Source: Semisulcospira habei (Eukaryota > Mollusca > Gastropoda > Semisulcospiridae). Taken from it: a stretch of 64,000 nucleotides of DNA. Of this stretch, positions 1 through 64,000 are shown piece by piece (position 1 is the stretch's first letter; each line of letters starts with the position of its first letter). The stretch is from the NCBI GenBank assembly GCA_036245525.1, contig BTPG01000001.1, positions 176,191,664 to 176,255,663 of the forward strand, written 5' to 3'. The translations under genes and the position numbers were made by a program. Under the pieces are notes generated by a model. The model had not been told where the DNA came from, searched no databases, and saw only the letters and a program-made list of their open reading frames with translations.

Positions 1-748
1 TGACAGTGGGAATACTGCTTGAAACATTAATAACATATTTATTTTTTGTAATGGCAATAAAGACCTTTGATGATTCTGTTACTGTTTCATTCCATGTAAG
101 TTTAATTCCTTGTGCTATATTTGCCTCTTTAGCAGAAGCAACAGATTTCATGATAATTTCAAATACTATTGTCGCTTCTCTAGCCACGACTAAGCTTGCT
201 GGCATAAACACAACAGAAGTATCTGATCTACCCTTTCTAGTTGTAAGAAGATACCGCCGTCTCTCATAATTTTCAACTTTCAGTTTTTCTCTGCTATTGT
301 TGTCTAGGGAAAAACTTGGAACAAGGCTTACAATAAGCGGCCCAGAATTAACAACCTTCCTAAACACTAAGGCGCCTTCATCATCAGTGTATACATAAGG
401 ACTAATAAATTCAATCTTTATGTCCCAGTCAATTGTGGGTGGTGGTGCCGGTACAGGTGAAACAACCCACTTACTAACCACATGTATTAAGTTGTAAGGC
501 GCATTATTTACAGGTGGAGTAGGTACAGTAACATCACGAAGCTGACCAAGTTTAGGAATCTGTTTTTCACCATCTTTCATGTCAACAATTACTTTCCTCT
601 TGTACATGCCATTTGAATCAAGTTCAAAACCATATATTTCTCCAATTTCCCCTTCCTTCTCAAAATCCTGTACGTCTGCCAAATCTTTCAACTCTGTTAC
701 TGGACACGCAACTGGTATGATTCTAGGCTTTGGACCAAGACCACTCAT
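1..748 (-). CDS. Polinton-associated 292-aa protein, copy A (3' part beyond window edge)
   Basis: About 249 N-terminal residues are visible, starting with MSGLGPKPR at an ATG preceded by TTTGTTTATAAAA. Full homologues lie at 30282-31160 and 51848-52726. It is rich in beta-prone segments, with a proline-rich stretch around residues 100-115 and no membrane segment or catalytic motif I recognise. It lies 20 bp upstream of the 236-aa gene's stop codon on the same strand, so the two could share transcription. A structural role is only inferred from its place among virion-type genes. No frame break is seen in the visible part. Confidence 0.6.
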   Translation of the reverse strand, partial: MSGLGPKPRIIPVACPVTELKDLADVQDFEKEGEIGEIYGFELDSNGMYKRKVIVDMKDGEKQIPKLGQLRDVTVPTPPVNNAPYNLIHVVSKWVVSPVPAPPPTIDWDIKIEFISPYVYTDDEGALVFRKVVNSGPLIVSLVPSFSLDNNSREKLKVENYERRRYLLTTRKGRSDTSVVFMPASLVVAREATIVFEIIMKSVASAKEANIAQGIKLTWNETVTESSKVFIAITKNKYVINVSSSIPTV

Positions 749-768
749 TTTTATAAACAAAAATAAAA

Positions 769-1479
769 TTATTTAACTTCTAACACTACACTAAAATCAT
801 GCATCACAACTGGTTTGCCATCCTGATTAGTTACATATAAACACAGTGATTCAAAGAAACTGGAACCTAATTTCTTAAACTGTAAAGGAAATCTAACAAC
901 CACACTTTCACAATAGGGAGCAGTTCCCGGCGGAAAGCATCTTAACAAAGTTGAAGGCTTTCCATTGTGAACATTTTCAGTTGTGTTTAGTTCTTTTAAA
1001 TAAACATTTAGTACTGTGTGTACTGGCAAATTGACAGGATATCTTCCAATTACTTTTTGTTTATTTGGTTTCAATAGACCTTCATCTGATAATGACCAAT
1101 CCTCATCTGGATGTATTATTACTTGGCCTAAAAAACCAAGTAGCCTTACAAGCCTATCTGATAATGAATACTGACTACCTTTTGGAAATTCCAATGTAAC
1201 AAGTAAGTTAGCCTGATTAATAGTTGCTTTAATTTTAAATTCATTTTGAAACCATTCAGCTAAAGTACAAAAGTCATAATACCCAGATCGTAAAGCATCA
1301 CTCTTCTTTCCACCATCAAGAGTTCCATATACAAAATAATTATCATCTGTTACATTAAACCACTTTACAGTGTAAAACATTTCATGGATAGCTACAGCCT
1401 TGCTACCATCACGATTATCAATCCCATTAGTTAGCCACACTGGTTTGCTCGTGTCAAGATTTGTTAAGGTTATAAACAT
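769..1479 (-). CDS. Polinton-associated 236-aa protein, possible minor virion protein, copy A
   Basis: I use the ATG at 1477-1479 (MFITLTNLD) rather than an upstream TTG, because the homologues at 31181 and 52747 align from this point and it follows TTATTATAAAA-type leader sequence. The protein is soluble in appearance, beta-rich, with a conserved GYYDFCTLAEW segment near residue 85 and a C-terminal MHDFSVVLE segment. Its start is only 26 bp from the divergent 417-aa gene, so a shared bidirectional promoter is likely. Members of this type recur beside Polinton capsid genes. A penton or spike role is a guess, not shown by any motif. Confidence 0.6.
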   Translation of the reverse strand: MFITLTNLDTSKPVWLTNGIDNRDGSKAVAIHEMFYTVKWFNVTDDNYFVYGTLDGGKKSDALRSGYYDFCTLAEWFQNEFKIKATINQANLLVTLEFPKGSQYSLSDRLVRLLGFLGQVIIHPDEDWSLSDEGLLKPNKQKVIGRYPVNLPVHTVLNVYLKELNTTENVHNGKPSTLLRCFPPGTAPYCESVVVRFPLQFKKLGSSFFESLCLYVTNQDGKPVVMHDFSVVLEVK

Positions 1480-1505
1480 TTTTATTATCACATAAAAAAA
1501 GCACA

Positions 1506-2759
1506 ATGGAATTTAAATCACCAACAATTGCCATTGTAAACGCGTTTCAATTTAACGTGGATGCCAAGTATAATGTTGCACCAACTTATGACCAGAAAAT
1601 AATTCAGTTAAATCAGCTTGATATTGCTGTGTCTGAACAAGATTTATTTCAAGTGAAAGTACCAAACCCATTTGACCATTACCTAAACCCTCCAATTACA
1701 GATGACTCTACTGCAAGAAAGTGGTCTTCAAGTCCACTACAGATGTTTCAAAACCAACTTAACTTTGCTATACTATGCTCAACTACAGGCTGTGGCGTTT
1801 CTTTTACAGACCATTTGAATCACTCAAACAAACTGATTAGGTCTGTGTATCGTTTTCACATGTATTACCAGCTTAGAAGAATACTGTCAGAACTGCATAC
1901 CCCACTGCCCACTGAATCCAGTTTTAATCAGTTTAACAATCCCATGGATTTGAAAGCATTTGAACGGATCTGTAATGAATTTAACATCAGTACAAAGTAT
2001 GACTTTACACAAAAACTTGATGATCACAAAGGCATGGGAACATTGTATTATGCTATGAGTCACAGACAATACCCTCAAGATTATTACCCTGGTTACACTT
2101 CATTCTCATCAAAATCACAAGTCTGGTTAGGATCAATAGAACAGAAACAGTCTAATGCCTGGACCACATTTGTCTTAGATAAATCTGACGGGTTTACTCA
2201 AGCGGGAGTCGAGCGCGTCAATGAGTCTATCAGAACATATGTCTGGTGTTTACTAGGAGCACAATCACTAACAAAATCAAACATTTTGAATGGAAGTGGT
2301 AAATTTGAAGCACAAAAACAGTTTCTTGCAAATCTTGAAGATTCAATTAACTCAACAGTTGATCTCCCATCAAGCATACAGCGTTACCAAGACGTTTTAA
2401 GATATGCCAGATCAAAAGTTGACTTTGTAGTTGGCATCGGGTTATACATGTTACCATCTGACCTTCAACTCCAAATGGGTACAATAACAAATTATAATAA
2501 TGAAATCATTGTTGCAGGTGTTGGTCAGAAATTAGGACTCAATCAATCTGTAAACTTGGGGGTCACAACCACACATGTACAGACATTAAAACCATTAATG
2601 ACACCAGCACCAGTAACGTCATCACCCGTACAGACAGTAACAACCCCGGTCCCAACACCAACACCAACCCCAACCCCTGACACCCATGAGTCAGAGAGAA
2701 CAGCATTGGTAATAGGTCTCACTGGATTAGGGGTATTACTTCTTTATCTGTTTCATTAA
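1506..2759 (+). CDS. Tail-anchored Polinton structural-type protein (417 aa), copy A
   Basis: A long globular part (residues 1-345), a proline/threonine-rich linker (about 355-390) and a single hydrophobic C-terminal helix (about 397-414) give the layout of a tail-anchored membrane protein. Conserved segments include RTYVWCLLGAQS near 245 and YARSKVDFVVG near 300, both typical of this recurring Polinton family. Start ATG at 1506 is shared with copies B and C. It diverges from the 236-aa gene and overlaps the 3' end of the opposed 406-aa gene by 24 bp. Function unknown; the anchor suggests a membrane or inner-virion role. Confidence 0.65.
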   Translation: MEFKSPTIAIVNAFQFNVDAKYNVAPTYDQKIIQLNQLDIAVSEQDLFQVKVPNPFDHYLNPPITDDSTARKWSSSPLQMFQNQLNFAILCSTTGCGVSFTDHLNHSNKLIRSVYRFHMYYQLRRILSELHTPLPTESSFNQFNNPMDLKAFERICNEFNISTKYDFTQKLDDHKGMGTLYYAMSHRQYPQDYYPGYTSFSSKSQVWLGSIEQKQSNAWTTFVLDKSDGFTQAGVERVNESIRTYVWCLLGAQSLTKSNILNGSGKFEAQKQFLANLEDSINSTVDLPSSIQRYQDVLRYARSKVDFVVGIGLYMLPSDLQLQMGTITNYNNEIIVAGVGQKLGLNQSVNLGVTTTHVQTLKPLMTPAPVTSSPVQTVTTPVPTPTPTPTPDTHESERTALVIGLTGLGVLLLYLFH

Positions 2760-3956
2760 ATAACCCACTATTAACCCTCCTACTGTCACCAAAAAGACCC
2801 ACACATGCTCTGCCATAAACCCTACTGCCTTTGCCGCTGTACTAATCAGCCAACTGACAACAGTGCCTATAATGCCAGGCAAAGCGTCCATTGCTTTCAC
2901 AGCCAATTTCTTAAGCAAGTCTGACATGTGAGACAGTTGTTTCTTTACCCACGACTGTAAGTCTTTTGGATCTGTGGGGACTGGGGTTGGTGGTGCTGGA
3001 GGTGGAGAACCACCACCCGTTACAGCCAACACAACTGTACTGATAATAAACCCCAGAGCTGTAATTAAACTGGCAATTGTGATACCCTGTTCTCTGAAAA
3101 GTGTTTTTAGTCTCTCAGCCAGAGTAGTGTCTTCGTGAAGTATTTTCTGAATAGTTTCTCTAATCCTGTTGACCTGTGATTTTAGTTTTTGTCTCCCAAT
3201 ACTAATCGCTTCTAACCTTCCTGATCTTTCTATCTGCAAATCATTTAATCTGTGCTGTATTCTTTCTTTCATTTCTGTGTCAAGATTCTCATTGTCTGCT
3301 GTAGCCAGTTTCTCTTTTTCACGTTCTATGTGTTTATCAAGCTCTCCTAGTTTGGCTAAATTATTTACCATCTCACCTCTTATTGTCTGCAGTGATTTAT
3401 CCAAACCCATAATCTCCCTCATTGACAAAGGTGGATCATCTATTGTTTTCAAAGCGTCATTTATTTGTCCTTCAGTAAATGAGGTTTCTTGTATCACTGT
3501 GTTTGCTATTTCTGGTAGGCTTGTTACTGGTGCCATTTCAATCTCTTGCCCTGTTGGCAACTTTGTTTGCGTGTCGTGAAGCACACTAACAAGTCTTGGG
3601 GGAACAGGAGACCCTCCAATACCAAGGTATCTTGCCAACCCAGAGTTACCACCGACTTCACCTTTAATTGTACTTAAAGCCCTAAACTTAGAAGGATTAT
3701 TTTTATGTGTTAGATTTATTTTCCCTCTGTCTGTATTTACAAATAAGTGTCCTTTATCATATTCAAACTGATTAGGATCTATTACATCTGGGTGGACACC
3801 AACACTGTCATAAAATGAGTTTACTTTGTCTTTTAACAGTTCATGATGCATACTACTACTACTAGTTACCATTCCAGTCATATCTGTGATACTGGTATCA
3901 TAGTCATTCATGTCATCCATTTCAAAATCTTCATGATTAAATCCTCCCGCTGCCAT
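2736..3956 (-). CDS. Coiled-coil membrane protein of Polintons (406 aa), copy A
   Basis: The acidic N-terminus (MAAGGFNHEDFEMDD) is followed by a long charged helical region (about 180-275) expected to form a coiled coil, a hydrophobic segment (about 290-313, containing TIASLITALGF), a proline-rich linker with PPPAPP, an amphipathic stretch, and a hydrophobic C-terminus (about 380-402) ending in a lysine pair. The family is common in animal Polintons but has no assigned function. Its start lies 41 bp from the divergent capsid gene; its end overlaps the 417-aa gene on the other strand. Membrane remodelling or a scaffold role would be inference. Confidence 0.65.
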   Translation of the reverse strand: MAAGGFNHEDFEMDDMNDYDTSITDMTGMVTSSSSMHHELLKDKVNSFYDSVGVHPDVIDPNQFEYDKGHLFVNTDRGKINLTHKNNPSKFRALSTIKGEVGGNSGLARYLGIGGSPVPPRLVSVLHDTQTKLPTGQEIEMAPVTSLPEIANTVIQETSFTEGQINDALKTIDDPPLSMREIMGLDKSLQTIRGEMVNNLAKLGELDKHIEREKEKLATADNENLDTEMKERIQHRLNDLQIERSGRLEAISIGRQKLKSQVNRIRETIQKILHEDTTLAERLKTLFREQGITIASLITALGFIISTVVLAVTGGGSPPPAPPTPVPTDPKDLQSWVKKQLSHMSDLLKKLAVKAMDALPGIIGTVVSWLISTAAKAVGFMAEHVWVFLVTVGGLIVGYLMKQIKK

Positions 3957-3996
3957 TGTTTTATTAATTTATTATTTTTTATTGTGCATAATAAAA

Positions 3997-5265
3997 ATGA
4001 CACAGTCTTACGGATCAAAGTTAGACCCATACAGAAAACTACGTGAGCCCCTGGGTGTTAAGGGCATAAGACAATCAATCGTCATCACAAACAATCCAAG
4101 TACCATAGACCAGAACCAAACACTTACAGTCAAGTTTCCAAACCTAGGACCCAGTGACGTTATTGTTCCTGGTACTGCACGCCTTGCTTTTAATATTGAA
4201 CTATCATCAGACGCAGACGTGAACAGAACACTGGTTAACAATCTTGGCAGAGCAATTGTTAGAACTATTAAAGTAAAACTTGAAGGACAGGAAGTGTTTA
4301 GTCTTGACGACTCAGATGTATTTTACTGTTACAAAGATCTTTGGCTTACAAGAGAAGAACGAGAAGATCGTATTTACCAAGGCATACAGTCTGATAATGT
4401 TTGTAAACTTCGAATCAATGCTGGAGATAAATCAACGTCAGCAGCCCAGGACGTTATATTAGCAGAAACATATGGAACCAGATTTTACATTCCACTTGAG
4501 TTTGAAATCCTAACAGCTCATCTGCCTTATTATCAAGGGGCACTGAATGACCGTCTGAGTTTTGAACTAACCTTCAATGACTACTCCAAAGTTATTAAAT
4601 CATCTGATCTTAGTGCAACATATAAGATCTCTAACATTTCCTTGGAATATGAAATTGTCACACACACTGATCTAGCCAGACTCATTCAAAATCAGTATCA
4701 GTCAAGACTGCCAATTTATTATGACAGGGTGATTAGACATAGTTTAATACCTAAAGACAAAAGCGACCCAATGTGGAACATAAACTTAAACACGCCAGCT
4801 AGGTCACTGAAAGGTATTCTTATGTTGTTTGTTGAACCTGTGAGTCCATACAAACGGGATTCAGAAAAATTCTACAATCCTAAGATTACACATTTGTCCT
4901 GCACAATTGAAGGCCGCCCTAATCAAGTGTACGCATCTGGAATGTTACCTTATCAACACTACGATGAGATCACAAAATATTTTGCAGGAGGAAGGATTAG
5001 AGATAAACCAGCAAACATTGCGTGCAAAGATCTACATCTGTATGACGTTAGGATTGGTCAATACCTGACAAACAAGTATGCACTGTGGTTAGACCTGCGT
5101 AGTACAGATGATGACTATCTTCATGGGTCAGGACGTACTGTCGAGAACGGTAGTGATGGAATAACAATTCAGATACAAAAGAAGGTTGAAACTGCTGCAG
5201 CCATAAACATATATTTGTATCTAATTTATGACGCACAACTCAATATTGCAGAAAGCATGGATTGA
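3997..5265 (+). CDS. Major capsid protein, Polinton type; C-terminus altered by SINE, copy A
   Basis: About 422 residues, beginning MTQSYGSKLD at the ATG after GCATAATAAAA. It belongs to the animal family typified by C. elegans F54H12.2, identified in Polintons as the double jelly-roll major capsid protein. The call rests on that family resemblance and genome context, since jelly-roll strands cannot be read by eye. Homologues: 34419-35705 (intact) and 55955-57238 (with a stop). Insertion of a SINE at 5258 replaces the last eight or so residues with MD, so the protein is otherwise full length. Whether the altered tail is tolerated is unknown. Confidence 0.75.
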   Translation: MTQSYGSKLDPYRKLREPLGVKGIRQSIVITNNPSTIDQNQTLTVKFPNLGPSDVIVPGTARLAFNIELSSDADVNRTLVNNLGRAIVRTIKVKLEGQEVFSLDDSDVFYCYKDLWLTREEREDRIYQGIQSDNVCKLRINAGDKSTSAAQDVILAETYGTRFYIPLEFEILTAHLPYYQGALNDRLSFELTFNDYSKVIKSSDLSATYKISNISLEYEIVTHTDLARLIQNQYQSRLPIYYDRVIRHSLIPKDKSDPMWNINLNTPARSLKGILMLFVEPVSPYKRDSEKFYNPKITHLSCTIEGRPNQVYASGMLPYQHYDEITKYFAGGRIRDKPANIACKDLHLYDVRIGQYLTNKYALWLDLRSTDDDYLHGSGRTVENGSDGITIQIQKKVETAAAINIYLYLIYDAQLNIAESMD

Positions 5266-5643
5266 TTGATTGTACATTGCTTAACGTCCCGACAGCAACA
5301 AGGCTTTCTCAGGACGTGCCTGCACTGCTTGTGAAAAAAAAAATAAACAGAAAATTGAATGTATGTCGCCAGCCGGTCAAATACAATAAAGAAACCTACA
5401 ACATGGGGCATAAATAAAGCTAAGACCATTTAGCAACACACATCCAATATCAAGAGCTACAGGCAGTGCAGACAGTAGGGAGAGTTTTAAAAAGGCAAAT
5501 ACAGGTGAATGGACAAAGGGTAGACAGAAACACATGCCCCAGAATAGAGAGAAAAACCCACCCTGTGGGGCTGACCAGGGTGACCCTGGGAACTAAAAAA
5601 TACCTAACCCCACCCAAGTCCCCCAGGGCAGACCCGGGTGGGG
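5258..5643 (-). mobile_element. SINE-like repeat S1 inserted in the capsid gene of copy A
   Basis: A 386-bp insertion absent from copy B, flanked by a perfect 12-bp duplication TTGCAGAAAGCA (5246-5257 and 5644-5655). The ATTGATTGATTG end is the tail and the CCCGGGTCTGCC end is the head, so it lies on the minus strand. Four related copies are at 18523, 21412, 22946 and 63133. The element is probably moved by a LINE in trans, as for other tailed SINEs; no RNA polymerase III boxes were clear to me. Confidence 0.85.
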
Positions 5644-5697
5644 TTGCAGAAAGCAGACTGAGTGGACACATATATTAAAATTATATTGTGTATTAAA

Positions 5698-6309
5698 ATG
5701 AACCGGGGCTTGATGACACTCGACCCACACTGTGGTTTATTTTGTGGTGCCACAGGGTGTGGGAAAACTGAATTTATTCTTAATCTCTTACAAACAAGAT
5801 ACCTTCATCATTTTGAAAAAATAGTAATATTTTGTCCAACAATCAAACACAACAAAGCTTATCAAAACCGTTTATTCATTTGGACTGACAGTAACATATA
5901 CTTAGTTGACCCTGAGAAAAAACTCAATGACTACCTACAATATTTTTACAAGCAATTTGAAGGACAGCCAACGTTGTTTATTGTTGATGATTGCTCAGCA
6001 GAGAAAGACATTGTCAAAAAGAGAAATACTTTAGCAGAACTTGCCTTCAGTGGTAGACACGCAAACATCAGTGTTTGGATTCTCACTCAGAAATATAATG
6101 CTGTACTAAAAGATTTTCGAGAACAGTTAAAGTTTATCTGTTTGTTTTACTGTAAGGATCGTGACAGCTTCGAAGACTGTCTCAGAGAAAACGATGTCAT
6201 TCCAAATAAGCAAGAACGGGATGATGTAAAAAATAAACTGAAATCAACTAAGCATCTAAAGCTCATTTTAAAGACAGATCAACCCACTGGATATGGGTTA
6301 GTAAATTAA
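5698..6309 (+). CDS. FtsK/HerA-type DNA-packaging ATPase, copy A
   Basis: A 203-aa P-loop ATPase. Walker A GATGCGKT lies at residues 17-24, a hydrophobic strand ending in the acidic pair D97-D98 fits Walker B, and WILTQKY near residue 125 fits the following sensor strand. Length and motif spacing fit the small A32/FtsK-like packaging ATPases of Polintons, adenovirus-like and NCLDV relatives, which pump DNA into capsids. The ATG at 5698 is shared with copy B; an upstream TTG in the same frame is not needed. It starts about 40 bp beyond the capsid gene's original end, disrupted here by the SINE. The frame is intact. Confidence 0.85.
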   Translation: MNRGLMTLDPHCGLFCGATGCGKTEFILNLLQTRYLHHFEKIVIFCPTIKHNKAYQNRLFIWTDSNIYLVDPEKKLNDYLQYFYKQFEGQPTLFIVDDCSAEKDIVKKRNTLAELAFSGRHANISVWILTQKYNAVLKDFREQLKFICLFYCKDRDSFEDCLRENDVIPNKQERDDVKNKLKSTKHLKLILKTDQPTGYGLVN

Positions 6310-6335
6310 TTTATCTTTTGGGTTTGTCTATAAAA

Positions 6336-6731
6336 ATGACGGACGGACAAGAGGATCAAAATTGGCCTATTGGTAAATTCATGGATATTACATCGAGTTT
6401 CAGGGGTTTTATGCTTATTAGTGACTTAAAAACACAAGTTAGACGCCCTTTTTCAACACTTCCAACACCAATGAAAATATACATGACATATAGTTTTTAT
6501 CTTGGATATTCTAATAATTTTCCATGTTATAATAATAGGACAAAAGATTTTTTAGTTTATGATGCTAAATCTGACTGGTTTAAGATTATGTGTTTATTCA
6601 TATACAATCAAATAAAAAAAGAAAATAAAAATGTTAAATTTATTACTGTTAATAAAACAATATTACACATGCAAAAGATTGAACATGATACAACAGAAGA
6701 CATATCTATGAAGTGGCTTATTAGTTGGTAA
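6336..6731 (+). CDS. Fast-evolving small Polinton protein (131 aa), copy A
   Basis: Sits between ATPase and polymerase in all three copies, starting MTDGQ at an ATG preceded by TTTGTCTATAAAA. The homologues in B (116 aa) and C (114 aa) share only the MTD start, a possible hydrophobic beta pattern and an NKxxLH segment close to the C-terminus. No motif is recognised. The retained position and frame argue for a real gene despite the weak sequence conservation, perhaps a regulator or host-interaction factor. That role is inference. Confidence 0.5.
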   Translation: MTDGQEDQNWPIGKFMDITSSFRGFMLISDLKTQVRRPFSTLPTPMKIYMTYSFYLGYSNNFPCYNNRTKDFLVYDAKSDWFKIMCLFIYNQIKKENKNVKFITVNKTILHMQKIEHDTTEDISMKWLISW

Positions 6732-6823
6732 TTAATTTTGTCTATTATATAGATTTTAGTCAATAAAGTGCCATTTTCATTATATAATTTTCTATTTATT
6801 TTTTTGTCGGACAAATAAAAAAG

Positions 6824-9800
6824 ATGGACAACCATCAAAGATTAAGAAACGTGTTTCACACAACTGACTTACCTATATCTAATATTTACAATGTCTATGA
6901 ATCAATAGAAAGATCTTTTTTAGTCATACAAAATAACCTTCTTTCTGATAGTGTAAAGATTCAGATTGTTGCAAAAATAGAATTTGCCTGAGATGTTGGT
7001 GAAGTTATTGTAACATATATCTCGACAAGGCAGCACACAGTTAATTCGAGAAGAGAACTAGAGAAAGTGTTTAGAGAAAGATTGTTACCAGACTTCCATG
7101 AAGCAATTGACAGAGCAGAAATGCAAGGGTCTGGCTGGCATGAAGGCCTTGTACATGAACTACAACTGAAGCAGTCAAGATATCATCCTATACTAGGTAA
7201 ATCATGGATACCACTTCCAACTGAGGTTGCAAACAAAAAGGCTGTAGTCAATATTCAAAACAATGATAATTTATGTTTTATGTGGTGTGTGCTTGCTAAA
7301 CTTCATTTTGTAAGAGTAAAACCTGATCGTGTATCTAACTATACCAAATTTGTAAATGAACTCAACTTCAGTGGCATTGAGTTCCCTGTTAAAATAGAGG
7401 ATATAGACTTGTTTGAAAAACTAAATCCTGGTATATCTGTGAATGTGTTTGTGTGGGAAAATGAATCTGAGAATAAGTTACAGCCAATTAGAGTATCTCC
7501 AATTGCCCCAACCTATGGGCAGTCAGAAGATAGACATGTTGACATGTTGCTAATAAGATCTGGTGATAACTTTCACTACACAATTATCAGAAGTATGTCA
7601 AGACTAATTCATCATACAACAAAACATGACGGTAAACAGGAATTTTGTAAAAAATGTTTACAGAGGTTTTCCTCTATTAAAGTAGCACACAAACATGTGC
7701 AGCACTGCAGGTCGGCTGATGACATTCAAACAATACTGAGGTATCCAGATCCTGGTAGTCAAGTGTATTTTAAGAACTATGGGAATCAGCAAAAGCTGCC
7801 GTTTGTAGTGTATGCAGATTTTGAATCACTCGTTGTTCCATATGAGGGTCCTGTTCCAGAGTCATTACCAAAGACTATAAAATTGAGTGACCAAGTGGTG
7901 TGTTCTTTTGGATACATTCTTGTTAGGTCAGACGGTCTTCATTCAGAACCTGTTATCTACAGGGGTGAAAATGCAGCTTGTCTGTTTTTAACAGAAATGA
8001 GACATTTGTATAGTCAGGTAGTACAATATCTCACAACATGTCAGATGCCTTTGGTGATGACAGAAGAAGACAAACTGAAATTTGATACAGCTGAGACGTG
8101 TTGGATTTGTGAACAGCCTTTAGGTGGTGATAAAGTTCGTGACCACGATCACATAACTGGACGTTACAGAGGCGCTGCACATAACAATTGTAACTTGTTA
8201 TTAAAAACAGATCCTAAGACATATAAGTTACCAATCTTTTTTCACAATCTGAAGGGATATGATTCACACATCATCATGCAGGCTGTTGATGAGTCTTACA
8301 GAAAAATTAGTTGCATTGCCCAGACAACTGAGAAGTACTTGACTTTTAGATTGGACAAATTAGCATTTTATGACTCCATGCAACATTTGTCTTTAGGTCT
8401 TGCTAGTCTGGCAGAAGGACTGAGTGAGTATCCAATAACAAGTAAATATTTTGAGCCGGACTTGATTAAAAAAGGTGTTTATCCATATGAGTACATCAGT
8501 GACTGGGTAGTTTTTGAGGAAAGGAGACTGCCTCCAAAAGAGAAATTTTATTCCACACTAACTGGTAAAGGTATTTCTGACTCTGAATACCAGCATGCAC
8601 TTGATGCGTGGGAAAAACTAGGGTGTCAGACAATTGGTGATTACCACGATCAGTACTTAAAGGCTGATGTCTGTTTGCTAGCAGACGTATTTGAAAGTTA
8701 CCGTGAAAAGGGTTTGTTACACTACAAGCTTGACCCTGCTTGTTACATAACTAGTCCTGGCATGACATGGGATGCATTTTTGAAATCCAGTAAGATATCT
8801 ATAGACCTGTTGTCTGATCGTACGATGGGTGAAATGGTGGAACGTGGATTGAGAGGTGGTATTAGTCTAGCAGCAAACAATTATGGCAAGGCCAACAACA
8901 AATATCTTGACGACTTTGACCCCTCAAAGCCAATGTCATTTATTACATACTTGGATGCTAATAATTTGTATGGATTTGCAATGTGTGAATTGTTGCCATT
9001 AAAAAACTTTTGTTTGTATGATTTGTCACAGTATGGCATAAAAAAATTAACAAAATATATTATGGATCGAGGTCAAAATGATGAAAAGGGTTGGATCTTT
9101 GAAGTAGACTTGGAGTATCCACACCATTTACATGATTACCATAATGATTATCCATTAGCAGTTGAGAAACTGAGTTTGACAGGGAAAAAAGAAGACACCA
9201 AACTTGTACCAAATTTAAATGACAAATTCAATTACGTTTGCCACTATCGTTTGTTACAGTTTTACATCAGACATGGTTTAGTACTAAAAAAAGTTCATAG
9301 AGGAATTCAATTTGACCAAAGTGCTTTTATGAAAGATTACATAATGAAGAACACAACATTGCGTGCAAGAGATGGTAACACTGCATTTGACAAAGACTTC
9401 TTTAAGCTTATGAACAATGCCTGTTTTGGTAAGACTATGGAAAATCCTCATCACAGAAAAGATGTGAGACTTGTTACAACTGAATCAGGCGCAATTAAAC
9501 TTACAAGTAAGCCTCAGTACACAGGGTATAAAGAATTTCATTCATCATTGTATGCTGTGTCACTCAAAAAAAAAGATTGTTAAACTGGATAAGCCAGTAT
9601 TCATTGGTATGGCAATTCTTGAGTTATCAAAACTGTTAATGCTTGAATTTTATTATGATTACTTCAAACCAAAGTATCCTGAGTGTCGATTGTTATACAC
9701 TGACACTGACTCTATGATCATTGATGTGCCTACTGAAGACTTTTATGAAGACATGAAAACAGAGTTACACATGTATGACACGTCTGATTATCCTAAAGAT

Positions 9801-10265
9801 CACCCATTGTTTAGCACACAAAACAAGAAAGTGCCTGGTAAGTTTAAAGATGAACTGAATGGTGTGCCAATAGTTGAGTACGTTGGACTGAGATCCAAAA
9901 TGTATTCTATACTGCATCAGAAAGGTAGTCAGTCGAAAGCCAAAGGTATCAAGAAAACAGCAATAAAAAATAAAGACATTCGACATGAACATTACAAGCA
10001 AGTGTTAGATGGTGCATTAATGCCTGATTATCCAAACAAGACACTAAGATCAAACAAACATAATATTGAAATGATTCAAACATATAAAAAGTCTCTAGCA
10101 GTTGGGGATACAAAAAGAGTGTTTCACACTAAGGAAAAAGCTTATGCACCAGGTCATTACAGGCTCAAGTTATCTGAAAAAATAGCTGATGAACTGTTTG
10201 ATGAACTAATTGATGAATTGAAATTGTTAAAAATGAGTAACAGTGTCTGTGGGAATAATCTGTAA
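6824..10265 (+). pseudogene. Protein-primed family B DNA polymerase, broken, copy A
   Basis: Homologous along its length to the intact copy-B gene at 36766-40278. It keeps exonuclease motifs (YADFES, HNLKGYDSH, YLKADVCLLADV), a Cys/His cluster (CWICEQ to DHDHITG), and polymerase motifs (LDANNLYG, NNACFGK, YTDTDSM). Two breaks separate it into frames: TGA at 6989-6991, 55 codons in, where copy C has an arginine codon; and a run of nine A at about 9575, where B and C have eight, shifting the frame. The largest uninterrupted part is 7067-9583. The 3' end overlaps the opposed integrase gene by 39 bp. Confidence 0.85.
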
Positions 10266-11177
10266 TTCTTCTCTAACAAATGCCCTCTGGGGTGCAGGCT
10301 CATACAGATAATATATTGTTGCATTAGCTGAAGGAACTATTTTTTTTATATTATGAACAGATGTAGACCAAATTGGATCAGTTGCCCTACGTCTAACGTC
10401 ATTCTCAGCTTCACCTGGTTGATACAAATATCTTACCTGTTTTGTAAACAAGCTAGTGTCTGGAGGTGTTGTTGTTGTTTTTATTTCTGACGGTATTGTT
10501 TTCAATTTAATAGCATCAACAGGTTTAGGGTGACCCTCATTATTCATTGCTTTTATTACAGACGGTAATCTTTTAACCCACTCAGTGTTACGTGTGTCAT
10601 GCATGAGTTCCTTAGAATACTGATAGCTAAAAAGTCTCTCTGATAATTGTTTGTTAAAGTTTTCTACAATTGCCTGTGATCTATGCAAGCCTGGTATACC
10701 GCGTCTAACCAGTACGCCATGCTTTGCAAATAATTGATTAACAGCCCCTTTAAATTCACTCCCATCATCAACCTGCACAAGCCTAGGGTATTTTAAAGGA
10801 CCTCGACTATATATTTTTGATAATGCAGTGGCCACTGTTACAGCTTTTTTGTCAGTTATGGGTTCTGCATCCTTATACCTTGAAGCTATGTCAACAACAG
10901 TTAATGCATACTTGTATCGTTTCTTTCTTATTGTGTCATGCGGAAGAAACAGGAGGTCCATTTGGTGTGTGTCATTAGGTGATGTGTTTTCAAAATGAGG
11001 CCTTGTTATTTTTCTTGGAGCAGGAAGATATATTTGCCAAATTGCCTGTTTTTTAAGCCACTGTTTTATTTGGTTAACATCTCCACCCACAGCAGCATGT
11101 AATTTTTTTACTGCAGTATTCCCTTTCCAGTAGCCAATTGGAGAGTAATATATTTTTGATAGTTTAGCGTCTGCCAT
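10227..11177 (-). CDS. Retrovirus-type (rve) integrase of Polinton, intact, copy A
   Basis: 316 residues from the ATG at 11175-11177; an upstream in-frame TTG is not preferred. The DD(35)E catalytic set is visible: D74 in HQMDLLFL, D137 in VQVDDGSEF, E172 in QAIVENFNK. The N-terminal 60 residues hold a helical region with no clear HHCC zinc finger. The C-terminal third contains DPIWSTSVHNIKK, an SH3-like strand set seen in Polinton integrases and in C. elegans F54H12.3. It would insert the element, giving 6-bp duplications. The start overlaps the 143-aa gene by 14 bp. This is the only uninterrupted integrase of the three. Confidence 0.88.
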   Translation of the reverse strand: MADAKLSKIYYSPIGYWKGNTAVKKLHAAVGGDVNQIKQWLKKQAIWQIYLPAPRKITRPHFENTSPNDTHQMDLLFLPHDTIRKKRYKYALTVVDIASRYKDAEPITDKKAVTVATALSKIYSRGPLKYPRLVQVDDGSEFKGAVNQLFAKHGVLVRRGIPGLHRSQAIVENFNKQLSERLFSYQYSKELMHDTRNTEWVKRLPSVIKAMNNEGHPKPVDAIKLKTIPSEIKTTTTPPDTSLFTKQVRYLYQPGEAENDVRRRATDPIWSTSVHNIKKIVPSANATIYYLYEPAPQRAFVREELQIIPTDTVTHF

Positions 11178-11595
11178 TTTTTCTAGCAATATAAACTCCT
11201 GTAAAATATACTAATGTCATTCCTACTAAAACAAATATTATTTCTCCATTTCTTTGTTCTAGGCTTGGTTGGTAGTAGTCACTAAGTTTTGGTTGTGGAA
11301 TAGATATGTCTTCACCAGTAACAAGATAGTATTCTTTGATCGCGTCATCGACGTTTGAAAATGTATGCTGTGCGTGACCCTCAAGTTTTAGTTTTTCATT
11401 AATAAAATCAAGTTTCTCAATTCTTTGCTTCTCATAATCTTGTTGAGCTTGAGCTAGTTTTTCAGATGCCTCATTGTGACGCTTCATTTCTTCTGCTGAT
11501 TCTTCTTTACTCACTTTTGAAAAGAAATAGTTTGACCCACTAAAAGCTAATGCGTTAATAACTGCACCGCCAATCATAACAGCTATAGTTGCCAT
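11164..11595 (-). CDS. Polinton small membrane protein (143 aa), copy A
   Basis: Begins MATIAVMIGGAVIN, a hydrophobic N-terminal segment (about 1-25), then a charged helical region (about 30-70, likely coiled coil), a conserved YYLVTGED segment near 90, LSDYYQPS near 105, and a hydrophobic C-terminal segment (about 118-136) ending in basic residues. This small-protein family recurs in animal Polintons next to the integrase. A two-span membrane protein is the plainest reading; no enzymatic motif is seen. Diverges from B and C near the start (VSKEESAEEMK). Confidence 0.6.
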   Translation of the reverse strand: MATIAVMIGGAVINALAFSGSNYFFSKVSKEESAEEMKRHNEASEKLAQAQQDYEKQRIEKLDFINEKLKLEGHAQHTFSNVDDAIKEYYLVTGEDISIPQPKLSDYYQPSLEQRNGEIIFVLVGMTLVYFTGVYIARKNGRR

Positions 11596-11603
11596 ATTTT
11601 TAT

Positions 11604-11835
11604 TTACATAGAAATATTTTCTGGAATAATTCCTTGCTTAACTAGAAAATCTTTTGTTGCAATCGATGCTGTTATAACAACTACTAGCTTAGCACTGTCT
11701 TCAAAGTCTTAATTTACTAAGGTCTGCTGATTTCATTTTGAGAAGACTTTTTCCCAACATAGAATATGCTACTGCTAGTCCACTTATTACAGCAGAGTGA
11801 TAGACAAGGTTCATTAAGTTCTTTGTGTCGCTCAT
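11604..11835 (-). pseudogene. Polinton 76-aa protein, frameshifted, copy A
   Basis: Homologous to the intact ORFs at 41636-41866 and 49743-49976. An extra base near 11705-11715 shifts the frame in the segment that encodes LSRLDFEDS in the others, so the protein would end early. The family has a hydrophobic N-terminal half and a C-terminal KDxLVKQGIIPENV segment. It is found between the 143-aa and 131-aa genes in all copies. Function unknown. Confidence 0.6.
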
Positions 11836-11871
11836 TTTCTTATACCATAAAAATTTAAATAATAAATTTAT

Positions 11872-12267
11872 TTACTGCATGTAAAATGGGTCCAAAGGTT
11901 TTGGAACTGCTGGTAATGTGGAGACTTCTTCTTTTGTTTTTGGAGTGTTTGATTTTTTGGACACTGTTCGAGTGTTTGGTTTGTATTTTTTATATAATTG
12001 GTAACCTACGTAACCAAATCCGACAACAAATCCAGCAACTATATATTTTGTAGTTGGTTTTTTCTCACTTTTGGGTGGTTGTGTTTGTTCTGGTGGAAGT
12101 GGTGATGGTGTGTCAGTCTTTTCTGTTAATGCTTGAAGCTGTAATTTCTTTTGTCTGTTATATTCAGCTAATCTTTTTCCAGCCTCTATTCGACCTGGAC
12201 TTTTAGTCTTAGTCACTGTTTGAACCTGTGTCAAGACATGGCTCTGTTGTGGAGTCGTCTCGTCCAT
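11872..12267 (-). CDS. Polinton basic single-span membrane protein (131 aa), copy A
   Basis: Starts MDETTPQQS. A basic segment GRIEAGKRLAEYNRQKK (about 25-41) is the family signature, followed by a proline/threonine-rich linker and a hydrophobic span (about 84-104, YIVAGFVVGFGY). The basic stretch could contact DNA or acidic lipid. The start overlaps the upstream 171-aa gene by 59 bp in another frame, an arrangement kept in all three copies. Closest to the copy C version; function unknown. Confidence 0.55.
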   Translation of the reverse strand: MDETTPQQSHVLTQVQTVTKTKSPGRIEAGKRLAEYNRQKKLQLQALTEKTDTPSPLPPEQTQPPKSEKKPTTKYIVAGFVVGFGYVGYQLYKKYKPNTRTVSKKSNTPKTKEEVSTLPAVPKPLDPFYMQ

Positions 12268-12724
12268 TTTCTTCTAATTTAAAATTTATTTTAGAAAAAT
12301 CAATATGACTACTAGTAACAAGTAAGGTTACAGCAGGCGCAAGGTAATTCCCAAACTTATAAAACATAAGGCATGCTAATTTACCTATTGAACTTGAAAC
12401 TATGGGGTTGCTTTCTAGATCATGTGAAAGGCTGTCACTATCCACAGGTAGAAAGTGACTCACTGCTTTTGTGTATAGACATACAAGTGATCGACTGAAA
12501 TCACGTGTCATTAGTGAAGCAATGTGATTTTCATATTTTGAATGAAGTTTAATTAGCTCATCAGCAGTGAAAGATTCTATATCTTCTGTCATGTATTGTT
12601 TACCGAGAAAAGTTTTTGATTTTCCAGAAACAACAACAGAGATAAGCCTTTGTTTTTTAGAGTCTAAGTCTTTGTTCTCTACAGCACAGATATCACTTAG
12701 AAGTAGCAATTCGTCTTGATTCAT
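12209..12724 (-). CDS. Polinton helical protein (171 aa), copy A
   Basis: ATG at 12722-12724 gives MNQDELLLLSD; a longer frame from a non-ATG codon upstream has no support. The protein is mainly helical, with a conserved YENHIASLMTRDFSRS segment near 75-90, LESNPIVSSSIGKL near 118-131 and a hydrophobic C-terminal part. It belongs to a family that recurs at this place in animal Polintons and has no known role. The equivalent gene of copy B is split by element C, which makes this an intact reference for that junction. Confidence 0.6.
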   Translation of the reverse strand: MNQDELLLLSDICAVENKDLDSKKQRLISVVVSGKSKTFLGKQYMTEDIESFTADELIKLHSKYENHIASLMTRDFSRSLVCLYTKAVSHFLPVDSDSLSHDLESNPIVSSSIGKLACLMFYKFGNYLAPAVTLLVTSSHIDFSKINFKLEENGRDDSTTEPCLDTGSNSD

Positions 12725-12908
12725 TTTATAATGTAATATAATAATTTTGCTTAAAGAAGTCAATGACAGCATTAATAATTTAGGTTGGGTGGGGTATCTG
12801 CCTTAATACTCGCGGGTTGGTAGCTGATCAAAAATCGTTGCTTTGAATGATTTCTGGAGTGGAACTAAAATGGCTAGGCGATTAAGGCATTGGCGGTAAG
12901 TGTTGGGA

Positions 12909-12994
12909 GTTCGTTTGTCTAAATACGGAGAGGATCAAATAAATCTATAGATTGGGGGGAGGGGTGCCCATCAACTGTCCACTTTACTATCTCT
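12909..12994. repeat. Right terminal segment of copy A, related to the terminal repeat of copy C
   Basis: GTTCGTTTGTCTAAATACGG and the following AGGATCAAATAAATC match with few differences the outer right end of C (58335-58375, GTGCGTTTGTTTATTTACGG and AGGATTAAATAAATC). Both then run through a short non-matching stretch to a CTCT terminus. It is not similar to the B terminus beyond the last few bases. The partner repeat of A is off-window, so its full length is unknown. Confidence 0.6.
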
Positions 12995-14739
12995 CTGATA
13001 GTTGGTCGGGTTCTGCAGCCTTGTGACGTAGGCTCATAAATATGCACATTAATTCAAAACCAGGCCAACGCAGTCGATAAATCCACTACTTGGGTACAAA
13101 AACAATACACCCTGCAAATGATGAATTTCGACATTTGGCATTGTACTTAGATGATAAAGCTCTAAGATAGTACACAAAGGACCCATACACATATTATCAG
13201 CAGTATCTGTTGCAGACAGTTTTCTGACCGTGTTGAGATGCTTGATCCTGGGCAATATAACTTTAAGCATTTTGTGTTTTTCCATGAAATTTTAATAGAG
13301 AACAAGAGGGCTCTCAGCTGTGAATTCACAAACGTTTCGTGTTGACCAGAAATTTGTGTAAAGCTTGTTCTTGTTAACTGCACTTCACTGTAACTGTCTT
13401 TTCTAAGCGTGTTTCTTTTTCCATTGGGTACTTCTTTGCATTTTACACGCTTGGCAGTCACTTTTCACCTTTTTGGTCTGGATTTTGTTTTTTCTAAGCA
13501 TGTTTCTTTCGTTGTTGGGTGGTTCTCTGCATTTTACACACTTTACAGTCACTTGTTTGGTCTGGATAATGTATGTTGATTTTACAGTCACCTGCCGAAT
13601 GTGATCAACAGTCGGTGTATTAGAGTCAAAAAACACAAAAAAGACCTGCAAGTTGCAGCTGCAGATACATTAGTGAGGATAGGCCATCACATGCAACAGG
13701 TCACTGACCGCATGCTTGCCACCCAGGCAGCTGCCACACACTCTCTGACAAAACCCAGGCATTGTCATTACGCAATACTGCATCACTATTGATGACAATT
13801 AAGCTGTGCCCCGATCGCCAGATGTCTTACCGGTCGACAGCAAAAATCTCCTCATCTGTATCCACATCTTTTTCAAATTGTTAGTGACATTTTGGACTAC
13901 TTTTAAAAGTTATTATTCCTTCACTGTATCATGCACTCTTGCACAGGAAGTGTCAATTCACGTCCTTGATGGCTTAGGTTGAATAAATTGGCATGCTATT
14001 ATATTCTTTATGATAAACCTAGCACAGACACGGATCCACAAATTGATTTTACAATTATTTCATGAAATGGTGATACAAAGATATCTACATAACTTCATAG
14101 TTAAGGTACAGTAAAACAGATTAGGAACAGTCACCCCTTCTTACAGTCACCTGCTGTTTATGGTCACATTCTCATTGCACGGATGATATTTACTATATGA
14201 AGAACCTTGATTTTATGGTCATCTGCAAAATGCGGCCAACGTATCGGAGCCAAAAATGGCAAAATACCCGAATTTCACACCCACGCTCAGACTGGAATGG
14301 TAAAGCCTTCACACGTGATAGGTCAGTGATAGCTTGCTTTTCAGTAATTTCACCTAGCAGTCACCAAGAGTCTTTCATCCCCAGCCGCTGTTTCGTTTGC
14401 AAAGTCTCATGTTATACAGTATACAAAATGATCCAGGCATCCCATCAGATAAAAACAAGCTATACACGCTGAAACCAACCCAATAATAACACTCTTGTAA
14501 TAAATCTTTATGAAAACAAAAATGCCACGAGTGTGCTCTCTCGGAGAATCTCAATTCATTTCTTTTGTAACTTTTGCAGTATGTTGCGGATGTAATCCTT
14601 AATGTTTGTCCAGTGCCTAAGTATGCCTGAGTGCAGGCTCTTCTGTGATTGCCTGCTGTATCTCGGCCTTTCCAGGACGTTTGTTTACGACAAGGTGTGT
14701 ATGGAAATGTGTTTGAACAGCTTTTCCCCGTGGTTTCCT
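12995..14739. other. Non-coding host DNA with short decayed repeats
   Basis: No open frame here has recognisable protein character. A degenerate tandem pair of about 95 bp lies at roughly 13395-13570: TTCTAAGCRTGTTTCTTT and TTTTACACRCTT recur in both units. Related fragments with GTCACCTGC words recur near 13585 and 14150. Otherwise I see nothing. Confidence 0.4.
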
Positions 14740-16362
14740 TTAAAATCTAGCTTTCTTTCGAAAAGGAGCTGACGCAGTACTGTCATCATCAAAACTATCT
14801 AGATTTTCATCAGGCTCTGGACATCTTTTCTCTGTCATGCTCATTGATTCCTGTGTTGTTGACTTGGTACTTGCTTCATTCACAGGTGCTGTTTTCCCCG
14901 AGACCTCTCTGCAAGTTTCTGATGTGCATTCATTGTCAAAGTCAATCTCTTCAACCCAGCTCAGCTCTAATGCAACTCTCAAAATCTGTCATCCCATTGT
15001 TAACTGACAGAAGAATCTTTGCCACTTTTGCCTTTTGAAGGATGTCTTGAGGTTGGCGGTAGATATGGCGATGTATCCGAATATCATGACCAAGGAAATC
15101 TGCCAGCTGATCCTGATCCAACTCTGAGATGGCCATTGACTGAGCCAAAGTTGCAACCTACTTCCGTAACTGAGTAAATGTGAACATGGCTGGGTTTGAC
15201 ACTTGTGCTCGTAGCGCATGTTCCTTCAGAACATCATGCCTCTGTAAGGCCTATGACCAGAAGGTATGGCAAAGATGTACTGGGAACCAGCGAGAGCTGG
15301 CACTGATTGCCTCATTTGAAGGATTATGTCCACAGTTGTCATCATCTTCTTCGTCAGCAAAATGGAAACACTTCTATTAAACTTGCCTCTGATTTCCACT
15401 CCGCTAAAAATGATTCACCATTTTCTTCTCAACCTCTGTGAGACCTTTCAAGATATCTTGATTGGTGATCGATCCAATCTTAGCATTCTGGAAGTTTGAT
15501 ACCTTCATTCTCTGAACTTCTCCCCCTTGTTTTGAGTTGAAAGTGATACAGCACAAAGTGTTGCTTTAACCACTGTCAGATAATCTTCCGAAACCATCCT
15601 TGTCTCAAGCACTTGGACCTTCCTCACATCTTCACATGATGGGATCAGCTTGGGTTTGTTCATGGTCATTTTCCCGACCGACTGGGCTGCTGTAGCTGAC
15701 GCACAATCATACCAGTCCCCAGTAAAGACAGTCAAACCGCTGCACCTCAGAGAGCTCCTGTCACCACCTGTCGTCTGAACCATGCCCAAGCTGTTTGGAT
15801 GCCTGTGACTGTTTGGTGCGTGAACATTTTTTCAAGGCATGGCCTGTGTGCATTGTGAGATTGCCTTTTTTGAACTGATGTGTGTCCTCATCAAATTCTG
15901 CTAGCTCTTTTACAGCCAGTACAACATGATCAAAGCTAGCTGAATTGATCACAGCATTTAAACTTGCGATTTTCATTTCTGACGTCACTCTGAGAATCTT
16001 TAATAGTCTCCCTAACTCCCGCATCCTGGAGCTGATTTGTCCAGCCATGTGTTCTGTCCCTGCGGTCAAATCTCTTTCCATACTCAAGAAGCAAGGGGTC
16101 AGTTGTGATGAAATGGATTATCTCATCATCTCTGTCTGGCTAATACCTTATGATAGAAGGAAGAGCCAACGTCTAAAGGTATTGGAAGCATTAGCCTCTC
16201 ACATCGTGCTGCGTCACCTCCTTTAGCGAACTGAAACTCTCCTGGTTTCTGACAGCAATGTTTTGAGTGTACAAAGATCGGCTTTATTTGATAGAGCCCT
16301 TTGCAATGGCTACAGGTGAGAATGTCTTCCACCTTACAACTGTTGGTGTGATACTTAGGCAT
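14740..16362 (-). pseudogene. Decayed multi-copy zinc-finger gene, possibly mobile (recombinase-like family)
   Basis: Read from high to low coordinates, the frames give a CSHC...H...C cysteine/histidine cluster (about 16270-16340), MRELGRLLKILR (about 16020), FDEDTHQFKKGNL (about 15870), NKPKLIPSCEDV (about 15650), LADFLGHDIRIHR (about 15090) and an acidic tail ending in RKKARF. These words, in this order, match a large family of unnamed proteins repeated in fish and invertebrate genomes. I suspect a tyrosine-recombinase-like origin but cannot show it. Several frameshifts and stops break it. A related zinc-finger fragment lies near 21285-21411. Confidence 0.45.
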
Positions 16363-16869
16363 ACATAGCTGCCAACCCTCCCATTTTATTTGGAATTTCC
16401 CAATTTTTTTTCAATTCCCGATTCTCCGGGTTTTTTTTTTTTATACATTTCTCCCGATTTTCATATTTTCAAGCATTGTTTTAAAATTCAAGGCATTTTG
16501 GCGTATCGCATGGGGTCAAGCGCCTGTAGTTGAGAGCCTACCACTATACTGTACCGCTAAGCTTTTGGGGATCCACAGCCAGTCTTGAATACGAATGTGC
16601 AGCAAATTTCTGTCTATTTTGTGTTCTGGTTGCTTCGAAATTGCCCTGGTCTGGAGCACATGCTCAACGATTTTCGCCCCACCCAGCCCTGAAAATGGCG
16701 AGTAATTTACTCGCCATGGCGAGTGATTTTTTTGTTTGGTGAGTAAAAAAAAAAAATCCACTCGCCAAATGCGAGTGTGCTCGTGCATTTTCCAATCCAT
16801 ATTTCTTCAGTTCTAAATCCGAAAGTGCCCGAACGTTCAACCTTCACTTCTCGTAATACTAAGCAAGCA
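16363..16869. other. Non-coding spacer with a short palindrome
   Basis: Low-complexity T-rich stretch at about 16400-16445 and a near-perfect palindrome GGCGAGTAATTTACTCGCC close to 16690, with further GCGAGT/ACTCGC words to 16775. No coding capacity seen. Confidence 0.4.
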
Positions 16870-17700
16870 ATAGCGACCCGTTTTAGTGCATCTATGATGC
16901 ATTAAAACTCAAAATTACGTACTGAAAATGTAACTACGGGGTAGTCGGACGCACTAAAATTCAGTGCATCTGCGTCCGAGATGCATCATCCTTGCACCAC
17001 CGTGCGTACCCTAACAGAGGTCGGTGCAGTCACTTTTAGTGACAAGTTGGTTCGTTTAGCCGCTCGCTTGGTCATGGCTGCGTTCAGAATCACCCCGACT
17101 CCGGGGTCCGTGCGAGTGTAACTGGATAGGCAAACTGTTAGTTTACGTGTGGTGTCGGCATGTTATTACAAAGTGCGCGCTACATGTTGAACGCATTACT
17201 TGCAGTGACGTCACCATTCATACTATTATGGGATATCGCATAGTGCGTTTCACTTTCGATCGTGAACAAAGTTGTAAATGGCAGAGAAAAAGTAAAGGAA
17301 GCTGGAATGCTTCTGATTCTTCAATCCGGCACCGTCTGATCATGATAATCACTTAGAAGAAAGTTGCACTTCGACACCGTCGTCTCCATAAAATAGTAAC
17401 AGTACCAGAAATGATACGCCTGGGCCGTGCGTGGCACCACCGCTGCGACTTGCAGTTTTCAGAGTTCATGGCTGCGTGTATTTCCTTGGCTAAAGCACGA
17501 CAGCACACGGATGGCATGCGCAATGTTCATGGAGGCGAACTCAAAAAACAAGTTCAGAAATTTGAACAGAAATAAGTTTGTCAGGTTTTTTTTTATTTTT
17601 TTTTTTTTATCGTGGTCGATCCAGCCATCTTCTGGTACACAGCTCTAAATTATACGTCTTTCAGGTTAAATGGGTTGAAACCAACTTTTAAGTACATTAG

Positions 17701-17758
<58 letters not shown>

Positions 17759-18156
17759 TTAGACAAGTCAGACTTTGGTTGTCAGTCTGCATTCAGCAGA
17801 AAACGCTATATTCTCTGTTACAATACATTATCAAACGATCATACAAATAAATAAATATATATGTTTTTCTGTGTGTGTGAGAGAGAGAGACGGAGAGGGT
17901 GACAGGCTTTTGCACGATAGCTCACCAGTTAAAGAATCAGTATCATGAAAAGGACACACACACACTGCCGCAACACATTTGAATAGGAGAGAGCGAAATG
18001 AGTTATTTTATTTTAAGGAACATAAGATGATGCAGTTTTTCTTAAATAAATCTGAGGACCCTCTATATGGGGCTCAGATGGGGGTCTGTGTACCCTCTAA
18101 AATTTATACCTGGGGGTCTACAGACCCTTCAACCTGTTGTGAAAACAGAAGCCCTG
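16870..18156 (+). mobile_element. hAT-like non-autonomous DNA transposon, left copy (diverged)
   Basis: Forms an inverted pair with 24579-25853; both carry the same internal sequence in opposite orientation. The right copy shows termini related to CAGGGCTTCCGTTTT, and this copy ends in GAAAACAGAAGCCCTG, as expected of a hAT-like inverted terminus. It contains a CA microsatellite at 17703-17755 and no intact transposase. Target duplications are not clear, so the class call is tentative. Confidence 0.4.
17703..17755. repeat. (CA)n microsatellite
   Basis: About 26 uninterrupted CA units. The equivalent place in the inverted partner (about 24990-25018) carries a shorter GT run. Confidence 0.9.
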
Positions 18157-18404
18157 CTCTACTTACAAAAAAATAAAATAAAATAAATAAATAAATAAAA
18201 ATCCCACCACAGTTCACTTTGTCAGTTATTTCTCCAGTTGATACTATCAAAAGCTTGAAGTCAGGACATAAACATTAACTTGGTTATGATTGTCTGTGTA
18301 AATATTTGTTCTCAATGCCTCTGGGCAGAAAACACTAACATTGTGCGTCAAACACTTGTGGTCGTTATATTGTTGTGTTTGGGCTATTTTCAGTACTTTT
18401 AAAA

Positions 18405-18475
18405 TTTTAAGTTTGGCTAGTAACATTTTCAGTTTGGCTAGTAACATTTTCAGTTTGGCTAGTAAAACTTTGAAG
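18405..18475. repeat. Short tandem repeat, 21-bp unit
   Basis: The unit TTTGGCTAGTAACATTTTCAG occurs about three times in succession, the last one diverging. On the minus strand it reads as repeated leucine/lysine codons, which I take as chance. Confidence 0.7.
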
Positions 18476-18522
18476 TCACTAGCGAAAGGCTGGTGGGCAA
18501 AATTTTAGACTTTCAGGGCTGC

Positions 18523-18910
18523 CACCCAGGTCTGCCCTGGGGGACTTGGGTGGGGTTACCTACTTTTTAGTTCCCAGGGTCACCCTGGTCAGCTCCACAG
18601 GGTGGGTTTTCTCATCTATTCTGGGGCATGTGTTTCTGTCTACCCTTGGTCCATTCACCTGTATTTTCCTTTTTTAAACTCTCCCTACTGTCTGCGCTGC
18701 CTGTAGCTCTTGATATTGGATGTGTGTTGCTAAATGGTCCTAGCTTTATTTAGGCCCAATGTCGTAGGTTTATTTAACTTATTGGACCAGCTGGCGACAT
18801 ACATTCAATATTCTGTTTATTTTTTTTTTTTTTTTCACAAGCAGTGCAGGCATGTCCTGAGAAAGTCTTGTTGCTGTCGGGATGTTAAGCAATGTACAAT
18901 CAATCAATCA
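18523..18910 (+). mobile_element. SINE-like repeat S2
   Basis: Same family as S1, plus orientation, from CCACCCAGGTCTGCC to the tail CAATCAATCAATCAA. More diverged than the others, and no convincing flanking duplication was found, so it is probably the oldest copy here. Confidence 0.75.
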
Positions 18911-18949
18911 ACGATTTTCACAACTGGTATTTTCGATTTTCAACATAAT

Positions 18950-19235
18950 CATGGCTCCAAAGAAGCAGAAGTGGTTGGTGAAGTTCCATCCAGACTACAA
19001 GTATTCCTTTCCTTACATCGACGAATCGAGAAAGGGCAAACACTTTGCCTTTTGTAAAATGTGCCGGGCAGACATAAACATCGGTCACGGCATGATGATT
19101 GCCAAGGGAAGCCTTGTTGTAGCCCGCCACAACCAGTCATTTAGCAAAGACTTGCTCCTGAAAGCCAAGTCTGCAACAGCGAACATGGTTAAGAAGAAGA
19201 ATGAGACTGTTACAGCAGAAACTGAAAGCCTGTGA
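18950..19235 (+). pseudogene. BED/hAT-type zinc-finger fragment
   Basis: The frame reads HPDYKYSFPYIDES, then FAFCKMCRADINIGHG and later ARHNQSF, an arrangement typical of the N-terminal zinc finger of hAT-related or domesticated transposase proteins. The histidine part appears partly shifted in frame and the ORF ends after about 94 residues with no transposase domain. It starts next to the tail of SINE S2. Most likely a fragment of a larger multi-copy gene. Confidence 0.4.
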
Positions 19236-19294
19236 CACTGCCCGGCTTGACTGATGATCCTCAACATGCAAAGTTTTGCAAACCTTAGACTGCT

Positions 19295-19450
19295 GTAAAT
19301 CAAGTCAAGTCAAGTAACTTTATTCTTCCAAATACATGTTGCCACATACAGGAAAATTTGTTTCGCCACCTCAGGTGCAACTCGCAATCACCCAAACTCA
19401 CACAACATTTACAACTATGTACATTACCACCTAATATATGAAAAGACTGA
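19295..19450. repeat. Dispersed repeat fragment with a (TCAAG)n-type edge
   Basis: Begins with AATCAAGTCAAGTCAAGTAA and runs into a sequence with no coding potential. This kind of short pentamer tail is common at ends of invertebrate retroelements. The family is not identified. Confidence 0.35.
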
Positions 19451-19937
19451 GAAACAGATCAGTTTTATGGGTTTGTTTTTTTTAGCTTCTGCTCTTATCA
19501 GTTTGACAGCAATGAATGAGCAGACTGAAAACACTTTTTTTAAACATGTGCTTTATTTGTGAATTATTAATTCTGCACTTGAACAAGACAGCTGCACCCT
19601 AGATTGTGTGAGTATTGCCCCTCTCTCACCCTCCCTCCTATATGTTATTATTATATTATTTTATATCTAATATTATGTTCTTTTATATTTATTATTTTAT
19701 ATATTATATCATAATATGTTTATTTTCCGTCCGCGGACTGTCATGTGTGAAGTGTGTCTCGGCAACTCAGGAATTTTGTTGCCTCAGGGTTGGCAGCTAT
19801 GCTTAGGAATCAAACATCCTGATTTCTTTTCAAGAACAGCAACGTTATGCATGTAATCACCCTCATATCATCTTGTCGTCTGATCCATGCTCAACGTCTT
19901 TGCTTTATCCCTTCTTTCATCGACAAAATTTTAGCAA

Positions 19938-21284
19938 CTTAATAATAATAATAATAATTACGGTATTTATAATGCGCTTATCTTATAATAATTATAACTC
20001 TAAGCGCGCACTCACAACTCGCGCACGCATGCGCACGCTTTAGACGACTCACGTACAACAAATGGTGAAATATATTGCGACAGTCATCTTTTGTGGGGAG
20101 TGTGGTGATATAGTGCTAGAACTGTTGAAAGAGGTGAGTTTTGAGGGCGGACTGAAAGGAGGAGAGAGAGTCTTTCTGACGGAGAGAGAGTGGGAGAGTG
20201 TTCCAGGTGGATGGACCATAAACTGAGAAGGCGCGGGGGCCGAAAGTGCTGAGTTTGGTGCGGGGGATGTGGAGACGGAGAGGGTCGGAGGCGGAGCGGA
20301 GGGAGCGGGAAGGAGTGTAGGGGTGAAGTAAGTTGGAAAGATAGGCAGGAGCGCAGTTGTTCAGGGATTTGTAGCAGAGAGACAGAATCTTGTATTGGAT
20401 ATGCTGTGGGATGGGAAGCCAGTGAAGAAGTTTGAGCAGGGGTGTGATGTGGTCGGATTTTTTCTTTCTGAGGACGAGGCGGGCAGCATTGTTCTGGATG
20501 CGCTGGAGAGTGGAAGTGGTAGAGTGAGGGAGGCCGGAAAGGAGAGAGTTGCAGTAGTCAATGCGAGATAGAATGAGAGAGACAGCAAGTTTGGTGGCAG
20601 CTTTGGTGGTGAGGTATTTTCTGATCTGACTGATGTGGCGGAGGTGAAAGTAGCATGCCTGGGCAGTGGCGGAGATGAAGCTGGTCATGGTAAGAGAGGA
20701 ATCAAGAATAACGCCAAGGTTTTTGGCCGAGTCACTGAGGGAGATGGGGGTGCTGTCGAGTTGAAGGTGGAGAGAGGGAGGGAGCTGGGAAAGTTTCTAG
20801 CGAGTGCTTACCAACATGGCTTCCGTTTTGTCGTCGTTCAGTTTAAGCTTGTTTGCTGTCATCCAGTTTTTCACATCTTCATAGCAGTCAGCCGTGCGAG
20901 TCAGTAGTGACTGAGTGTTGTCGAGTTTGTCTTTGTCTAGTAGTTGTGAGTCGTCAGCGTAGAGGTGGTGGCGTATGTGGTGAGACTGTATGATGTTGGA
21001 CAGGGGGGAGGTGTAGAGTGTGAAAAGGACCGGGCCCAGGACGGACCCCTGTGGTACTCCGCAGGAAAGCGTGACTGGGTTGGAGGAGACGCCGTCAATG
21101 GTGACGGACTGCTGTCTGTCGGAGAGGTACGAGAGAAACCAGGAGTGAGCAGAGTCAGTGATGCCAAAGGAGTGACGAAGGCGGTGGAGGAGGATAGAGT
21201 GGTCTATGGTGTCGAAGGCGGCAGAAAGGTCGAGTAGCGTAAGAAGGGAGATGTTGCCTGAGTCGGTGGAGAGAAGCAGGTCTG
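19938..21284 (-). mobile_element. CR1-like LINE, 5'-truncated, copy 1
   Basis: The minus strand encodes reverse-transcriptase segments LDLSAAFDTIDHSILL, GVPQGSVLGPVLF and HLYADDSQL (the catalytic YADD), followed across frame breaks by the C-terminal LILSRIDYCNSLLSGLP and LHWLPIPQ region typical of CR1/Jockey-type elements. The 3' end is the (AAT)n stretch near 19940, preceded by GCGCTTATCTTATAA. A second copy is at 62660-63899. Frames are interrupted, so it is inactive. Confidence 0.75.
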
Positions 21285-21411
21285 CATGGACATCTTGTAA
21301 GTGCGTGCTCATTTTTAAGACAAGCTTGCTACACAATTTGCACACATGTTTCTTGTCCCATTTGTACTTTACTTTCCCTCTCTGTGACACGTGCACACCT
21401 GTTTCTTCTGT
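21285..21411 (-). pseudogene. C2H2-like zinc-finger gene fragment
   Basis: The minus strand reads HVCKLCSKLVLKMSTHLQDVH, an evident C-x2-C...H-x4-H finger, in frame upstream of the truncated LINE. It resembles the first zinc finger of the family decayed at 14740-16362. SINE S3 then interrupts the same sequence at 21412. Short and isolated, so a relic. Confidence 0.35.
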
Positions 21412-21803
21412 GTCCCCCACCCGGGTCTGCCCTGGGGGACTTGGGTGGGGTTAGGTATTTTTTAGTTCCCAGGGTCACCCTGGTCAGCCCCACAGGGTGG
21501 GTTTTTCTCTCTATTCTGGGGCATGTGTTTCTGTCTACCCTTTGTCCATTCACCTGTATTTGCCTTTTTAAAACTCTCCCTACTGTCTGCACTGCCTGTA
21601 GCTCTTGATATTGGATGTGTGTTGCTAAATGGTCTTAGCTTTATTTAGCCCCTTGTGTTAGGTTTATTTAACGTATTTGACCGGCTGGCGACATACATTC
21701 AATGTTCTGTTTATTTTTTTTTTCACAAGCAGTGCAGGCACGTCCTGAGAAAGCCTTGTTGCTGTCGGGACGTTAAGCAATGTACAATCAATGTACAATC
21801 AAT
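21412..21803 (+). mobile_element. SINE-like repeat S3
   Basis: Plus orientation, from CCCCACCCGGGTCTGCC to CAATGTACAATCAAT, with a duplicated tail word. Perfect 13-bp flanking duplication CTGTTTCTTCTGT (21399-21411 and 21804-21816) shows insertion by target-primed reverse transcription. Confidence 0.85.
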
Positions 21804-22945
21804 CTGTTTCTTCTGTAGGCGCTCTTTCCCCACCCCCAACGTCATGTTCCTTCTGCCTATCAACGTTCTCATTGCCACCCCCAAATTCACCAGGTTCCAC
21901 ACACTGGACCTTGCTGGTACTTGCTTCACTGACACCTGCCCACCCTGAACCTGCCACTTTGAAATCTAAAATAGTCATTACAATACTGTCTGTTTCGGAG
22001 TTCCCAGAGTTTGATGGTGACCCACAGTATGAATCCTGTGAGCTCCAGCCAGGAACAAACTCCTTGTATTGCGATGAGCTTGCACTCTCAGGTCCATCTC
22101 AGGCTCCATTTGCCAACTGAAAAAAGAAAAGAAAAAAAAAAGCTGCATTAGGACAGAAATAGCCCGATTTTGGTTTAAGGGGCCTTGCAGAAGAATAAAA
22201 AGAGTAATCCCGTGTATGACCGATTTACATATATGTGTGACCTCGGTGACAAGGGTTGGCTTCTGCAGCAGCAAAATCCATGTTTTCTGAAAATGTAAGC
22301 ATTTTTCACACATCTGTCAACCCTGCGTGACCCTTTGTGAGAGGTCACTCAAATTAGTATGATTACAAAGGTCTTGCCACAAAGTATCCTTGGGCCAAGC
22401 TTGAAGAATGTGGCTTGAATAGTCTCCGAGAAAATGCCACCATTAAAGTTTACGACGGACGGATGAATGACCAGTGGCCCAGAACATAAACTCACTTGCT
22501 TCGCACGCGAGCCAATAAAATGAGGATGATCATAGAATCACTTACCAGTTTGTAATTGGGGGCATTCCCGTGCCGTCTGTGCACCCTCCTACCAGATGCA
22601 CCCTCTCCGGCAGAGGCTGGGCTAACCTGCTGCTCAAGCAGCTGACTAATTTTGCCTTGGGCCTTGGTCATGTGCCAGGAAGGGGCGTGCTTGTCCACTT
22701 CCATAGATCCCGATGGTTTTGGACATCCTGCTGCCATCTGGCACTGGGTGTGTGCAGAAAGTCCTGAGTGTGGCCAAAACAGTGCTGCAAACATGTCAAA
22801 TCAACCATGTAAACCTGACATTTTGGATCAGATATTCATAATTACTGCAGTACCCCCAGCCCCCTATGAACAATAACTGGTAATACAGTATAAAGCAACA
22901 ACTTGGCACAATCCAGAAAAGCTGTTTGTGGAAGTATGTTCTTGG

Positions 22946-23343
22946 ATTGATTGATTGTACATTGCTTAACGTCCCGACAGCAACAAGGCTTTCTCAGGAC
23001 GTGCCTGCACTGCTTGTAAAAAAAAACAAAAAAAAAAACAACTAAACAGAACATTGAATGTATGTCGCCAACCGGTCAAATACGTTAAATAAACCTAACA
23101 CATGGGGCCTAAATAAAGCTAAGACCATCTAGCAACACACATCCAATATCAAGAGCTACAGGCAGTGCAGACAGTAGGGAGAGTTTTAAAAAGGCAAATA
23201 CAGGTGAATGGACAAAGGGTAGACAGAAACACATGCCCCAGAATAGAGACAAAAACCCACCCTGTGGGGCTGACCAGGGTGACCCTGGGAACTAAAAAAT
23301 ACCTAACCCCACCCAAGTCCCCCAGGGCAGACCCGGGTGGGGT
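22946..23343 (-). mobile_element. SINE-like repeat S4
   Basis: Minus orientation, tail ATTGATTGATTG at 22946 and head at 23343. Perfect 13-bp flanking duplication AGTATGTTCTTGG (22933-22945 and 23344-23356). Very close in sequence to S1. Confidence 0.85.
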
Positions 23344-23356
23344 AGTATGTTCTTGG

Positions 23357-24578
23357 AATCGCGAGACAGTTTTGCGTACGAGGATTGAAATACACACTGA
23401 AATCTGCGGCATCATCTTTTGTTACTTATCATAGTGCATGTGTGAAGTTACTTTTCGATCACAATCATACATGTCAGAAAAGAGCAACAAAATCGTGTGA
23501 CAGATTGACCTTGTATTGGTGTTATTGGACGAATTCCTTTCATTGAAGAAGAAAGCTTTTGTTAAAATCATGGGGTTCTATTATCTTTTAGGAATCAAGA
23601 CTGAGAAGCAGACGACTGGCCTCATAGCAGACGTCTTTTCTCGAAGCGGTCAGTATCGGCTGACTGTGCAATTGTATAGCAGACGTCTTTTCTCGAAGCG
23701 GTCAGTATCGGCTGACTGTGCAATTGTATCGGATTGCATCTCAGTCAAATAACTGCACTGAATAAGTACACTTTGGCATGCTCTTAAATAAAAAATATTG
23801 CATAACATTTACCTTTGCAAACGAAACAGCAGTGCGGGACGAAAGACAATGGTGTTTTGCCGAGTCGGCAAGACGATAAGGGGAAACAATTCAGTTCATG
23901 TCACTGCGCAGTCGACCAATCAGGTATCAAGTTGATCTATAGCTAAGGAAGTTGACATCACACTGACCCGCGGAGTGTGTCGCAAACACAAAACATCATG
24001 TGAACCACTCAAAATGGGAAAAACTGATTTTTTTATAACGTTTTACCGCAAGACAATGCAGAAACAACCCTCAGAAAAAATGGGTGTCTGACTTGGGCAC
24101 TCAGAATTTTACACACACCCATTTTCCATAAGGATGGTAAAGAAAGTCACCCATTTTAGGGGTTTTGTCCACGCACACGCACACACACACGTGTCACTTG
24201 AATAAAAACAAGATGGGATGAACCATAACCCACAAATTCCCTTCTATATGAGAGTTGTGCTCACTGTGAATGGTCTCTACCTTTTGTCTTTGACTTGATT
24301 CTGATGTTGAATTATCTCCTATTGAAAAAGTCTCGCAGATCTGCCAATGCGTCAGTGAGTTCTACAGACCTGTGCACCCCGAAAAATGACTTGGTGTATT
24401 TCCCAGGCCAAAAAGTGTAATTTACAAAACTTTGGAGTAATTCATCAACATAAATGTTTTCTCACGCCTTTTTAACTTTACACTCAAATATTATTCAAAG
24501 GCACTCAAAGCACGATGTCAATTATACATACCAAAATCAAGTGGATCACTTCACAACATATATATATATCACACAGCA
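23357..24578. other. Non-coding host DNA
   Basis: Apart from the 52-bp tandem duplication at 23624-23729 and a short CA-rich tract near 24170-24190, nothing is recognised. Confidence 0.4.
23624..23729. repeat. Tandem duplication of a 52-bp unit
   Basis: ATAGCAGACGTCTTTTCTCG and its continuation to CAATTGTAT are present twice, head to tail and virtually identical, which points to a recent duplication. Confidence 0.85.
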
Positions 24579-25853
24579 CAGTACTTCCGTTTTCACAACA
24601 GTTTAAAGGGTCTCTAGACCCCCAGGTATAAATTTTAGAGGGTACACAGACTTCCATCTGAGCATTATAGAGGGTCTGCAGCTTTATTTAAGAAAAACTG
24701 CATCATCTGTATGTTCCTTAAAAATAAATTAACTCATTTTGCTCTCTCCTCTAAATGTGTTCTGACACTGTCACAGTGTGTGTGTCCTTTCCATGATACC
24801 GATTCTTTAACTGGTGAGCTATCGCGCAAAATCCTGTCCGCTCCCTTGCTCTCACAGACAGAAAAACATATATCTATTTATTTATTTGTATGATCGTTTG
24901 ATAATGTATTGTAATGGAGAATATAGCGTTTTCTGCTGAATGCGGCAGATTGACAACCAAAGTATGACTTGTCTAAACTCTCTCTCTGTGTCACTGTGTG
25001 TGTGTGTGTGTGTGTGTGAACTGATGTACATAAAAGTTTATTTCAACCCATTTAACCACTCAGAAAGACGTGTTTCTCTCATTTTTGCCTAATAACTGTG
25101 TACTACCAGAAGATGGATCGACCACGATTTAAAAAAAACCAGTACAAACTTATTTCTGTTAAAATTTCTGGACTTGCTTTTTGAGTTTGCCTCAGTGCTC
25201 AATGCGCATGCCATTCGTGTGCCGTCGTGCTTTAGCCATGGAAATACACGCAGTGCAGCCACAAACTCTGAAAATGCGTCGCAGCGGCGGTGCCACACAC
25301 GGCCCAGGAGTCATTGTCGCCGGCTTGTCGATGGAGATGGCGGTGTCGAAGTGCAACTTTCTTCTTAGCGATCAAGATCAGACGGTGCTGGATTGAAGAA
25401 TCCGAAGCATTCCAGCTTCCTTTGCTTCTTCTCCGCCATTTCGACTTCGTTCAAGATCGAAAGCGAAACGCACGATGCCGTATCCCATAATAGTATGTAT
25501 GGTGACGTCACAGCAAGTAACGCGTTCAACATGTAGTGCGCACTTTATAATAATACCACACATAAACTTTACGGTTTGCCCGCCCAGTTACACTCGCACG
25601 GACCCCGGCGTCAGGTCGATTCTGAACGCAGCCGCGACTGAGCGAGCGGTTAAATGAACCAACTCATTACTAAAAATAGAACGACTGTCACCGACCTCTG
25701 TTATGGTACGCACGGTGGCACAAGGATAATGCGTCTCGGACGCAGATGCACTGAATTTCAGTCCGTCTGAATACCCCTTAGTTACATTTTCAGTACGTGA
25801 TTTTGAGTTTTAATGCGTCATTGACGCACAGACGCACTAAAACGGAAGCCCTG
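24579..25853 (-). mobile_element. hAT-like non-autonomous DNA transposon, right copy
   Basis: 1275 bp with inverted ends CAGTACTTCCGTTTT and AAAACGGAAGCCCTG. Its interior matches 16870-18156 in reverse orientation, including the GGGTCTCTAGACCC region, the microsatellite and the CGGACGCAGATGCACT region. No transposase is present. AGCAC occurs at both edges, but a proper 8-bp duplication is not evident. Confidence 0.45.
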
Positions 25854-26989
25854 AGCACTAAACTGTTTCCAGAAATCTGCCAGTACCATTCCTTGCCTGT
25901 TGATTATCCACTAGTGAATTCAGATAGTCTCATTCGGAATTTTTGGTAGGTGTAAAATTTTGCTCAAAGGCGTATTTGGCGTAAAATAAAATTTTGGCGT
26001 AAAAATACGCCAAAATCGTAAGAGTGCACAGGTCTGGTTCTATAAGGGCGCAGGACATACGCGTCGTTGATTTGTCAAACATTTGTCATGACGTAAGTTT
26101 TAGTTTTTACATAATTTTATATTTTATGTGATATGAGTTTCACTTTTGCTTCATAGGCTTGAGAAAATGGTGACAAAACTAGAACTTCACGGTACAATTT
26201 CAGTCTTGCTATAATTTGTGTGAAAGCAGGTTGACTTTACCTAGCTACATGATATACTAAGTACAAGGGTCACCTGCATGCTCTTCTGAAAGCACATTGA
26301 TGTATGTGTGCGTGCATGCGCGTGCTCCAAACATCTCCAAGACTTGGAGGCATAGATCCTCATGCGCCTGGAGGGCGCATAAGGATCTGTTGCTCCTGGA
26401 GATGCGCGCATGTTTTTGAGAGAGAGCCGCTCGCATGAGGGAGATTGACGTCATATTTAGAGTATTATGTCAGTGTCTGCATGATGACAGAGTTGCCTCT
26501 TTTACGTCACCGCCACCATCTGACTTTCTCTAGAAGTTAAGGTTTTTTAGTGTTTTAATTCTTTTCTGAAAAGAATTAATTTTTGCTAAAGAAGTTAAAA
26601 GGATACAAATCTGGCTAACGAACTCATCCAATGTCTTTCTCCAAACTAGCTATATGCGAAGGTTCAAATAAATATGACAAAAATTACGGTCTCTAATCTG
26701 GGTCAATACAATATGCTTGGAGGCTCTCTTAGCCACCCACTTAAGAAAGTATTTCGCCAAGTTTCAAGCTTGTGTGTGCAGAAATATCGGAGATTCTCTT
26801 GTTTACATACATACGCACATACATACATGCACATAAGGCCCTTCGCGCCAAATGTACGTTCAACAGCGAGGTTAGCGTAACTAGACATGACGTAATTTTA
26901 TCTTGTTACTTCAATTGTTAGAGGTTTAGCCTGCCCACCTTTGAAGTGAGTGACTTTAAAAAGGACACTACATTGCGTTCTGCAAAGTT
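25854..26989. other. Non-coding host DNA
   Basis: GTAAAATTTTGGCGTA-type palindromic words near 25960-26015 and CATACATACACA-type simple repeats near 26805-26830. A stretch near 26600-26660 (ACTCATCCAATGTCT, CTAGCTATAT) recurs near 62200, suggesting one more dispersed repeat. No gene seen. Confidence 0.4.
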
Positions 26990-27840
26990 ATACGAGTCCT
27001 ACAATGGCAAAACACAATAAGTCCAACAAGTATGTTGAACCCATTGGCTTTTGCCCCCAAAGGCCTGAATGTCAATAGTATTAAACCATGCACCCAAACA
27101 AGCATCAGCTGTCGGTACAAAACTCTTGCTGTAGCGCGCCTTCTTACACCTCATACAGCAGTAGCGGCAGCCAGACAGGAGTAGGTCAAAATAACTATTT
27201 AGTGGATGATCGGTGTCGGCAGCAACCACATGTGCCTTTCGCAGGATTGGTCACAGAACTCTGTAAGGGAGGGGGTAGAAAGGCCAATAATCTTAGCAGC
27301 AGTATGTGTAACTTTTAGAAGTTTGTTTTGATTTGTCACAGACAGCAACAGAAAATAGCACGAGTTGCAATATGTCGGAAGAGACTCGACAATGCTGCGG
27401 CGAGGAGAAGAAAAAGTTTGGGTCAAGGTTGAATGAACACAACCTGCACAGCACGTGAAGTTGCTGCTGACACTTCTTTTGGACTGCTGTAACATGCTCT
27501 GTGAATGACAGTTTGTTAAATGAAACACCAAGGTATCAGAACAATGCGACCTGTTCAACAGGCTCCCCATCAATCACAGTGGAGCTGTCTGTTAAAATGC
27601 GCCAGAACAAAAGCCAATACACATTTCTTTTGTTTTGGATACATTCAAATGGAGAAAATTGTTGCTACACCATCTAGACAAGAGGCGAAGTGAAGACTGA
27701 TATGCCTGGAAAGAAGCAGTGTTACTCAACAGAGCCAGAATTATTGCATCATCTGAGAATTTCAAAAAAATTGGAGATGGGTCATCTGATTGACAGTCAT
27801 TGGTGTACAAAATATACCAAAATGGACTCGGAACACACCC
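26990..27840 (-). mobile_element. Rex1-like LINE, 3' half (split by element B)
   Basis: The minus strand encodes GCVPSPFWYILYTNDC, the reverse-transcriptase stretch after the usual SPQG box, then SDDAIILALL (an altered YADD region), LHLNVSKTKEM, and the C-terminal YFDLLLSGCRYCCMRCK word typical of Rex1/Babar LINEs. Frame breaks near 27590 and 27200 show decay. The upstream half of the same LINE resumes at 60165, beyond element B. Confidence 0.7.
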
Positions 27841-27846
27841 CAACTG
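27841..27846. other. Target-site duplication of element B, left (CAACTG)
   Basis: CAACTG immediately precedes the AGAGATATAAATAC terminus and is repeated at 60165-60170 directly after the right terminus. Six bases is the usual Polinton duplication length. Confidence 0.9.
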
Positions 27847-28090
27847 AGAGATATAAATACTGAGCGGATTGAAGCATCATTAACACAATGACTGAGTTAA
27901 CCCCCTTGATTATATCTTTTTTGGCCCTCCATATCTATGTCTCCCGCACAGAGTAAATACCATTGGAAGTTACCCCTAAATCATCATTATTTAAACAGCC
28001 ACATTTTTATGAAAATCAAAAATAATACTTAAGGGGTTAACTCAGTCATTGTGTTAATAATACTTCAATCCGCTCAGTATTTATATCTCT
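27847..28090. repeat. Palindromic 244-bp module at the left tip of element B
   Basis: Arms 27847-27905 and 28032-28090 are near-perfect reverse complements, each starting AGAGATATAAATACTGAG. The same module, reversed, is at 59921-60164. It could fold into a hairpin at each element end. Confidence 0.8.
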
Positions 28091-29179
28091 CTTAATTAGC
28101 TCATATATCTACTGTCGCAATGTTACTATGTACGTAAACACAGCCCGTCGCCAGCTGACTCTAGGTACGACGCGTCAGAATAAAATATGCACAACAGTTA
28201 CAAAATATGATCACGTCGCAATGTTTTGACAACGTTGCTCAAAACCTTTTCAAATCCTTTAGCTGCTAGATCGATGTACCACACCTGAGTCGATATTCAC
28301 ACAATTTATTTTTGTCCTTAAGAAAATGCACATCGAAAAAATCATGACCCCCCACAAATGTAAATTGGTTTTAAGATTGAATGGGAATAAAACCCCCATT
28401 AGCTACCGCACACAGAGAGAGAGAAAGACCCGCTTTGACAACACAGACATAAACTCCACTCATGTGAAACTTACACGTTTTAAATCAGCTTCTTTTCAAG
28501 CCAGCTCACCTGTTTACCTTTGTGGTGTCTAATGTCGCAACGCGCCGACACAGTAGGGCGCCGCTATTCAACTTAGTAAGGGAACACTCTATGAATAAAC
28601 CGGCTCTACAGCTTTGAAAAGGTTATTTGCTGAGAGGTGTCAATATACTCAAGAAGACAGCATGTTTCGAAATTGACTTCATATTTACTCAATGACTGGT
28701 TCCCGAGAAATCAAACGGTGGCCTATACTCTGCACTATACAGGGAGCTGGAAAAACAGTTGTATAAGAAACTAACAAGTAATATCTAACACACAGACGTA
28801 CACACAAACAAACACACTTACAAACAGATGCGCAAACAAACAAACAAACACACAATCAAACAGACGTACACACACACAAACACACACACAAACAAACAAA
28901 CAAACACACACACACATACACACAAACACACAAACACACACACACACACACGCACTTACAGACACTCATGCCAGTACAATTTTATCGTAAGCATGAGCTG
29001 CCAGGTGGTGTCACGGTTGATCGCCTTTTGTGTTGCCTCACGCCGCGCACTCTCACCCGTCTTTATGGCCTTTATAGCTACACCCTTTCAAATCGCTAAG
29101 TTGTGTCAAAGATCAACAGGGGGACATATTACTTTTCAAAAGAGGGGGATTTGTACAAGTGGGCTTAATGTACTCATGT
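27847..29179 (+). repeat. Left terminal inverted repeat of element B
   Basis: Matches 58801-60164 in reverse. The outer 244 bp are themselves an inverted repeat. It includes a CA/CAAA-rich tract (28795-28965) that gives GT-rich sequence on the other side. The right arm has about 60 extra bases near 58948-59006. Open frames inside are low-complexity artefacts. Confidence 0.88.
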
Positions 29180-29279
29180 GGTTTCTGAGGAATTAGAAAA
29201 TCAACTGGTGGTTATTACACTATACAGGCACTGAAAAAACAGCTGGATAAGAAAATACCAAGTAAAAACAATAAGTCAC

Positions 29280-29313
29280 AACTCACTTAAAGGTTACCTT
29301 AAAGTGAGTTACA
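29280..29313. repeat. Imperfect palindrome in the terminal spacer of B
   Basis: AACTCACTTAAAGG and CCTTAAAGTGAGTT form a 14-bp arm with one mismatch, between the terminal repeat and the first gene. The equivalent spacer of C also holds a strong hairpin. Confidence 0.6.
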
Positions 29314-29458
29314 ATAGGAACTTATTAACTACTTACATTAAGAACTTATTAATTACTTACCCTAATTACTTGCAAGTACTTAATAACAACTTGACTCTAG
29401 TCACGTATACTAAGTCTTTTTTACCAAGACACAAGGGCACCGGAAAACTTTTTTTTTC

Positions 29459-29539
29459 TCAATAATATTCTGGTGGTGCAGATGGTGCAGGCCTAAACTG
29501 TGTAAGTGGCATGACATCTCTCTGTGAAGTGTATGACAT
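29459..29539 (-). CDS. Candidate 26-aa microprotein with late-domain-like motifs, copy B
   Basis: Reads MSYTSQRDVMP and ends APSAPPEYY. PSAP and PPEY are the forms of late-domain motifs known to bind TSG101 and NEDD4-type ligases. The frame continues upstream without a stop into the end of the 228-aa gene in another frame (KQIKIRFGN). Copy C keeps the same words (FGNPLFLSYTSQRDVMP...PSAPP), so the protein reading is conserved, but C has TTG in place of ATG. It may therefore be made by frameshift or splicing from the preceding gene rather than from its own start. Confidence 0.4.
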   Translation of the reverse strand: MSYTSQRDVMPLTQFRPAPSAPPEYY

Positions 29540-29565
29540 TAATAAACGATTACCAAATCTGATTT

Positions 29566-30252
29566 TTATTTGTTTAAAAGATTGTGTAGCTTTTCTGTGG
29601 TTTCCTGAACACCTATCTTTTTTCCTTCCGCTAAAAAACTGGCTTTTAGCTCTTCAACATTCACAGGAGATTGACTACGCATCTTATTCTGTATTTCAGA
29701 CTTTTGTTGTTTGTAGTTATTTAAATCATCCTGGACTCGTTTAAATTCCTCGTCATTAATACAATTATCATTCAATGCCTTACTGATAATAAGTTTAAGA
29801 CTGCTCAGCTTTGCACCCGCCAAAGTACTCAATGCTTCATGTTTTTCTAATTTCGTGTGAAACCTCTTGTTCAAGGCCTCCAAACCAAAGCATGCTAGGC
29901 ATGTAGCAACGCTTAGACCCTCAATTGCTATTCCAGCCAAACTCCCAATTCCTGTAGCGAACAAAACAATGCCCCCTACAGAACATGAAGCTGAAACTGC
30001 ACCAATAGCCATAGAAGTGTTTTGAACAGAATTAAAAACGGTCTTATACCGTCTTTTGCACCGTGAATATTTCGCCTCCTCACTCTCCAAATATTTCAAA
30101 GCTTCTGTAATATTATTTAATCTGAATGCATCTGCCTGTAATGTTTTATCTGAAGCAATTGACATATGTGGATCAGGCGCAAGTGTTGTTTTAGTCATCA
30201 CATTTGTTTCAGTCGGCTCAAGCGTCGGTAGTTGCGGATAGAAGTTTACCAT
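29566..30252 (-). CDS. Polinton two-helix membrane protein (228 aa), copy B
   Basis: The N-terminal 45 residues are proline/threonine-rich (MVNFYPQLPT). Next come an AKYSRCKRRYKTVFNSV segment (about 77-93), a glycine-rich hydrophobic region (about 95-145) likely to be two membrane helices in hairpin form, and a charged C-terminal helix with DDEEF or NDEEFKRVQDDL near 180-195. This pattern recurs in cnidarian and mollusc Polintons; function unknown. The N-terminus is about 20 residues longer than in copy C. In B this is the first gene inside the left terminal repeat; in C it is internal. Confidence 0.6.
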   Translation of the reverse strand: MVNFYPQLPTLEPTETNVMTKTTLAPDPHMSIASDKTLQADAFRLNNITEALKYLESEEAKYSRCKRRYKTVFNSVQNTSMAIGAVSASCSVGGIVLFATGIGSLAGIAIEGLSVATCLACFGLEALNKRFHTKLEKHEALSTLAGAKLSSLKLIISKALNDNCINDEEFKRVQDDLNNYKQQKSEIQNKMRSQSPVNVEELKASFLAEGKKIGVQETTEKLHNLLNK

Positions 30253-30281
30253 TTTTTTTTATTCACAAATATTTTTTTTAT

Positions 30282-31160
30282 TTAATCAGCAATTACATTT
30301 TGCAACTCTTCAAAAGTATACAATTTGCTGGCATAATAAAATGCAACAAGATCAATGTGTTCAAGGTTTATGTAAGTTAGACGAACAAAAGTTGTTTTGT
30401 CAACCACCACCTTGACAGCTGGAACACTGCTCGAAACATTAATAACATCATTATTTTTTGTAATAGCAATAAAGACCTTTGTTGATTCTGTTACTGTTTC
30501 GTCCCATGTAAGTTTAATTCCCTGTGCAATTTGAGCCTCTTTAGCAGTAGTTACTGATTTCATGATAATTTCAAATACTATTGTCGCTTCTCTAGCCATG
30601 ACTAAGCTTGCTGGCATAAACACAACAGAAGTATCTGATCTACCCTTTCTAGTTGTAAGAAGATATCTCCGTCTCTCATAATTTTCAACTTTCAGTTTTT
30701 CTCTGCTATTGTTGTCTGGGGCAAAACTTGGAACAAGGCTTACAATAAGCGGCCCCGAGTTAACAACCTTCCTAAACACTAAGGCGCCTTCGTCATCAGT
30801 GTATACATAAGGACTAATAAATTCCAACTTTATGTCCCAGTCAATTGTGGGTGGTGGAACAGGCACAGGTGAAACCACCCACTTATTTCCCACATGTATT
30901 AAGTTGTAGGGCGAATTATTTACAGGTGGAGTAGGTACAGTAACATCACGTAGCTGACCAAGTTTTGGAATCTGTTTTTCACCGTCTTTCATGTCAACAA
31001 TTACTTTCCTCTTGTACATGCCATTTGAATCAAGTTCAAAACCATATATTTCTCCAACATCCCCTTCCTTCTCAAAATCCTGTACGTCTGCCAAATCTTT
31101 CAATTCTGTTACTGGACATGCAACTGGTATGATTCTAGGCTTTGGACCAAGACCACTCAT
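30282..31160 (-). CDS. Polinton-associated 292-aa protein, copy B
   Basis: Complete member of the family truncated at the window start, beginning MSGLGPKPR at an ATG after TTTGTTTATAAAA. It contains a VPxPPPTIDWDIK segment near 110-122 and ends FEELQNVIAD. Mostly beta-prone; no membrane span or catalytic motif. Very similar in all copies, making it among the most conserved genes of the element apart from ATPase and polymerase. The gap to the next gene upstream is about 20 bp. Confidence 0.6.
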   Translation of the reverse strand: MSGLGPKPRIIPVACPVTELKDLADVQDFEKEGDVGEIYGFELDSNGMYKRKVIVDMKDGEKQIPKLGQLRDVTVPTPPVNNSPYNLIHVGNKWVVSPVPVPPPTIDWDIKLEFISPYVYTDDEGALVFRKVVNSGPLIVSLVPSFAPDNNSREKLKVENYERRRYLLTTRKGRSDTSVVFMPASLVMAREATIVFEIIMKSVTTAKEAQIAQGIKLTWDETVTESTKVFIAITKNNDVINVSSSVPAVKVVVDKTTFVRLTYINLEHIDLVAFYYASKLYTFEELQNVIAD

Positions 31161-31180
31161 TTTTATAAACAAAAATAAAA

Positions 31181-31915
31181 TTATTTAATTTCCAACACAA
31201 CACTAAAATCATGCATAAGAACTGGTTTGTCATCCTGATTAGTTACAGATATACACAGTGACTCAAAGAAACTAGAACCTAATTTCTTAAACTGCAAATT
31301 AGGAAATCTAACAACCACACTTTCACAATACGGAGCAGTTCCAGTTGGTAAGCATCTCAACAAAGTTGAAGGCTTTCCATTGTGAACATTCTCAGATGTG
31401 TTTAGTTCTTTCAAATAAACATTTAGCACTGTGTGTACTGCCAAATGAACAGGATATCTTCCAGTTATTTTTTGTTTTTTTGGCTTAAATTTAAATACTG
31501 CTTCATAAGTCCAATCATCATCACCACTAATAGCTGCAATACCAATATCCTGTTTGGATAAAAGACCAAGTAGTATTAAAAGTTTGTCTGTTAATATAAG
31601 CTGATTATCTTTTGGAAATTCCATTGTAACAAGCAAGTTAGCCGGATTTAAAGTTGCTTTAATTTTATACATATCTTGTAAAAATTCAGCTATAGTACAA
31701 AAGTCATAATACCCAGGCTGTAAATGATTAGCGCCCCAACTTGTACTACCTACCATTCCATGTACAGAATATTCACCATCATCTGTTACATTAAACCATT
31801 TTACTGTATAGAACATTTCATGGATAGCTGCAGCCTTGCTACCATTACGATTATCAATCCCATTAGTTAACCACACTGGTTTGCTTGTGTCAAGATTTGT
31901 TAAGGTAATAAACAT
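31181..31915 (-). CDS. Polinton-associated 237-aa-type protein, possible minor virion protein, copy B
   Basis: Start taken at the ATG giving MFITLTNLD, as in A and C; a longer frame upstream runs antisense into the 411-aa gene and is not supported. About 244 residues. The central part (about 115-155) differs from A and C, with a GIAAISGDDDWTYEAVF insert-like segment, while both ends are nearly identical. A and C resemble each other more than B here. Divergent promoter region of about 24 bp with the 411-aa gene. Confidence 0.58.
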   Translation of the reverse strand: MFITLTNLDTSKPVWLTNGIDNRNGSKAAAIHEMFYTVKWFNVTDDGEYSVHGMVGSTSWGANHLQPGYYDFCTIAEFLQDMYKIKATLNPANLLVTMEFPKDNQLILTDKLLILLGLLSKQDIGIAAISGDDDWTYEAVFKFKPKKQKITGRYPVHLAVHTVLNVYLKELNTSENVHNGKPSTLLRCLPTGTAPYCESVVVRFPNLQFKKLGSSFFESLCISVTNQDDKPVLMHDFSVVLEIK

Positions 31916-31939
31916 TTTTATTATCTCATATAAAAAAGG

Positions 31940-33175
31940 ATGGAATTTAAATCGCCAACCATCACCACTACAAACGCATTTCAATTCAATGTGAATGCCA
32001 AATATAATGTTGCACCTACTTATGAACAGAAAATAATTCAACTAAATCAACTCGACATAGCTGTATCAGAACAAGATTTATTTCAAGTGAAAGTACCGAA
32101 TCCATTTGACCATTACCTAAACCCTCCAATAACAGACGACTCTACTGTAAGAAAGTGGTCTTCAAGTCCACTACAGATGTTTCAAAACCAACTCAACTTT
32201 GCAATACTATGTTCAACTACAGGCTGTGGTGTTTCATTCACAGATCATTTGAATCACTCAAACAAACTGATTAGATCTGTGTATCGTTTCCATGTTTATT
32301 ACCAGCTTAGACGTATACTGTCAGAACTGCATACACCATTACCAACTGAATCCAGTTTCAACAGGTATAACAACCCCATGGATATGAAAGCATTTGAACG
32401 CATCTGTAATGAATTTAACATTAACCCTGGCACTAAGTATGACTTCACACAAAAACTTGATGATCACAAAGGCATGGGTACACTTTATTACGCTATGAGT
32501 CATAGACAATACCCTCAAGATTATTACCCTGGTTACACTTCATTCTCATCAAAATCTGAAGTTTGGTTAGGATCAATAGAGCAGAAGCAGTCTAACGCGT
32601 GGACCACATTTGTCTTGGACAGGAGTGACGGGTTTACTCAAGCGGGAGTCGAGCGCGTAAATGAGTCTATCAGAACATATGTCTGGTGCATACTAGGTGC
32701 ACAATCACTAACAAAATCGAATATTTTGAATGGAAGTGGTTTATTTGAATCTCAAAAACAGTTTCTCGCTAATCTTGAAGATTCAATAAATTCATCAGTT
32801 GATCTCCCATCTAGCATACAGCGCTACCAAAACGTACTCAGATATGCTAGATCGAAAGTTGACTTTGTAGTTGGCACTGGGTTATACATGTTACCATCTG
32901 ACCTTCAACTCCAAATGGGTACAATAACAAATTATAATAATGAAATCATTGTTGCAGGTGTTGGTCAGAAATTAGGACTCAATAAAAGTGTAAACTTAGG
33001 AGCAACAACTGCGCATGTACTGTCATTAAAATCATTACAGGAGTTTACTTCCCCTGCCCCACCACTGGTACCCATACAGTCAGTAACAACCCCTGACACA
33101 CATGAGTCAGAACGAACTGCATTAGTAATAGGATTAACAGGGCTAGGAGTATTACTTCTTTACCTGTTTTATTAA
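31940..33175 (+). CDS. Tail-anchored Polinton structural-type protein (411 aa), copy B
   Basis: Same layout as in A: globular part, proline/threonine linker (shorter here, about 358-385) and hydrophobic C-terminal anchor ending YLFY. It has two extra residues in FNINPGTKYDF relative to A and C. Its 3' end overlaps the opposed 408-aa gene by 24 bp. Intact frame. Confidence 0.65.
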   Translation: MEFKSPTITTTNAFQFNVNAKYNVAPTYEQKIIQLNQLDIAVSEQDLFQVKVPNPFDHYLNPPITDDSTVRKWSSSPLQMFQNQLNFAILCSTTGCGVSFTDHLNHSNKLIRSVYRFHVYYQLRRILSELHTPLPTESSFNRYNNPMDMKAFERICNEFNINPGTKYDFTQKLDDHKGMGTLYYAMSHRQYPQDYYPGYTSFSSKSEVWLGSIEQKQSNAWTTFVLDRSDGFTQAGVERVNESIRTYVWCILGAQSLTKSNILNGSGLFESQKQFLANLEDSINSSVDLPSSIQRYQNVLRYARSKVDFVVGTGLYMLPSDLQLQMGTITNYNNEIIVAGVGQKLGLNKSVNLGATTAHVLSLKSLQEFTSPAPPLVPIQSVTTPDTHESERTALVIGLTGLGVLLLYLFY

Positions 33176-34378
33176 ATAACCCACCATTAACCCTCCTACT
33201 GTCACCAAAAATACCCACACATGCTCTGCCATAAACCCAACTGCCTTTGCCGCTGTACTAATCAACCAGCTGACAACAGAGCCTAAAATGCCAGGCAACG
33301 TGTCTACTGCTTTCAGAGCCAATTTCTTAAGCAAGTCTGATATGTGAGACAACTGTTTCTTTACCCACGACTGTAAATCTTTTGGATCTGTGGGAGCCGG
33401 TGGGCCCGGGGGTGGCGGTGCACCCCCACCAACCCCAGCACCGTAGACAGCCAGCACTACAGTGCTGATAATAAACCCAAGAGCAGTAATTAAACTAGCA
33501 ATTGTAATACCCTGCTCTCTGAAAAGTGTTTTAAGTCTCTCAGCCAGAGTAGTGTCTTCGTGAAGTATTTTCTGAATAGTTTCTCTAATTCTGTTGACCT
33601 GTGATTTTAGTTTTTGTCTTCCAATACTAATTGTTTCTAACCGTCCTGATCTTTCTATCTGCAAATCATTTAATCTGTGTTGAATTCTTTCTTTCATTTC
33701 TGTGTCAAGATTCCCATTGTCTGCTGTAGCCAGTTTCTCTTTTTCACGTTCAATGTGTTTATCAAGTTCTCCCAGTTTGGCAAGATTATTAACCATCTCA
33801 CCTCTTATTGTCTGCAGTGATTTATCCAATCCCATAATCTCCCTCATTGACAAAGGTGGATCATCTATTGTTTTCAAAGCGTCATTTATTTGCCCTTCAG
33901 TAAATGAGGTTTCTTGTATCACAGTGTTTGCTATTTCTGGTAGGCTTGTTACTGGTGCCATTTCAATTTGTTGCCCTGTTGGCAACTTTGTTTGCGTGTC
34001 GTGAAGAACACTAACCAGTCTTGGGGGAACGGGAGACCCTCCAATTCCAAGGTACCTTGCCAACCCAGAGTTACCACCGACTTCACCTTTAATTGTACTT
34101 AAAGCTCTAAACTTAGAAGGATTATTTTTATGTGTTAGATATATTTTCCCTCTGTCCGTATTTACAAATAAGTGCCCTTTATCATATTCAAACTGGTTAG
34201 GATCCAAGACATCTGGGCGCGCTCCAACACTGTCATAAAATGAGTTTACTTTGTCTTTTAGCAGTTCGTGATGCATACTAGAACTAGTTACCATTCCAGT
34301 CATATCTGTGATACTGGTATCTGAGGCATCCATGTCATCCATTTTAAAATCTTCATGATTAAATCCTCCCGCTGCCAT
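33152..34378 (-). CDS. Coiled-coil membrane protein of Polintons (408 aa), copy B
   Basis: Nearly identical to the copy A protein in the N-terminal domain (GHLFVNTDRGKI, GGNSGLARYLG), unlike copy C. The linker after the first hydrophobic segment is glycine/proline-rich (GGGAPPPPGPPAP) and differs in length from A and C. Frame intact; divergent from the capsid gene. Confidence 0.65.
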   Translation of the reverse strand: MAAGGFNHEDFKMDDMDASDTSITDMTGMVTSSSMHHELLKDKVNSFYDSVGARPDVLDPNQFEYDKGHLFVNTDRGKIYLTHKNNPSKFRALSTIKGEVGGNSGLARYLGIGGSPVPPRLVSVLHDTQTKLPTGQQIEMAPVTSLPEIANTVIQETSFTEGQINDALKTIDDPPLSMREIMGLDKSLQTIRGEMVNNLAKLGELDKHIEREKEKLATADNGNLDTEMKERIQHRLNDLQIERSGRLETISIGRQKLKSQVNRIRETIQKILHEDTTLAERLKTLFREQGITIASLITALGFIISTVVLAVYGAGVGGGAPPPPGPPAPTDPKDLQSWVKKQLSHISDLLKKLALKAVDTLPGILGSVVSWLISTAAKAVGFMAEHVWVFLVTVGGLMVGYLIKQVKK

Positions 34379-34418
34379 TGTTTTATTAATTTATTATTTT
34401 TTATTGTGCATAATAAAA

Positions 34419-35705
34419 ATGACACAGTCTTACGGATCAAAGTTAGACCCATACAGAAAACTACGTGAGCCCCTGGGTGTTAAGGGCATTAGACAATCGA
34501 TAGTCATCACGAACAATCCAAGTACCATAGACCAGAACCAAACACTTACAGTCAAGTTTCCAAACCTAGGTCCCAGTGACGTTATTGTTCCTGGCACTGC
34601 TCGTCTTGCTTTTAATATTGAACTATCATCAGACGCAGATGTAAACAGAACACTGGTTGACAATCTTGGCAGAGCAATTGTTAGGACTATTAAAGTAAAA
34701 CTTGAAGGACAGGAAGTGTTTAGTCTTGACGACTCAGATGTATTTTACTGTTACAAAGATCTTTGGCTCACAAGAGAAGAACGAGAAGATCGTGTTTACC
34801 AAGGCATACAGTCTGATAACGTTGGTAAACTTCGAATCAATGCAGCAGATAAGGTAACTACTGGGGTACCAAAGGAAGTTATTATAGCAGAAACATATGG
34901 AACCAGATTTTACATTCCACTTGAGTTTGAAATCCTCACAGCTCATTTGCCTTATTACCAAGGGGCACTGAATGACCGTCTGAGCTTTGAACTAACTTTC
35001 AATGACTACTCCAAAGTTATAAAATCATCTGCCACAGATGCAACATACAAGATCTCTAACATTTCCTTGGAATATGAAATTGTCACACATATTGAACTAG
35101 CCAGACTCATACAAAATCAGTACCAGTCAAGACTTCCAATTTATTATGACAGGGTGATTAGACATAGTTTAATTCCCAAAGACAAGAGTGACCCAATGTG
35201 GAACTTAAACTTAAACACACCAGCCAGGTCACTGAAAGGTATTCTTATGTTGTTTGTTGAACCGGTGAGTCCATACAAAAGGGATTCAGAAAAATTCTAC
35301 AATCCTAAGATTACACATTTGTCCTGCACAATTGAAGGCCGCCCTAATCAAGTGTACGCTTCAGGAATGTTACCTTATCAACACTATGACGAAATCACAA
35401 AGTATTTTGCAGGAGGAAGGATTAGAGATAAACCTGCAAACATTGCGTGCAAAGATCTACATCTGTATGATGTTAGGATCGGACAATACCTGACAAATAA
35501 ATATGCACTTTGGTTAGATCTTCGTAGTACAGACGACGATTATCTTCATGGGTCAGGACGAACTGTCGAGAATGGTAGTGATGGGATTACAATTCAGATA
35601 CAAAAGAAGGTTGAAACTGCTGCAGCCATAAACATATATTTGTACCTGATATATGACGCACAACTCAATATTGCAGAAAGCAGACTGAGTGGACACATAT
35701 ATTAA
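34419..35705 (+). CDS. Major capsid protein, Polinton type, intact (428 aa), copy B
   Basis: The only copy in the window with the natural C-terminus (SRLSGHIY) and no internal stop. Starts MTQSYGSKLD at 34419. Nearly identical to A along its length, with the differences concentrated near residues 148-158. By family it should form the hexon-like capsomers of a particle. Its stop is followed after about 20 bp by the ATPase gene, a join at which copy C is opened. Confidence 0.8.
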   Translation: MTQSYGSKLDPYRKLREPLGVKGIRQSIVITNNPSTIDQNQTLTVKFPNLGPSDVIVPGTARLAFNIELSSDADVNRTLVDNLGRAIVRTIKVKLEGQEVFSLDDSDVFYCYKDLWLTREEREDRVYQGIQSDNVGKLRINAADKVTTGVPKEVIIAETYGTRFYIPLEFEILTAHLPYYQGALNDRLSFELTFNDYSKVIKSSATDATYKISNISLEYEIVTHIELARLIQNQYQSRLPIYYDRVIRHSLIPKDKSDPMWNLNLNTPARSLKGILMLFVEPVSPYKRDSEKFYNPKITHLSCTIEGRPNQVYASGMLPYQHYDEITKYFAGGRIRDKPANIACKDLHLYDVRIGQYLTNKYALWLDLRSTDDDYLHGSGRTVENGSDGITIQIQKKVETAAAINIYLYLIYDAQLNIAESRLSGHIY

Positions 35706-35724
35706 AATTATATTGTGTATTAAA

Positions 35725-36279
35725 ATGAACCGTAGCTTAATGACACTCGATCCACACTGTGGCTTATTTGTTGGTGCCACAGGGTGTGGGAAAACTCAAT
35801 TCGTACTTGACTTATTACAAACAAGATACATACACCACTTTGAAAACATTGTAATATTTTGTCCTACAATCAAACACAACAAAGCTTATCACAACCGTTT
35901 ATTCATTTGGACTGACAACAACATATACTTAGTTGACCCTGAGAAAAAACTGAATGACTACCTACAATATTTTTACAAGCAATTTGAAGGACAGTCAACA
36001 TTGTTTATTGTTGATGACTGTTCTGCAGAGAAAGACATTGTCAAGAAGAGAAACACTCTAGCAGAACTTGCCTTCAGTGGCAGACACGCAAATGTCAGTG
36101 TATGGATTCTCACTCAAAAATATAATGCTGTACTAAAAGATTTTCGAGAACAGTTAAAGTTTATCTGTTTGTTTTACTGTAAGGATCGTGACAGCTTCGA
36201 AGACTGTCTCAGAGAGAATGATGTCATCCCAAATAAGCATGAACGAGATGATGTAAAAAATAAAACTGAAATCAACTAA
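35725..36279 (+). CDS. Packaging ATPase with shifted C-terminus, copy B
   Basis: Walker A GATGCGKT and Walker B with the DD pair are intact. One extra A in the AAATAAAAC stretch near 36260 changes the frame relative to A and C, so the protein ends TEIN at 36279 instead of at about 36336 and loses the last 20 or so residues. The lost part contains KHLKLILKTDQPTG, conserved in A and C, so activity may be impaired. The extra base lies in an A-run, so a sequence error is possible. Confidence 0.8.
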   Translation: MNRSLMTLDPHCGLFVGATGCGKTQFVLDLLQTRYIHHFENIVIFCPTIKHNKAYHNRLFIWTDNNIYLVDPEKKLNDYLQYFYKQFEGQSTLFIVDDCSAEKDIVKKRNTLAELAFSGRHANVSVWILTQKYNAVLKDFREQLKFICLFYCKDRDSFEDCLRENDVIPNKHERDDVKNKTEIN

Positions 36280-36373
36280 GCATCTAAAGCTCATTTTAAA
36301 GACAGATCAGCCCACAGGGTATGGGTTAGTAAATTGATGTAAATTAATTTATTCTTTTGTTTGTCCAATAAAA

Positions 36374-36724
36374 ATGACAGACGGACAAATCATACAGGTG
36401 CTTGATCTCACACACCTTTTCAAAGATGTTATGCACTTTACTGATTTAATAACATCACCCAAACAGACTTACATAAGCCTTTCAGCACCATCAGAAATAT
36501 ATGTTTCATATAGTGTGACTTTGGTTTATGTCGATGAGCATCCAAATGTGGAGCACATGACAGTTGATTTAAAGACACCTACTTTTAAAGTTGATGATAC
36601 CAACTATGGCTGGTTAGGGGAAGTTTGTTATAGCATATTTAAACAACTACGCAAACTAAATGTTTATATTGACAGTGTTGCAGTTAATAAAGTGGTATTA
36701 CACAAGGTGAGCCAGCAGAGTTAA
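36374..36724 (+). CDS. Fast-evolving small Polinton protein (116 aa), copy B
   Basis: Positional homologue of 6336-6731 and 44499-44843. Starts MTDGQIIQ after TTTGTCCAATAAAA. Shares with C a possible FKDV segment near residue 18, a VDLKT strand and an NKVVLH segment near the end. Otherwise strongly different, in contrast to neighbouring genes that are nearly identical. Confidence 0.5.
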   Translation: MTDGQIIQVLDLTHLFKDVMHFTDLITSPKQTYISLSAPSEIYVSYSVTLVYVDEHPNVEHMTVDLKTPTFKVDDTNYGWLGEVCYSIFKQLRKLNVYIDSVAVNKVVLHKVSQQS

Positions 36725-36725
36725 C

Positions 36726-36765
36726 GTTAATATTTTTTATTTATTATTTTGTCGGTCAAATAAAA
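36726..36765 (+). promoter_or_regulatory. Recurrent gene-leader motif TTTGT(C/T)...ATAAAAATG (example at PolB of B)
   Basis: TTTTGTCGGTCAAATAAAAATG immediately precedes this start. Comparable leaders occur before PolB of A and C (TTTGTCGGACAAATAAA), the small gene after ATPase in all copies, the 292-aa gene in all copies (TTTGTTTATAAAAATG), the 208-aa gene of C (TTTGTCATAAAAAATG) and the collagen-like gene of B (TTTGTTGATAAAAATG). Probably a promoter or initiator element with very short leaders; unproven. Confidence 0.5.
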
Positions 36766-39700
36766 ATGATGGACAATGCTCAAAGCCCTGGCCCATCAAA
36801 CCCTGGCTCATCAGGCCTACGTAACGTGTTTCACACAACAAACTTACCTATATCCAATACTAACAATGTTTACGAATCAATAGAAAACTCTTTTTCTGTC
36901 ATACAACAAAATCTTCTGACAGGCAGTGTGAAGATTCAGATTGTTGCGAAAATCGAATTCACTAGGGTGGACGGTGAAGTGATTGTATCGTACATATCAA
37001 CAAGACAACACACTGTTAACACAAGAAGAGAACCGGAGGTAGAGAACGTGTTTAGAGACAGACTATTACCAGACTTTCTCCAGGCGATTGACAGTGCAAA
37101 AATGAAGGGGTCTGGCTGGCACGAAGGGCATGTACATGAACTACAATTAAAGCAGTCTAGGTATCATCCTATATTAGGTAAATCATGGTTGCCACTGCCA
37201 ACAGAAGTAGTAAACAAAAAGGCTGTTGTTAACATTCAGAACAATGACAACTATTGTTTCATGTGGTGCGTACTTGCTAAACTACACTTTGTGAGGTCAA
37301 GACCTGATCGCGTATCTAACTACATCAAATTTGTAAATGAACTCAACTTTAGTGGCATTGAGTCCCCTGTTAAAATAGAGGACATAGACTTGTTTGAAAA
37401 ACTAAATCCTGGTATATCTGTGAATGTGTATGTGTGGGATAATAATGCTGAGAACAAGTTACAGCCAATTAGAGTATCCCCAATTGCCCCAACCTATGGT
37501 CAGTCAGAAGATAAACATGTTGACATGTTGCTAATCGGCGATGACAATAACTTCCACTACACAATTATCAGGAATATGTCACGTCTAATTCATTCACATA
37601 CAACAAAACACAATGGCAAACAGGAAGTGTGCAAGAGATGTTTACAGAGATTCTCCTCCATAAACGTAGCGCACAAACACGTTCTACACTGCAGGTCAGC
37701 TGATGACATACAAACTGTACTTAAGTACCCAGATCCTGGTAGTCAAGTGTATTTTAAGAACTATGGGAATCAGCAAAAATTGCCGTTTGTAGTATACGCT
37801 GATTTCGAATCATTGGTTGTTCAATTTGAAGGTCCTGTTCCAGAGTCATTACCAAAGACTATAAAACTAAGTGACCAAGTGGTGTGTTCTTTTGGATACA
37901 TTATTGTTAGGTCAGACGGTCTTCATTCAGAGCCTGTTATCTACAGAGGTGAAAATGCAGCATGTCTGTTTTTAACAGAAATGAGACATCTGTATAGTCA
38001 GGTAGTACAGTATCTCACAACATGTCAGATGCCTTTGGTGATGACAGAAGAAGACAAACTGAAATTTGATACAGCTGAGTCGTGTTGGATTTGTGAACAG
38101 CCTTTAGGGGGTGATAAAGTTCGTGACCACGATCACATAACTGGATGTTACAGAGGAGCTGCACATAACAATTGTAACTTGTTATTAAAAATAGATCCTA
38201 AGACATACAAGTTACCAATCTTTTTCCACAATCTTAAAGGATATGATTCACACATTATCATGCAGGCTGTAGATGAGTCATACAAAAACATAAGTTGTAT
38301 TGCCCAGACAACTGAAAAGTACTTGACTTTTAGGTTAGATAAATTAGCATTTTATGACTCCATGCAACATTTGTCTTTAGGTCTTGCTAGTCTGGCAGAA
38401 GGGCTGACTGAGTATCCAATAACAAGTAAATATTTTGAGTCAGACTTGATTAAGAAAGGTGTCTATCCATATGAGTACATTGATCACTGGGTTGTGTTTG
38501 AAGAAACAAGACTGCCACCAAAAGAGAAATTTTATTCTACACTAACTGGAAAAGGTATTTCTGACTCTGAATATCAACATGCTCTTGATGCGTGGGGGAA
38601 GTTGGGGTGTCAGACAATTGGTGACTATCACGACCAGTACTTGAAAGCTGACGTTTGCTTGCTAGCAGATGTATTTGAAAGTTACCGTGAGAAGGGTTTG
38701 TTGCACTACAGACTTGACCCAGCCTGCTACATAACTAGTCCTGGCATGACGTGGGATGCATTTTTGAAATCCAGTAAGATATCTATAGACCTGTTGTCTG
38801 ATCGTACGATGGGTGAAATGGTAGAACGTGGATTGAGGGGAGGCATTAGTATTGCAGCAAATAACTACGCCAGGGCCAACAACAAATATATGGACGCCCA
38901 TGGTGACCTTGGCCGGGGGTTTGACCCCTCAAGCCCGGGGTCAAGGTCATTCATTACGTACCTTGACGCTAATAATTTGTATGGCTGGGCAATGTGTGAG
39001 TTATTGCCCTTGAAAAACTTTTGTCTGCATGATTTGTCACAGTATGATGTAACAGAGTCAGGGTTAACAAACAATATTATGAATCTTGACCGAAACGACG
39101 CGAAGGGTTGGATCTTTGAAGTAGACCTGGAGTATCCACACCATCTACACGATTACCATAATGATTATCCATTAGCTGTTGAAAAAATGAGTATGACAGG
39201 TAAAAAAGAAGACACCAAACTTGTACCAAATTTGAATGACAAATTCAATTACGTTTGTCACTACCGCTTGTTGCAGTTTTACATCAGACACGGGTTAGTA
39301 CTAAAGAAAGTTCACAGAGGAATTCAATTTGATCAGAGTGCTTTTATGAAAGATTACATAATGAAGAACACAACATTGCGTGCCAGGGACGGCAACACTG
39401 CATTTGACAAAGACTTCTTTAAGCTTATGAACAATGCCTGTTTTGGCAAGACAATGGAAAATCCTCATCACAGAAAAGATGTGAGACTTGTTACAACTGA
39501 ATTGGGCGCAATTAAACTCACAGGTAAGCCTCAGTACACAGGGTATAAAGAGTTTCATTCATCATTGTATGCAGTGTCACTCAAAAAAAAGATTGTTAAA
39601 CTGGACAAGCCAGTATTCATTGGTATGGCAATTCTGGAGTTGTCAAAACTGTTGATGCTTGAATTTTATTATGATTACTTCAAACCGAAGTATCCTGAGT

Positions 39701-40278
39701 GTCGATTGTTATACACTGACACTGACTCTATGATCATTGATGTGTGTACTGAAGACTTTTATGAAGACATGAAAACAGAGTTACACATGTATGACACATC
39801 TGACTATCCTAAAGATCATCCACTGTTTAGCACACAAAACAAGAAAGTGCCTGGTAAGTTTAAGGATGAACTAAATGGTGTGCCAATAGTTGAGTACGTT
39901 GGACTGAGATCAAAAATGTATTCTATACTGCACCAAAAGGGAAGTCAGTCAAAAGCCAAAGGGATAAAAAAAACAGCAATAAAAAATAAAGACATACGTC
40001 ATGAACATTACAAGCAAGTGTTAGATGGTGCATTGATGCCTGATTATCCAAACAAGTCACTGAGATCAAACAAACATAATCTTGAAATAATTCAAACACA
40101 TAAGAAATCACTTGCAGTTGGAGACACGAAAAGAGTGTTTCACACTAAGGAAAAAGCTTATGCACCAGGTCATTACAGGCTCAAGTTATCTGAAGACATT
40201 TGTGATGAACTGGTTGATGAATTAATTGATGAGTTAGTTACTGAAATGAGTAACGGTGTCTGGGGGAATAATCTGTAA
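36766..40278 (+). CDS. Protein-primed family B DNA polymerase, intact (1170 aa), copy B
   Basis: Exonuclease motifs are near residues 343 (YADFES), 490 (HNLKGYDSH) and 625 (YLKADVCLLADV); polymerase motifs are near 735 (LDANNLYG), 890 (NNACFGK) and 985 (YTDTDSM, the catalytic aspartates). Between the first two exonuclease motifs, about 440-465, CWICEQ and DHDHITG followed by HNNCN form a Cys/His cluster like that of endonuclease VII-type HNH folds, common in Polinton polymerases. The N-terminal 300 residues could hold the terminal-protein region, unproven. An 11-residue-scale insertion at about 718-728 (DLGRGFDPSSPG) is absent in A and C. Starts MMDN; the upstream TTTGTCGGTCAAATAAAA is shared in form with A and C. 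Confidence 0.9.
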   Translation: MMDNAQSPGPSNPGSSGLRNVFHTTNLPISNTNNVYESIENSFSVIQQNLLTGSVKIQIVAKIEFTRVDGEVIVSYISTRQHTVNTRREPEVENVFRDRLLPDFLQAIDSAKMKGSGWHEGHVHELQLKQSRYHPILGKSWLPLPTEVVNKKAVVNIQNNDNYCFMWCVLAKLHFVRSRPDRVSNYIKFVNELNFSGIESPVKIEDIDLFEKLNPGISVNVYVWDNNAENKLQPIRVSPIAPTYGQSEDKHVDMLLIGDDNNFHYTIIRNMSRLIHSHTTKHNGKQEVCKRCLQRFSSINVAHKHVLHCRSADDIQTVLKYPDPGSQVYFKNYGNQQKLPFVVYADFESLVVQFEGPVPESLPKTIKLSDQVVCSFGYIIVRSDGLHSEPVIYRGENAACLFLTEMRHLYSQVVQYLTTCQMPLVMTEEDKLKFDTAESCWICEQPLGGDKVRDHDHITGCYRGAAHNNCNLLLKIDPKTYKLPIFFHNLKGYDSHIIMQAVDESYKNISCIAQTTEKYLTFRLDKLAFYDSMQHLSLGLASLAEGLTEYPITSKYFESDLIKKGVYPYEYIDHWVVFEETRLPPKEKFYSTLTGKGISDSEYQHALDAWGKLGCQTIGDYHDQYLKADVCLLADVFESYREKGLLHYRLDPACYITSPGMTWDAFLKSSKISIDLLSDRTMGEMVERGLRGGISIAANNYARANNKYMDAHGDLGRGFDPSSPGSRSFITYLDANNLYGWAMCELLPLKNFCLHDLSQYDVTESGLTNNIMNLDRNDAKGWIFEVDLEYPHHLHDYHNDYPLAVEKMSMTGKKEDTKLVPNLNDKFNYVCHYRLLQFYIRHGLVLKKVHRGIQFDQSAFMKDYIMKNTTLRARDGNTAFDKDFFKLMNNACFGKTMENPHHRKDVRLVTTELGAIKLTGKPQYTGYKEFHSSLYAVSLKKKIVKLDKPVFIGMAILELSKLLMLEFYYDYFKPKYPECRLLYTDTDSMIIDVCTEDFYEDMKTELHMYDTSDYPKDHPLFSTQNKKVPGKFKDELNGVPIVEYVGLRSKMYSILHQKGSQSKAKGIKKTAIKNKDIRHEHYKQVLDGALMPDYPNKSLRSNKHNLEIIQTHKKSLAVGDTKRVFHTKEKAYAPGHYRLKLSEDICDELVDELIDELVTEMSNGVWGNNL

Positions 40279-41206
40279 TTCTTCTCTGACAAATGCCCTC
40301 TGGGGTGCAGGGTCATACAGGTAATATATTGTTGCGTCTGCGCCGGGAATTATTTTTTTTTATATTATGAACGGATGTTGACCATATGGGGTCTGTTGAC
40401 CTGCGCCTGATGTCATTCTCAGCTTCCCCTGGTTGATATAAATATCTTACCTGTTTAGTAAATAAACTTGTGTCGGGTGCCTGTGCTGGGGTTGACATTG
40501 TTTTTGGCTCTGTAATTGTTTTCAATTTAATAGCATCAGCAGGTTTTGGGTGTCCTTCATTGTTCATTGCTTTTATCACATGTGGTAACCTTTGTACCCA
40601 CTCCGTGTTACGGGTGTCATGCATGAGTTCCTTAGAATACTGGTAACTGAAAAGTCTTTCTGATAACTGTTTGTTAAAGTTCTCTACAATTGCCTGTGAT
40701 CTGTGTACACCTGGAATTCCTCGTCTGACCAGTACGCCATGCTTCGCAAATAACTGATTAACTGCGCCCTTAAATTCAGATCCGTCATCGACCTGCACTA
40801 GTCTGGGGTATCTTAAAGGGTCACGACTATATATTTTTGATAAAGCAGTAGCAACTGTACTGGCTGTTTTGTCAGATATGGGTTCAGCGTCTTTATACCT
40901 TGAAGCAATGTCTACAACAGTCAAAGCGTACTTGTATCGTTTCTTTCTTATTGTGTCATGCGGAAGAAACAGGAGGTCCATTTGGTGCGTGTCATTAGGT
41001 GTTGTGTTCTCAAAATGAGGTCTCGTTATCTTTCTTGGAGCAGGGAGATAAATTTGCCAAATTGCCTGTCTCTGTAACCATTGCTTGACTTGATTGAGTG
41101 TTATATCTCCGCCCACAGCGGCATGTAATTTCTGAATAGCGGTTGCTCCTTTATAATACCCTGATGGTGAGTAATATATTTTCGATAGTTTATTTTCGGC
41201 TGCCAT
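40230..41206 (-). pseudogene. Polinton integrase with C-terminal frameshift, copy B
   Basis: The catalytic core is intact from the ATG at 41204-41206 (MAAENKL), including HQMDLLFL, VQVDDGSEF and AIVENFNK with the DD(35)E spacing. A run of nine T at about 40351-40360 (eight in A and C) shifts the frame. The reading then ends at 40313, losing the final 25-30 residues that carry the conserved FVREELQIIP segment. Because the shift is in a homopolymer it may be a sequence error. The 3' part overlaps the polymerase gene's end on the other strand. Confidence 0.8.
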
Positions 41207-41624
41207 TTTTTCTAGCAATGAAAACTCCAGTAAAATAAACAAATATCATTCCCACTAGAACAAAGATTATCTCCCCGTTTCTTTGTTCTGGGCTTGGTTG
41301 ATAGTAGTCACTTAGTTTTGGTTTCGGTATAGACATGTCTTCACCCGTGACTAAAAAATACTCACGGATTGCGTCGTCTGTATTTGAAAACGTATGTTGT
41401 GCGTGGCCTTCAAGCCTGAGTTTTTCATTGATGAAATCAAGTTTCTCAATTCTATTCTTTTCGTAATCCTGTTCTGCCTGTGCTAATTTTTCTGACGCTT
41501 CATTATGACGCTTTATTTCTTCTGCAGATTGTTCTCTACCCATTTTAGAAAAGAGATAATTAGAGCCGCTAAACGCCAGAGCGTTGACCATCGCTCCTCC
41601 CACCATAATAGCTATCGTCGCCAT
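41190..41624 (-). CDS. Polinton small membrane protein (144 aa), copy B
   Basis: Same architecture as the copy A protein but nearly identical to C in the first half (SKMGREQSAEE versus SKMGREESAEE). Overlaps the start of the integrase gene by 17 bp. The C-terminal hydrophobic span ends in ARKNGSRK. Frame intact. Confidence 0.6.
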   Translation of the reverse strand: MATIAIMVGGAMVNALAFSGSNYLFSKMGREQSAEEIKRHNEASEKLAQAEQDYEKNRIEKLDFINEKLRLEGHAQHTFSNTDDAIREYFLVTGEDMSIPKPKLSDYYQPSPEQRNGEIIFVLVGMIFVYFTGVFIARKNGSRK

Positions 41625-41635
41625 ATTATTTTTAT

Positions 41636-41866
41636 TTACATAGAAACATTTTCGGGAATAATTCCCTGTTTAACAAGAAGGTCTTTCGTGGCGATTGACG
41701 CTGTTACAACTACAATTAGCTTAGCGCTGTCTTCGAAATCGAGTCTACTGAGGTCTGGTGATTTCATTTTGAGTAGATTTTTTCCCAGCATAGAAAACGT
41801 TACTGCTAATGCACTGATTACTGCAGAGTGATACACAAGATTCATTAAATTCTTTGAGTCATTCAT
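41636..41866 (-). CDS. Polinton 76-aa protein, copy B
   Basis: Starts MNDSKNLMNLVYHSA. It has a hydrophobic N-terminal half (SALAVTFSMLGKNLL), then LSRLDFEDSAKLIVVV, a likely second hydrophobic segment, and KDLLVKQGIIPENVSM. This is the intact form of the gene frameshifted in A. The 11-bp gap to the next gene on the same strand suggests co-transcription. Function unknown. Confidence 0.58.
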   Translation of the reverse strand: MNDSKNLMNLVYHSAVISALAVTFSMLGKNLLKMKSPDLSRLDFEDSAKLIVVVTASIATKDLLVKQGIIPENVSM

Positions 41867-41901
41867 TTCTTAGGCAAGAAAAAATTAAAATAATAAATTT
41901 A

Positions 41902-42399
41902 TTACTGCATGATAAATGGGTCGACAACTTTGGGTATTGTTGGTAATGTGGCGACTTCTGTTTTTGATGATGGAGTGTTTAATTTTTTGGTCACTGTACG
42001 AGTCTGTGGCTTGTATTTTTTGTATAATTGGTAAGCTACAAAACCAGATCCGACAACAAATGCGGCAACTGCATATCTTGCTGTTTCAGAATTAGACTGG
42101 GTTGAAGGTCTTTCACTTTGATGTGTGTGTGACAGGGGTGCCAGTCCTGACGGTCCTACCGGTCCTACCAGTCCTACCGGTCCTACCGGCGGTGTTGACG
42201 GCGGGTCACTTACATGAGCCTTTTCTGTTAGCGCCTGTAGCTGTAACTTTTTCTGCTTGTTCCATTCAGCTAAACGTTTACCTGCCTGAATTCTGCCTTC
42301 ATTTTTAATTTTTGTCACTGTGTGAATCGGGGTCTTGGCAGGATCCGAAACAGGGTTCATCTGTGGGGTCGTTTGGGGGGTCGTCTGTTGGTCGTCCAT
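41902..42399 (-). CDS. Polinton basic single-span membrane protein with collagen-like repeat (165 aa), copy B
   Basis: ATG at 42397-42399 (MDDQQTTPQ). It shares the GRIQAGKRLAEWNKQKK signature and the C-terminal membrane span (about 118-138) with A and C, but the linker is replaced by a run of Gly-Pro-Val type triplets (GPVGLVGPVGPSG, about 80-92) encoded by a 9-12-nt tandem repeat at about 42142-42192. Longer than A (131) and C (133). Its 5' end overlaps the split 171-aa family gene. Confidence 0.55.
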   Translation of the reverse strand: MDDQQTTPQTTPQMNPVSDPAKTPIHTVTKIKNEGRIQAGKRLAEWNKQKKLQLQALTEKAHVSDPPSTPPVGPVGLVGPVGPSGLAPLSHTHQSERPSTQSNSETARYAVAAFVVGSGFVAYQLYKKYKPQTRTVTKKLNTPSSKTEVATLPTIPKVVDPFIMQ

Positions 42400-42539
42400 T
42401 TTTATCAACAAAAAAATTTAATTTCGTAAAATCTACATGGCTGCTAGTTACAATTAATGTTACCAGAGGAGCCAGCAAATTACCAAATCTGTAGAATAAA
42501 AGGCAAGCTAATTTACCAATTGCACTCGTTACAATGGGG
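42305..42539 (-). pseudogene. 171-aa family gene of copy B, 3' part (split by element C)
   Basis: Encodes the C-terminal part from IVTSAIGKLACLLFYRFG onward, joining directly, after removal of C, to the LESNP end of the 5' part at 58417-58739. The intact homologues read SNPIVSSSIGKL across the same point, so the insertion point lies inside the coding sequence. Confidence 0.88.
42534..42539. other. Target-site duplication of element C, left (ATGGGG)
   Basis: ATGGGG precedes the AGAGAAAG terminus; CTGGGG follows the right terminus at 58417-58422. Five of six bases match, and the uninterrupted coding frame of B predicts ATGGGG. Confidence 0.8.
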
Positions 42540-42865
42540 AGAGAAAGTATATAGGAGAATACAACGACACCCATTTAAGAAACAATTGATTTATTTAATC
42601 CTTTCCGTAAATAAACAAACGCACTTGACCAAATTCATTTAACAGATTTATCTGCCCAGTCAGGTCCCCCAACCCCTTGGAAACAAAAGGCTAGTTAAAA
42701 TATCTTCCCGAGAAATACACACCACCCACCCCCACCCCACCCCCCACACACACACACACCCCCACACCCCACCACTCAATGCTGTCAGAGTTGGCCTTCC
42801 TGAGAAATAGTGTCTACTTCCTGTTCATACCACCATAGTAAACAATAGTCCTCTGTGCCCAAATA

Positions 42866-42916
<51 letters not shown>

Positions 42917-43520
42917 CACACAAAACAAATTAGCATTCCTTTTTGTGTCAACGCTTCAATGTATGTCACTAAACCACTATGTCATTTTTCTTACTCTGGG
43001 GCAAACCAAAAATATAGAACAAATCTCTAATATAGGTTATTTCTTAAATGTGGAACACCACGTCGTTCGTAAATGAAACGTCCAACGTGAAAATTTATCT
43101 GTGAAAAGTTTTCACTTCACACATCGTGACTGCTTCGACGCACACGGACATTGCGCTGTTGAACAATCGGCCTTTGTGCTCAAGACTGTCGCGTGATGAA
43201 ACCGGATTCCTGTTGGGTGCAGTTATTGCCGTCATAACCTGTAGGTAGAGACAGCTGTTGTGTAGTCATGTGAGTTTACAAGATTGCATCTATTCCACAA
43301 CCAGAAAGTTGGGCTTGAAAATTGGTTGTGAAACGGTTTCCTGTTTTCGCTCCAGTGGGTGACAATCAGCCTTTCATACAGTTATTTATTACCCTGTCGC
43401 GTGATGCCTTTAAATTGAAACCCACAACTTTAATCCCAGGAGAGACATCAATTATTCAATTTAGTATACACCCCACCATGTTTTACAAGTGTTTTAGATC
43501 ACTCGAGGAGAAAATCGGGG
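42540..43520 (+). repeat. Left terminal inverted repeat of element C
   Basis: 42540-43363 matches 57594-58416 almost without difference. From 43364 to about 43520 the match continues but with many substitutions and gaps (for example GTCGCGTGATGC and AGATCACTCGAGG remain). Contains a (CT)n run at about 42869-42913. Confidence 0.9.
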
Positions 43521-43865
43521 AGTGAGTTGTTAGTTTGAACCAGATCACGGACATTGCCTTGTCCTGTTATGCATTTAAATTGAAACCAGATCACGGACAT
43601 TTGTGTTGCGTGCTGTTTACCCAACCAACATGATAATGGCGGACCTATCTGTGATTTTAGACCTTGCAGCTTCTGGGTGTAAGGTCTAAAATCACAGACC
43701 GCACACCGTCACTGACGTCCAAGTAGGGAGAAAATAAAACCAGACAAGCTTTTCGTAGTCATTATTATAAGGCTTGCGGTGTGAGTGGTTAGTTTGAAAC
43801 CCCTTTTATAACCAGAAAGGCAAGCATAGTGTTTTTGTACAAACAGATTATATTGTGTTTTTAAA
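43521..43865. other. Spacer between left repeat and ATPase of C, with hairpin
   Basis: No gene. AAACCAGATCACGGACATT occurs twice (about 43538 and 43582). A perfect 16-bp stem, TGTGATTTTAGACCTT (43650-43665) with its complement at 43681-43696, encloses a 15-bp loop. The last 25 bp, ATTATATTGTGTTTTTAAAATG, correspond to the ATPase leader that in A and B directly follows the capsid gene. Confidence 0.7.
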
Positions 43866-44471
43866 ATGGACTTAATGACGCACGATTCACATTGCGGCCT
43901 ATTTTGTGGCGCCACTTCGTGTGGGAAGACTGAATTTGTTCTTAACCTCTTACAAACAAGATACCTTCATCATTTCGAAAACATTGTAATATTTTGTCCA
44001 ACAATCAAACACAACAAAGCTTATCACAACCGTTCATTCATTTGGACTGACAACAACATATACTTAGTCGACCCTGAGAAAAAACTGAATGATTACCTGC
44101 TATATTTTTACAAGCAATTTGAAGGACAGCCAACATTGTTCATAGTTGATGACTGTTCTGCAGAGAAAGACATTGTCAAAAAGAGAAACATATTAGCAGA
44201 ACTTGCCTTCAGTGGCAGACATGCAAACATAAGTGTATGGATTCTCACTCAGAAATATAATGCTGTACTGAAAGATTTTCGAGAACAGTTAAAGTTTATC
44301 TGTTTGTTTTACTGTAAGGACCGTGACAGCTTTGAAGACTGTCTCAGAGAGAACGATGTCATTCCAAATAAGCAAGAACGGGATGATGTAAAAAATAAAC
44401 TGAAATCAACTAAGCATCTAAAGCTCATTTTGAAGACAGATCAACCCACTGGGTATGGATTAGTAAATTAA
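43866..44471 (+). CDS. Packaging ATPase, intact (201 aa), copy C
   Basis: Walker A is GATSCGKT (glycine to serine at a non-critical position) and Walker B is unchanged. Starts MDLMTHDSH. It is the first gene after the left terminal repeat, unlike in A and B where it follows capsid. C-terminal KHLKLILKTDQPTGYG is present, as in A. Neighbouring small gene begins about 27 bp downstream. Confidence 0.85.
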   Translation: MDLMTHDSHCGLFCGATSCGKTEFVLNLLQTRYLHHFENIVIFCPTIKHNKAYHNRSFIWTDNNIYLVDPEKKLNDYLLYFYKQFEGQPTLFIVDDCSAEKDIVKKRNILAELAFSGRHANISVWILTQKYNAVLKDFREQLKFICLFYCKDRDSFEDCLRENDVIPNKQERDDVKNKLKSTKHLKLILKTDQPTGYGLVN

Positions 44472-44498
44472 TTTATACTTTTGGGTTTGTCTTTAAAA

Positions 44499-44843
44499 AT
44501 GACAGACAGACAAAATTGGCCTATTAGTGAAATCATAGATATTACACATTGCTTTAAAGATGTTAAATATAAAAGCCAGCTTAATAATAGAGAGTCACCT
44601 GGTAATTTATTTATTATACCAACAACAGTGTATATGTCTGGTAATATAACTTTTTATGTTGATAATCCATTTATTAAAAAAATAACTGTTGATATTAAGA
44701 CACAATCATTTATTATTAATGAATATTATGATGGTTGGTTTACTAAATTGTGTAGTAATTTAGCAAAAGAGCTAAATAAAATAAATTTATATTTTAACGA
44801 TATTACATTTAATAAAATGGTATTACACATACAAAATCAATAA
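44499..44843 (+). CDS. Fast-evolving small Polinton protein (114 aa), copy C
   Basis: MTDRQNWP start after TTTGTCTTTAAAA. The segment NWPI is shared with A, and FKDV and VDIKT with B, so it is intermediate between them. NKMVLHIQ near the end is conserved. High isoleucine/asparagine content reflects AT-rich codons. Function unknown. Confidence 0.5.
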   Translation: MTDRQNWPISEIIDITHCFKDVKYKSQLNNRESPGNLFIIPTTVYMSGNITFYVDNPFIKKITVDIKTQSFIINEYYDGWFTKLCSNLAKELNKINLYFNDITFNKMVLHIQNQ

Positions 44844-44953
44844 TTATAAACACATGTGTAAATAAATTTGTTTATTGTAGGAGTTACAGTCAATAAAGTG
44901 CCATTTTCATTATATAATTTTCTATTTATTTTTTTGTCGGACAAATAAAAAAG

Positions 44954-47900
44954 ATGGACAACCGTCAAAGATTAAGAAACGTGTTTCACACAACTGACTT
45001 ACCTATATATAATATTTACAATGTCTATGAATCAATAGAAAGATCTTTTTTAGTCATACAAAATAACCTTCTTTCTGATAGTGTAAAGATTCAGATTGTT
45101 GCAAAAATAGAATTTGTCAGAGATGTTGGTAAAGTTATTGTAACGTATATCTCGACAAGGCAGCACACAGTTAATTCGAGAAGAGAACTAGAGAAAGTGT
45201 TTAGAGAAAGATTGTTACCAGACTTCCATGAAGCAATTGACAGAGCAGAAATGCAAGGGTCTGGCTGGCATGAAGGCCTTGTACATGAACTACAACTAAA
45301 GCAGTCAAGATATCATCCTATTTTAGGCAAATCATGGATACCACTTCCAACTGAGGTTGCAAAAAAAAAGGCTGTCGTCAATATTCAGAACAATGATAAT
45401 TTATGTTTCATGTGGTGTGTGCTTTCTAAACTTCATTTTGTAAAAACAAAACCTGAACGTGTATCTAACTATACCAAATTTATAAACGAACTCAACTTCA
45501 GTGGCATTGAGTTCCCTGTTAAAATAGAGGACATAGACTTGTTTGAAAAACTAAATCCTGGTATATCCGTGAATGTGTTTGTATGGGATAATCAATCTGA
45601 GAATAAGTTACAGCCAATTAGAGTATCACCAATTGCCCCAACATATAGACAGTCAGAAGATAAACATGTTGATATGTTGCTAATAAGCTCTGGTGATAAC
45701 TTTCACTACACAATTATCAGAAATATGTCACGTCTAATTCATAATCATGTATCAAAACATAATGGTAAACAGGAAGTGTGTAAGAGATGTTTACAAAGAT
45801 TCTCCTCTATTGCAGTGGCACATAAACACATTCTACATTGTAGGTCAGCTGATGACATACAAACTGTACTTAAGTATCCAGAGTCTGGTAGTCAAGTGTA
45901 TTTTAAAAACTATGGGAATCAACAAAAGCTGCCGTTTGTAGTATACGCAGATTTTGAATCACTCGTCGTTCCATATGAAGGTCCAATTCCAGAGTCATTA
46001 CCAAAGACTATAAAATTGAGTGACCAAGTGGTGTGTTCTTTTGGATACATTATTGTTAGGTCAGACGGTCTTCATTCAGAGCCTGTTATCTACAGAGGTG
46101 AAAATGCAGCATGTCTGTTTTTAACAGAAATGAGACATCTGTATAGTCAGGTAGTACAGTATCTCACAACATGTCAGATGCCTTTGGTGATGACAGAAGA
46201 AGACAAACTGAAATTTGATACAGCTGAGATGTGTTGGATTTGTGAACAGCCTCTGGGGGGTGATAAAGTTCATGACCATGATCACATAACTGGATGTTAC
46301 AGAGGTGCTGCACATAGCAATTGTAACTTATTATTAAAAATAATCCTAAGACATATAAGTTACCTATCTTTTTCCACAATCTCAAAGGATATGATTCACA
46401 TATTATCATGCAGGCTGTGGATGAGTCTTACAAAAAAATTAGTTGCATTGCCCAGACAACTGAAAAATACTTGACTTTTAGGTTAGACAAATTAGCATTT
46501 TATGACTCCATGCAACATCTGTCTTTAGGGTTGGCTAGTCTAGCAGAAGGACTGACTGAGTATCCAATAACAAGTAAATATTTTGAGCCAGAATTGATTA
46601 AGAAAGGAGTCTATCCATATGAGTACATCAGTGACTGGGTAGTTTTTGAAGAAACAAGACTGCCACCAAAAGAGAAATTTTATTCTACACTAACTGGTAA
46701 AGGTATTTCTGACTCTGAATATCAACACGCACTTGATGCATGAGGGAAGTTAGGATGTCAGACAATTGGTGATTACCATGACCAGTACTTGAAAGCTGAC
46801 GTTTGTTTGCTAGCAGACGTATTTGAAAGTTACCGTGAGAAGGGTTTGTTACACTACAAACTTGACCCAGCCTGCTACATCACTAGTCCTGGCATGACAT
46901 GGGATGCATTTTTGAAATCCAGTAAGATATTTATAGACCTGTTGTCTGATCGTACGATGGGTGAAATGGTGGAACGTGGATTGAGGGGAGGGATTAGTCT
47001 AGCAGCAAACAATTATGCCAAGGCAAATAATAAATATCTTGATGACTTTGACCCCTCAAAGCCAAGGTCATTTATTACGTACGTGGACGCTAACAATTTG
47101 TACGGATTCGCGATGTGTGAATTATTACCATTAAAAAACTTTTGTTTGTATGATTTGTCACAGTATGGTATAAAAAAATTAACAAAATATATTATGGATC
47201 GAGGTCAAAATGATGAAAAGGGTTGGATCTTTGAAGTAGACCTGGAGTACCCACACCACCTACATGATTACCACAATGATTATCCGTTGGCTGTTGAGAA
47301 AATGAGTATGACGGGGAAAAAAGAAGACACTAAACTTGTACCCAATCTGAATGACAAATTTAATTACGTGTGTCACTATCGCTTGTTGCAGTTTTACATC
47401 AGACACGGGTTAGTACTAAAGAAAGTTCACAGAGGAATTCAATTTGATCAGAGTGCTTTCATGAAAGATTACATAATGAAGAACACCACATTGCGTGCCA
47501 GAGACGGCAACACTGCATTTGACAAAGACTTCTTTAAGCTTATGAACAATGCTTGTTTTGGTAAGACAATGGAAAATCCTCATCACAGAAAAGATGTGAG
47601 ACTAGTCACAACTGAATCAGGTGCAATTAAACTTACAGGTAAGCCCCAGTACACAGGGTATAAAGAATTTCATTCATCATTGTATGCAGTGTCACTCAAA
47701 AAAAAGATTGTTAAACTAGACAAGCCAGTATTCATTGGTATGGCAATTCTTGAGTTGTCAAAATTATTAATGCTTGAATTTTATTATGATTACTTCAAAC
47801 CAAAGTATCCTGAGTGTCGTCTGCTATACACTGACACTGACTCTATGATCATAGACGTATGTACTGAAGACTTTTATGAAGACATGAAAACAGAACTACA

Positions 47901-48378
47901 CATGTATGACACGTCTGATTACCCTAAAGACCATCCACTGTTTAGCACACAAAACAAGAAAGTGCCTGGAAAGTTTAAGGATGAACTAAATGGTGTGCCT
48001 ATAGTTGAGTATGTTGGACTGAGATCAAAAATGTATTCTATACTGCATCAAAAGGGAAGTCAATCCAAAGCCAAAGGTATCAAGAAAACAGCAATAAAAA
48101 ATAAAGACATTCGACATGAACATTATAAGCAAGTATTAGATGGAGAACTGATGCCTGATTATCCAAACAAAACACTGAGGTCAAATAGACACAATATTGA
48201 AATGATCCAAACACATAAGAAGTCTCTAGCAGTAGGGGACACGAAACGAGTGTTTTTCAGTAAGGAAAAAGCTTATGCACCAGGTCATTACAGACTCAAG
48301 TTATCTGAAGAAATAGCTGACGAACTGGTTGATGAACTAATCAATGAGTTAGTTGATGAAATGATTAAAAATGCGTAA
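44954..48378 (+). pseudogene. Protein-primed family B DNA polymerase, broken, copy C
   Basis: Closest to copy A (the same DDFDPSKP and LYGFAMCE wording) rather than B. A base missing near 46343 relative to A and B shifts the frame after the Cys/His cluster; a TGA at 46741-46743 replaces a tryptophan codon. The remaining reading frame 46789-48378 holds motifs LYGFAMCE, NNACFGK and YTDTDSM intact. The C-terminus differs from A and B, ending MIKNA. Confidence 0.87.
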
Positions 48379-49313
48379 CGGTGTCTGGGGGAATAATCTG
48401 TAATTCTTCTCTGACAAATGCCCTCTGAGGCGCAGGCTCATACAGATAATATATTGTTGCGTCTGGACCAGGGATTATTTTTTTTATATTATGAACAGAT
48501 GTTGACCAGATGGGGTCTGTCGCCCTGCGTCTGTCGTCGTTCTCAGCCTCCCCTGGTTGATATAAATATCTCACCTGTTTGGTAAATAAACTTGTGTCTG
48601 GAGGTGGGGTTGGCCCTTTTTTTGGCTCTGCAATTGTTTTCAATTTAATCGCATCAGCAGGCTTAGGGTGTCCTTCATTGTTCATTGCTTTTATCACATG
48701 TGGTAATCTCTTAACCCACTCCGTGTTACGGGTGTCATGCATGAGTTCCTTAGAATACTGGTAACTGAAAAGTTTCTCTGACAACTGTTTATTGAAATTT
48801 TCTACAATTGCCTGTGATCTGTGTACACCTGGAATGCCTCTTCTGACCAGTACACCATGCTTAGCAAATAACTGATTAACTGCACCTTTGAATTCTGATC
48901 CATCATCAACCTGCACTAGTCTGGGGTATCTTAAAGGGCCTCGACCATATATTTTTGTTAACTGTGGTAGCTGTTTTGTCAGATATGGGTTCAGCGTCTT
49001 TATACCTTGAAGCAATGTCTACAACAGTCAGTGCATACTTGTATCGTTTCTTTCTTATTGTGTCATGTGGTAAGAACAGGAGGTCCATTTGGTGTGTGTC
49101 ATTTGGGGTAGTGTTTTCAAAATGGGGTCTTGTTATTTTTCTTGGATCAGGTAAATATATCTGCCAAATTGCCTGTCTCTGTAACCATTGCTTGACTTGA
49201 TTGAGTGTTATATCTCCGCCCACAGTGGCATGTAATTTCTGAATAGCTGTTGCTCCTTTCCAATAGCCTGATGGAGAGTAATATATTTTTGATAGTTTAT
49301 TTTCGGCTGCCAT
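48365..49313 (-). pseudogene. Polinton integrase, frameshifted by an 11-bp deletion, copy C
   Basis: ATG at 49311-49313 (MAAENKL). HQMDLLFL with the first catalytic aspartate is in the upstream frame; about 11 bases are missing near 48955-48965 compared with copy B. The remainder (VQVDDGSEF, AIVENFNK and the C-terminal FVREELQIIP) is in another frame. Sequence is closest to B. Not a homopolymer event, so a real mutation is likely. Confidence 0.85.
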
Positions 49314-49731
49314 TTTTTCTAGCAATGAAAACTCCTGTAAAATAAACAAATGTCATTCCCACTGGAACAAAGATTATCTCCCCGTTTCTTTGTTGTGTGC
49401 TTGGTTTGTAATAGTCACTTAGTTTTGGTTTTGGGATAGACATATCTTCACCCGTGACTAAAAAATATTCCCTGATTGCTTCGTCTGTATTTGAAAACGT
49501 ATGCTGTGCGTGACCTTCAAGCCTGAGTTTTTCATTGATGAAATCAAGTTTCTCAATTCTATTCTTTTCATAATCTTGCTGGGCTTGAGCAAGTTTTTCA
49601 GATGCTTCATTATGACGTTTTAATTCTTCTGCAGATTCTTCTCTACCCATTTTTGAAAAGAGATAATTAGAGCCACTAAATGCCAGAGCATTAACCATAG
49701 CACCTCCTATCATAATAGCTATCGTCGCCAT
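49297..49731 (-). CDS. Polinton small membrane protein (144 aa), copy C
   Basis: Near-identical to B in the N-terminal half, with YKPSTQQRNGEIIFVPVGM close to the C-terminal span. The proline in the span (VPVGMTFVYF) is not in A or B. Overlaps the integrase start by 17 bp. Frame intact. Confidence 0.6.
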   Translation of the reverse strand: MATIAIMIGGAMVNALAFSGSNYLFSKMGREESAEELKRHNEASEKLAQAQQDYEKNRIEKLDFINEKLRLEGHAQHTFSNTDEAIREYFLVTGEDMSIPKPKLSDYYKPSTQQRNGEIIFVPVGMTFVYFTGVFIARKNGSRK

Positions 49732-49742
49732 AATATTTTTAT

Positions 49743-49976
49743 TTACATAGAAACATTTTCGGGAATAATTCCCTGCTTGACAAGAAAGTCTTTTGTCGCA
49801 ATCGACGCTGTAACAACTACAATTAGCTTAGTGCTGTCTTCGAAATCGAGTCTACTGAGGTCTGCTGATTTCATTTTGAGAAGACTTTTCCCCAGCATAG
49901 AATAAGCAACGGTTAGCCCGCTTATTACGGCAGAGTGATAGACGAGGTTCATGATATTATTATTTGCGTCGTTCAT
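49743..49976 (-). CDS. Polinton 76-aa-type protein (77 aa), copy C
   Basis: ATG at 49974-49976 (MNDANNNIMN); a longer non-ATG extension is ignored. Contains LSRLDFEDSTKLIVVV and KDFLVKQGIIPENVSM as in B. Intact. Upstream leader AATTAATTATTTTAATTTTTG is AT-rich. Confidence 0.57.
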   Translation of the reverse strand: MNDANNNIMNLVYHSAVISGLTVAYSMLGKSLLKMKSADLSRLDFEDSTKLIVVVTASIATKDFLVKQGIIPENVSM

Positions 49977-50012
49977 TTTCTTATACCACAAAAATTAAAA
50001 TAATTAATTTAT

Positions 50013-50414
50013 TTACTGCATGTAAAATGAGTCCAAAGGTTTTGACACTGTTGGTAATGTGGAGACTTCTTCTTTTATTTTTGGAGTGCTTGATTTTTTG
50101 GACACTGTTTGAGTCTGTGGTTTGTATTTTTTGTATAATTGGTAACCTACGTAACAGAATCCTACAGCAAATCCAGCAACTATATATTTTGTTGTTTGAG
50201 GGTTAGACTTAGTTGTTTGTCTCTCACTTTGATTAGGGAGTGACGGCTCTGGTGCTGTTGATGGTGGATCAGTTATATTATTTTGTTCTTTTTGAATCTG
50301 TAATTTTTTTTGCCTGTTCCATTCAGCCAGTCTTTTTCCAGCATCAACCCTTCCTTGACTTTTAACCTTAGTCACAGTTTGAACCTGCGTCAAAACTGGA
50401 GTCGTCTCGTCCAT
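50013..50414 (-). CDS. Polinton basic single-span membrane protein (133 aa), copy C
   Basis: MDETTPVLTQ start. Signature GRVDAGKRLAEWNRQKK, plain PST-rich linker (no collagen-like repeat) and span YIVAGFAVGFCYVGY. Resembles A more than B. The 5' end overlaps the 171-aa gene by 47 bp. Confidence 0.55.
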   Translation of the reverse strand: MDETTPVLTQVQTVTKVKSQGRVDAGKRLAEWNRQKKLQIQKEQNNITDPPSTAPEPSLPNQSERQTTKSNPQTTKYIVAGFAVGFCYVGYQLYKKYKPQTQTVSKKSSTPKIKEEVSTLPTVSKPLDSFYMQ

Positions 50415-50883
50415 TTGATACTTCTTTTTCTTCTGCAGTAAAATTTATTTTTGAAAAATCGATATAACTACTAGTTACCATCAAAGTTACGGCAGGTGCA
50501 AGGTAATTGCCAAACTTGTAAAACATGGTACATGCTAATTTGCCAATCGAACTAGAAACTATAGGGTTGCTTTCGAGATCATGAGAAAGGCTGTCAGTGT
50601 CTATTGGTATGAAGTGATTAACAGCTTTTGTGTATAGGTAAATAAGAGACCTGCTTAAATCGCGTGTCATTAGTGAAGCAATATGGTTTTCATATTTAGC
50701 ATGAAGTTTTAATAGTTCGTCAGCGGTGAGAGACTCTATGTCTTCTACCATGTATTGTTTTCCGAGATAAGTCTTTGATTTGCCTGAGACAATAACAGAA
50801 AGAATGCGTTGTTTTTTCGAGTCTAAGTCTTTGTTCTCTACCGCATTGATATCATTAAGAAGAAGTAATTCGTCTTGGTTCAT
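50368..50883 (-). CDS. Polinton helical protein (171 aa), copy C
   Basis: ATG at 50881-50883 (MNQDELLLLNDI). Intact homologue of the gene split in B; nearly the same as A. The LESNPIVSSSIGKL segment covers the point where C entered B. In C this gene's 5' side faces an internal spacer rather than a terminal repeat. Confidence 0.6.
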   Translation of the reverse strand: MNQDELLLLNDINAVENKDLDSKKQRILSVIVSGKSKTYLGKQYMVEDIESLTADELLKLHAKYENHIASLMTRDLSRSLIYLYTKAVNHFIPIDTDSLSHDLESNPIVSSSIGKLACTMFYKFGNYLAPAVTLMVTSSYIDFSKINFTAEEKEVSNGRDDSSFDAGSNCD

Positions 50884-50964
50884 TTTATAATAAAATAAAA
50901 AAAACTTTGCCTGTGAATAACTTATGAAGTTACTGTTCATGTAACTGTCTAGAATAATGTGATC

Positions 50965-51030
50965 TTACTTGATAACTAATTTCAAAGTTACCTACAACTT
51001 ACAAGTAACTTTGACGTTAGTTATCATAAG
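50965..51030. repeat. Long hairpin in the internal spacer of C
   Basis: CTTGATAACTAATTTCAAAGTTAC and, after a 13-bp loop, GTAACTTTGACGTTAGTTATC pair over about 24 bases with few mismatches. It lies between the 171-aa and 208-aa genes, at the place corresponding to the ends of A and B. Confidence 0.75.
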
Positions 51031-51099
51031 TTCTTAACCCAAGTCATAAGACACTCGGACAGATTTCTCAAGTTACAAGGACAACAAGAAAACTTTTTT

Positions 51100-51174
51100 T
51101 TAGTAATAATCTGTTGGTGGGGCTGATGGCATCAAATGAGCAGGCATGACATCTCTTTGCGAAGTGTATGACAA
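51100..51174 (-). CDS. Candidate microprotein with late-domain-like motif, copy C
   Basis: Reads LSYTSQRDVMP and ends PSAPPTDYY, homologous to 29459-29539 of B. The first codon is TTG instead of ATG, and the frame is open upstream into the end of the 208-aa gene (KQVTIGFGN). The PSAP tetrapeptide is retained, but PPEY of B is PPTDY here. An internal ATG would give a 15-residue peptide. Expression is unproven. Confidence 0.35.
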   Translation of the reverse strand: MSYTSQRDVMPAHLMPSAPPTDYY

Positions 51175-51200
51175 AAATAATGGATTACCAAAACCTATCG

Positions 51201-51827
51201 TTACTTGCTTGTAAGTTCTCGAACTTTTTTCATAGTTTCTTCTACGCCTATCTTTTTTCCTTGTTCTAAAAAAGATTTCTTTAGCTCTTCAACAATTACA
51301 GCCTGACTACGCATCTTATTCTGTATTTCAGATTTTTGTTGTTTATAGTTAGCCAAATCATCCTGGACTCGCTTAAATTCTTCGTCATCAATTTCATTAT
51401 TTTCCAAAGCCTTACTAATAATAAGTTTTATACTGCTTAGCTTAGCTCCAGCAAGTGTACTCAATGCTTCATGCTTTTGCAACTTCATATAAATTTTTTT
51501 GTTAAGGGTTTCCATACCAAAGCATGCTAGACTTGTGACAAGACCAATACCTTCAACAGCAATTCCTATAACACTTCCCACCCCCGTTGCAAAAAGAGTT
51601 ATACCTCCTACAGATAATCCGGCTGAAACCACCCCCATGGCCATTGATGTGTTGTGTACAGAATTGAAAACCGTATTGTAACGGCGTTTACACCTCGAGT
51701 ATTTTGCTTGTTCTTCTTCCAAACACTTCAACGCTTCTGTAATATTCATTAAACGAAATGAATCTGCCTTTAATGTTTTATCACGCTCAATAGGCTCAGG
51801 TGGTATTTGTGGATACAAGTTCACCAT
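51201..51827 (-). CDS. Polinton two-helix membrane protein (208 aa), copy C
   Basis: MVNLYPQIPPEP start, shorter N-terminus than B. Contains KYSRCKRRYNTVFNSV (about 42-57), the glycine-rich hydrophobic hairpin (about 60-108) and EIDDEEFKRVQDDL near 152-165. The ATG follows TTTGTCATAAAAA. Here the gene is in the middle of the element, adjacent to the 171-aa gene, the join that shows the permutation. Confidence 0.6.
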   Translation of the reverse strand: MVNLYPQIPPEPIERDKTLKADSFRLMNITEALKCLEEEQAKYSRCKRRYNTVFNSVHNTSMAMGVVSAGLSVGGITLFATGVGSVIGIAVEGIGLVTSLACFGMETLNKKIYMKLQKHEALSTLAGAKLSSIKLIISKALENNEIDDEEFKRVQDDLANYKQQKSEIQNKMRSQAVIVEELKKSFLEQGKKIGVEETMKKVRELTSK

Positions 51828-51847
51828 TTTTTATGACAAATATTTTT

Positions 51848-52726
51848 TTAATCAGCAATTACATTTTGCAACTCTTCAAAAGTATACAATTTACTAGCAT
51901 AATAAAATGCAACAAGATCAATGTGTTCAAGGTTTATGTAAGTTAGACGAACAAAAGTTGTTTTGTCAACCACCACCTTGACAGCTGGAATACTGCTCGA
52001 AACATTAATAACATCATTATTTTTTGTAATAGCAATAAAGACCTTTGATGATTCTGATACTGTTTCATCCCATGTAAGTTTAATTTCTTGTGCAATTTGA
52101 GCCTCTTTAGCAGTAGCAACAGATTTCATGATAATTTCAAATACTATTGTCGCTTCTCTAGCCACGACTAAGCTTGCTGGCATAAACACAACAGAAGTAT
52201 CTGATCTACCCTTTCTAGTTGTAAGAAGATATCTTCGTTTCTCATAATTTTCAACTTTCAGTTTTTCTCTGCTATTGTTGTCTAGGGCAAAACTTGGAAC
52301 AAGGCTTACAATAAGCGGCCCAGAATTAACAACCTTCCTAAACACTAAGGCGCCTTCATCATCAGTGTATACATAAGGACTAATAAATTCAATCTTTATG
52401 TCCCAGTCAATTGTGGGTGGTGGTGCCGGTACAGGTGAAACAACCCATTTAGTACCCACATGTATTAAGTTGTAGGGCACATTATTTACAGGTGGAGTAG
52501 GTACAGTAACATCACGTAGCTGACCAAGTTTAGGAATCTGTTTTTCACCATCTTTCATGTCAACAATTACTTTTCTCTTGTACATGCCATAGGAATCAAG
52601 TTCAAAACCATATATTTCTCCAATTTCTCCCTCTTTCTCAAAATCCTGTACGTCTGCCAAATCTTTCAACTCTGTTACTGGACATGCAACTGGTATGATT
52701 CTCGGCTTTGGACCAAGACCACTCAT
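51848..52726 (-). CDS. Polinton-associated 292-aa protein, copy C
   Basis: ATG at 52724-52726 (MSGLGPKPR). Intact and close to both A and B, with only scattered substitutions. This makes it a good marker for shared ancestry of the three elements. No recognised domain. Confidence 0.6.
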   Translation of the reverse strand: MSGLGPKPRIIPVACPVTELKDLADVQDFEKEGEIGEIYGFELDSYGMYKRKVIVDMKDGEKQIPKLGQLRDVTVPTPPVNNVPYNLIHVGTKWVVSPVPAPPPTIDWDIKIEFISPYVYTDDEGALVFRKVVNSGPLIVSLVPSFALDNNSREKLKVENYEKRRYLLTTRKGRSDTSVVFMPASLVVAREATIVFEIIMKSVATAKEAQIAQEIKLTWDETVSESSKVFIAITKNNDVINVSSSIPAVKVVVDKTTFVRLTYINLEHIDLVAFYYASKLYTFEELQNVIAD

Positions 52727-52746
52727 TTTTATAAACAAAAATAAAA

Positions 52747-53460
52747 TTATTTAATTTCCAAAACAACATAAAAATCATGCATTACAACTGGTTTACCATT
52801 CTGATTAGTTACAGATAAGCACAATGATTCAAAGAAACTAGAACCTAATTTTTTAAACTGAGAATTAGGAAATCTAGCAACCACATTTTCACAATATGGG
52901 GCAGTTCCAGTCGGCAAGCATCTTAACAAAGTTGAAGGCTTTCCATTGTGTACATTTTCAGTAGTGTTCAGTTCTTTCAAATGAACATTTAGCACTGTGT
53001 GTACTGACAAATGAACAGGATATCTGCCAGTTATTCTTGGTTTTTTTGGTGATAGTAGACTACCAACTGATTGTGACCAATCTTCATCTGGATGTGTTAT
53101 TGTTTTAAAAAATCCAAGTAATAATAAAAGACTAATTGATAAAGAAAACTGACCACTTTTCGGAAAATCAATTGAAACAAGTAAATTAGCTGGGTTTAAA
53201 GTTGCTTTAATTTTAAATTCATTTTGAAGCCATTCAGCTAAAGTACAAAAGTCATAATATCCGGCTCGTAAAGTATCACCCTTCTCAATACCATCAAGAG
53301 TTCCACTTACAGAATAATTTTCATCATCCGTTACATTAAACCACTTTACTGTGTAGAACATTTCATGGATAGCTACAGCCTTGCTACCATCACGATTATC
53401 AATCCCATTAGTTAACCACATTGGTTTGCTTGTGTCAATATTTGTTAAGGTTATAAACAT
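52747..53460 (-). CDS. Polinton-associated 237-aa protein, possible minor virion protein, copy C
   Basis: ATG at 53458-53460 (MFITLTNID). Middle section (HPDEDWSQS) matches A, not B. Ends HDFYVVLEIK. Divergent from the 408-aa gene with a 26-bp spacer. No catalytic motif. Confidence 0.58.
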   Translation of the reverse strand: MFITLTNIDTSKPMWLTNGIDNRDGSKAVAIHEMFYTVKWFNVTDDENYSVSGTLDGIEKGDTLRAGYYDFCTLAEWLQNEFKIKATLNPANLLVSIDFPKSGQFSLSISLLLLLGFFKTITHPDEDWSQSVGSLLSPKKPRITGRYPVHLSVHTVLNVHLKELNTTENVHNGKPSTLLRCLPTGTAPYCENVVARFPNSQFKKLGSSFFESLCLSVTNQNGKPVVMHDFYVVLEIK

Positions 53461-53486
53461 TTTTATTATCACATAAAAAAAAAAGG

Positions 53487-54713
53487 ATGGAATTTAAATC
53501 ACCAACCATTACCACTACAAACGCATTTCAATTCAATGTGAATGCCAAATATAATGTTGCACCTACTTATGAACAGAAAATAATTCAGTTAAATCAGCTT
53601 GATATTGCTGTGTCTGAACAAGATTTATTTCAAGTCAAAGTACCCAACCCTTTTGATCATTACCTAAACCCTCCAATAACAGACGATGCTACAGCAAGAA
53701 AGTGGTCTTCAAGCCCACTACAGATGTTTCAAAACCAACTTAACTTTGCCATACTGTGTTCTACTACAGGCTGTGGTGTTTCATTTACAGACCATTTGAA
53801 TCACTCAAACAAACTGATTAGGTCTGTGTATCGTTTCCATGTTTATTACCAGCTTAGACGTATACTGTCAGAACTGCATACACCACTACCAACTGAATCC
53901 AGTTTCAACAGGTATAACAACCCCATGGATATGAAAGCATTTGAACGCATCTGTAATGAATTTAACATAAGCACTAAGTATGACTTCACACAAAAACTTG
54001 ATGATCACCACGGCATTGGTACATTATATTATGCTTTGAGTCACAGACAATACCCTCAAGATTACTGGCCTCCCTACACTTCATTCTCATCAAAATCACA
54101 AGTCTGGTTAGGCTCAATAGAACAGAAACAATCTAACGCATGGTCAACATTTGTCTTGGACAGGAGTGACGGATTTACTCAAGCAGGAGTCGAGCGCGTA
54201 AATGAGTCTATCAGAACATATGTCTGGTGTATATTAGGTGCACAATCATTAACAAAATCTAATATTCTGAATGGAAGTGGAATTTTCGATTCGCAAAAAC
54301 AGTTTCTCGCTAATCTTGAAGATTCAGTAAATTCATCAGTTGATCTCCCATCAAGCATACAACGTTACCAAGATGTACTCAGATATGCCAGATCAAAAGT
54401 TGACTTTGTAGTTGGCACTGGGTTATACATGTTACCATCTGACCTTCAACTCCAAATGGGTACAATAACAAATTATAATAATGAAATCATTGTTGCTGGG
54501 AGTGATCAAAAACTAGGTCTCAATAAATCTGTAAATTTAGGAGGAACAACTGTGCACGTACAGTTGAAAAAAACATTACAAGTGATTACTTCCCTTGCTC
54601 CAACAGCTATACAACCAGTACAGTCAACCCCTGACACACATGAATCCGAGAGAACTGCATTGGTAATTGGCCTTACAGGAGTAGGAATATTACTTCTTTA
54701 CCTGTTTCATTAA
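53487..54713 (+). CDS. Tail-anchored Polinton structural-type protein (408 aa), copy C
   Basis: Same layout as A and B with a shorter linker. Differs from both at DDHHGIGTLYYALS and DYWPPYTSF. C-terminal anchor GLTGVGILLLYLFH. Overlaps the opposed 407-aa gene by 24 bp, as in A and B. Confidence 0.65.
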   Translation: MEFKSPTITTTNAFQFNVNAKYNVAPTYEQKIIQLNQLDIAVSEQDLFQVKVPNPFDHYLNPPITDDATARKWSSSPLQMFQNQLNFAILCSTTGCGVSFTDHLNHSNKLIRSVYRFHVYYQLRRILSELHTPLPTESSFNRYNNPMDMKAFERICNEFNISTKYDFTQKLDDHHGIGTLYYALSHRQYPQDYWPPYTSFSSKSQVWLGSIEQKQSNAWSTFVLDRSDGFTQAGVERVNESIRTYVWCILGAQSLTKSNILNGSGIFDSQKQFLANLEDSVNSSVDLPSSIQRYQDVLRYARSKVDFVVGTGLYMLPSDLQLQMGTITNYNNEIIVAGSDQKLGLNKSVNLGGTTVHVQLKKTLQVITSLAPTAIQPVQSTPDTHESERTALVIGLTGVGILLLYLFH

Positions 54714-55913
54714 ATAACCTATCATTAACCCTCCTACTGTCACCAAAAAGATCCAAACATGCTCCGCCATAAACCCTACTGCCTTTGCCGCTGTACTAAT
54801 CAACCAATTGACAACCGTGCCTAAAATGCCAGGTAACGAGTCTACTGCTTTCAGAGCCAATTTCTTAAGCAAGTCTGATATGTGTGACAACTGTTTCTTT
54901 ACCCACGACTGTAAGTCTTTTGGATCTGTGGGAACTGGGGTTGGTGGTGCTGGAGGTGGAGAACCACCACCCGTTACAGCCAACACAACTGTACTGATAA
55001 TAAACCCCAGAGCTGTAATTAAACTGGCAATTGTGATACCCTGTTCTCTGAAAAGTGTTTTAAGTCTCTCAGCCAGAGTAGTGTCTCCGTGAAGTATTTT
55101 CTGAATAGTTTCTCTTATTCTGTTGACCTGTGATTTCAGTTTTTCCCTTCCAATACTAATCGCTTCTAACCTCGCTGATCTTTCTATCTGCAAATCATTT
55201 AATCTGTGTTGGATTCTTTCTTTCATTTCTGTGTCAAAATTCCCATTGTCTGCGGTAGCCAGTTTCTCTTTTTCACGTTCTATGTGTTTATCAAGCTCTC
55301 CCAGTTTGGCAAGATTATTAACCATCTCACCTCTTATTGTCTGCAGTGATTTATCCAACCCTATAATCTCCCGCATTGACAAAGGTGGATCATCTATTGT
55401 TTTCAAAGCGTCATTTATTTGTCCTTCAGTAAATGAGGTTTCTTGTATCACTGTGTTTGCTATTTCTGGTAGGCTTGTTATTGGTGCCATTTCAATTTCT
55501 TGCCCTGTTGGTAACTTTGTTTGCGTGTCTTGAAGCACACTAACCAGTCTTGGCGTGATAGGAGACCCACCAATACCAAGTTGACGCAAGGCACTAACAC
55601 CACCTTCATTTTTTATTGTACTTAAAGCCCTAAACCTACTAGGGTCTTTTTTGTTAGTCAATAGTACTTTTCCTTTGTCAACAGTATTTAAATATAAATG
55701 ACCCTTGCCATCAAGTTCAAACTGGTTAGGGTCTATGTTGTCTGGGCGATTACCAACATGATCATAAAATGAGTTCACTTTGGTTTCTAAAAGTTCGTGA
55801 CGTAAACTGTAAATATTTCTTGTACCAGTCATATCTGCCATATCTGTTGTATTACCAAAATCATACGTGTCATCCATTTCAAAATCTTCATGATTAAATC
55901 CTCCCGCGGCCAT
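54690..55913 (-). CDS. Coiled-coil membrane protein of Polintons (407 aa), copy C
   Basis: ATG at 55911-55913 (MAAGGFNHED). The N-terminal 150 residues are clearly different from A and B (GHLYLNTVDKGK, GGVSALRQLGIGGS), whereas the coiled coil and both hydrophobic segments are nearly identical to A. The boundary near residue 150 looks like a recombination or domain-swap point. Intact. Confidence 0.65.
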   Translation of the reverse strand: MAAGGFNHEDFEMDDTYDFGNTTDMADMTGTRNIYSLRHELLETKVNSFYDHVGNRPDNIDPNQFELDGKGHLYLNTVDKGKVLLTNKKDPSRFRALSTIKNEGGVSALRQLGIGGSPITPRLVSVLQDTQTKLPTGQEIEMAPITSLPEIANTVIQETSFTEGQINDALKTIDDPPLSMREIIGLDKSLQTIRGEMVNNLAKLGELDKHIEREKEKLATADNGNFDTEMKERIQHRLNDLQIERSARLEAISIGREKLKSQVNRIRETIQKILHGDTTLAERLKTLFREQGITIASLITALGFIISTVVLAVTGGGSPPPAPPTPVPTDPKDLQSWVKKQLSHISDLLKKLALKAVDSLPGILGTVVNWLISTAAKAVGFMAEHVWIFLVTVGGLMIGYLMKQVKK

Positions 55914-55954
55914 TGTTTTTATTAATTTAATTTTTTTTATTGTGCATAATAAAA

Positions 55955-57238
55955 ATGACACAGTCCTACGGATCAAAGTTAGACCCACACAGAAAACTAC
56001 GTGAACCTTTCGGTGTTAAAGCAGTTAGACAATCAATTGTCATCACAAACAATCCTAGTACTATAGACCAAAACCAGACTCTTACTGTCAAGTTTCCAAA
56101 CCTAGGCCCCAGTGACGTTATTGTTCCTGGTACTGCTCGTCTTGCTTTTAATATTGAACTTTCATCGGACGCAGATGACAAAAGAACACTAGTTAACAAT
56201 CTAGGTAGAGCAATTATTAAGAATATTAAAGTTAAACTTGAAGGACAGGAAGTGTTTAGTCTTGACGATGCTGATGTGTTCTACTGCTACACGGATTTGT
56301 GGCTTACAAGAAAAGAATGAGAAGATCGTATTTATCAAGGCATACAGTCAGATAGCATTATGAAAATTCGAATAAATGCATCAGACAAAACAACCACAGA
56401 AGGCAAGGACGTTATTGTAGCCGAAACATATGGAAATAGGTTTTGCATTCCACTCGAATTTGAAATCCTAACAGGACATTCGCCTTATTACCAAGGGGCA
56501 CTAAATGACCGCCTGAGTTTTGAACTAACCTTCAATGATTACTCCAAAGTTATAAAATCAACGGATCTCAATGCATCATATAAGATCTCTAACATATCCT
56601 TGGAATATGAGATTGTCACGCATACTGAACTAGCCAGACTCATTCAAAATCAGTACCAGTCAAGACTTCCAATTTATTATGATCGAGTGATTAGACACAG
56701 TTTATTACCCAAAGACAAGAGCGACCAAATTTGGAGTATAAACCTAAACACGCCTGCTAGGTCACTAAAAGGCGTTCTTATGTTATTTGTTGAACCAAAA
56801 AGTCCTTACCAAGGAGATTCAGAAAAATTTTACAATCCGAAAATTACACATTTATCCTGTACAATCGAAGGCCGACCTAATCAAATTTTTGCGTCTGGAA
56901 TGATGGGATATCAGCACTATGATGAGATCACAAAGTATTTTGCTGGGGGAAGACTTAGAGAAAAATCAGCAAATATTGCGTGCAAAGATCTGCATCTGTA
57001 TGACGTAAGAATCGGTGAATACCTGACAGACAAGTACGCACTGTGGCTAGATCTGCGTTCTACGGACGACAATTTCCTTCATGGTTCTGGCCGTATTATC
57101 GAAAACGGTAGTGACGGAATCTCAATTCAAATACAGAAAAAAACAGAAACCGATGGATTAATAAATATATATCTATATCTGATTTTTGACGCTCAGTTAA
57201 ACATAGCTGAGAGCAGGCTAAGTAGTCACATATATTAA
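55955..57238 (+). pseudogene. Major capsid protein, Polinton type, with internal stop, copy C
   Basis: Same length as B, with TGA at 56318-56320 (about codon 122) where A and B have an arginine codon. Otherwise the frame is open to SRLSSHIY. More diverged from A and B than those are from each other. The gene ends just before the right terminal repeat region, the opposite side of the join it makes with ATPase in A and B. Confidence 0.82.
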
Positions 57239-57410
57239 AAGTATTCACTTAGCTTGGTTTTAATCCTTCACAGCCCATTTTGAATACCGAAATCACTATA
57301 AAATCCGAACGTATTAGTAGGCACGTCACGCTTGTGCTGAAACACGGACTAAACTGAAAATAAAAGGCGTCGTTTCACTGAGGTAACCGTTTCACTACCG
57401 ATTTCAACAT
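57239..57410. other. Spacer between capsid gene and right repeat of C
   Basis: After CACATATATTAAAA (the same as in B) the sequence turns at once into unrelated DNA. No gene. Confidence 0.6.
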
Positions 57411-58040
57411 TCCCAATTTTCACCTCGAGTGATCTAAAAACACTCGTAAAAACAGGGAGGGGTGTACTAGTAACTTGAATCATTTAGGTCTATCACTGGG
57501 ATTAGAGTTATTGGGTTTTGTCTTTCAATTTAAATGCATCACGCGACAGTGACTACGCAATAGCTTAAGCATAAAGACCTATTGTTCAGAAATGTCACCC
57601 GCTGGAGCGAAAACAGAAAACCGTTTCACAACCAATTTTCAAGCCCAACTTTCTGGTTGTGGAATAGATGCAATCTTGTAAACTCACATGACTACACAAC
57701 AGCTGTCTCTACCTACAGGTTATGACGGCAATAACTGCACCCAACAGGAATCCGGTTTCATCACGCGACAGTCTTGAGCACAAAGGCCGATTGTTCAACA
57801 GCGCAATGTCCGTGTGCGTCGAAGCAGTCACGATGTGTGAAGTGAAAACTTTTCACAGATAAATTTTCACGTTGGACGTTTCATTTACGAACGACGTGGT
57901 GTTCCACATTTAAGAAATAACCTATATTAGAGATTTGTTCTATATTTTTGGTTTGCCCCAGAGTAAGAAAAATGACATAGTGGTTTAGTGACATACATTG
58001 AAGCGTTGACACAAAAAGGAATGCTAATTTGTTTTGTGTG

Positions 58041-58087
<47 letters not shown>

Positions 58088-58416
58088 ACTATTTGGGCAC
58101 AGAGGACTATTGTTTACTATGGTGGTATGAACAGGAAGTAGACACTATTTCTCAGGAAGGCCAACTCTGACAGCATTGAGTGGTGGGGTGTGGGGGTGTG
58201 TGTGTGTGTGGGGGGGGGGGGTGGGGGTGGGTGGTGTGTATTTCTCGGGAAGATATTTTAACTAGCCTTTTGTTTCCAAGGGGTTGGGGGACCTGACTGG
58301 GCAGATAAATCTGTTAAATGAATTTGGTCAAGTGCGTTTGTTTATTTACGGAAAGGATTAAATAAATCAATTGTTTCTTAAATGGGTGTCGTTGTATTCT
58401 CCTATATACTTTCTCT
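57411..58416 (-). repeat. Right terminal inverted repeat of element C
   Basis: Counterpart of 42540-43520. 57594-58416 is near-identical to the left arm; 57411-57593 is diverged. Contains a (GA)n run at about 58047-58083, complementary to the left (CT)n run. Confidence 0.9.
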
Positions 58417-58422
58417 CTGGGG
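58417..58422. other. Target-site duplication of element C, right (CTGGGG)
   Basis: Follows the CTTTCTCT terminus; one base different from ATGGGG on the left. Confidence 0.75.
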
Positions 58423-58739
58423 TTACTCTCGAGGTCATTTGTGAGATTTTCAATGTCTACAGGGAGAGCGTAACTCACAGCTTTTGAATATAAGCAGACA
58501 ATTGATTTGCTCAAATCACGGGTCATTAGTGAAGCCATGTGTTGTTCATATTTAAAATGAAGTTTAAATAAATCAGCAGCCGTGAGGGATAGTATATCTT
58601 CAGTTGAATATAGCTTCCCAAGATAAGATTTCGAATGACCAGAAACCACTACAGATAAAAGTCTTTCCCTTTTTGAATCTAAGTCTATGTTTTCTACAGC
58701 GCCAATATCATTTAATAGAAGGAGTTCGTCTGTGTTCAT
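58417..58739 (-). pseudogene. 171-aa family gene of copy B, 5' part (split by element C)
   Basis: ATG at 58737-58739 (MNTDELLLLNDIG). Runs to NDLESNP, then enters the C terminus. Clearly distinct from the A and C versions in the first half (GHSKSYLGKLYSTED). The remainder is at 42305-42539. Confidence 0.88.
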
Positions 58740-58800
58740 TTTATAATGCAATTAAAAAAGATAATTTATAAACACATTTGTTTCTTTGTCAGTAAACCAG

Positions 58801-60164
58801 ACATGAGTACATTAAGCCCTCACATGTAGAACCGTTTTGTAAATGATCCCCCTCTTTTGAAAAGTAATATGTCCCCCTGTTGATCTTTGACACAACTTAG
58901 CGATTTGAAAGGGTGTAGCTATAAAGGCCATAAAGACGGGTGAGAGTCTTTTCAAAATGCGGCTCGTGTCTGAATTGAAAAGGAATGGAATGCGGCCGGT
59001 AATAGCGCGGCGTGAGGCAACACAAAAGGCGATCAACCGTGACACCACCTGGCAGCTCATGCTTACGATAAAATTGTACTGACATGAGTGTCTGTAAGTG
59101 CGTGTGTGTGTGTGTGTGTTTGTGTGTTTGTGTGTGTACGTCTGTTTGTGTGTGTGTGTGTGTGTGTGTACGTCTGTTTGATTGTGTATTTGTTTGTTTG
59201 TTTGTGTGCGCGTCTGTTTGTAAGTGTGTTTGTTTGTGTGTACGTCTGTGTGTTAGATATTACTTGTTAGTTTCTTATCAAACTGTTTATAGTGCACAGT
59301 ATAACCACCGTCTGATTTTTCGGGAACCAGCCATTGAGTAAATATGAAGTCAATTTCGAAACTCTTCTTGTCACCTCTCAGCAAATAGCCTTTTCAAAGC
59401 TGTAGAGCCGGTTTATTCATAGAGTGTTCCCTTACTAAGTTGAATAGCGACGCCCTACTGTGTCGGCGCGTTGCGACATTAGACACCACAAAGGTAAACA
59501 GGTGAGCTGGCTTGAAAAGAAGCTGATTTAAAACGTGTAAGTTTCACATGAGTGGAGTTTATGTCTGTGTTGTCAAAGCGGGTCTTTCTCTCTCTCTGTG
59601 TGCGGTAGCTAATGGGGGTTTTATTCCCATTCAATCTTAAAACCAATTTACATTTGTGGGGGGTCATGATTTTTTCGATGTGCATTTTCTTAAGGACAAA
59701 AATAAATTGTGTGAATATCGACTCAGGTGTGGTACATCGATCTAGCAGCTAAAGGATTTGAAAAGGTTTTGAGCAACGTTGTCAAAACATTGCGACGTGA
59801 TCATATTTTGTAACTGTTGTGCATATTTTATTCTGACGCGTCGTACCTAGAGTCAGCTGGCGACGGGCTGTGTTTACGTACATAGTAACATTGCGACAGT
59901 AGATATATGAGCTAATTAAGAGAGATATAAATACTGAGCGGATTGAAGTATTATTAACACAATGACTGAGTTAACCCCTTAAGTATTATTTTGGATTTTC
60001 ATAAAAATGTGGCTGTTTAAATAATGATGATTTAGGGGTAACTTCCAATGGTATTTACTCTGTGCGGGAGACATAGATATGGAGGGCCAAAAAAGATATA
60101 ATCAAGGGGGTTAACTCAGTCATTGTGTTAATGATGCTTCAATCCGCTCAGTATTTATATCTCT
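58801..60164 (-). repeat. Right terminal inverted repeat of element B
   Basis: Counterpart of 27847-29179, with an additional 60 bp near 58948-59006 absent on the left. The GT-rich tract at 59096-59250 mirrors the left CA-rich tract. The palindromic 244-bp module is at 59921-60164. Confidence 0.88.
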
Positions 60165-60170
60165 CAACTG
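60165..60170. other. Target-site duplication of element B, right (CAACTG)
   Basis: Perfect copy of 27841-27846. Confidence 0.9.
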
Positions 60171-60339
60171 TGGACTGCCTTTTATTCTGATCCTAGAGGA
60201 AGTGAATGTAAGGTGTTGGGAAGAGATGGGGTGGTTTAAAGTAGTGTATAATCGTGCGTGTGTCAGGAGAGAGAGGGTGTGCTGTTGTGCATGCGCAGTG
60301 AGCCCAGTGTTTTCCTGGAGAACAGCGCTATACAAGAAC

Positions 60340-60387
<48 letters not shown>

Positions 60388-61140
60388 AACAATAAACTCA
60401 ATGGATAATGAAAGGGTGCAGATCAAGTTTCCGTAATTTATCAATCATCATGTGATGCTTTATCGTATTGAAGGCAAAACTGAAATCAACAAACAAAATG
60501 TGTGCATAGTCACCAGCTGAACCCAAGTGTTCAAACAGCCTCTGTAGAGGCAGGCTACTGCACCCTCTGTGTCCCTATAAGACACCTGTATGCAAACTGA
60601 TATGGGTCAAGTTTGGACTGCACAAGTGTGAGAATGTGTGACGAAATCAGTTTTTCAAAGCACTTCATAATTAATGAAGTTAATGCTACAGGGTGGAAAT
60701 GGTTAGGTTCAGATGGGCATGGATTCTTGGGGACAGGTACCACTGTGGATGTTTTCCAAAGGTGGGAATAGTGCTAGTATCAAGAGACTGCTGGAAGTGG
60801 GGCTGAAAAACAGGCGCTAATTCATCAGCGCAAGACCTCAGCACCCAGCCGGAGATACCATCCGGTCCCAGGGCTTTACCTGCTTTGTTTTTCTTGAAAG
60901 CTGATTCACAGACTCGGTGCTGATTTGGATATCACCTGCAACAGGGGAGGGGCCTGCAGCCAGCAAATTCTCACACTCTGCACTAAAGTCATGTGAATCG
61001 AACCTGTTAAAAACACGTTCAAGTCTGTAGCAAAGGACAATGGGTCAGATGGGGTTGGGGTATTTTGTTTACAAGAGCGGCCAGGTGTAATTGTTTTCAA
61101 ATGATCAGAGGCCTGCTTTGCATTCATGCAACGAAAGTAC
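60165..61140 (-). mobile_element. Rex1-like LINE, 5' half, with internal tailed repeat
   Basis: The minus strand encodes KAGKALGPDGISGWVLRSCA (about 60830-60890), HILFVDFSFAFNTIKHHM (about 60440-60510) and, next to element B, IKGSPQL, which joins the GCVPSP of 27840. Frame breaks are frequent. A (TTA)n tract at about 60341-60384, preceded by about 130 bp with AGCGCTATACAAGAACTATT, looks like a tailed repeat inserted in it. Confidence 0.7.
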
Positions 61141-62286
61141 ATCCAAGTACAGTTTCAAGATTCATATAGTAAATACTGTGAGCCTGCTTACAAAATTAGG
61201 AATGCCTACAACAGTCATTGAGAACAGGCTGAAAGCGCAGACATTGGATATCTTAGTATGTGTGCATGAAGCATTTCCAGAATGATGACAATACTAAAGA
61301 AAGTATTCTTTGAGCCCTTGCATGTTTTTTGTGTGTGCTCTTAGTGCTAATAACCATAAAAGATTTTGAAGAACAAAGGTAATGACATGAGTTTTCATGT
61401 AAAAAAAAGTTTGCTCCACGCCGAACTCGTGGACCCTGACCTGTCTGGTACCATATTACACGAAATAAAGTACCCGATAATAAAAGCTTCTATTTCTTTA
61501 TCATAATCCTCTGCAGTGATAAAGAGGAACACAATGACATAGTCATGATAGCACAACTGTCAGCAGGTTGCTTTTCTTTTACTGCATGTCTTTCTTGGAG
61601 TCTTATGTGTAAAAGGAATTGCAGAACACCACACGTTACATGGTACACACGGTACATTACTGTACCGACAGTTTAGATTCTTCTCAATGGGTAACAAGAT
61701 GAGGATTTCATCCCAGAGTCTACCATATGTTTGCATCTCATGTATTTTTTTTTTTTTTAGGAACATTCAAAGTTGTTCATTTTTTTAAGCTTATCCTTCT
61801 GATCAATTTCCCTCCTCTCTAAGCCAACCTCTGATCAACACGCACGCCGATGCACACAAATAAAGACGGACACATGGCGCTTCCCGCCATTAGTACGATT
61901 TGTGGGCTGATGTAGTGACTGGAATTCTGAAAAAGAAGAGTAGCACGAGCAACAAAATGACATATATAAGCTTAACGTTATGGCGTCGCTAGTCTCACAA
62001 CGCCATGTACACAGTGAGGAATTTGATGTTTCACATCACTCATCCCAAAGGGTTACAGCCTCTTCCACAGCTGACTGTTTTTATTCCACACAGTCTCTTC
62101 CAGGGCTGACTGTTTGATGGGAGTATATAGTATATCCAAAACTTGCAAAAATGAATTAATTATTATTCCAAAAAACTGAAGAGGTACAATGCTGGATTAT
62201 GAACTCATCCAATGTCTGTTTCGAAGCTAGCTATATCCAAACTTCCAAGTGAATAGAAAAACAGAAGATAGTGGTAGAAAACCCTT
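61141..62286. other. Non-coding host DNA
   Basis: No gene or clear repeat, except similarity of about 62170-62245 to a stretch near 26600-26660 (ACTCATCCAATGTCT and GCTAGCTATAT). Confidence 0.4.
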
Positions 62287-62475
62287 TAACTCATTCTACC
62301 CCATCACCGAAATCCCTAAATTTTGCTGTTGTCCTCTGAAGACTGCATTGCAGTGCAGGACACAGATCGACCATGATAGTTCAAGGGTGATGCCAGAAGC
62401 TATTCTGGTATCACCCTTGAACTATCATGGTCGATCTTTATCTTGCTGTGGTGTGTCTGGGGTAGAATGAATTAA
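62287..62475. mobile_element. MITE-like hairpin element
   Basis: Ends TTTAACTCATTCTACCCCA and its imperfect complement GGGGTAGAATGAATTAA enclose a strong inner stem: GATCGACCATGATAGTTCAA pairs with the segment ending 62437, about 33 bp each side around a 5-bp loop. No coding potential. A foldback MITE is the simplest reading. Confidence 0.6.
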
Positions 62476-62659
62476 AATAGAAACAAGGAACAACGTTTCT
62501 TTCACAGGAAACCCTAGCGGCAACAGTTTTACTACATTCCAAGTGAATAGAACAAAAATTATGGACTCAAATGTGGTTCAATTGACTTTCTATAAGCGGT
62601 CTTCTTAAAACAAACTGTCAGAGAGAGAGCTTTGTGTCAATTCATGTATAACAGGTACA

Positions 62660-63899
62660 TGTACAGCACCCCCATCTCCCTCTCTGTCTCGGCCAAAAAC
62701 CTTGGCGTTATCCTCGATTCCTCTCTTTCCATGACCAGCTTTGTTTCCGCCACAGCCCAGGCATGCTACTTCCACCTCCGCCGCATCAGTCAGATCAGAA
62801 AATACCTCACTACCGAAGCTGCGACCAAACTTGCTGTCTCTCTCATCCTATCTCGCATCGACTACTGCAACTCTCTCCTTTCCGGCCTCCCTCACTCCAC
62901 CACGTTCACTCTCCAGCGCGTCCAGAACAATGCTGCCCGCCTCGTCCTCAGAAAGAAAAAATCCGACCACATCACTCCCCTGCTCAAACTCCTTCACTGG
63001 CTTCCCCTCCCCCAACGCATCCAATACAAGATTCTGTCTCTCTGCTACAAATCCCTAAACAACTGCGCTCCCGCCTATCTCTCAAACTTACTTCACCCCT
63101 ACACTCCTCCCCGCTCCCTCCGCTCCGCCTCCTACCCCACCCAGGTCTGCCCTGGGGGACTTGGGTGGGGTTAACTACTTTTTAGTTCCCAGGGTCACCC
63201 AGGTCAGCCCCACAGGGTGGGTTTTTCCCTCTATTCTGGGGCATGTGTTTCTGTCTACCCTTGGTCCATTCACCTGTATTTGTCTTTTTAAAACTCTCCC
63301 AACTGTCTGCACTGTCTGTAGCTCTTGATATTGGATGTGTGTTGCTAAATGGTCTTAGCTTTATTTAGGCCCCATGGCGTAGGTTTATGTAACGTATTGG
63401 ACCGGCTGGCGACATACATTCAATATTCTGGGTTTTTTTTTTTTTTTTTTTTTTTTTCACAAGCAGTGCAGGCACGTCCTGAGAAAGCCTTGCTGCTGTC
63501 GGGACGTTAAGCAATGTACAATCTCAATCTCAATCTCCGCTCCGCCTCCGACCCTCTCCGCCTCCACATCCCCCGCACTAAACTCAGCACTTTCGGCCCC
63601 CGCTCCTTCTCAGTATACGGTCCATCCATCTGGAACACTCTCCCACTCTCTCTCCGTCAAAAACACTCTCTCCTCCTTCCAGTCTGCCCTCAAAACTCAC
63701 CTCTTTCAACAGTTCTAGCACTATACCACCACACTCCCCACCCTAAGCAGACTGTCATAATGTTTTTCACTATTTGTGGTTCGCGAGTCGTTGTCTAAAG
63801 CGTGCGATTGCGTGCGCGAGTTGTGAGTGCGCGCTTAGAGTTATAATTATTATAAGATAAGCGCATTATAAATACCGTAATTATTATTATTATTATTTA
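62660..63899 (+). mobile_element. CR1-like LINE, 5'-truncated, copy 2
   Basis: Encodes AKNLGVILDSSLSM, LSLILSRIDYCNSLLSGLP and LHWLPLPQRIQYKILSLC, the C-terminal region of the same LINE as 19938-21284. SINE S5 interrupts it after RSLRSAS, and it resumes at 63537 with LRSASDPLRLHIPRTKLS. The 3' end GCGCATTATAAATACCG plus (ATT)n matches copy 1. Confidence 0.75.
63133..63536 (+). mobile_element. SINE-like repeat S5, inserted in the LINE
   Basis: 404 bp, plus orientation, perfect 13-bp flanking duplication CCGCTCCGCCTCC (63120-63132 and 63537-63549). The tail is ATCTCAATCTCAATCT rather than pure AATC. It has a 25-base T run inside. Confidence 0.85.
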
Positions 63900-64000
63900 T
63901 GTATGAAGCTTTGCGTCAGTTCAGCAACAATGTGTGTCTAGTGCTTTTACGTCAGCATCACTATGTCGAGAATTCTTCGTTTTGACCTTTTTTCTGTGAT

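What the first reader, a model, noticed from the sequence alone, without database searches (positions are those of the whole stretch)
42540..58416. Element C is a circular permutation of elements A and B
All genes of C occur in the same cyclic order and relative strand as in A and B, but the ends lie between capsid and ATPase instead of between the 171-aa and two-helix genes. The break is sharp: B reads ACATATATTAAAA|TTATATTGTGT across the capsid-ATPase gap, while in C the left half ends the capsid side (about 57236) and the right half begins the ATPase side (about 43845). Conversely, the A/B end point is a 215-bp spacer in C (50884-51099). A circular or tandem intermediate, opened at different places or given new ends, would explain this. 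I know of no described Polinton pair showing it, but I could not search.
Basis: partly seen in the sequence, partly recalled or inferred. Interest (0 to 1): 0.88.

Follow-up and report, generated by a model that had tools for sequence, protein, structure and literature searches.

The report
Polinton transposons with rotated gene order
Two families of virus-like Polinton transposons in one genome carry the same genes in the same circular order but with their ends at different places, which suggests that these linear elements pass through a circular or head-to-tail stage and then gain new ends.

Summary
C (42540-58416) holds the genes of A and B in the same cyclic order and strands, opened between capsid and ATPase; the A/B end point is an internal spacer. 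The break is base-sharp: A and B read ACATATATTAAAA|TTATATTGTG; in C the halves lie at opposite ends. It is not an assembly error. C sits inside B, and a related copy has that site empty. All 30 left ends fetched with a C-side query start at the same TIR base. Nine of 10 paired copies have both ends; 7 show 5-6 bp duplications, 2 lie in G runs. The A/B junction matches 4,213 places; the C-type count did not complete. A second family in C order, D, has different TIRs but the same internal join, so ends are swapped as modules. I favour A/B to C/D: one distant contig has capsid next to ATPase, and the C/D spacer holds a hairpin like those beside left TIRs. D keeps 8 bp of the junction on both sides, which also fits the reverse. 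A circular or head-to-tail intermediate is inferred, not seen. Searches of the held papers listed no report of circular permutation in Polintons.

The parts
42540..58416 (+). Element C, permuted Polinton, nested in B
   Evidence: TIRs; TGGGG on both sides, with one extra base at the right end; empty site in L087
42540..43519 (+). Left TIR of C, begins AGAGA
   Evidence: 30 of 30 fetched copies start at this base
57412..58416 (-). Right TIR of C
   Evidence: 9 of 10 paired copies
43645..43701 (.). Hairpin between the left TIR of C and the ATPase gene
43846..43847 (.). Break, ATPase side: A/B homology starts here
43866..44471 (+). Packaging ATPase, first gene in C
   Evidence: PF04665, E 1.3e-13
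44954..48378 (+). pPolB region of C, in two ORFs
   Evidence: homologue in one ORF in B
48365..49349 (-). Integrase region of C, in two ORFs
   Evidence: homologous to B 40313-41242 with rve PF00665
50368..50883 (-). Gene next to the right TIR in A/B, internal in C (start chosen from the Met shared with A and B)
50904..51032 (.). Spacer joining what are the two ends in A/B
   Evidence: 40 of 40 listed hits at 100% (rounded) over the query, one being the window; 2 of 3 D loci at 99.3-99.6%, the third without a match
50970..51026 (.). Spacer hairpin, at the position of the A/B left-end hairpin
51201..51827 (-). Gene next to the left TIR in A/B, internal in C
55940..57238 (+). Capsid gene region, last gene in C, in two ORFs
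   Evidence: B homologue models as a double jelly-roll MCP
57243..57244 (.). Break, capsid side: A/B homology ends here
27847..60164 (+). Element B, interrupted by C; TSD CAACTG
34404..35705 (+). B major capsid protein, 433 aa
35726..36279 (+). B ATPase, 20 bp after the capsid stop codon
   Evidence: PF04665, E 1.6e-15; start
36766..40278 (+). B pPolB, 1170 aa
29280..29310 (.). B hairpin between left TIR and first gene
1..12994 (+). Element A, right part; A/B order; left end at C1:176187503 (L075:804)

Best explanation
A, B, C and D are Polinton/Maverick elements of one lineage. An A/B-type genome became joined end to end without its terminal repeats, as a circle or a head-to-tail dimer. It was then opened at a new place, between the capsid stop codon and the ATPase start region, and received terminal inverted repeats there. 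The result (C/D order) was competent to integrate and spread. Shown: the rotation, the base-sharp break, many copies of both orders, target-site duplications in copies of both, and TIRs that differ between elements with nearly identical interiors. Inferred: the circular or head-to-tail stage, end capture by recombination, and the direction A/B to C/D.
For: Rotation and break. Copies: spacer query 40 of 40 listed, one being the window, 30 of 30 fetched left ends, 9 of 10 pairs, A/B junction 4,213 with 0 in the reversed control, E copies with duplications. Ends are modules: D shares the interior and spacer of C but not its TIR; E shares B's inner end region but hardly its outer one; A and C TIRs share positions 46-86 at 83%; A's left end holds a C-like and an A-like TIR piece further in. 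Direction: capsid and ATPase adjacent in L102; hairpins by left TIRs, and one in the C/D spacer where the A/B left end lies.
Against: No circle, concatemer or intermediate was seen; the genome tool reads an assembly only. The spacer has no recognisable TIR remnant. The hairpin could belong to the neighbouring gene; the C spacer resembles A's hairpin only weakly and B's not beyond shuffles. Only one distant contig polarises the capsid-ATPase adjacency; it has stops, and its gene order is otherwise different. The 8 bp that D keeps on both sides fit either direction. Capsid divergence in C (77-84%) and an unmatched stretch after the ATPase (44547-44857) point to further change.
Confidence: 0.5

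Rival explanations
1. Reverse direction: C/D order is older. The ends of a D-like genome were joined through 8 bp of microhomology (TATTAAAA), losing both TIRs and making the capsid-ATPase junction; the circle was reopened in the spacer to give A/B.
For: D has TATTAAAA immediately left of the ATPase start region in 5 of 5 loci with a D left end, and TATTAAAA at the capsid end; joining them gives the A/B junction. TATTAAAA occurs at 0.125 per kb per strand in the window.
Against: Capsid and ATPase are already adjacent in the distant contig L102; the internal hairpin of C/D is then unexplained as an end feature.
Confidence: 0.2
2. Translocation of one of two blocks to the other side inside a linear element, without a circle.
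For: With two blocks a swap and a rotation give the same order (reasoning).
Against: It needs cuts near both ends and a third cut at the gene boundary; reciprocal base-sharp boundaries are simpler from one join and one opening.
Confidence: 0.15
3. Recombination between neighbouring or nested chromosomal copies rather than an extrachromosomal form: directly repeated A/B copies plus ends from other insertions.
For: Nesting occurs here (C in B) and A's left end carries extra TIR pieces; thousands of junction matches mean many substrates.
Against: The spacer should then hold TIR-TIR sequence; none was recognised.
Confidence: 0.14
4. Assembly artefact.
For: None found.
Against: Independent copies with different flanks and target-site duplications.
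Confidence: 0.01

Closest known systems
Polinton/Maverick elements of vertebrates (PMC8097293; passages and section 7 read)
   Same: pPolB, integrase, ATPase, capsid, TIRs; one reported end motif is (AG)3, and A, B, C, D and E all begin AGAGA; short target-site duplications
   Different: Two-module order reported as generally conserved; modules pointing away from each other in Rhinella marina are noted, and no circular permutation is named in the parts read. That Rhinella might be a rotation is my inference.
Endogenous mavirus-like elements (EMALEs) of Cafeteria (PMC8547959; passages read)
   Same: TIR-bounded virus-like elements; truncated ones still have TIRs that 'must have regenerated'; gene order poorly conserved between types
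   Different: The passages read report no circular permutation between near relatives
Endogenous polinton-like viruses of Oxyrrhis marina (PMC12721341; passages read)
   Different: The passages read do not describe a rotation with reciprocal breakpoints

Membership tests
Polinton/Maverick | rve-type integrase | tested here: met
   B 40316-41242: PF00665, E 5.4e-11
[quoted passage not shown]
   By relatives only: no PF03175 hit in the B protein itself at E 0.01; 2 of the 120 listed relatives carry PF03175, P0141 (790 aa, 66% of the query) and P0197 (1163 aa, 88%). Motifs DANNLYG and YTDTDS are read; their meaning is recalled
Polinton/Maverick | A32-like packaging ATPase | tested here: met
   PF04665 in B and C
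Polinton/Maverick | Double jelly-roll major capsid protein | tested here: met
   Model of mean pLDDT 62, pTM 0.65; Foldseek in PDB: top PBCV-1 capsid E 1.4e-13, also Sputnik and mavirus MCP, TM 0.35-0.52. The viral library was not searched
Polinton/Maverick | TIRs and 6-bp target-site duplication | tested here: met
   TIRs met. Duplication length is mixed: B 6 bp; A 5 bp; of 9 C copies 3 have 6 bp, 4 have 5 bp, 2 are uninformative; two E copies 5 bp
Polinton/Maverick | Adenovirus-type maturation protease and penton protein | tested here: inconclusive
   No Pfam family at E 0.01 named them among the 20 ORFs scanned; not pursued by structure
Circular permutation through a circular or head-to-tail form | Same cyclic order with reciprocal breakpoints | tested here: met
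Circular permutation through a circular or head-to-tail form | Intermediate observed | not testable with these tools
   no reads available; only an assembly was searched

The most novel reading that the evidence does not exclude
In a lineage of linear, TIR-bounded virus-like transposons the position of the genome ends is not fixed: genomes are joined head to tail or into circles and reopened elsewhere, and terminal repeats are interchangeable modules, so that two rotations of one genome multiply side by side in the same host.
Probability: 0.5. Interest if true: 0.75.

Novelty: new variant of a known kind. Interest (0 to 1): 0.62.

Why it matters
Polintons are thought to replicate as linear molecules primed by protein at their ends (recalled), so a viable rotation means that the ends can be moved and rebuilt. 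This links them to virophages, whose genomes are reported as circular or linear (PMC8547959 passage), gives a natural test of what TIRs must contain, and offers a route by which gene order in this virus assemblage could be reshuffled with little or no loss of genes.

Tried and rejected
Relatives in IMG/VR with the capsid alignment: 6 stretches matched, none a relative; in GTDB genomes: 30 stretches, none. With the pPolB alignment: 2 of 42 and 13 of 122 stretches were relatives; of these 15 loci only L102 shows a capsid by tblastn, and a capsid HMM found no other. Ends of six A/B-order copies, 12 stretches: three copies have the E end (L076/L077 and L084/L085 at both ends, L082 at one), two have a B-like TIR start (L078, L086), one (L080/L081) gave nothing. 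L060, L070 and L105 gave no match where one was expected. Of the 8 loci, L008 departs soon after the capsid and L001 carries the D end followed by a C-TIR-like piece. L009-L028 were fetched but only their hit rows were used. TTATATTGTG as a special recombination motif was dropped: 13 matches in the window against 9.2 expected, and a similar stretch precedes the capsid gene. C's inner regions showed no similarity to the A or B ends beyond shuffles. Misassembly rejected. The C-type copy-number pattern did not complete.
Full report
What is there. It holds three related Polinton-like elements. A starts before the window (C1:176187503, L075:804) and ends at 12994, with a 250-bp TIR and a 5-bp flanking repeat CTGAT. 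B runs from 27847 to 60164 with a perfect 6-bp flanking repeat CAACTG. C, 42540-58416, sits inside B: B's homology to A stops at 42539 and resumes at 58415; TGGGG stands on both sides of C, with one extra base on the right; and a B-like copy elsewhere, L087, has the site empty with a 5-bp overlap.

The genes. The ATPase matches PF04665 in B and C, and the integrase of B matches PF00665. The 1170-aa protein of B is taken as a family B polymerase by its relatives: 2 of the 120 listed carry PF03175; Pfam did not name it directly. The 433-aa protein has 2,737 relatives at E 0.001 or better among 7,951 candidates, and its model, of moderate confidence, matches the double jelly-roll capsids of PBCV-1, Sputnik and mavirus. 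In C the polymerase, integrase and capsid regions are each split over two ORFs. They are described only.

The rotation. The tiles of C that match B's interior do so on the same strand, in two runs: C 43847 to 50903 matches the ATPase-to-last-gene half of B, and C 51069 to 57244 the first-gene-to-capsid half, with short gaps, the largest 44547-44857. At the break A and B read ACATATATTAAAA|TTATATTGTG; C has the left half at its right end, followed by GTATTCAC, and the right half at its left end. The edges coincide with gene boundaries: in B the capsid stop codon ends 2 nt before the break, and the ATPase start codon lies 18 nt after it in B and C.

It is a family, not an accident. A 281-base query over the C spacer gave 40 listed hits, all complete and at 100% (rounded), one being the window (40 of 2,437 candidates were scored). 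A 221-base query at the ATPase side gave 40 listed hits (40 of 2,307 scored); all 30 loci fetched carry the C left TIR from its first base, with different flanks. These queries contain C-specific bases and so favour copies in C order. For 10 of these I fetched the expected right end: 9 have the right TIR, 7 show a duplication (3 of 6 bp, 4 of 5 bp), 2 lie in G runs and are uninformative, 1 gave no match. Landmark distances agree: among the listed hits 8 ATPase-spacer pairs lie 7.05-7.18 kb apart and 7 spacer-capsid pairs 6.1-6.3 kb apart on one strand, the window's own pair included in each. The A/B junction is also a family: 40 of 40 listed hits at 100% (rounded), the window's own included (40 of 1,581 scored), and 4,213 genome matches with up to 3 mismatches against 0 for the reversed pattern. 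The same count for C did not complete.

Ends are modules. Of the 8 loci, six (L002-L007) share about 1.1 kb beyond the capsid that is unlike the C TIR; L001 carries part of it, and L008 departs earlier. Of the six matching left ends fetched, 5 carry the inverse of it and then the ATPase; one gave no match. I call this D. D and C are 98.7% identical over the ATPase start (L069) and 99.3-99.6% across the spacer in 2 of 3 D loci. Yet to the left of the break blastn with the low-complexity filter finds nothing shared, and to the right only 148 bp; without the filter only runs of 22-27 bp turn up. In A/B order, 3 of 6 copies sampled have an outer end, E, unlike B's, 2 have a B-like TIR start and 1 gave nothing. 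E shares B's inner end region (28538-29400) at 82-98% in the two copies read there, and a 40-bp stretch further out. A and C TIRs share positions 46-86 at 83%. A's left end holds, inward of its TIR, a piece 80% like the C TIR and a second piece 86% like its own TIR. So end sequences are exchanged and stacked in this genome while interiors stay alike.

Direction. Three observations bear on it. First, in L102, a contig binned with an archaeal MAG, a degraded capsid gene (44-58% identity by segment) runs directly into an ATPase. This supports the A/B junction as the older state, but it is one contig, its gene order is otherwise different, and its host is unknown. Second, A, B and C and the D and E copies examined (3 and 2) each have an inverted repeat between left TIR and first gene, and C and the 2 D loci read there have another in the spacer, where the A/B left end would lie. 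Other inverted repeats of 14 or more exist (two palindromes in C, two weaker pairs in B, three in A's window part, one more in A's left region), and none in B's right end. In the C interior the two named are the only hairpins with arms of 18 or more and at most 2 mismatches; 40 shuffles gave 0.025 on average, at most 1 (the B hairpin, with a 1-nt loop, falls below that test's limits, and A's lies outside the slice). Folding z-scores are -4.6, -3.8 and -6.9 for C spacer, B and A. The C spacer resembles A's hairpin weakly (48 against a best shuffle of 41) and B's not beyond shuffles. Third, D reads TATTAAAA|TTATATTTTG left of the ATPase in 5 of 5 loci and TATTAAAA at the capsid end: 8 bp of the A/B junction are on both sides. 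This fits opening of a circle or dimer with a short duplication, but equally closing of a D-like circle through microhomology, which would reverse the direction. I hold A/B to C/D at about 5 to 2.

Mechanism. One head-to-tail join and one opening with new ends explains the reciprocal break. That TIRs can be rebuilt is published for virophage-like elements (PMC8547959, passages), and the D and E cases show replacement here. The join and the opening themselves are inferred. Against a simple story, the C capsid end is more diverged from B (77-84%) than A is from B (92-96%), while the ATPase side is not, so more recombination has probably happened there.

Literature. Searches of the held library combined Polinton, Maverick, adintovirus or transposon with terms for circular permutation, gene order, terminal repeats, excision or extrachromosomal and tandem forms. 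No listing showed a report of such a pair. I read passages of PMC8097293, PMC11071308, PMC5636890, PMC8547959, PMC12721341 and PMC11071296 and section 7 of PMC8097293; a word search of PMC10120064 for these terms gave no occurrence. Most papers of subscription journals are not in that library.

Noticed in passing
window 5260-5643, 18522-18910, 21413-21801, 22945-23351, 63132-63529: A dispersed repeat of about 0.4 kb, 80-99% alike, in both orientations; one copy sits in the 3' part of A's capsid gene just before the capsid-ATPase junction, another in the capsid region of the C-order copy L001.
   Followed up: partly
L075:804-1964: A's left end carries stacked end-like pieces: its own TIR, then a C-like TIR piece (80%), then a second A-like piece (86%).
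   Followed up: partly
whole assembly G000: 4,213 matches to the A/B capsid-ATPase junction, so this lineage is very abundant in the host.
   Followed up: partly
upstream of ATG of many genes in B and C: A shared A/T-rich start context ending ATAAAAATG or similar, possibly a common promoter.
   Followed up: no
window 36766-40278: The B polymerase contains an endonuclease VII-like stretch at residues 430-474.
   Followed up: no
window 20116-21420 and 62632-63185: A G+C-richer repeated segment with ORFs; inverted copies 93% alike over 475 nt.
   Followed up: no
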